Positions 1 to 24,801 are shown, counted from the stretch's first letter. The stretch is 24,801 nucleotides of DNA from a virus (IMGVR_UViG_3300023174_005420:1-24801), one strand, 5' to 3'. Notes: a model not told the origin generated them from the sequence alone. Translations and numbers: made by a program.

Positions 1-747
1 GCTCGCCCCGCTGCGCCCGGCCCAATCCCGCGCCCGGCTCACTTCGGTGAGGATGTTATTCAAAAGCGTAGCTAAGTCCTTGCGGCGAAACTGCGCCGCC
101 GCGCCTTCTTTTTGCCGATAAGCCCATTCGAGGAACCGCCAATCCTCTTCGCTCACGGCCGCCGCCGCTTTTTTATTTTTCTCCCAAGCACGGCTCGAAG
201 AGGAATCAAGAGGTGTCGAGTCTCGATGGTTGAAGAGGTTTCGGAATCGGGTCAGGGCAGGATGCGGTGGTGCCGGTGTTGGTTCGCATTCGATGACCAA
301 CTCCATGTCCCCTTGGGGGACTATAGGGGTATTATCTATTCTATTCTTATCTAGGTCATCGCTCCGTGATACATCCGTCATATTGGTTGTATGACGGTCT
401 GATGACGTGCTTCTGTATTTTGATGACGCCTTGGCCATCACTGCGCGTCTTTTTGCAGACACTCCATTATGCTCATCGAAGCGTGCAATCTCCACGCCGT
501 CTTCACTTTCCAAAATCCAACCGACCTTTACCAAGGCGGCCCCGAGTCCTTTCAATCCCGTCTTGCGGTCGATAGCTCCGAGGGAGAGCCCTTCAAGGCG
601 TCCGTCCGTGCTCTGGTCGTCGGCCATTGACCATATCCAATACAGCCCACCGATGACCTCGCGCTCGGGCTTGTTTGTGATGTCGCAAATCTTAGCGATC
701 CGAGGATCATCCCAAAGGTTGCTACGCATTTTTATCCAGTTTGACAT
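1..747 (-). CDS. Phage replication-organiser-like protein, C-terminus outside window
   Basis: An open frame runs from ATG at 747 to the left edge without a stop (249 codons), so the gene is partial. The N-terminus (MSNWIKMRSNLWDDPRI) followed by a compact helical region (to about residue 80, ...GAALVKVGWI) looks like the winged-helix N-terminal domain of phage replisome-organiser or replication-initiation proteins. A polar, Ser/Pro-rich linker follows (about 110-185), then a second charged helical segment (EEDWRFLEWAYRQKEG). In this family the N-terminal domain binds the phage origin and the C-terminal part recruits the host helicase or loader; that role is inferred here. The start lies 2 nt after the stop of the preceding 64-aa gene, so it is the most distal visible gene of the early operon. 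A different early DNA-binding protein cannot be excluded. Confidence 0.72.
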   Translation of the reverse strand, partial: MSNWIKMRSNLWDDPRIAKICDITNKPEREVIGGLYWIWSMADDQSTDGRLEGLSLGAIDRKTGLKGLGAALVKVGWILESEDGVEIARFDEHNGVSAKRRAVMAKASSKYRSTSSDRHTTNMTDVSRSDDLDKNRIDNTPIVPQGDMELVIECEPTPAPPHPALTRFRNLFNHRDSTPLDSSSSRAWEKNKKAAAAVSEEDWRFLEWAYRQKEGAAAQFRRKDLATLLNNILTEVSRARDWAGRSGAS

Positions 748-749
748 AC

Positions 750-944
750 TTATTTTTTCTTCCCAAATTGAATCCTATTTTCCCACCAGACGCTGCGCGT
801 CCGGATCCCGCGACTTTCCAGCCAGCGGTCGCAGGCAGCCGAAATCGCCCGGCTGTCGCGCACGGTGAGCCAACCCACGCGGGAATCGCCCTGCACGAGC
901 GAGGGCACGCTCCGGTGGTGGCTGGCATTGTCGTAGCCGTCCAT
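750..944 (-). CDS. Small hypothetical early protein, 64 aa
   Basis: This 64-aa reading frame starts 2 nt after the exonuclease stop and ends 2 nt before the replication-like gene, so it fills its slot exactly. I do not recognise a family. It is rich in Arg, Ser and Trp, has a central amphipathic helix (VRDSRAISAACDRWLESRG) and a basic C-terminus (IQFGKKK). Those traits would fit a small nucleic-acid-binding or replication accessory protein, but this is only inference. A longer in-frame start at 1010 exists but would lie inside the exonuclease gene, so the ATG at 944 is preferred. Confidence 0.55.
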   Translation of the reverse strand: MDGYDNASHHRSVPSLVQGDSRVGWLTVRDSRAISAACDRWLESRGIRTRSVWWENRIQFGKKK

Positions 945-946
945 AC

Positions 947-1531
947 TCACGCCACGGCCTCCTGAGTGCGCGGAGACATCTCGACAAGCCTCCGCAGGCG
1001 GTGGAAGCACGCCAACGTCATGAGCGCATCCTCCAGCGCGTTGTGCGTCTTCCCTGATCGTGAGAACCCGAGCGACGCTGCAATATGGTCCAGAGACAGG
1101 CGAGGCTGCCCATCCTTACCCACCGGCAGGGCAAGAGCGTCCGCCTCGTAGGCGAGCCACGCCGCCGCTTGCAGGTCCACCATCTTGCCCATAGGCCAAG
1201 TCAGGAAATTGCGAGCAAAGGCTGCCCGCAAGAAGTCACGGTCGAAGGCGACATTGCAGCCCGCCATCACCGAGAACCGGCGCGTGCCCAGCCACAAGGC
1301 GAGGTCTTGCATCACATCCAGCTCCGGCCGCCCGTTTTTTTCCAAAAAATCGAGCGTAAAGCCATTCTTCGCCAGCGCCTCCGGCTCACAAATCCACTCA
1401 GGATTTGGCTTAATAATCGCAGTAAAAGCCTCGTTATCCAATGAATCCACCGCCGCCACGCTTAGAAGCGCATTCTTCGAGGTATCAAATCCCCCCGTCT
1501 CTGTGTCGATGACAATCAATCGCGTCTTCAT
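947..1531 (-). CDS. DEDDh 3'-5' exonuclease (DnaQ/RNase T-like)
   Basis: The 194-aa product carries all three exonuclease motifs of the DnaQ-like superfamily: Exo I (VIDTETGG, D9 and E11), Exo II (NVAFD, D97) and Exo III (HNALEDA, H163 and D168), which places it in the DEDDh subgroup. Such enzymes remove nucleotides from 3' ends of DNA or RNA using two metal ions; phages use them in replication, recombination or RNA turnover. It is a single-domain version with no polymerase or BRCT part. The start at 1531 is chosen because a strong GGAGG lies just upstream and the ATG overlaps the DUF551 stop as ATGA; an in-frame ATG at 1567 is less likely. It belongs to the leftward early operon. Confidence 0.92.
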   Translation of the reverse strand: MKTRLIVIDTETGGFDTSKNALLSVAAVDSLDNEAFTAIIKPNPEWICEPEALAKNGFTLDFLEKNGRPELDVMQDLALWLGTRRFSVMAGCNVAFDRDFLRAAFARNFLTWPMGKMVDLQAAAWLAYEADALALPVGKDGQPRLSLDHIAASLGFSRSGKTHNALEDALMTLACFHRLRRLVEMSPRTQEAVA

Positions 1532-1758
1532 TTCGCCTCCTTCGGAGGATTCGGCAGCGGCATCCAATGCAAAACAGCCTCCTCCTCGTGAATGCGATTC
1601 CCAAGAACATTGCGCCAGACATCGCCATCAATGAACCCCGTCCAAACCTCACCACCCAGCGTGTGGATGATGACCGTGTAGCCATCGTCAGGAAGCGTCA
1701 CTGAAGCATCCCGCCACTCCATCTCTGTGTCCTCTGTGTCCTCTGTGGTTATTTTCAT
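1528..1758 (-). CDS. DUF551 domain protein
   Basis: This 76-aa protein matches the DUF551 pattern: a 'W..a...LPd.g..V' start (residues 15-29), a 'GEVWTGFIDGDVW' core and the signature C-terminal HWMPLPNPP. DUF551 proteins are common in phages and prophages, and their function is unknown. The first 12 codons are encoded by a 36-bp repeat shared with the upstream gene, so the N-terminus (MKITTEDTEDTE) is probably an addition to the domain, which proper begins near M13 (MEWRD). Start 1758 is favoured because GGGAGG precedes it and because it overlaps the upstream stop as ATGA. The stop overlaps the exonuclease start in the same way. Confidence 0.85.
   Translation of the reverse strand: MKITTEDTEDTEMEWRDASVTLPDDGYTVIIHTLGGEVWTGFIDGDVWRNVLGNRIHEEEAVLHWMPLPNPPKEAK
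1723..1758 (-). repeat. 36-bp start-codon repeat, copy 1 (DUF551 N-terminus)
   Basis: This 36-bp unit includes the ATG of the DUF551 gene and encodes MKITTEDTEDTE. By eye it matches copy 2 at 1920-1955 at 32 of 36 positions. Its core is a tandem of ACAGAGGAC. Confidence 0.8.
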
Positions 1759-1955
1759 TTTACCTCCCTCGCGTCAGGAACCGAATAAATCTCAACGCAA
1801 TCTCCGACTTGGCGCGTAAACGCATTCCTTCCATCAGCTTTTGCGCTTTTGCCCAAGGCTTCTGCAATGTCGGCAAAATCCTTCACGGAAACCGGCAGCT
1901 TGATCTTTGCCATCACCACCTCCGTGTTCTCTGTGTCCTCTGTGGTCAATTTCAT
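1755..1955 (-). CDS. Small hypothetical protein, 52-66 aa
   Basis: The protein is unknown; its body (MAKIKLPVSVKDFADIAEAL...) is short and acidic-basic mixed, ending in a beta-prone CVEIYSVPDAREVK. Two starts are credible. ATG 1955 overlaps the stop of the 31-aa gene as ATGA and begins with the repeat-encoded MKLTTEDTENTE. ATG 1913 has a strong GGAGGTG Shine-Dalgarno that is itself supplied by the edge of the 36-bp repeat. The shorter 52-aa form may be the ancestral protein, with the repeat having added a second start. The stop overlaps the DUF551 start (ATGA), so the two are translationally coupled. Confidence 0.6.
   Translation of the reverse strand: MKLTTEDTENTEVVMAKIKLPVSVKDFADIAEALGKSAKADGRNAFTRQVGDCVEIYSVPDAREVK
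1920..1955 (-). repeat. 36-bp start-codon repeat, copy 2
   Basis: This second copy again includes an ATG and encodes MKLTTEDTENTE at the start of a different gene. It lies 197 bp upstream of copy 1 in the direction of transcription and carries the GGAG part of the Shine-Dalgarno for the internal start at 1913. Confidence 0.8.
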
Positions 1956-2047
1956 TTTTTCGGGGCCGTTTTTTTTTGCTCAAGAAAACGACGATAAAGC
2001 GCAACGCTCACAGCCGCATTTTGATACAGGGTTGTTGTTTTTTTCAT
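1952..2047 (-). CDS. 31-aa basic small protein
   Basis: This very short frame (MKKTTTLYQNAAVSVALYRR..., ending QKKTAPKK) starts in an ATGA overlap with the stop of the 90-aa gene and ends in an ATGA overlap with the next start. That double coupling is the main reason to believe it. It is strongly basic at both ends with a short helical middle. The function is unknown; it may chiefly serve to carry ribosomes along the operon. Confidence 0.45.
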   Translation of the reverse strand: MKKTTTLYQNAAVSVALYRRFLEQKKTAPKK

Positions 2048-2316
2048 AAAGTGCCAATTTGAGGAGAGAACCGTTGTTTGAGGGGCATCCAGATGTCCCG
2101 CTCTCCGGGCATCGCGGGGATCATCTCGCCAGGGCGGTAGAACCTGCTGTCCTTTACGCGCATGAGCGCCACGCGCATCGTGCCAGCATCGCCCGTAGGA
2201 ATCTGAACTTGCATCAGGTAGCGATTAGGTGTAGGGCGATACACCTTCACCTTCGTAGGCTCCAGAGTCACAGCAGCGGCCGCCGCCGCGTTTTTTTTAT
2301 TTTTTGGATCAGACAT
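2044..2316 (-). CDS. Hypothetical early protein, 90 aa
   Basis: I recognise no family. The N-terminus is a basic and Ala-rich tail (SDPKNKKN then six alanines), followed by a compact beta-rich part (VKVYRPTPNRYLMQVQIP...MRVALMRVKDSRFYRPG...). It starts 3 nt after the stop of the 279-aa HTH gene (TAA-CCT-ATG) and its stop overlaps the 31-aa start, so it is an operon member. No Shine-Dalgarno is obvious; translation probably depends on coupling. Confidence 0.65.
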   Translation of the reverse strand: MSDPKNKKNAAAAAAVTLEPTKVKVYRPTPNRYLMQVQIPTGDAGTMRVALMRVKDSRFYRPGEMIPAMPGERDIWMPLKQRFSPQIGTL

Positions 2317-2319
2317 AGG

Positions 2320-3159
2320 TTAGTTAGTTGAAAGCTCCTCAGCGGCCTCCTGCGACGAAGAGGCCCCTTTGCATAAAATTTTCTGCTCACCCAAATCAGT
2401 GGGTGTCATAGGGGGGGTGTCCAAAAATCCAGACCCCCTCCCCCCGTCCTGATCGACCCGCCGGGCGTCGGCCTCGACCGGCTGGGCGGCGCTAGTGGTG
2501 TCCAAAGTGGCGACCCTCTTGCCTTCTGCGTAGTTAAAGACTTCTGATTCGATATCAGAGACCAGCCCGGCAGCGCTCCCCGATCCGTCCAATCCGCCCG
2601 ATCCGTCCGGCCCCTTTTGTCCCGACCCGCTCCCGTGTGGACCGGTTAGCGGCAGCACCTCAGCTTCGAGGACTGGCAGCGAGGCCAGCATCTCCGCCAG
2701 CTTGTCCTGGCTAACCTCTACCTTCTCCACTCGGCTTGTTGCCTCACCGCTGAGGAGCTGCATCTTGTCCACCATCACGGCCGCAACGATGGCCGCGTCC
2801 TTGGCGTTCTGGATACAAGGCACCAGTTCGATGGCCCTCTCCACCGAAAGCCGGGCAGCCCGCCGAACATCCCGCAATAAATCCTTTTTATCTTGCTCTA
2901 TAGAAAACCCTTCCCGATCTCTCACGGCGCAAACCGTGTTTCGACTCACCCCAAGCGCCCGAGCCTGGGCGGAAATACTCAGCCCCTCGGCGCTCATCCG
3001 AATAATCGCCTGGTAGGCATCCGGCCGGCGGGCAAGCAACCGCTCACCGGTGAACTCCCCGACGCCTTCCAGCTTCTCGGCACTCAATTCCTCAAAATTA
3101 AAAAGAAAAGGCGCGGCAGACTCGGCGGCCTTCATGGATTGCAAAGGGGTGGATTCCAT
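2320..3159 (-). CDS. Helix-turn-helix protein with disordered C-terminus, 279 aa
   Basis: Residues about 48-82 form a resolvase/sigma-like helix-turn-helix (AYQAIIRMSAEGLSISAQAR, then LGVSRNTVCAVRDREG), which indicates DNA binding. A helical segment follows (about 88-165, LLRDVRRAARLSVERAIEL...). From about residue 170 the protein is low-complexity, Gly/Ser/Asp-rich (GPDGSGGLDGSGS) and probably disordered. It resembles HTH proteins that phages use as terminase small subunits or early regulators. Here it lies between an excisionase-like gene and small early genes, which favours a regulator or replication role. An alternative start is M9 (3135). No clear Shine-Dalgarno precedes either start. 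Confidence 0.7.
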   Translation of the reverse strand: MESTPLQSMKAAESAAPFLFNFEELSAEKLEGVGEFTGERLLARRPDAYQAIIRMSAEGLSISAQARALGVSRNTVCAVRDREGFSIEQDKKDLLRDVRRAARLSVERAIELVPCIQNAKDAAIVAAVMVDKMQLLSGEATSRVEKVEVSQDKLAEMLASLPVLEAEVLPLTGPHGSGSGQKGPDGSGGLDGSGSAAGLVSDIESEVFNYAEGKRVATLDTTSAAQPVEADARRVDQDGGRGSGFLDTPPMTPTDLGEQKILCKGASSSQEAAEELSTN

Positions 3160-3180
3160 AAAAAAGAAAAAAAAGCGGCG

Positions 3181-3405
3181 CTAAGTGAGCGACGCGGCCC
3201 ACGGTTTGCGACCAGGGCGGAGATACACCGAGCCACCGATCCGGCCTTCTTCGAGCACGCGCTTGATGCTCGATTCAGGGATCAAAATGCGATCCCCCAG
3301 GCGGACATGAGGAAAAGTCCCGTCATACAGCCTCGACTGAACCGCCGACCTCGACAGGCTCAAAAGTTTGCAGAGCTGCGCCGGTGAATAATGTTGCTCG
3401 ATCAT
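3181..3405 (-). CDS. Excisionase-like (MerR-type HTH) DNA-binding protein
   Basis: The 74-aa product has the pattern of the HTH_17/excisionase family: YSPAQLCKLLSLSRSAVQSR followed by the short wing and LGDRILIPESSIKRVLEEG. In phages such proteins bend att DNA to direct excision or act as early regulators. The start at 3405 overlaps the stop of the 35-aa gene (ATGA) and has GGAGG upstream. A longer in-frame start (3552) would run through the two preceding small genes and is rejected. The gene is not next to the integrase, so a purely regulatory role is possible. Confidence 0.8.
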   Translation of the reverse strand: MIEQHYSPAQLCKLLSLSRSAVQSRLYDGTFPHVRLGDRILIPESSIKRVLEEGRIGGSVYLRPGRKPWAASLT

Positions 3406-3509
3406 TCTCCGATCCTCCAAGCCAGGATTGCCAAAAAAGCCGCAGGACCGAGGGCACAGAGCGCCTCCCAGGTCCATGTAATGTAATGAATCGCGTCGGG
3501 AGTGTTCAT
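3402..3509 (-). CDS. 35-aa single-pass membrane micropeptide
   Basis: This 35-codon frame has a near-ideal Shine-Dalgarno (GGAGGTGGACAAATG) and is coupled at both ends by ATGA overlaps (stop of the 48-aa gene; start of the excisionase-like gene). The product is an acidic N-terminus followed by a hydrophobic segment (ALCALGPAAFLAILAW, about residues 16-31) and a short polar tail, which is a typical small transmembrane peptide. Function is unknown. Confidence 0.6.
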   Translation of the reverse strand: MNTPDAIHYITWTWEALCALGPAAFLAILAWRIGE

Positions 3510-3652
3510 TTGTCCACCTCCACGGAAAACGGCCTAAGCCCGAAAATTTCAAAAAAACGGCGGCGTGCTGCCTCCCGGCTCGACGCCCTCACATAGTCGC
3601 CAAATGGACCGCGCAGCGGATCCATCGCTCTGCACAAAAAAAGGCGGCTCAT
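3506..3652 (-). CDS. Small basic early protein, 48 aa
   Basis: The frame starts at the leftmost copy of the conserved junction (AGGAGGGCCAGATATGAG) and ends in an ATGA overlap with the 35-aa gene. The product is Arg-rich (DYVRASSREAARRRFFEIFG), compatible with an amphipathic nucleic-acid-binding helix. A seven-T run lies just after the start codon; read at that length the frame is open. An internal ATG (codon 10) is also possible. The family is unknown. Confidence 0.6.
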   Translation of the reverse strand: MSRLFLCRAMDPLRGPFGDYVRASSREAARRRFFEIFGLRPFSVEVDK

Positions 3653-3674
3653 ATCTGGCCCTCCTGTGCTTGAC
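3647..3674 (-). repeat. Junction repeat J1 (Shine-Dalgarno plus start)
   Basis: Reading on the minus strand this contains CAGGAGGGCCAGATATGAGC: the Shine-Dalgarno and ATG of the 48-aa gene, and at the same time the codons EGQI-stop of an upstream frame. It differs from J2 at one position over 28 bp. Confidence 0.85.
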
Positions 3675-3679
3675 ATTCA

Positions 3680-3717
3680 GCAGTCAACCGAGTCAACACT
3701 CTTGCAGACTTGACTGC
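3680..3717. promoter_or_regulatory. Inverted repeat upstream of the GIY-YIG-like gene
   Basis: GCAGTCAA at 3680-3687 is the reverse complement of TTGACTGC at 3710-3717, giving 8-bp arms with a 22-bp spacer, between J1 and the plus-strand start at 3766. This may be an operator or promoter element for that gene; no convincing -10/-35 pair is seen. Confidence 0.3.
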
Positions 3718-3765
3718 ATTCCAATAGGTGCTGTCCCAGTCGTTTAAAAAATAATCCTTAAAACT

Positions 3766-4098
3766 ATGCCAAAAATCGCTGACTACACAGTTGCCGGTAA
3801 ATCTGGAACCAAATATCAATTCGAAGTTTATCCGCGTAACACCTCGTGGAAAGAGGTTGGCGCAGTCTATCTGCTTACCAAGCGCGTTATTGGAGCAAAC
3901 GGCAAAGGCACCCACACCAACATCTATGTAGGACAAACTGGAAATATGGCTCAGCGTCACACCGACCATCACAAAGAAGAGTGCTTTGATTCTCATGGCG
4001 CTAATTGCACTTGTGTGTTGGTGGAGCCATCCGAACCCATGCGCCTCAAAATTGAATCTGACATATTACAAGGCGGCAAATGGCCCTGTAATGGCTGA
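3766..4098 (+). CDS. GIY-YIG-like nuclease domain protein, 110 aa
   Basis: The protein has the order expected of a GIY-YIG fold: a first strand with AVYLL (Y35), a second with IYVGQTGN (Y54-V-G56), an Arg in the following helix (R64) and a Glu in the C-terminal helix (RLKIESD, E97). GIY-YIG enzymes cut DNA with one metal ion. It is short for a homing endonuclease and has no separate DNA-binding domain, so a stand-alone nuclease or a derived binding protein is possible. It contains a CTC and other Cys residues (C73, C81, C83). It runs opposite to the surrounding early operon and overlaps the 3' end of the minus-strand 90-aa frame by about 106 bp. No Shine-Dalgarno is visible. Confidence 0.8.
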   Translation: MPKIADYTVAGKSGTKYQFEVYPRNTSWKEVGAVYLLTKRVIGANGKGTHTNIYVGQTGNMAQRHTDHHKEECFDSHGANCTCVLVEPSEPMRLKIESDILQGGKWPCNG

Positions 4099-4265
4099 TC
4101 CTGCGGGTAGTCTCGGATGAGATATTCCGTGTTGTTCGAGTCAGCGATTTCCGTTGCCTCTCCATTTCGGGCCTTTTGGAAAGCCTCCTCGACGGAGCTT
4201 GCGCTGACTTGAAGGCTGGTTTTGAGCGTGTCGATTCGCTCGAGAGAAAAGATTCGCTCGCTCAT
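3993..4265 (-). CDS. Small hypothetical early protein (up to 90 aa)
   Basis: The frame starts at junction repeat J2 with a strong Shine-Dalgarno (AGGAGGGCCAGATATG). Its first 55 residues, which do not overlap the opposing gene, look protein-like (LKTSLQVSASSVEEAFQKAR, NGEATEIADSNNTEYLI). The last third lies antisense to the GIY-YIG-like gene and is less natural, so the gene may have been truncated or extended when that gene arrived. No family is recognised. Confidence 0.5.
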   Translation of the reverse strand: MSERIFSLERIDTLKTSLQVSASSVEEAFQKARNGEATEIADSNNTEYLIRDYPQDQPLQGHLPPCNMSDSILRRMGSDGSTNTQVQLAP

Positions 4266-4287
4266 ATCTGGCCCTCCTGAGCTTGAC
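4260..4287 (-). repeat. Junction repeat J2
   Basis: This is nearly identical to J1 (one mismatch in 28 bp). On the minus strand it codes the tail QAQEGQI of the preceding frame and supplies Shine-Dalgarno and ATG to the 90-aa frame. Confidence 0.85.
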
Positions 4288-4693
4288 GGAAACCCTCATT
4301 CTTGCTCGATTGCGACAACACCGAGATCATTCCCATGAGGCGAGGCACATCCCACACGCAGAGAGTCCCCATGTCCGAGAGGTCATCCAATGGCACGCAG
4401 TCATGCCACAGCACGGTCTTAGCCACTTTTCTCACCCGGCCCTCGATCTGATCCAGTTCCTCCGATGTCAGAAGACGACCTTCTTTCCACAATTCAGAAT
4501 AAGAATACTGCCCAGCTTCTGCGGGATGCTGCCGGATATAAACCCGATTCCCATCCCGGTCTTGTTCATCGTTATGAGATTGAGCGGAGAAAAAACGCTG
4601 TATCCCGCGTCCAAAACTGGATTGCCATAGCCATCTCCATCCTTTCTCTGGCTGTTTCTCTTTTCGCCCTGGTAAAATAAAACCAGCGCTCAT
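4262..4693 (-). CDS. Possible early protein, 143 aa, 5' half antisense to a membrane-protein gene
   Basis: The frame is open from junction J3 to junction J2 with ATGA overlaps at both ends. The C-terminal 68 residues (LTSEELDQIEGRVRKVAKTV ... VPRLMGMISVLSQSS) do not overlap any other gene and look like a genuine small phage protein. The N-terminal half, opposite the plus-strand gene at 4465-4680, is Trp/Arg-rich and looks like antisense sequence. Either the plus-strand gene was inserted just behind the start codon of this gene, or the true start is internal. Confidence 0.4.
   Translation of the reverse strand: MSAGFILPGRKEKQPEKGWRWLWQSSFGRGIQRFFSAQSHNDEQDRDGNRVYIRQHPAEAGQYSYSELWKEGRLLTSEELDQIEGRVRKVAKTVLWHDCVPLDDLSDMGTLCVWDVPRLMGMISVLSQSSKNEGFRQAQEGQI
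4465..4680 (+). CDS. Small C-terminally anchored membrane protein, 71 aa
   Basis: The product has a soluble acidic/basic N-terminal part (MSEDDLLSTIQNKNTAQLL...), a positively charged stretch (RYEIERRKNAVSR) and a single C-terminal transmembrane helix (WIAIAISILSLAVSLFALV, about residues 52-70). This order predicts a cytoplasmic domain tethered to the inner membrane. It is encoded against the early operon. No Shine-Dalgarno is visible. Function is unknown; phage membrane accessory roles such as exclusion or lysis control are possible but unsupported. Confidence 0.6.
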   Translation: MSEDDLLSTIQNKNTAQLLRDAAGYKPDSHPGLVHRYEIERRKNAVSRVQNWIAIAISILSLAVSLFALVK

Positions 4694-4705
4694 ATCTGGC
4701 CCTCC
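4688..4705 (-). repeat. Junction repeat J3
   Basis: This has the same 18-bp core as J1 and J2 (GGAGGGCCAGATATGAGC on the minus strand); the flanking part upstream of the Shine-Dalgarno is diverged. Confidence 0.8.
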
Positions 4706-5163
4706 GTTTGCGCTTGCGCAGTTTCTTGCACCTTGGTTTTATCCCCCCATGGCAGACAACCCCGCAGAATGGTTCCTCTGTGTTGAAAAAGCCCTTGGCA
4801 TACTCCGGGCAGCTCGAGACTTGTTGCCACGGCCCGCAGATCGAGAAGCACTCCAGCAAGCATTGCGGCAGGCCGAAGAAGAGCTTGCCATAGCCAAGTC
4901 ACAAGCCGCTCAGTCACTCGGCTACGACCTATGTCGCTGCGCCTATCCGCCCGGCATATCCATCCGTCAACCAGATGGCAGTCATCGCTGCGAAAAATGC
5001 GGGCGCAATACCGATGAGGATTACTCCTCAAGAGGCGGCGGAGCATACTGAAGCCCCCATACCACCCCTTTGCTAAAGCATAATCTCCCGTCTTGGCCAA
5101 CGTCAGGCACGACGCCCAGGTCAGCCACATTCCCTCGCTGCGGAAAAGAAATCCCTCACTCAT
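4690..5163 (-). CDS. Doubtful 157-aa frame between junctions J4 and J3
   Basis: The frame begins at a good Shine-Dalgarno (GAGGAGGGCAAAATATG) and is joined to both neighbours by ATGA overlaps, which is why it is listed. Its composition (many Trp, Cys, Arg and Leu) is that of antisense to the zinc-ribbon-like gene, and only about the first 37 residues are free of overlap. It may be a short real gene whose original 3' part was replaced, or no gene at all. Confidence 0.25.
   Translation of the reverse strand: MSEGFLFRSEGMWLTWASCLTLAKTGDYALAKGWYGGFSMLRRLLRSNPHRYCARIFRSDDCHLVDGWICRADRRSDIGRSRVTERLVTWLWQALLRPAAMLAGVLLDLRAVATSLELPGVCQGLFQHRGTILRGCLPWGDKTKVQETAQAQTEGQI
4749..5051 (+). CDS. Zinc-ribbon-like small protein, 100 aa
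   Basis: An N-terminal helical part (about residues 8-57, with ADREALQQALRQAEEELAIA likely a coiled coil) is followed by four cysteines spaced as a zinc site: C62-R-C64 and C81-E-K-C84, in YDLCRCAYPP and HRCEKCGRN. Such proteins bind DNA, RNA or protein partners; no enzymatic motif is seen. It is encoded opposite to the early operon inside the J4-J3 segment. No Shine-Dalgarno precedes the ATG. The conserved cysteine layout makes this strand the believable one here. Confidence 0.72.
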   Translation: MADNPAEWFLCVEKALGILRAARDLLPRPADREALQQALRQAEEELAIAKSQAAQSLGYDLCRCAYPPGISIRQPDGSHRCEKCGRNTDEDYSSRGGGAY

Positions 5164-5176
5164 ATTTTGCCCTCCT
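5159..5176 (-). repeat. Junction repeat J4 (diverged)
   Basis: On the minus strand this reads AGGAGGGCAAAATATGAG. It keeps the Shine-Dalgarno, spacing and ATGAG of J1-J3 and codes EEGKI-stop at the end of the RHH protein. Confidence 0.65.
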
Positions 5177-5309
5177 CTTGCTGCTTAGATTTTACCAATC
5201 GGATCAGGAAAGACCTGATCACTTGTCCGGGCTTGAGGCCCTGTTCATCAGCCATGCGGGCTATTTCCCGATGGAGATCGTTCGGTATGCGAATGCTGAA
5301 TGTTTTCAT
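5160..5309 (-). CDS. Ribbon-helix-helix (Arc/CopG-like) regulator, 49 aa
   Basis: The 49-aa product has the RHH layout: a short basic beta strand (MKTFSIRIP), helix A (NDLHREIARMADEQ), a Gly turn and helix B (KPGQVIRSFLIRLVKSK). RHH dimers insert the strand into the major groove of palindromic operators. It is the first gene of the leftward early operon and divides the operator at 5310-5341 with the divergent RHH gene, so it probably represses its own promoter and perhaps the opposite one. The stop overlaps the next frame's start (ATGA). Confidence 0.82.
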   Translation of the reverse strand: MKTFSIRIPNDLHREIARMADEQGLKPGQVIRSFLIRLVKSKQQEEGKI

Positions 5310-5341
5310 TTCGGGTAAATTTATGTTACAAATTTACCGAA
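5310..5341. promoter_or_regulatory. Palindromic operator between divergent RHH genes
   Basis: TTCGGGTAAATTT (5310-5322) and AAATTTACCGAA (5330-5341) are inverted copies apart from one extra G, spaced by ATGTTAC. A related heptamer GTGTTAC lies at 5374-5380. The palindrome abuts the start codon of the leftward RHH gene, where a bound RHH dimer would block its expression. Confidence 0.6.
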
Positions 5342-5381
5342 CCAGCAACAAAAAAATTGCAAAAATTTTATTTGTGTTACA

Positions 5382-5738
5382 TTGCCACTTGTGAAACAGG
5401 AAAAAACCAAACGCAATTTCTCGATCCGACTCCCCGAGGAGGTCATTACATTGCTCGACGAAATCGCCGCAAATACCGGCCTCAACATCACCCGCAACAA
5501 TGTCGTAGAGCAGGCGTGCGAATGGTTTGTCCGCACCTACCGAGCAAACGGCGACCGCTCCCTCACCGAAGCCGACATGCGCGACCTCGAAGCCTTCCTG
5601 ATTGAAAGACTCGCACCGGGAAAAGCTCTTCCCAAGAGCCAGCCCGACCCTGCTGGTGTCAAGACCCTGAGAGCGTCCGCGAGTTTCGATTCTACGTCCT
5701 CAACAGCTACGACCAAAAGCTCCCACCCGGCTGGATAG
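5382..5738 (+). CDS. RHH regulator, apparently frameshifted near the 3' end
   Basis: The N-terminal part carries a second ribbon-helix-helix domain (KRNFSIRLPEEVITLLDEIA ... NNVVEQACEWFV). The start is TTG at 5382 or GTG at 5391 (giving MKQEKTKRN); neither has a Shine-Dalgarno. The last 27 residues (ASASFDSTSSTATT...) look like out-of-frame reading. From about 5667 a different frame gives PESVREFRFYVLNSYDQKLP then PGWIGQIHDLTS and stops at 5764, only 7 nt before the next gene. One missing base near 5664 would explain this, so the gene may be broken, phase-switched or affected by a sequencing error. It probably regulates the divergent promoter with the 49-aa RHH protein. Confidence 0.7.
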   Translation: MPLVKQEKTKRNFSIRLPEEVITLLDEIAANTGLNITRNNVVEQACEWFVRTYRANGDRSLTEADMRDLEAFLIERLAPGKALPKSQPDPAGVKTLRASASFDSTSSTATTKSSHPAG

Positions 5739-5771
5739 GCCAGATCCACGACCTCACTTCTTGACTCGCAT

Positions 5772-6209
5772 ATGGATTATTTTGAGGAGCCCCCTTGGTA
5801 TAGAAAATTGCTTACTTGGATAAGCTGGCTCATCCTTTCAATAATTACCGCCGCAGGTTTGTCCAAGTTTGATTTGGTCGGGTGTTTTGTTGGTTTTATT
5901 TCTGTCTGGTTTTTGAAGCGCTGCATAAACGAAACATCATTTAATATTTTTCTCGTCATAACAATTTGTGGAGTTCAGCTCTGCGCTGCAGCGATTTTTG
6001 GCATGGGAGACAATTTAATGGCAGAAGGATTTATTTTAAGTAACTCCATATTAATAGCTCTTGTCATTTACCCCCTCATGCAAAAAAACAAAAAGCTACG
6101 CAGCGATCTTGAAGAGGAAATCTACTACTCCGAATTTGAATGGTATCGAAAAGCCAGACACGAGCGGCATGAAAAAGAATACGAAGCCATTTTAAAAAAG
6201 CAAAAATGA
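5772..6209 (+). CDS. Polytopic membrane protein, 145 aa
   Basis: About four hydrophobic segments are visible (roughly residues 14-31, 35-49, 57-77 and 84-102), followed by a long charged cytoplasmic tail (KNKKLRSDLEEEIYYSEFEW... to the C-terminal KKQK). The base composition is AT-richer than its neighbours, which hints at separate acquisition. The stop overlaps the start of the lipoprotein gene (ATGA), so the two envelope proteins are co-translated. This position, next to the attachment site in the prophage, is where lysogenic-conversion or superinfection-exclusion genes often lie; the role itself is unknown. Confidence 0.75.
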   Translation: MDYFEEPPWYRKLLTWISWLILSIITAAGLSKFDLVGCFVGFISVWFLKRCINETSFNIFLVITICGVQLCAAAIFGMGDNLMAEGFILSNSILIALVIYPLMQKNKKLRSDLEEEIYYSEFEWYRKARHERHEKEYEAILKKQK

Positions 6210-6607
6210 AAATCTTACTCTTTCTGCTCGCCCTCGTCCTTGCCTCATGCGCCAGTCCTGACCCTCGCGAGACATTTGCTCCGCGAGCCTTGCCAGTGGC
6301 GCAGCCCATGGAGATCCTGATTGAAACCAGCCCGCCCGGCGGCATCGTCGATTGGAATGGCAATGTCCTGGGCGCTGCCCCCGTCACGCTAAAAATCCGG
6401 CCAGACCTCACCGCAAGCGGCCGCCCACGCTGGCCCGACACCGGCGCACTCAGTCACATCTTCCGCGCCCGCTGGCGCAATGGCGACCATGCCGCAGAAA
6501 TATTCCTAACCAACGAAATGCCCCCGCAACGCATCGCCATCATTTCCCCCGTCCAAGAACTTTACTGGGGATACGAAAAGAAAAAACCGCTCGCAAAATT
6601 TCCATAG
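6206..6607 (+). CDS. PEGA-like lipoprotein, 133 aa
   Basis: The N-terminus is a clear lipoprotein signal (MKILLFLLALVLASC; lipobox L12-A-S-C15). After it, residues about 36-62 (IETSPPGGIVDWNGN, then GAAPVTLKI) match the PEGA-domain pattern, a small beta domain found in surface proteins. The rest is beta-prone with an aromatic C-terminus. It should be anchored in the envelope. It is coupled to the preceding membrane protein by an ATGA overlap, so the pair may act together at the cell surface of the lysogen. No enzymatic motif is seen. Confidence 0.82.
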   Translation: MKILLFLLALVLASCASPDPRETFAPRALPVAQPMEILIETSPPGGIVDWNGNVLGAAPVTLKIRPDLTASGRPRWPDTGALSHIFRARWRNGDHAAEIFLTNEMPPQRIAIISPVQELYWGYEKKKPLAKFP

Positions 6608-6673
6608 CCACCAGCCATAAAAGAAAAGGCCACTTGTTCCTGATACTAAAATCAACCATATTGCATAAAATCC

Positions 6674-7450
6674 ATGGACCAAGAAACCGCCATTGAATTT
6701 GTCTTGAAAGACCGAGTGGAAGGGCAAGAGATCACCCCGGCCACTATCGGACTCTCGCGGTTCAACGAGTTTAACCAGCAGGTTCAGGATTTCCTTTCCG
6801 GCTCAGAGCATCTCAAAGTAGACCAAGTCCATGTCACCATCGCGGAAGGCTCCTACAAACTCATCGCCGCGCTACCAATCTTCTTACAAGCCGCCATTGC
6901 GCCCGATCTGCAGAGCCTCCAGCGCCAAGACGCCCTCGGCGAGATCGATCCCAAACGCGCAGAGATCGTCCAGAAATGGCAAGCCCGGTCCAAATCAAAT
7001 CCCGAGCTGCGCTACGCGATCCGCCCCTCCGGATTTCCAGTCGGCCCAGTTGAATTTTCCGTAAAAACAGACTATCGCATCGGCCAGATCGCACCCTGGG
7101 TCAAAGTGGAAAAATATCTCTTCGGCACCATCATGAGCATCGGCGGCGCGCAGAAAGCCAATGTCCATCTTCGGCTCGAAGAATCCAGGCAAACAGTAGT
7201 CATCGGGTCAAACCAAAGTTATTTGAGAGGGAACAACAGGCTATACCACAAAGCGCTCCTGCGAGTCCACGCCGACCAACATTTTAAGACCGGCGAGCTT
7301 CGCAATCTCAGGTTGATTTCATTTGAAGACTACCAACCCGGGTTCGATGAATCCGCCTTGGATATGTTTGTAGCCGACGGCACCAAAGCTTGGGCCGATA
7401 TCCCAGACGCCGCCGCCTGGGTGCGGGAATTGAGAGGAGCCACAGCCTAA
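6674..7450 (+). CDS. Unknown protein, 258 aa, partner of a PIN-domain RNase
   Basis: I do not recognise a named family. The protein has no signal peptide or transmembrane helix. It starts with a beta strand and helix (AIEFVLKDRVEGQEITPATI), has a helical middle (PDLQSLQRQDALGEIDPKRA ... IVQKWQAR) and a C-terminal beta-rich part (KVEKYLFGTIMSIGGAQKAN ... VHLRLEE). The next gene, a PIN-domain RNase, begins one base after its stop codon, so the two form a pair. It is not the usual small antitoxin: at 258 aa it is longer than its PIN partner. It might recognise a nucleic acid or inhibit or activate the RNase. A separate promoter is possible in the AT-rich 6608-6673 gap. Confidence 0.75.
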   Translation: MDQETAIEFVLKDRVEGQEITPATIGLSRFNEFNQQVQDFLSGSEHLKVDQVHVTIAEGSYKLIAALPIFLQAAIAPDLQSLQRQDALGEIDPKRAEIVQKWQARSKSNPELRYAIRPSGFPVGPVEFSVKTDYRIGQIAPWVKVEKYLFGTIMSIGGAQKANVHLRLEESRQTVVIGSNQSYLRGNNRLYHKALLRVHADQHFKTGELRNLRLISFEDYQPGFDESALDMFVADGTKAWADIPDAAAWVRELRGATA

Positions 7451-7451
7451 A

Positions 7452-7958
7452 ATGCCTGCAGGAGTCGTCCTCGATACCAGCTTCCTGATCACCCTCGCAG
7501 ACAGCCACCGGCACAACCATGCCGTTGCCAGACGCTATTGGATCCACTTCACCGAAAACGCGATCCCCATCTACCTTCCAACCATCGTCGTTTCCGAGTT
7601 TTGCTTGAAACAAGAAATCCCGGTCGCAATCCTGCGCAGTTGTGTCGTGCTGCCATTTAATTGGGACGACGCCAAGCAAGCAGCAGCCTTGAACTTTAAA
7701 CGCGGCATCCAGCACACCCAAAATCGCGACGCGCTCAAAGACGATGTCAAAATCCTCGGTCAAGCCGCCGTCAAAGAATCCGCTTATGTCATCACCGACG
7801 ATTCCGCTACATTCTACGAATTTGGAAAAATGATGGAAAACGAAGGCACCGGAAAATTCAAAACCATCAAACTCGGCGACGGCTTTGATATTGCATTTTT
7901 CAACGGCGGGCAACGCGAACTCGGTCTCGGCGCAGACAATCAGGAAAGCGAAGAATAG
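7452..7958 (+). CDS. PIN-domain ribonuclease, 168 aa
   Basis: The PIN fold acidic residues are present in order: D8 (VVLDTSFLI), E49 (VVSEFC), D98 (LKDDVKI) and D116/D117 (VITDDSATF). PIN proteins cut single-stranded RNA in a metal-dependent way and often serve as VapC-type toxins. A polar tail (GADNQESEE) ends the protein. It follows the 258-aa gene by one base with GAGGAG upstream of the ATG, indicating co-translation. There is no VapB/RHH-type antitoxin directly next to it, so the 258-aa protein is the likely partner. A role in phage defence or plasmid/prophage stability is inferred. Confidence 0.85.
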   Translation: MPAGVVLDTSFLITLADSHRHNHAVARRYWIHFTENAIPIYLPTIVVSEFCLKQEIPVAILRSCVVLPFNWDDAKQAAALNFKRGIQHTQNRDALKDDVKILGQAAVKESAYVITDDSATFYEFGKMMENEGTGKFKTIKLGDGFDIAFFNGGQRELGLGADNQESEE

Positions 7959-8085
7959 CTCCCCCTCTCCTTGCTGCAATGATGCCCATCATTTGCCAAG
8001 CCTCATTCTAGCAGCTTTGGCGAGCGTCAAGCATTTTCTGAAAAAATAATTTCAAAAAAATAAAAATAATTTTTGCATTCCATTC

Positions 8086-8103
8086 TGAACCTCCGTAGGT
8101 TCA
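8086..8103 (+). promoter_or_regulatory. Hairpin in leader of the 57-aa gene
   Basis: TGAACCT (8086-8092) and AGGTTCA (8097-8103) pair around CCGT. The hairpin follows an AT-rich stretch (8036-8075) that could hold a promoter and precedes the coding start by about 85 bp. Confidence 0.4.
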
Positions 8104-8161
8104 TTTCCGCAGGCCACCAACGGCCCGCCCGAGTCGGTCGGCAACCGGCACAAAAACCCGC

Positions 8162-8178
8162 GCCGGACGGTATCCGGC
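8162..8178 (+). promoter_or_regulatory. Second leader hairpin, just before the 57-aa gene
   Basis: GCCGGA (8162-8167) and TCCGGC (8173-8178) form a 6-bp GC stem with a 5-nt loop, ending 9 nt before the ATG at 8188, where it could hide the ribosome entry site. Confidence 0.35.
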
Positions 8179-8187
8179 ACCGAAACC

Positions 8188-8361
8188 ATGGAAACCCTCA
8201 AACTTTACAACGCCTTGGCGCTGCTCACCGACACCGCAAAACTGGTCTTGAGCGACATTAAAAACCCCGACACCTTCGCCGCAAACCTCGACTACCTCGC
8301 CCAAGCCATCCGCGCCGCCGAGAAAATCCTTTTGAAACATCCCATCCCATTTAATCAATGA
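8188..8361 (+). CDS. Small helical protein, 57 aa
   Basis: The frame (METLKLYNALALLTDTAKLV..., ending LLKHPIPFNQ) is predicted to be almost all helix: two amphipathic helices joined by KNPDT. Its stop overlaps the next ATG (ATGA), which supports both genes. The family is unknown. It lies immediately left of the attachment region and is transcribed toward the integrase, so it may be a small regulator or lysogeny gene. Confidence 0.6.
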   Translation: METLKLYNALALLTDTAKLVLSDIKNPDTFAANLDYLAQAIRAAEKILLKHPIPFNQ

Positions 8362-8582
8362 CACCCGACATCGAACCACACGGCAACGCCAACAACCGCC
8401 ACAACGCCCGCAACCCCGACTTGGAAAACATGACCGCCAAAATCCAATTCTTCTGCTGGCCCGAAGAAAAGAGCGCCTGGATCCGCGCCGCCCACCCCCA
8501 ACGCCTCAGCGCCTGGATCCGCCAACAACTCAACCAAGCCACCGGCCGCCCCGAAGAACCCACCGACGAAGAACGCCGCTAA
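8358..8582 (+). CDS. Small putative RHH/MobC-like DNA-binding protein, 74 aa
   Basis: The core from about residue 25 (MTAKIQFFCWPEEKSAWIRA) through SAWIRQQLNQATG resembles a ribbon-helix-helix or MobC-type domain: a strand, a helix beginning PEEK, and a second helix containing WIRQQLN. The N-terminal 24 residues are polar and Asn-rich. Start 8358 is favoured by the ATGA overlap, though an internal ATG (8430) is possible. A role as an accessory recombination or regulatory protein next to attP is only inferred. Confidence 0.55.
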   Translation: MTPDIEPHGNANNRHNARNPDLENMTAKIQFFCWPEEKSAWIRAAHPQRLSAWIRQQLNQATGRPEEPTDEERR

Positions 8583-8672
8583 ATCAAATCATGACGCCAA
8601 AAACTCAAAAATCAAGCGTAACTTATTGAATGAAAGCTTCTAACCACACTCAGAAGGTTAAACCCCACCCGT

Positions 8673-8688
8673 CCCCAAAGTTGTCCCC
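8673..8688. repeat. Candidate integrase arm site, left of attP core
   Basis: CCCCAAAGTTGTCCCC occurs here and, identically, at 8882-8897, on the two sides of the tRNA-derived core. This is the arrangement expected for integrase arm-type binding sites. Confidence 0.5.
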
Positions 8689-8729
8689 CTTTCCAATAAC
8701 CCCATGATTACCAATAAAACAATGACTAC

Positions 8730-8771
8730 CTACGGATCAGAAGGTTTGAGGTTCGACTCCTCATGGCTGCA
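8730..8771 (+). other. attP core: 3' portion of a tRNA-Arg(ACG) gene
   Basis: The sequence reads as a tRNA from the anticodon loop onward: loop CTACGGA (anticodon ACG), 3' anticodon stem TCAGA, variable loop AGGTT, T-arm TGAGG-TTCGACT-CCTCA, acceptor 3' strand TGGCTGC and discriminator A. The 5' half (acceptor, D-arm, 5' anticodon stem) is absent: the bases before it cannot pair. This is the usual footprint of an integrase that uses a host tRNA-Arg gene and restores its 3' end on integration. Phage genes lie on both sides, so it is best read as attP in a non-integrated chromosome. CCA is not encoded. Confidence 0.82.
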
Positions 8772-8881
8772 CTCCCCCTCTCTCTGCAAACCCTCTTCCA
8801 GCCTGCTTCTGCGGGATTTGTCAGGTTTGCTGTTGCATGACCAGCATCGTCAGCATTGCTGTATTTTCGCGTCCCAGTTGA

Positions 8882-8897
8882 CCCCAAAGTTGTCCCC
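8882..8897. repeat. Candidate integrase arm site, right of attP core
   Basis: This is an exact second copy of CCCCAAAGTTGTCCCC, between the attP core and the integrase start. Confidence 0.5.
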
Positions 8898-8901
8898 GCT
8901 T

Positions 8902-8913
8902 AAGGTTGTCCCC
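8902..8913. repeat. Third, partial arm-like repeat at the integrase start
   Basis: AAGGTTGTCCCC is a one-mismatch copy of the AAAGTTGTCCCC part of the arm repeat and ends 5 bp before the integrase ATG, so binding here could also control integrase expression. Confidence 0.4.
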
Positions 8914-8918
8914 GCGAT

Positions 8919-10022
8919 ATGAGACGGCATAACGAGGTTTCGGTTTATTGGCGGGAGGAGGCGGGGCGGCATCCGGCTTGGTATTACCGCGTGCAGATTG
9001 ATGGCCAGCCAAAGAAGTTTTCCACCGGCGTGACTAAGCACACGGAGGCGGGGCGCAAGGAGGCGATGCGGGCGGCTGAGAAGCTGGCGGCGGCGCTGCG
9101 CTCGAAGGATGAGCACCAGCTTGCGGCGGTCGTGAAGCGGCCGGGCTATGCGAAGTGTGGGGAGGTGGCGGATTTGTTCGAGCTGCATGGGCCTGAGAAG
9201 TCGAAGGCCAAGGCGGTTTCGAGATTTGGCGCTTATGTGCGGGCGGTGAGCGGCAAGGCGGATTGGCGCGAGGTTTCGACTCATCTTGTGCTGACGCCGG
9301 AGGCGATGCGGTCTTGGATTGATGCCAAGATAAAGGCGGGCAAGTCGGAGAGCGGGACCCGCTCCGATGTCCAGGCTGTGCGTCAAGTGGTAGCCCAGCG
9401 CCGGATGCACATTTTCAAAGAAATCAAACTCCCGAACCTTGATGAGTTTTACAAGGTGTCGGGCGGTGCGGCTCCAGACCAGAGCTATGATCCTGTAAAT
9501 CGGCAAGTGATGCGGGCGATGGATCGGGCGGCGAGGATCCCGCTGCGCAAGGCCAACCCGCGTGTGTGGGCGATTTACTGGCTGATGCGCAAGGCGGGCC
9601 TGAGAAATAGCGAGGTCGAGAAGCTGGAATGGAAATGGGTTGAATTTAAAGACGACAAGTCGGTTGAGATTGCCATGATTAGGCGGGATAATTGGAAATC
9701 GAAGAATGGCAAGTATGGCCGCGTGCCGTTTAATCCCCGTCTTATGCGTTTGATTCGTGCTGTGCTCGGCCAGGATGGGGACTATGTGATCCCCAGGACA
9801 AGCGAAACGGACGCCTACAACCTCACTCACTACGACATCAATGAATTTGTGCGGCGGTTTATTCCCGACGGCAGCAAGGGAGCTTACAACCTACGGAAAG
9901 AATTTGGCTCTGCCATTGTCGAGCGCAATGGGATCGAAACCGCTGCGAAGCTCCTGCGGGATAGCATCGCCGTGGTGGAGGCCCACTACTTCGGCCTGCT
10001 GGACCGCCCGAAACCGCTGTAA
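8919..10022 (+). CDS. int: Phage tyrosine integrase
   Basis: The 367-aa protein has the two-part layout of phage integrases: an N-terminal DNA-binding and SAM-like core region (to about 190) and a C-terminal catalytic domain. Box I is AGLRNSEVEKLEW (R229), the box II Arg is in YNLRKEF (R326) and the nucleophile is in VEAHYFGLL (Y357). The usual box II His (HxLR) is Tyr323 here and the second His/Trp position appears to be Asp348, so it is a divergent member. It lies beside the tRNA-Arg attP core, whose recombination with a host tRNA-Arg gene it should catalyse. The start ATG is directly behind a row of repeats. It converges on the late operon. Confidence 0.92.
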   Translation: MRRHNEVSVYWREEAGRHPAWYYRVQIDGQPKKFSTGVTKHTEAGRKEAMRAAEKLAAALRSKDEHQLAAVVKRPGYAKCGEVADLFELHGPEKSKAKAVSRFGAYVRAVSGKADWREVSTHLVLTPEAMRSWIDAKIKAGKSESGTRSDVQAVRQVVAQRRMHIFKEIKLPNLDEFYKVSGGAAPDQSYDPVNRQVMRAMDRAARIPLRKANPRVWAIYWLMRKAGLRNSEVEKLEWKWVEFKDDKSVEIAMIRRDNWKSKNGKYGRVPFNPRLMRLIRAVLGQDGDYVIPRTSETDAYNLTHYDINEFVRRFIPDGSKGAYNLRKEFGSAIVERNGIETAAKLLRDSIAVVEAHYFGLLDRPKPL

Positions 10023-10024
10023 TT

Positions 10025-10056
10025 CCCCTCGGCGCTGGAAAAATCTGGCCGAGGGG
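10025..10056. terminator. Bidirectional terminator between int and the late operon
   Basis: CCCCTCGGC (10025-10033) pairs perfectly with GCCGAGGGG (10048-10056) around a 14-nt loop, in the 45-bp gap between two convergent genes. The T-run is weak on both sides. Confidence 0.65.
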
Positions 10057-10067
10057 GTGTGCAAAAA

Positions 10068-13000
10068 TCACGGCCCAGTTGGGGCGAGCATGTCGGCTTG
10101 GGTCGAATTTCGGTTGGCTATGGCGGCGTCGTATTCCTGCTTGGCGCGGTCTTTGAGGTCGGGGCGGGCGAGGAGGATGCGGTATTTGGCGGCGGTGGCG
10201 GCTTTCTCCAGGGCGCGGGTCATGGCTTTGGCTTTGATGTCCCATGTGGCTTTGTCGTAGCGGGGATCGGAGAGGACGAACTTCTCCAGCGCGGCGATGC
10301 TGAGGGCTCCCATGTCTTTCTGCATGGCGCTGATCTCTTCGGAGGTGAGGCGGACTTTGACGCCTTCGACGGTGAACTCCGGTTTGACTTGGTTTGGGAT
10401 GGCTCCGGCCTCGGCGGTGTATTTGTAAACCTTGCTCATTTCGGTGAGCGCAGGGCTGCCTTTGATGTAGGAGACCATCGAGGGGTTGAAGAGCACATTG
10501 AAGAGCGTGTTGCTGTCCTTGGCCCAACGCTCGATGGGTTGGCCGGTGATGTCGTATTTCTGCGGGAGGGTTTGGCTTTGGCCGGGGAGCTGGGCTTTGA
10601 GTTCGTTGATGAATTGCCGAGCCGGGGAGCTGTCGCGGGTTTCGCGGGCGGCGTTGTCGGTGAGTTGCATCCATTGCCTTGCGGCGGTGGGGATGAAGGT
10701 GCCGGGGGCGTCGGCGGCGGTTTTGAGGAGAGCGCCGGGGATGTTGTCGTAGCCGACATCTCGGGCGAATTGATTGAGGCCGGTGAGGAGGGGTTGCTCG
10801 ACGAGGGAGTTCATGGCTCCGGTGGCTGCGCCGCCTGCGTAGGCGAGCCAGTTGAGGCCGGTGGCGGCAAGGCTTTGCTTCTTGCCTTGGAGTATGTCTT
10901 GCTTGATGGCTTCTTGATTCTCGCGGGAGTAGGCACCCATGGCGACGCCGATGGAGAGGGGCTGTGCCCAATCGTAGCCGATCACCATGTCGTCGCGCTG
11001 TTGTTTCTGAGGGGTCCAAAAGTTGCCGGTCATGAGGGCGCGTTTGAGGGCGCTGGTGTTGAGTTTGTAGGATCCCCAGCCCATGGCGCGGTTGAGGTTT
11101 CGCTTGTCTTCGTCTTTGGCGTCTCCACCAGCGGAGATGATGCCGAGATGGGCGAGCCAGTAGCCGGTGGCGACAAGGCCGGTGGTGCCGACGAGGGCGC
11201 GGGAGAAGGAGTCAGTGAAGGCTTTCTGGTCGAACTCGCGGGAGCTGGAGAGCATCGGCGCGAGGCTTTGGTAGGCGGTGTTGATGAATCCAAGCGGGGA
11301 AAATTCCACGGCGCGGGTGAGAATCGAGCCGGGGACTTGGGTAAATTTCATCAGGAGGGAGCCGATGCCCCAGCGTTGATTGAAATTGAGGACGCGGCGG
11401 AGCCCGCTGAGTGTGCGGCTGGCGACATTGGGGTCTTGGTAAATGGCTCGGCCAGCATCCATGCGGGCGGCTGTCACCATGTCGGTATCGGGCGCGAGCA
11501 TGGGGTTGCCATTTGCGGCGGCAGCTTTCATGCGGGTGTCGAGGCTGGAACGGAAGGCGGATTCGTAGAAGCCACGGTCTGAGATAGAGAGGACGAGGCC
11601 GAGAGTGGATTCCAGTTGGCGAAGGACGGGAGCGGTGAAGGTGGGGCCGCTAAGGGCGGAGATGTCGGAGGCGTTGTATTTGCCCGAGGATTGCAGGCGG
11701 CCGAGGCGGACCAGCGTATCGACGCCCTCAGCGATGCTTCCCATGCGGCCACGGCCTTCCGAGCGGGCGAAGTCGTAGCCTGCTTTGATGTCGCCTACTC
11801 CGGCTCCGAGACCCATCATGCGTTCACCGAGTGAAAGCCCTGTGCGGGTGCGCTCGCCGGTGCCCAGGGAAACCAAGGCATCCATCGGCACGGAGACGGT
11901 ATCGGCAGTGAGATCGGCGGTTGCCATGAGTGTGTTGCCAACCACATTTCGGATTACCGTTTTGGGATTCAGCAGCATGGCAATGGTCTGGATGGCGTCC
12001 ACTTTATCGAGGAAGCCTGGCGGCATGAAGTCGCGGTAAACGACATCGAGGGCTTCGGCGGCTTTGACGAGCTTGATGCGGGGGTCGGTGGCTTTCTCGT
12101 GCTGGGCGAGGATGCGGCGGACCTTGGCGCTGTGCTCGGCGCTCCAGTGCGGGATGCCAAGCATCTTGGCCATGCCTGCGTGGAGGCTGGCATCGGTGAG
12201 CTTGCCTTCGCGGTTGAGGCGGATGAGGGAGCCGAGCTTGGATTTATCCAGGCGTCGGTCGGAATCGGCGGTGGCGAGGAGGTCTTGGAGGACTTTGGCG
12301 CGGGTGTCTTGCGTGGTCTTGAGGAAATCGCGGACGATGCTGCCGGAGATGCGGGCGGCTCCTTTGTCTGAAAGACCTTGGCCGGTGAGGATGGAGGAAG
12401 TGGCGGCTTGGGCGGCAAGCGGCGTGGGTGCGCCGAGGATGGCTTCGCGGATGGCGATGTTGACTTGCACGGCATCGACTCCGGCGGGGAGCGAGGATTT
12501 GATGAGGTCTTTATTGCCGACGATGGCGGCGGTGGTGGAGTCGCGGCGGAGCTTGTCCACCTCGCCTTGCAACTGCCCGGCCTCGGTGATCTTGGCTTGT
12601 ATATCGGCCTTCTGCTTGTCGGTCTTGGCGGGCTTGGTGGCGGCGGCTTGAAGTTGGCTCTGGGCGAAAAGCTCGATGCCTTGCGGCCCGAGGCGGCCAA
12701 TCATTGAGAGGGCTTGGATGGCGCGGCCTTGGTCGGTGGCGCGGGTGGCCATCATGTTGGCGATGGAGGCGGCATCGGCATGGCGGTTTCGGTTTTGGAG
12801 TTGCGCCATGAGTTCCATGCCAGTGGCGTAATCCTCGGCGGTGGGCTGCCAGCCTTCGATGGCGGGCTTGCCCATGAGGTCGGTGAAAGCGGTGTCGATG
12901 CTGCCTGCCGAGTCGATGCGGGCTCGGGCGTTGGCGAGGGTTTGGGCGTTCGAGACGGGATCGTAGTCCAGCGAGGTGAGGCGGGATTTGACTTCGGGCG

Positions 13001-16000
13001 CAACGCCGGGAGCGGCTTGGAGGGATTGGCCGAACTTGCGGGGCTTGGGGCCAGTGCCAGGTTGCTCGTTTAAAAACTGAGGGCCCTCTTCCATGAGCAA
13101 GCCTTCAGATTTTGCACTATAAAAAAGGTCAGGATTATTTGGATCCGTTGCCGCGTAATCAAGCATTGGGAGTTGGGCTTGCCTTGAGAACAAAGTCAAC
13201 TGCTTCAGCAATTCAGATCGACCCCCCTTTTCTGGCGTGTGGAATATAAAACCATACGCGCCATCAAGCGCCGCTGTTTCCATGATCCGACGCTTAAGCT
13301 CTACTAATTTACTTGGATCGTTTTCGTATGAACTAACATTTGGGATACGCTCTACAGCGGTAAGGCGTAGTTTTGTATTTAGGTAGAGAATATGACCAGC
13401 GTTAGGATCTCCCTGTTTAAGCACAGAAAGGAGTTCGTCAGATGTTTCTTGTTTGTCCATGTAAGGGAGCGTCGCTCTCCCTACACGCTCCCACTTTGCT
13501 TTAGTGGGTTCAAAAATAGGAGCTGGCTTGGAAGGTATAGAGACATCCACAGCTTCAGGGCCGATACCTTTACTGGTTAAATTGAAGCTGCTGTCACCAG
13601 TAAAAACACTGTTGTCTCCATTAAACCCTAATTTAAATGAGTAAAACTTTGTTCCGTTGGTGATGACATGATCAACAACCTCAAAGCCCATTGCATTTGC
13701 AGCCTCGTCTAATCTTCGGGTGATATTTAAATCAGCACCGCTTGGCGTAGGATCTCCGCTTGGATGGTTGTGGGAAATAACAATTCTATTGAAGTTTTGC
13801 TTTGTATTCTTCCTGACTCGTGCAAGCGAACGAGTTAATTCACGCGCATGCAAAATTCCCTCATTGATTGTTCCAACACTTACAACCTCGCTGGATACAA
13901 CCTTATCCTTGGAATCAAGGACCGCCACTTTAATGCTTTCCACATAAGGCGATCTGAGCGGAAGCAGTGTTGCTACAAGGTCGGCAGGAGCTGCAATTTG
14001 GGTTCCAACAATGTTCCAAACAGGGATTTTCCCATCTACAAGATCTGGAAAAATAGACGATGCCTTGCCACGCATTGCTATGGCTCCGGCAAGAGATTGC
14101 CAGTTGCCTTGCAATCCTTCTTCTACAAGGCGGTCGTAGTCTTGCTCTGATACTTCACTGGATCCGGCGTCAGGCGACTTGATTCCGGCGGCTGCGTAGC
14201 TAGGATTTGAGGTAATCCCTTCCGTTTGCGCAAAGAGTTCAGCCTTGAAATCACTTTGGTAAGGTGAGGCCAATCGCTTGTCTCGTATCTGTGCCAAGGT
14301 TGAGGATATTCCATTGCTTGCTTGCTGGAGGTCTTTAGCTCCGCCTGAGGTTGCATACACCGATGCTCGCTCAAAGTCAAATGGAGTCGGAATAGATGTC
14401 CCCTCCCCGCTGATCACTTCGGGTGAGCCTGTTGGTTCAGGCGCTATGGGTGCGCTTGCCACTGAGGCAGAGGCGGCAGGGGAAAGATCGGTGAGCGGTG
14501 TGCGGCGGACATTGGCAAAGGCGTCGTAGATTTCTGCTTCGCGGCCATAGGTTGCGCCGGGGGTCTCGGTAGGGAGAGCGTCCGTTGGCAGGGTAGTGTT
14601 CACCGGAGCAGGCGCAGGGTTAACCTGTGGGTTAACTGCGGCAGGCGGGGCGAAGGTATCATTTGATACCGCAGGCGGCGGGGCGAAGGTCGAGCCGAAT
14701 GCTTCATCGAGGGCGGTCTGGTCGATGGGGATTTCGGGAGCGCGGACTTGGCCGAGGGTGCGCGGGGCTTGGCCGGTGGGGGCGGATGGTGCCGGGGAGG
14801 AAATAGGGGTGAAGTTTTGCGGGACTTCGGCGGGGGCTGCGGCTTGGCGTCCGGCGGCGATCTCGATGGCGGCTGGTCCGACTTCGCCGATGACTTCTCC
14901 GAAGACGGCCTTGGGGTTTACTGGGTCTCCGGCGGCGACGGATCCGGCTACCTCGCCTGCTCCTCCGAGCCCTCCTTGGATGACTCCTTCTGTGACGGCG
15001 AGGCGGACAGGGGTCTTGGCGGCGGCGCGGAAGACTGAGCCGACTCGCCCGGCGATGCCTGCGGAGAGGGCGTCGAAGGCGGCGACGGGAACTCCTCGCT
15101 TGAGGGCGGCGTCTTTGGCTTCGGCCATGAGCGTTTCGTTGCTGAAGAATTTGGCGATGCTCTCGGGGTTTTTGGGATTCATCCCGGCGGTCTGCAATTC
15201 TTCGAGGATTTTGCTGCCGTATTCTGTGGCAAAGGAACCGGCGGCTGTGCCTCCGACCATGCCTGCGGTGAATCCTCCGCCTGCGCCGATGACATTACCC
15301 ACGCCTGGCACAACCGATCCAGCGGCACCGACCGCAAGCGCAGTGGCACCACCTGTGGCAAGGCCGCCTGCGAGGGCGGGCCAGCTTCCAGCAAGCCCTT
15401 CGGTGATGATATTTGCCGTAACCTCAAAGGGATTTTTGGCAAAGGCTTTGACGGCATCCCAGCCTTCGGCTTGCTGGTAGGCGGCGTAGCCTGGGGCGAC
15501 ACGGCGGGCGGCTTTGTTGTATTCGATGCGGGCGATCTGCGAGGCGTCGTTCTCATCGAGACCATCGGTGGCCATGAGGGCTTGGCGGGCGGAGTCGAAA
15601 GCATTCTGCGCGGCGTTGGCTATTCCTTGGAGGGTGCCGACTTCCTTGGGAGATTCTTCGACGAGCATTTCCCCAGCGGCCATCGTTTGCATATTTGCAA
15701 GCTGCTTGGCGGCGGCGGCATTGGCCTCGGGGCTTACAGCCTGGGCGCGGCGGATGGTGACGGTGCCATCGGCGTTCACCGGGGCGGCTCCGAGTTGGAC
15801 TTTCTCGTATTCCGGCAGGCCGAGGATCTCGCCCAGGGCGGCGGCCTGCTGGCGGCGCTGGCCCTCCTCGGGGTCGCGGTAATCGAGCACGCCAAGGGCA
15901 TTGGCGAGGTCGGACTTGAGGACGGGGAGATTCTCGGTGGGCGTGGTGGCCTCGGCGACGGCTTGCTGGGTGGCGGCTTCGTTTGCTTGGATCACATCGA

Positions 16001-16295
16001 GGAGGGGATTGCCCTTCGGTAATGTCGGCGCAGTAGGCGCGTTGCCTCTGATGATGTCCATGAGGGGATTGCCCTTCGGCGTCGGTGCGGGCTCGGCAGG
16101 CGGCTCGCTTGACGCAACATCCTGCGGCGCGTCTCCCGTAAGGTCCATGCTATCCAACGCACCGACGAGATCGGATTGCGGATACGGCACCTCTCCCTGC
16201 TCAGGCAGCGGGGTGGAGTTGGCGATAGCGAGTGCCTCTGAGCGTGGAGACGAGCCAGAGGAACGGATGATGTCCAGAAGGGGGTTTTGAGCCAT
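10068..16295 (-). CDS. Giant virion/ejection-type polyvalent protein with RadC-like JAB domain, 2,075 aa
   Basis: The 2,075-aa protein ends the late operon, the place of the large internal virion protein in podoviruses. The N-terminus holds three copies of NPL(L/M)D(I/V)I (residues 4-10, 76-82, 96-102). Residues about 300-365 are Gly/Ala-rich and hydrophobic, a candidate membrane-inserting segment. Residues about 785-875 form a RadC-like JAB domain with the full JAMM site H842-x-H844-x7-S852-xx-D855. Residues about 965-1065 look like a second JAB domain in which the metal site is lost (HTP at H1019). The remainder is long and mostly helical, with LNPKTVIRNVVGNTLM near 1450. Such multi-domain phage proteins are known as large polyvalent proteins; injection with DNA and a peptidase/deubiquitinase-like action in the host are inferred. 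Confidence 0.85.
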   Translation of the reverse strand: MAQNPLLDIIRSSGSSPRSEALAIANSTPLPEQGEVPYPQSDLVGALDSMDLTGDAPQDVASSEPPAEPAPTPKGNPLMDIIRGNAPTAPTLPKGNPLLDVIQANEAATQQAVAEATTPTENLPVLKSDLANALGVLDYRDPEEGQRRQQAAALGEILGLPEYEKVQLGAAPVNADGTVTIRRAQAVSPEANAAAAKQLANMQTMAAGEMLVEESPKEVGTLQGIANAAQNAFDSARQALMATDGLDENDASQIARIEYNKAARRVAPGYAAYQQAEGWDAVKAFAKNPFEVTANIITEGLAGSWPALAGGLATGGATALAVGAAGSVVPGVGNVIGAGGGFTAGMVGGTAAGSFATEYGSKILEELQTAGMNPKNPESIAKFFSNETLMAEAKDAALKRGVPVAAFDALSAGIAGRVGSVFRAAAKTPVRLAVTEGVIQGGLGGAGEVAGSVAAGDPVNPKAVFGEVIGEVGPAAIEIAAGRQAAAPAEVPQNFTPISSPAPSAPTGQAPRTLGQVRAPEIPIDQTALDEAFGSTFAPPPAVSNDTFAPPAAVNPQVNPAPAPVNTTLPTDALPTETPGATYGREAEIYDAFANVRRTPLTDLSPAASASVASAPIAPEPTGSPEVISGEGTSIPTPFDFERASVYATSGGAKDLQQASNGISSTLAQIRDKRLASPYQSDFKAELFAQTEGITSNPSYAAAGIKSPDAGSSEVSEQDYDRLVEEGLQGNWQSLAGAIAMRGKASSIFPDLVDGKIPVWNIVGTQIAAPADLVATLLPLRSPYVESIKVAVLDSKDKVVSSEVVSVGTINEGILHARELTRSLARVRKNTKQNFNRIVISHNHPSGDPTPSGADLNITRRLDEAANAMGFEVVDHVITNGTKFYSFKLGFNGDNSVFTGDSSFNLTSKGIGPEAVDVSIPSKPAPIFEPTKAKWERVGRATLPYMDKQETSDELLSVLKQGDPNAGHILYLNTKLRLTAVERIPNVSSYENDPSKLVELKRRIMETAALDGAYGFIFHTPEKGGRSELLKQLTLFSRQAQLPMLDYAATDPNNPDLFYSAKSEGLLMEEGPQFLNEQPGTGPKPRKFGQSLQAAPGVAPEVKSRLTSLDYDPVSNAQTLANARARIDSAGSIDTAFTDLMGKPAIEGWQPTAEDYATGMELMAQLQNRNRHADAASIANMMATRATDQGRAIQALSMIGRLGPQGIELFAQSQLQAAATKPAKTDKQKADIQAKITEAGQLQGEVDKLRRDSTTAAIVGNKDLIKSSLPAGVDAVQVNIAIREAILGAPTPLAAQAATSSILTGQGLSDKGAARISGSIVRDFLKTTQDTRAKVLQDLLATADSDRRLDKSKLGSLIRLNREGKLTDASLHAGMAKMLGIPHWSAEHSAKVRRILAQHEKATDPRIKLVKAAEALDVVYRDFMPPGFLDKVDAIQTIAMLLNPKTVIRNVVGNTLMATADLTADTVSVPMDALVSLGTGERTRTGLSLGERMMGLGAGVGDIKAGYDFARSEGRGRMGSIAEGVDTLVRLGRLQSSGKYNASDISALSGPTFTAPVLRQLESTLGLVLSISDRGFYESAFRSSLDTRMKAAAANGNPMLAPDTDMVTAARMDAGRAIYQDPNVASRTLSGLRRVLNFNQRWGIGSLLMKFTQVPGSILTRAVEFSPLGFINTAYQSLAPMLSSSREFDQKAFTDSFSRALVGTTGLVATGYWLAHLGIISAGGDAKDEDKRNLNRAMGWGSYKLNTSALKRALMTGNFWTPQKQQRDDMVIGYDWAQPLSIGVAMGAYSRENQEAIKQDILQGKKQSLAATGLNWLAYAGGAATGAMNSLVEQPLLTGLNQFARDVGYDNIPGALLKTAADAPGTFIPTAARQWMQLTDNAARETRDSSPARQFINELKAQLPGQSQTLPQKYDITGQPIERWAKDSNTLFNVLFNPSMVSYIKGSPALTEMSKVYKYTAEAGAIPNQVKPEFTVEGVKVRLTSEEISAMQKDMGALSIAALEKFVLSDPRYDKATWDIKAKAMTRALEKAATAAKYRILLARPDLKDRAKQEYDAAIANRNSTQADMLAPTGP

Positions 16296-16309
16296 GGGCG
16301 TTTATTATA

Positions 16310-16915
16310 CTACGGCCCCCAAAAATTTGATTTCGGTTGTGGAAACACAGCATCAACGGCCCATTGGCCAAAACCATTTAAAAGCCCGGCCTTGATCTGA
16401 TCTTGCGTCGCACCTTGGGCAGCCGCGTCCCGCGCATAGGAGCGGATCGTCTCGGCGTTCATCTTGTCGGGCTGCGCTGCTTTTGCGGCTGCGGTCGCAG
16501 CGGCCTTGCCTGCGTAGGCTTTGCCGAGAGCTTCGTATGTTTTCGCAGCAGTCTGCTGCTTCTGCATGTTTTCAAACTCGGCGGTGTGAGCCATGACTGC
16601 GCCGGACATTTTGTTGGCGTTTCCCTTGGTGTCTTCGAGGGCTTTAGCGAGGGAGGTTTTGAATTTCTGGCCCTGCTCTCCGTAGTTGTCGGAGAGGCTC
16701 ATCATGGCTTGGCCGGATGCCATGGATTGCTGCATCTTGGCGTTGTCTTGCTGGTTCTGTTCGACGCGTTTATTCACCATGCCCATGACGGTGTTGAACG
16801 AGGAGGTGAGGGAGTTCTGGAGGTTGGCGTTCCCTTGGGCGGTGATCTGGGAGGCGTTGTTGCCTGCGTTGGCGAGGATCTCGGCGGATCGGTCGGGTGT
16901 GGGGTTATATTGCAT
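16310..16915 (-). CDS. Helical virion-associated protein, 201 aa
   Basis: The protein is Ala/Gln/Asn/Met-rich and almost wholly helical (NANLQNSLTSSFNTVMGMVN, then VEQNQQDNAKMQQSMAS), typical of internal core or tail-associated virion proteins. It lies between TfuA (11-nt overlap) and the giant protein, so it is probably part of the same virion subassembly, like the smaller internal proteins of T7-like phages; this is inferred from position. The C-terminus has a short globular motif (LLNGFGQWAVDAVFPQP). No enzyme motif is visible. Because it directly follows YcaO-TfuA it is a candidate target of their modification. Confidence 0.65.
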   Translation of the reverse strand: MQYNPTPDRSAEILANAGNNASQITAQGNANLQNSLTSSFNTVMGMVNKRVEQNQQDNAKMQQSMASGQAMMSLSDNYGEQGQKFKTSLAKALEDTKGNANKMSGAVMAHTAEFENMQKQQTAAKTYEALGKAYAGKAAATAAAKAAQPDKMNAETIRSYARDAAAQGATQDQIKAGLLNGFGQWAVDAVFPQPKSNFWGP

Positions 16916-17906
16916 GGGGGGTCAGGAGTTGGTGGTTGAGGGTGAGGGAGACGGTGTCCATGTTGGCTCCGGTGGCGTTATGCCAATCGCGGAGGGATTG
17001 GCGGAGGGCTTCGAGTTGGGCGTGGCGGAACCATTGGGCGTCGGTCCATTTGTGGGTGGACATCCAGGCTTCGGCGGCTTCGGGGGTGGTGATGCCGAGG
17101 CGGTGCCAGATGCGGGTGCTTGCAGCGTGGATGTGGGCGGGGGTGGCGACGATGCCAAGGTGGTTGGCAAATTGCTCGAGGAGCAGGAGGTCGGTGGTGG
17201 CGTCGCGGTCGGCTGGGTTGACGCAGTGGTGCAGGCGTTTGCCGTCTCCTACGGGGAGGTCGTTGGTGAGGAGGCCGTTGAGGTGTGCGGTGTGGATGTG
17301 GCGGGGCGTGTCATGTGACTTGGGTGACATGACATGGCGGGCGTGGTCGATGGCAGCAGCGGCGTCGAGGGCTTTCTGGTCTATGTAGCGGGCTTGCAGG
17401 ATGTCCACCACATCGCCGAGGTCGCGGCGGAGGCGTTGCCAAGTGCGCTCGGGGTAGTAGATGGCGCGGGCGGTGGCGAGGATGTGGCCTGCTTCGTCTA
17501 TGTGAGCTTCTGCTGTGGCGCGGAGGTTGACGAGGGGGATGGAGAGTGGTCGGTAGCCGTCTTCGGCGCAGGCGTGAGCGAGGGCGACATCCGCATCGTC
17601 GGTGCAGGATTCCTCGGCATACCACCCGGCGATGATGCCGACGGGCTCGGCTCCGTAGCGGGCGCATTCCACAGCGCGGAGTGCGCCGAGGCTGCCTGCG
17701 CCGATGACGCGGCATCCCTGCTCAATGGCAAAGAGGATTTCCTTATGCCAGGGGGCGAGGCTTTGGTGGAAGAGGCCGTCGATGAGGATGAGGGTGTCTG
17801 GGCCTTCAAGGGCGGCGGCGGCGATGTCGCCTTGCTGCGCGGGGGGGCGGAGGTCGGCCTCGGCGGGGATATTGGCTGGGCGTGTGGGACCGAGGAAGAT
17901 TTTCAT
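16905..17906 (-). CDS. tfuA: TfuA-like thioamidation partner protein
   Basis: The 333-aa product contains the TfuA core: MKIFLGPT start, LRPPAQQGDI (19-28), LILIDGLFHQ (39-48), APWHKEILFAI (51-61), VIGAGSLGALRAVE (67-80), and DGYRPLSIPLVNLRA (116-130). In the studied systems TfuA works with a YcaO enzyme to install a backbone thioamide, probably by helping to deliver sulfur. A helical C-terminal extension of about 180 residues follows the core (with WQRLRRDLGDVVDIL). The start is the ATG at 17906, in an ATGA overlap with the YcaO stop, so the two proteins are made together. A longer in-frame start at 17993 would lie inside ycaO and begins with an unnatural Arg/Pro-rich stretch. The 3' end overlaps the helical virion gene. 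Confidence 0.9.
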   Translation of the reverse strand: MKIFLGPTRPANIPAEADLRPPAQQGDIAAAALEGPDTLILIDGLFHQSLAPWHKEILFAIEQGCRVIGAGSLGALRAVECARYGAEPVGIIAGWYAEESCTDDADVALAHACAEDGYRPLSIPLVNLRATAEAHIDEAGHILATARAIYYPERTWQRLRRDLGDVVDILQARYIDQKALDAAAAIDHARHVMSPKSHDTPRHIHTAHLNGLLTNDLPVGDGKRLHHCVNPADRDATTDLLLLEQFANHLGIVATPAHIHAASTRIWHRLGITTPEAAEAWMSTHKWTDAQWFRHAQLEALRQSLRDWHNATGANMDTVSLTLNHQLLTPHAI

Positions 17907-19072
17907 TTGGCGGCGAGGGCGCGGCGGCCGGGCTGGGAGTAGTCGAACTTGTAGCCTTCGAGCGTGGGCACAATGACTCTCACCACAGAGCACGGGTAGT
18001 CGTGGGTGAACTCATAGACGAGCGGCTCGGGGATGCCTGCGGCGTCGAGTGCGGCACAGAGGGTGTCGATGTCCTGCTCAAAGGTATCGCTGGAGCGGTC
18101 GGCGTGGGCGTTTGCCGAGATGGTGGGGCGGCGGTAACAGTCGGCGAGAAAGGCGGCGTTGTCGGCGGCTTTGACGCGCTCGTAGCGTTCGTGCAGGAAA
18201 TCGTCGCGGCTCCCAGCGATCCACACGGCGCGGGCTTGCACGGTCTCGGTGAGGGCGCGGGCTTGAGCTACGGCGGGATCGAGATGGGAAGCGTAGCCTT
18301 TGTGCAGGCCATGGCCGGATTCGCAGTCGATGAGGTAGCAGATGTAAGTGGGCACGCCGATGTCGCTGGTCACATCAAGCAGCACGGGGGTGATGTCTGC
18401 ATCGCGGATGGTGCGGACGAGCCGGGCTACGGTGGCGTCGGTAATGGAGTCGAGGTCCACGCGAGGAGCCGAGGCGGGGCGCTCCTGGGCAATGGCCGTG
18501 GCATCCCGCTCGATGCACTCGTAGAGACCTCCACAGACGGCTTCAGCGTAGGTATTTCCAGAGGAGAGGCCATTGCTGGTGCTTGCAAAAGGGGTGGCTG
18601 CGAGGGGATGGCCTGCGGGGTGGCGGGCTTGCAGGGAGATGGCGCACGCTGGCACATGGGCAGGGCGGGCGCTGCGGATGCCTCGGGCTTCCGCCCAATA
18701 CATGGGCATAGTGGGGTCGATGACGGCGCCGAGGAGGAGCGGCAGCCGAGTCTCGACGGCGTGGCCGAGTTGCGCAGCGGTGGCAAACATGGTCCGCACG
18801 GGAGCGGTCTCGCCGACATGGCGCTCAAAGCCTTCCATCATGGCACTGCATTTAGCGGCGGCAGGGGTTGCGCCTTTGCCGCTATCCACCGCCAGCACAA
18901 TAGCGTCGGGCCGTATGCACTGAGCCACACAGACGCCGATGCGGTCGAGGCCGGTGATCTCGGCGAGGCGGGTAATGCCTGCGGCGTGGAAATGCGGGCG
19001 CATGCGGGCCAGAGTGTCCTCGGGCGTGCAGGCGCGGTGGGCTCCGTCTAGTCTGTGCTTGGTTACGACCAT
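17903..19072 (-). CDS. ycaO: YcaO-domain ATP-dependent cyclodehydratase/thioamidase-type enzyme
   Basis: The 389-aa protein shows the YcaO ATP-grasp-like motifs: S76-x3-E80-x2-E83 in CSAMMEGFERH, the TSNGLSSGNTYAEAV loop (165-179) followed by LYECIERDA (183-191; E185, E188), and AQARALTETVQARAV (269-283) with GSRDDF behind it. YcaO enzymes activate a peptide amide oxygen with ATP to form azolines or, with TfuA, thioamides. The start at 19072 is inside the preceding virion gene (10-nt overlap); the stop overlaps tfuA (ATGA). A longer in-frame start at 19402 is antisense-like Pro/Arg/His-rich sequence and is rejected. There is no adjacent short precursor gene. The pair sits in the virion operon, so a virion or host protein is the likely substrate. 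Confidence 0.92.
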   Translation of the reverse strand: MVVTKHRLDGAHRACTPEDTLARMRPHFHAAGITRLAEITGLDRIGVCVAQCIRPDAIVLAVDSGKGATPAAAKCSAMMEGFERHVGETAPVRTMFATAAQLGHAVETRLPLLLGAVIDPTMPMYWAEARGIRSARPAHVPACAISLQARHPAGHPLAATPFASTSNGLSSGNTYAEAVCGGLYECIERDATAIAQERPASAPRVDLDSITDATVARLVRTIRDADITPVLLDVTSDIGVPTYICYLIDCESGHGLHKGYASHLDPAVAQARALTETVQARAVWIAGSRDDFLHERYERVKAADNAAFLADCYRRPTISANAHADRSSDTFEQDIDTLCAALDAAGIPEPLVYEFTHDYPCSVVRVIVPTLEGYKFDYSQPGRRALAAK

Positions 19073-20238
19073 GCGAGTTCCATGCTGCGGAGCGTGATGC
19101 GGGCGAGGAGGCGGCGTAGGGGGGTGGTGATGCGAGCAGCAATAGCTTGTCCGTGCTGGCAGTAAAAGCGCAACACGCGGTCGCTGGCGCTGTGCAGCAT
19201 AATGCGGCGGTAGCGTTGCCAGCGGGCAGTCTCTGTGCCGAATGCCGCCCGGGCAATCCAGCAGGCAGCGGCAGCGGCTCCGATCACGGCGCTGGCTCCC
19301 ATAGCGGCTCCTTGAAGACCCATACCGGCAGCGTTGTCGGTGGCACGAGCTTGCATATAGGAACCTTGCAGGGAGGCGTTGTTGTTCTGCACCGTGTTCC
19401 AACGGGAATCGAGCATGGTGGCGTTGACGCCCGCCACATTTCCGGCCATTTGATTGGCGTTGTTGTAGGTGCTACCGATCATGTTGCCAGTTATTCCCAG
19501 AGTGGAAGAGCCCATTCCCAACCCCGGTTGAATGGCGCGGGCGTATGGGTCAACAGCAAGGTTGCCTTGCGCAAGCTGTGAGCGCAGGTTGCCTTGGGCA
19601 AGGGTGGTGTTTGCGGCTTGGCCGAGGAGTGAGCCTGTGCGGCCGAGGCGGGTGTCTCGGTTGCCGACAAGCATTTGGTTGGTATTCCCGGCGAAGTTGC
19701 GGCGCTCGGCTTGGCGGGCGGTGGCGTAGGCGTCGCGGTTGAGGACTTCGGCGGCGAGGGCTCCGGTGCCGGTGCCGAGTCCACGGGCGGACATGCCGGC
19801 GCGGGCTTGCTGGGTGGCGGCGCGTTCCTGCTCTGCGCTGAGGCTGCGGCCGAGGGCGAGGTCGCCTTCGGCTTGGCGCTGGAGCTCACGCTCGATGTCG
19901 GTGCCTTGGAGGTCTTGAGCCGAGGTGGCGGCTAAATCCGTGGTGCTTTTGGCCAGTGAACCTAATTCCGTGGCTTGTCCTTCGGCCGCGATGAGTTGGT
20001 CGGTGGCGCGTTGGGTGTAGGCGTTGTTGGAGGAATCCAGCTTGGAAGCCACTTTATCGACGGAGCCGAGTTGCAGGGTTTCCAACTTGCCATACGCGTC
20101 GATCTGGCTGCCGAGTTGCGCTTTGTAGCTTGACGCACCTTGAGTGTCGCCCTGCTTCATGAGCTTGGTATAGTCGATGGGCTGCGCTTGTGGTGGAGCA
20201 GCCTGCATCTTTGGCTTTTGCGCTGATGAACCGCCCAT
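19063..20238 (-). CDS. Virion-associated protein with C-terminal CWIAR-type module, 391 aa
   Basis: Most of the protein is Ala/Gly/Gln/Asn-rich and helical with repetitive segments (LAQGNLRSQLAQGNLAVDPY; repeated 'RG.G.G' and 'NN' motifs), as in internal or tail-associated virion proteins. The last about 65 residues are different: a basic, aromatic module beginning CWIARAAFGTETARWQRY and ending LRSMELAWS, which resembles a C-terminal module I recall from other phage virion-associated proteins. The start at 20238 shares its A with the previous gene's TAA (TAATG) and follows AAGGGGG; a longer start at 20334 is rejected. Its 3' end overlaps ycaO. Confidence 0.7.
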   Translation of the reverse strand: MGGSSAQKPKMQAAPPQAQPIDYTKLMKQGDTQGASSYKAQLGSQIDAYGKLETLQLGSVDKVASKLDSSNNAYTQRATDQLIAAEGQATELGSLAKSTTDLAATSAQDLQGTDIERELQRQAEGDLALGRSLSAEQERAATQQARAGMSARGLGTGTGALAAEVLNRDAYATARQAERRNFAGNTNQMLVGNRDTRLGRTGSLLGQAANTTLAQGNLRSQLAQGNLAVDPYARAIQPGLGMGSSTLGITGNMIGSTYNNANQMAGNVAGVNATMLDSRWNTVQNNNASLQGSYMQARATDNAAGMGLQGAAMGASAVIGAAAAACWIARAAFGTETARWQRYRRIMLHSASDRVLRFYCQHGQAIAARITTPLRRLLARITLRSMELAWS

Positions 20239-20600
20239 TACGCTATCCCCCTTTCGAGGCCGACGCGGGCGGCAAGTTTGGTCCATGGGTAGGCGTGGAT
20301 GCGGAAGGCGTTGTGGCGGCACCAGGCGGCCCACTCATGCGGGCGGGTGGCGACGCGGAGGAACTCGGCGACGGGGTTGGCGTGCCCGGTCGCGGCGGCA
20401 AGCGGGACGAACCAGGTATTTGGAGGGAGGTCGTAGGTCATGGTGTTGGTCTCGGGGGAGTAGTGGGCTTCGTGGGCGAGGAGGAAGACGGTGGGCGTGC
20501 TGTGGACAAGGCCGTGGCGCAGGTGCCAGCCGAGGAGATCCTCGAAGGGCTCGGTGCTGTGCTCTCGCTGCCAGAGGATGGCTTTGTCGAAGGGGGTCAT
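20238..20600 (-). CDS. Small podovirus-type conserved protein, 120 aa
   Basis: The layout (HLRHGLVHSTPTVFLLAHEA ... NTWFVPLAAATG ... RIHAYPWTKLAARVG) matches small proteins found among tail genes of podovirus-like phages: an opening helix, a 'HGLV.S.P..F..A' strand, a hydrophobic middle with 'W.V.LAAG', and a 'H....IH.Y....LA' end. Function is unknown. It is linked to both neighbours by TAATG overlaps, so it is part of the late operon between the collar protein and the 391-aa virion protein. Confidence 0.75.
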   Translation of the reverse strand: MTPFDKAILWQREHSTEPFEDLLGWHLRHGLVHSTPTVFLLAHEAHYSPETNTMTYDLPPNTWFVPLAAATGHANPVAEFLRVATRPHEWAAWCRHNAFRIHAYPWTKLAARVGLERGIA

Positions 20601-21304
20601 TAGGCTTTAATGCAATACAACATGGCGATGTTGTCGGGGCGGGTCTCAGTGGTGCCTAGGGGGCTTTGGCTGGAGCTAGTGAAGGTGTGCAAGTGGTCAA
20701 TATTTGCGGCATATATTGATGAACCATTGTCGCCCGTGTGATTTGAACTAAACACAGGGTTTAATCCTGTTCCGCCTTGGCCAAGTCCTGTCCCCTTAAT
20801 GTTGTGAGAGTGACTTGTATTTCTATCCATACCATCACTTGTTCCAGAATGCGTGTGGCTGATTATTGCATCTGCTTGCTTCTGTCCAAATGTGCCAGAG
20901 GCCGTTCCGTCCCTATTTGTTCCAGACCCGCGCACGAAATATCCGCACAGGTCGGGCACGCGGAAATGCGTCGTGCCCGTGCCTCCTGCACCATTGGTCT
21001 CGCCGTAGGTCGTTCCGATCACCGCAAATAATGCAGCGTATGTGCCTGTCTTGGAATACTCATTCCCATTGGCAGCCAGCCAGCCAGTTGGCACGGTGTT
21101 CATGGCAAATGCCATGATCGCTCCCGTAGGGACAAGAATGATGCCCGAGTTGAGCTTGGCTTGGGTCACAGCACCGTCGGCGATCTTTGCGGCGGTCACC
21201 TCATTGTCTGCCAGCGCCACGGTTGGCGTGCCGAGCAGGTTGAGGTTTGCCGGGGTGACGATTTCGTTGGAGGTAAAAACTTTTCCTGGGGTGACGGTTG
21301 CCAT
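20600..21304 (-). CDS. Tail collar domain protein (tail fibre tip)
   Basis: The 234-aa protein has a short N-terminal stalk (VTPANLNLLGTPTVALADNE) followed by a phage tail collar domain: VPTGAIMAFAMNTVPTGWLA, ALFAVIGTTYG, FRVPDLCGYFVRGSG. The C-terminal half is a Ser/Thr/Gly/His-rich tip with HTHSGTS, TSHSHNI and IDHLHTF, a pattern seen in fibre tips where histidines bind metal ions. It is probably a receptor-binding fibre. The tip coding region (about 20690-20870) is visibly AT-richer than its surroundings, as expected for a domain that is exchanged between phages. The stop overlaps the next start (TAATG). Confidence 0.85.
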   Translation of the reverse strand: MATVTPGKVFTSNEIVTPANLNLLGTPTVALADNEVTAAKIADGAVTQAKLNSGIILVPTGAIMAFAMNTVPTGWLAANGNEYSKTGTYAALFAVIGTTYGETNGAGGTGTTHFRVPDLCGYFVRGSGTNRDGTASGTFGQKQADAIISHTHSGTSDGMDRNTSHSHNIKGTGLGQGGTGLNPVFSSNHTGDNGSSIYAANIDHLHTFTSSSQSPLGTTETRPDNIAMLYCIKA

Positions 21305-21307
21305 TGG

Positions 21308-23383
21308 TTAATTTAAGGTTCTGGTTTCTTGCGGAGACATGCCGGAGCGGGCGGCTTCGGCGGTGATGGTGCGGAGGATGGGGCGGCCAGCGGAGGTGCG
21401 GAACCGGAGATCGAGGGCGGTGGCCTTGCACCGGAGCGGGGCCTTGATGGTGTAGTCCTCGGTGGAGCCGCTCGCGTTCGTGAGGGAGGCGATCTGAAAG
21501 TCTTTGTCGTAGTCGGTGGTCACGGCATCGAGCGTGCAGGCCGCACCGTCATCGAGCACGACGCTGGCTTTAGCCCGCAGGAGGCGCTTGGCGTTGAGTC
21601 CGTCGAATCCATAGCGGCGGGTGAGCAGGAGGCCCGCCACATTGCTGATGCCGAGGCCGGAGGCGGTGTCATCCGCCCCGGTCTCTTGCTCATCGAGCAG
21701 AAAGAGCTTGCCTGTGGTGGTGGCGGCAAAGAGGCGGCGTTCGGTGCCGTAGTCCGAGACGAGCAAACGGTCGATTGAGAATCCGTAGGTGTCGCGGCTC
21801 TCCCATTGTTGGTTGAGCATGTTGAAAGCAAAGAGGCTGTTTGGCTGGGTGCTGGTGCCGAGTGGAAGGGCGAGGTAGTAGCGGTTGCCGTGGTAGATGC
21901 CGTTGCTCAGGTGCGCCGTCGTGGCATTGATGCCGCCTACGAGGTCGGCGATGGGGTCCGAGAGTGTCTGCGTGGATCCGCGCAGCTTGAGGTCGAATTG
22001 ATTGTCGAGGCGGTAAACGCCATTGTCCGAGAGGAAAAAGACATACACGCCTGCGGTGGCGATGCTGCGGCGGGCAGAGCAACCGACCTCGTTGGTGAGG
22101 AGTTGCAGGCTAGACCGTCCACCGTCGAGGGTTACTCCATCCGCCCCGAAGACAGGCGTGGCAAGCCAGATGGATTTGCGGCAGAAGATGAGCACTTGGC
22201 CTTCGGCGTAGGGGTGCAGAGCTACGATGTAGTCGTTGCTCCCTGCATTAGCGCGGAAAGATTTGGAAACGGGATCGTAGGTCTCGGCATCGAAGACATC
22301 TGAAATGAGCAACTCATCGCGGTTGCGGGCGATGATGAGCGTGTTGTTGAGATAGGTCGCCGTGCTGGTGGATGGCAGGCGTGAGTAGGTGACGCCAAGC
22401 GGATGCGAGCCTTGGGCCACTCGGGTGAAGGGATTTGCCAGCACGCCATCCCACACCAGCGCGGCTTGCACCCGCTGAGTGATGATTTGCCCAGTGTCCG
22501 AGGCAGATGTAGCAGCGGGAACAGTGAAAGAAAATTGCGTCGAGCTGATACGCGTAATCTCAAAATCGGCCAGGTATCCCGCATTCGCCGCTCCGCTGAT
22601 ACGCACTACCTCGCCGGTCTGGTAGGGGTGCGTGCCCAGCGTGGTGGCTGTGGCCGTGCCGCTGGCCTGAGTGAGCGTCTGGAGGCGGAGGAGCGACTCC
22701 TCCCGAGTGCGGAGCAGGTAGAGCTTGTCAAAGGCTTGGATGATCTCGATGTCATCACCGGCCACAATGGTATCGGTGGTTGGATAAGAAATGGTTTGCA
22801 GGGCTGCACCGTCGCGCCACAGGTAGCAGGCGTTGGGCCCGGCGAGGACGATGTATTCATTTGAGTTGTCCAGGCGTGGGGAGCTGTAGATGCCAGCGCC
22901 GATGATACCGCCGGTGTAGGTATTTTGAATCACCGGCCCACGATTGGCGAGGAGCGTGCCGCTGGCCGATGCGCCGGGGTCGGCGGTCATGGTGTAGGTG
23001 AAGGCATTTGCTGCATTCGCGCCGCTTACCGTTATGTAGAAATTCCCATTATATTGCGGTTGAGCGGCTCCGCGAATGTTCACATAGTCGCCCGTGGCGT
23101 AGCCATGCGCGGTGAGAATAGCTGTGGCCGCAGTGCCCACACGAGTTATGGAGGAAATGGTTTGATCCGGCGCAAGTTGGAATGGCACCGTTACCGGGTC
23201 GCCGATGTTGCCGATGGATTCTGCCAAGCGCTTCGCGCCTTTGCGGGTCTGGGCCACGCCTCGGTCGAGGCGCATGTTTTCGGCGTATTGGACCATGCCC
23301 GCTTGCAACTGGAGCGGGTTCAAGCGGGAGGCCATGCCGAGGAATCCGGCGTCGCCTTCTACGATTGTTTGGTCATCGGGCAT
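21308..23383 (-). CDS. Nozzle-like tail protein with two inserted FCCH-like repeats, 691 aa
   Basis: The protein begins with QAGMVQYAENMRLDRGVAQT-type sequence and continues as a long beta-rich protein with recurring blades (IWLATPVFGADGVTLDGG, VYVFFLSDNGVYRLD, KLFLLDEQE), a design like tail nozzle or hub beta-propeller proteins of short-tailed phages. Two inserted repeats (residues about 77-148 and 234-305; HGYATGDYVNIRGAAQPQYN and THPYQTGEVVRISGAANAGY) resemble the FCCH-like domains often found in phage structural proteins. AGGT precedes the ATG. The collar protein gene follows after 3 nt. It should form the distal tail tube through which DNA leaves; the assignment is from architecture and position, so a different beta-propeller virion protein remains possible. 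Confidence 0.72.
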   Translation of the reverse strand: MPDDQTIVEGDAGFLGMASRLNPLQLQAGMVQYAENMRLDRGVAQTRKGAKRLAESIGNIGDPVTVPFQLAPDQTISSITRVGTAATAILTAHGYATGDYVNIRGAAQPQYNGNFYITVSGANAANAFTYTMTADPGASASGTLLANRGPVIQNTYTGGIIGAGIYSSPRLDNSNEYIVLAGPNACYLWRDGAALQTISYPTTDTIVAGDDIEIIQAFDKLYLLRTREESLLRLQTLTQASGTATATTLGTHPYQTGEVVRISGAANAGYLADFEITRISSTQFSFTVPAATSASDTGQIITQRVQAALVWDGVLANPFTRVAQGSHPLGVTYSRLPSTSTATYLNNTLIIARNRDELLISDVFDAETYDPVSKSFRANAGSNDYIVALHPYAEGQVLIFCRKSIWLATPVFGADGVTLDGGRSSLQLLTNEVGCSARRSIATAGVYVFFLSDNGVYRLDNQFDLKLRGSTQTLSDPIADLVGGINATTAHLSNGIYHGNRYYLALPLGTSTQPNSLFAFNMLNQQWESRDTYGFSIDRLLVSDYGTERRLFAATTTGKLFLLDEQETGADDTASGLGISNVAGLLLTRRYGFDGLNAKRLLRAKASVVLDDGAACTLDAVTTDYDKDFQIASLTNASGSTEDYTIKAPLRCKATALDLRFRTSAGRPILRTITAEAARSGMSPQETRTLN

Positions 23384-23389
23384 CTACCT

Positions 23390-23851
23390 TTAATTATGGG
23401 ACAGCTTGTCAAGCAGGGCTCGTATGGCGGGGGCTTTGATGCGCGGCTCGTTGGCCCAGCGGCAGCGGTCGGCGATGTGCGCGGGGCTGTAGCCTTGGTA
23501 ACGGAGGCAGGTCTGCGTGACGCGCTCGAGCAGGTGGGGCGGGATGCCTTCTACGGCAGCGGGCGGTTTGACGGAAATCTTGGTGGGTTTTTGCGTCGGT
23601 TTTGGGTCGGCTTTTTCGACAAGGCGGTAGCAGGTCACGGGGATGGCTTTCATGGTGGCGGCGTCCCACTCGCTGAATTTCTTCTCCTCAATATCTTTCG
23701 CGGTGATGGCGTCGGCGAGGTGGTCGCGGAGGTCGCGGGGGTTTACGCCGAGTTCGCGGGCTACTTGCTGGCGGGTCTTCCAACCTTGTCCTGGGGGAAT
23801 CTGGTGCTTGGAGGCTTTGTGTTTATTGATGACGGCGGCGAAGGTTTTCAT
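23390..23851 (-). CDS. DNA-binding protein with HTH, 153 aa
   Basis: An N-terminal basic stretch (MKTFAAVINKHKASKHQI) leads into a helix-turn-helix (GWKTRQQVARELGVNPRDLR), a linker with repeated Lys/Pro (DPKPTQKPTKISVKPP), and a second small helical region (LRYQGYSPAHIADRCRWANE) that may be another HTH. The ATG at 23851 overlaps the phosphoesterase stop (ATGA). A longer frame from 24355 is antisense-like and rejected. It lies at the head of the tail genes, where a packaging-related or late regulatory role would fit, but I do not recognise the family. Confidence 0.65.
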   Translation of the reverse strand: MKTFAAVINKHKASKHQIPPGQGWKTRQQVARELGVNPRDLRDHLADAITAKDIEEKKFSEWDAATMKAIPVTCYRLVEKADPKPTQKPTKISVKPPAAVEGIPPHLLERVTQTCLRYQGYSPAHIADRCRWANEPRIKAPAIRALLDKLSHN

Positions 23852-24801
23852 GGGTCTTTTGGTTTGAGAAGGAGGCTGGCGTAGCTGGTGCCTTCGTTGA
23901 TGGTGATATTCGTCATCTGAAAGTTGCCGGTCTTGCGGCTGATGAAGCGGACGAGGTAGCCGTGTGTCCACTCGGTAGGGCGGGTGTTGGCGTAGAGGGG
24001 TTGGCGTTTGCAGAGGCAGCCGGGGTTCCACGCGCTGATGAGGCCGACGCCGGGTAGGTGCATGGGTTTGAAGGCGGCGCGGTGGGTGTCGAAGAAAACA
24101 ATATTTCCTGCGGCCTTGGCCATGGCTTGGCCAGCGGCGTCGCGGGCGTTGGAGATTTTGTGGACGAAGAAGGCTTTGTCGATTTTCACCCAGCCCGGCG
24201 TGTCGCAGTCTCCGTGCGTCTGGCCTTGTCGGTAGTAGCGAATGCCTCGGTCTTTCAGTCGCAAGACATGCTCGGGGCAGAAGGTGCGGCGCAGCAGATC
24301 GACATCCTTGTGGTGGGCGAGGCGTTGGGTGAGCGCCCAGCGCTCCACGCGCCATTCATGGTTGCCCTCGATGTAATTGACCTCGGAGGGTCGAGCGGCA
24401 TCAAGGATTTGGTCTAGGAGGGAGTTGGAAACGGCAACATCTTCTTCGTAGGAATCCTCGGTCTCGGCGACATAGCCGAGCGTGTGGTGTTCGGCAAGGA
24501 AGCCGCCGCAGTCAATAAAATCGCCGCCGATGATAAGTCTGTCAGGGCGGAGAGTGCGGAGGTCGCCGAGGAAAGCGGCCATGGCAGCAGGGTCGTGCTT
24601 GTTCCCGTGGACATCGCTGAAGATGACTTCCACAATGTCTCCCGTTCCAGCCTTGGATGTTGCCGGGGTGATCTTCTTGGGAGCCTTGGCAAAACGAGAT
24701 CGCTCCAGAGCTTTGACCGTCTCGGAATGGGCGCGGCGCTCGGCTTCGAGCTGGGCGCGGGCCATGGCGGCATCGTTCTCGGCGGCGGTGACTTTGCTGG
24801 C
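23848..24801 (-). CDS. Metallophosphoesterase, N-terminus probably outside window
   Basis: The calcineurin-type motifs are clear: D-x-H in FSDVHGNKHD, GD in IIGGDFIDCGG, and GNHE in YIEGNHEWRVER, with later histidines in GQTHGDCD and FFDTHRAAFK. Such enzymes hydrolyse phosphomonoesters or diesters with two metal ions; in phages they may act on nucleic acids or nucleotides. The frame is open to the right edge, and the residues before the first ATG (24765) continue the same charged coiled coil (ENDAAMARAQLEAERRAH), so the gene likely begins outside the window. The stop overlaps the next gene (ATGA). Confidence 0.88.
   Translation of the reverse strand, partial: ASKVTAAENDAAMARAQLEAERRAHSETVKALERSRFAKAPKKITPATSKAGTGDIVEVIFSDVHGNKHDPAAMAAFLGDLRTLRPDRLIIGGDFIDCGGFLAEHHTLGYVAETEDSYEEDVAVSNSLLDQILDAARPSEVNYIEGNHEWRVERWALTQRLAHHKDVDLLRRTFCPEHVLRLKDRGIRYYRQGQTHGDCDTPGWVKIDKAFFVHKISNARDAAGQAMAKAAGNIVFFDTHRAAFKPMHLPGVGLISAWNPGCLCKRQPLYANTRPTEWTHGYLVRFISRKTGNFQMTNITINEGTSYASLLLKPKDP

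Follow-up and report, generated by a model that had tools for sequence, protein, structure and literature searches.

The ycaO-tfuA gene pair inside the virion operon of an uncultivated virus is a real and conserved phage-borne locus, and we hold with moderate confidence that it constitutes a backbone thioamidation system directed at a virion protein, for which the best candidate is the CW-box of the adjacent protein g395. The pair lies in a 24,801-bp virus record from IMG/VR, the whole of which is referred to here as the window (58% GC), and its surroundings are listed in Table 1. Consecutive genes overlap by 1 nt (TAATG) at g120/g395, by 10 nt at g395/ycaO, by 4 nt (ATGA) at ycaO/tfuA, and by 11 nt at tfuA/g201, in agreement with the coordinates, joins, and flanking virion-region genes given in a preliminary description of the sequence. 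Because the genes overlap, there is no room for a separate short gene between ycaO, tfuA, and their neighbours; no short precursor-peptide gene was found beside the pair among the open reading frames of the window, which sets the locus apart from thioamidated RiPP clusters, and in the cassette neither the ORF list nor profile searches revealed a gene for export or a leader peptidase dedicated to it. The overlapping joins and profile searches thus uphold the earlier statement that a short precursor and a transport gene are absent.

Table 1. Features of the window around the ycaO-tfuA pair.
Feature	Position	Strand	Description
ycaO	17903..19072	-	389 aa; ATP-dependent amide-activating enzyme, McrA/TfuA-associated type
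tfuA	16905..17906	-	333 aa; predicted ThiS-COSH hydrolase and sulfur-delivery partner of YcaO
g395	19063..20238	-	391 aa; helical Ala/Gly-rich virion-region protein directly upstream of ycaO; candidate substrate carrier
CW-box, last ~66 aa of g395 (CWIARAAFGTETARWQRYRR...)	19063..19263	-	candidate modified segment
Hydrophobic GASAVIGAAAAA stretch directly preceding the CW-box	19264..19299	-	seen in alignments
g201	16310..16915	-	virion-region gene downstream of tfuA
Giant virion-region protein	10068..16295	-	2,075 aa; RadC-like JAB domain (PF04002 E 1.7e-25)
g120	20238..20600	-	small gene upstream of g395; kept in homologous loci
Tail collar fibre protein	20600..21304	-	PF07484 E 8.5e-18; PHROG tail collar fibre
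g691	21308..23383	-	head-closure/stabilisation-like virion protein; PHROG matches to Hc3 and to a virion structural protein

Several further features of the window merit description. The g691 protein shows a 34% match with an annotated head-closure gene. The RadC-like JAB domain occupies residues 783-888 of the giant protein and recurs in relatives L006, L177, L021, and L172, while it was undetected in other relatives. A tyrosine integrase gene (8919-10022) lies beside the virion operon, without a match in phage records, and suggests a temperate phage. Two short overlapping ORFs at 1528-1955 have a common repeated start, M-K-[IL]-TTED-TE[DN]TE, a putative host or mobile repeat.

The locus is neither a chance arrangement nor an assembly chimera or single-contig artefact, because homologous loci with the same gene order occur in dozens of viral contigs; the placement of the pair within the virion operon, as originally described, is therefore shared by related phages. 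An IMG/VR scan returned close YcaO relatives in 45 contigs and TfuA relatives in 27, and profile-based scans found the pair in at least 80 IMG/VR contigs. The viral YcaOs form 22 clusters at 70% identity, with identities reaching down to ~30%, and the order ejection-like gene, ycaO, tfuA is kept from 98% to ~30% identity; in the YcaO tree, most phage YcaOs fall into two large groups. Neither protein has a tblastn match in 50,697 deposited phage records or a PHROG match, and no prophage copy of the cassette appears among the genome matches. The preliminary description knew of no such phage system, and searches of the accessible open-access literature turned up none. A defence system was also considered and set aside, as PADLOC matched none of the three proteins concerned (YcaO, TfuA, and a ThiS-like protein described below).

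The YcaO protein is a member of the PF02624 superfamily (E 6.1e-66, 223.4 bits against a cut-off of 25.7, profile positions 1-325 of 325; Pfam), with its RALTE helix and its conserved acidic residues for binding ATP and Mg. The intact motifs noted beforehand (S76, E80, E83, E185, E188, and the AQARALTE stretch) are present, and the ATP-binding residues are retained in an alignment of 17 YcaOs from phages, Azospirillum, and methanogens, in which E80, E83, E185, E188, R189, D190, R272, E276, and Q279 are invariant. The best-scoring model is TIGR03266 (McrA-glycine thioamidation), with 211.7 bits versus 108 for SagD, although this score falls below the equivalog cut-off of 365 and the protein is not a member of that family; the best PDB match is the MJ1094 YcaO (6pe3). 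Both genes are under purifying selection, with a median dN/dS of 0.16 for ycaO and 0.37 for tfuA.

TfuA likewise belongs to its family, PF07812, by profile (E 1.3e-30, 106.1 bits against a cut-off of 30; Pfam) and by fold, being matched to the solved Methanosarcina TfuA 6xp8 both in sequence (E 5e-20) and, through its predicted structure, in Foldseek (E 2e-13). The predicted core superposes on 6xp8 with Z 23.5 over 194 residues at 2.0 A (VIA-align), so that the intact TfuA core reported earlier is confirmed by profile and superposition alike; against NF033432 (TfuA-related McrA thioamidation protein), however, the score of 120.9 bits lies below the cut-off of 235.2, outside membership. S72 and K178, invariant in the alignment columns, are compatible with a putative Ser-Lys catalytic pair of the kind that would hydrolyse ThiS-COSH. 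Residues ~200-333 (window 16905-17306) form a C-terminal helical extension that is not present in methanogen TfuA; its part from 229 to 333 belongs to no Pfam family and in fold resembles SurA-like chaperones and trigger factor only weakly (Z 5.8-6.6). As a lead, the extension is perhaps a substrate-holding domain.

Independent support for the thioamidation reading comes from one sister subclade (14 contigs), in which a gene for an 88-residue ThiS-like carrier is inserted between ycaO and tfuA. This protein, found in the sister subclade only, has the features of a ThiS/MoaD sulfur carrier: it scores 34.3 bits against PF02597 (cut-off 22.5), matches the solved ThiS/CysO carriers 4n6e and 3dwg, and, in 13/13 copies read through, ends in AFAGG before the stop codon, giving a C-terminal Gly-Gly. 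The gene joins of the window contain no such gene, so the window phage would depend on a host carrier. Between ycaO and the gene for this carrier, contig L034 (5158-5376) has one more small ORF, for which no family was found; it recurs at the same place in L042 and L023, and its product is 72-74 residues long. According to published work, YcaOs that form thioamides outside habitats rich in sulfide tend to draw on a ThiS homologue in thiocarboxylated form, with TfuA as the hydrolase (PMC13063428). Given the McrA-type YcaO score, the TfuA fold, the ThiS carrier, and the Azospirillum relative, it is very probable, and well supported by homology, that the pair performs thioamide chemistry; the thioamidation function put forward in the preliminary description thereby gains from homology and from the carrier of the sister subclade, with the chemistry read across from homologues.

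Comparison with known systems places the phage locus beside, rather than within, each of them. The methanogen YcaO-TfuA system (McrA Gly465; TIGR03266/NF033432; 6pe3, 6xp8) shares the adjacent ycaO-tfuA genes, the catalytic residues, and the TfuA fold, and its substrate is a protein, McrA, as is proposed for the phage pair, for which it provides the precedent of a protein rather than a peptide target (PMC5589413); the phage locus differs in having no mcrA, two equivalog scores below cut-off, an extra TfuA C-terminal domain, and a position in a virion operon. Thioamidated RiPP clusters (thioviridamide TvaH/TvaI, thiovarsolin, and the std cluster) have YcaO and TfuA in common with it, whereas the phage locus lacks a short variable precursor, a leader peptidase, and an exporter, and its candidate substrate is conserved. 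The E. coli YcaO likewise acts on a structural protein outside the RiPPs, uL16 (PMC13063428), yet it does so without TfuA and belongs to a different YcaO group (38 bits for the window YcaO against the 700-bit cut-off of the E. coli YcaO model). The nearest cellular relative found is the ycaO-tfuA-thiS cluster of Azospirillum sp. TSO35-2, with 42% YcaO identity, a long TfuA, and a GG-ending ThiS-like carrier; it differs in being chromosomal, in having a separate downstream gene with a rhodanese-like N-terminal sequence (judged by eye), and in the absence of a CW-box.

What the pair acts upon is best approached through g395, whose predicted model is all-helical with low confidence (pLDDT 45). 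It has no profile match, and it is ejection-like by position alone. In alignments, the body of g395 is highly variable and the last 66 residues, the CW-box, are near-invariant in ycaO phages, with a Cys-Trp motif that is invariant across them. YcaO distances correlate with those of the CW-box (Mantel r 0.80, 44 contigs), TfuA (r 0.76, 39 contigs), and the g201 N-terminus (r 0.75, 28 contigs), versus r 0.27 for the g395 body; the CW-box and its own g395 body are correlated at r 0.23. Since the CW-box tracks YcaO and not its own protein body, a recombination junction is placed inside g395, directly before the CW-box and near the hydrophobic stretch, and the unit that moves comprises the CW-box, ycaO, thiS where present, tfuA, and the first part of g201.

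A CW-box gene stands directly upstream of ycaO in 17 of the 22 YcaO clusters, a count that takes in the variant CW-box motifs of L433 and L434. Where phages share one backbone, defined by a giant-protein C-terminal 1,000 aa that is 92-97% identical with and without ycaO, five of seven ycaO-minus sisters have no CW-box and the other two have a divergent one. In the main YcaO cluster the box is present in every contig (43/43), and the contrast with the 2/7 ycaO-minus sisters is significant (Fisher p 1e-5), with adjacency as a confounder. In near-identical phages lacking ycaO, the same slot holds a PAPS-reductase-like PP-loop enzyme with a CxxCxxCC protein, other inserts, or nothing. The PP-loop SGGKDST enzyme and the CxxCxxCC (PF03692) protein occupy the slot in L175 (~4156-5293), L184 (~4350-5457), and L187 (~3645-4767), and may together represent a different module for sulfur or metal chemistry.

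A strict tie between the CW-box and ycaO is ruled out, as the box is present without ycaO (L118, L174, L181, and Puniceispirillum phage HMO-2011) and a YcaO-linked box is missing in 5/22 YcaO clusters (L402-404, L397/398, L414, L419/L428, and L432). In L402-404 and L419, the upstream gene stops directly after the hydrophobic stretch; in L397 (record G002, also L153), a distance of ~16 kb separates ycaO-tfuA from the virion genes, and the one CW-box that this phage has is of the generic type. Some such lineages nest inside CW-box-linked ones in the YcaO tree, and some of the clusters may therefore represent later losses or moves. Hundreds of viral contigs (e.g., L279-L358) have the generic CW-box (CWVAREVYG...) but neither ycaO nor tfuA, and 0/79 generic loci have either gene within ~4 kb; this set was collected with the pattern CWVAREVY, and differences from the ycaO-type box over the first eight positions were therefore set aside. 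CFI-box-CTERM (NF041770) and the generic phage CW-box (e.g., HMO-2011 gp25) are related C-terminal boxes of the Cys-aromatic-hydrophobic-Ala kind that follow a hydrophobic stretch, but the generic box matches the CFI-box-CTERM model only weakly (17.6 bits, below the cut-off of 40), the box of the window has no match to it, and phages with the generic box lack ycaO and tfuA. Within the box, Gly334 and Cys326 are conserved with and without ycaO, so conservation does not single out a site. The CW-box is the candidate that offers the best lead to the target of the pair. Downstream of tfuA, contigs L115 (8386-9811) and L160 (10041-12337) contain runs of short genes starting MGG, several of which end in [ST]xLxFGG-type motifs; these are a possible second set of targets.

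In the mechanism proposed, YcaO would activate a backbone amide by means of ATP, and TfuA would take sulfide from a thiocarboxylated ThiS-type carrier and present the substrate, such that one C=O becomes C=S; the carrier would be the host's in the window phage and the phage's own in the sister subclade. The pair would be placed in the virion operon because its substrate is made there. As a guess, the modified site in the CW-box may be the invariant Cys326 or may lie around the invariant Gly334, within the tryptic peptide AAFGTETAR. A thioamide there might make the segment stiffer or shield it while the particle assembles or delivers its DNA, a benefit that is equally a guess.

From the organisation of the genomes, a virion-protein target is likely, and the evidence suggesting it consists of the YcaO and TfuA families, the invariant residues, purifying selection, the GG-terminal carrier, synteny, and co-variation with the CW-box; against it, co-variation of adjacent genes can arise from linkage alone, and the g201 N-terminus co-varies as strongly. 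The preliminary description had left the choice between a virion protein and a late host protein, and synteny and CW-box co-inheritance favour the former, despite the five clusters without a linked CW-box and the CW-boxes without YcaO. Thioamidation of a host protein late in infection, such as a ribosomal one, would tune translation or metabolism and reduce the virion operon to a means of late expression. A cellular YcaO target outside the RiPPs, uL16, has been published (PMC13063428), L397 (L153/G002) and L152 have the pair at a place apart from their virion genes, and the strong conservation of YcaO suits an unchanging substrate; we nevertheless consider a host target unlikely, given that the same virion-operon place is held in nearly all clusters even where YcaO identity has fallen to ~30%, and that YcaO tracks an upstream CW-box for which a host-directed enzyme has no need. 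It is quite improbable that the pair is simply cargo, a moron in a variable slot with no tie to the proteins encoded beside it, for recombination has its junction within g395, such that the C-terminus travels with the enzymes, and the same CW-box partner recurs from cluster to cluster; the variable contents of the slot in near-identical phages do speak for cargo, as does the GC content of ycaO (0.66) and tfuA (0.65), which exceeds the 0.57-0.63 measured in virion-region genes nearby and would be compatible with acquisition from another source.

Two further readings concern the product. Many YcaOs are cyclodehydratases, and a different backbone reaction on the CW-box, for example a thiazoline at the invariant Cys, would account for the invariance of the Cys-Trp motif across ycaO phages; the TfuA partner, the preference for TIGR03266 over SagD, and the ThiS carrier all point instead to thioamidation, the same Cys is kept where ycaO is missing, and the thiazoline reading is accordingly very improbable. 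The least probable of the readings considered is that a phage protein gives rise, at its C-terminus, to a RiPP-like bioactive peptide that is then set free, since the candidate core is almost invariant, against RiPP cores that diverge quickly, and the cassette offers no means of export or leader removal; to its credit, the candidate segment is C-terminal, and the combination of YcaO with TfuA is typical of RiPP clusters with thioamidated products (PMC8120280, PMC6511847). Returning to the virion-protein target, the fullest form of the proposal, in which phages possess a dedicated thioamide machine, equipped in one subclade with a sulfur carrier of its own, and use it on the backbone of a virion protein, yielding the first thioamidated viral particle and, in the CW-box, a new substrate class on a swappable cassette, is tentative, with a chance slightly short of even.

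To our knowledge, few systems for enzymatic backbone thioamides exist, namely McrA, the ribosomal protein uL16, and some RiPPs. Here, a large group of uncultivated bacterial viruses carries, in its virion gene block, enzymes known elsewhere for backbone O-to-S exchange, and these viruses probably make this rare modification, most likely on a protein of their own particle. If this is true, a viral lineage that retains YcaO, TfuA, and at times a ThiS carrier among its virion genes despite wide divergence would bring thioamide modification to virus particles, with a mass change of +15.98 Da on one defined phage protein as the direct readout. The phages would furthermore provide a natural system for the role of a thioamide in a structural protein, and the recombining cassette would mark the candidate substrate sequences.
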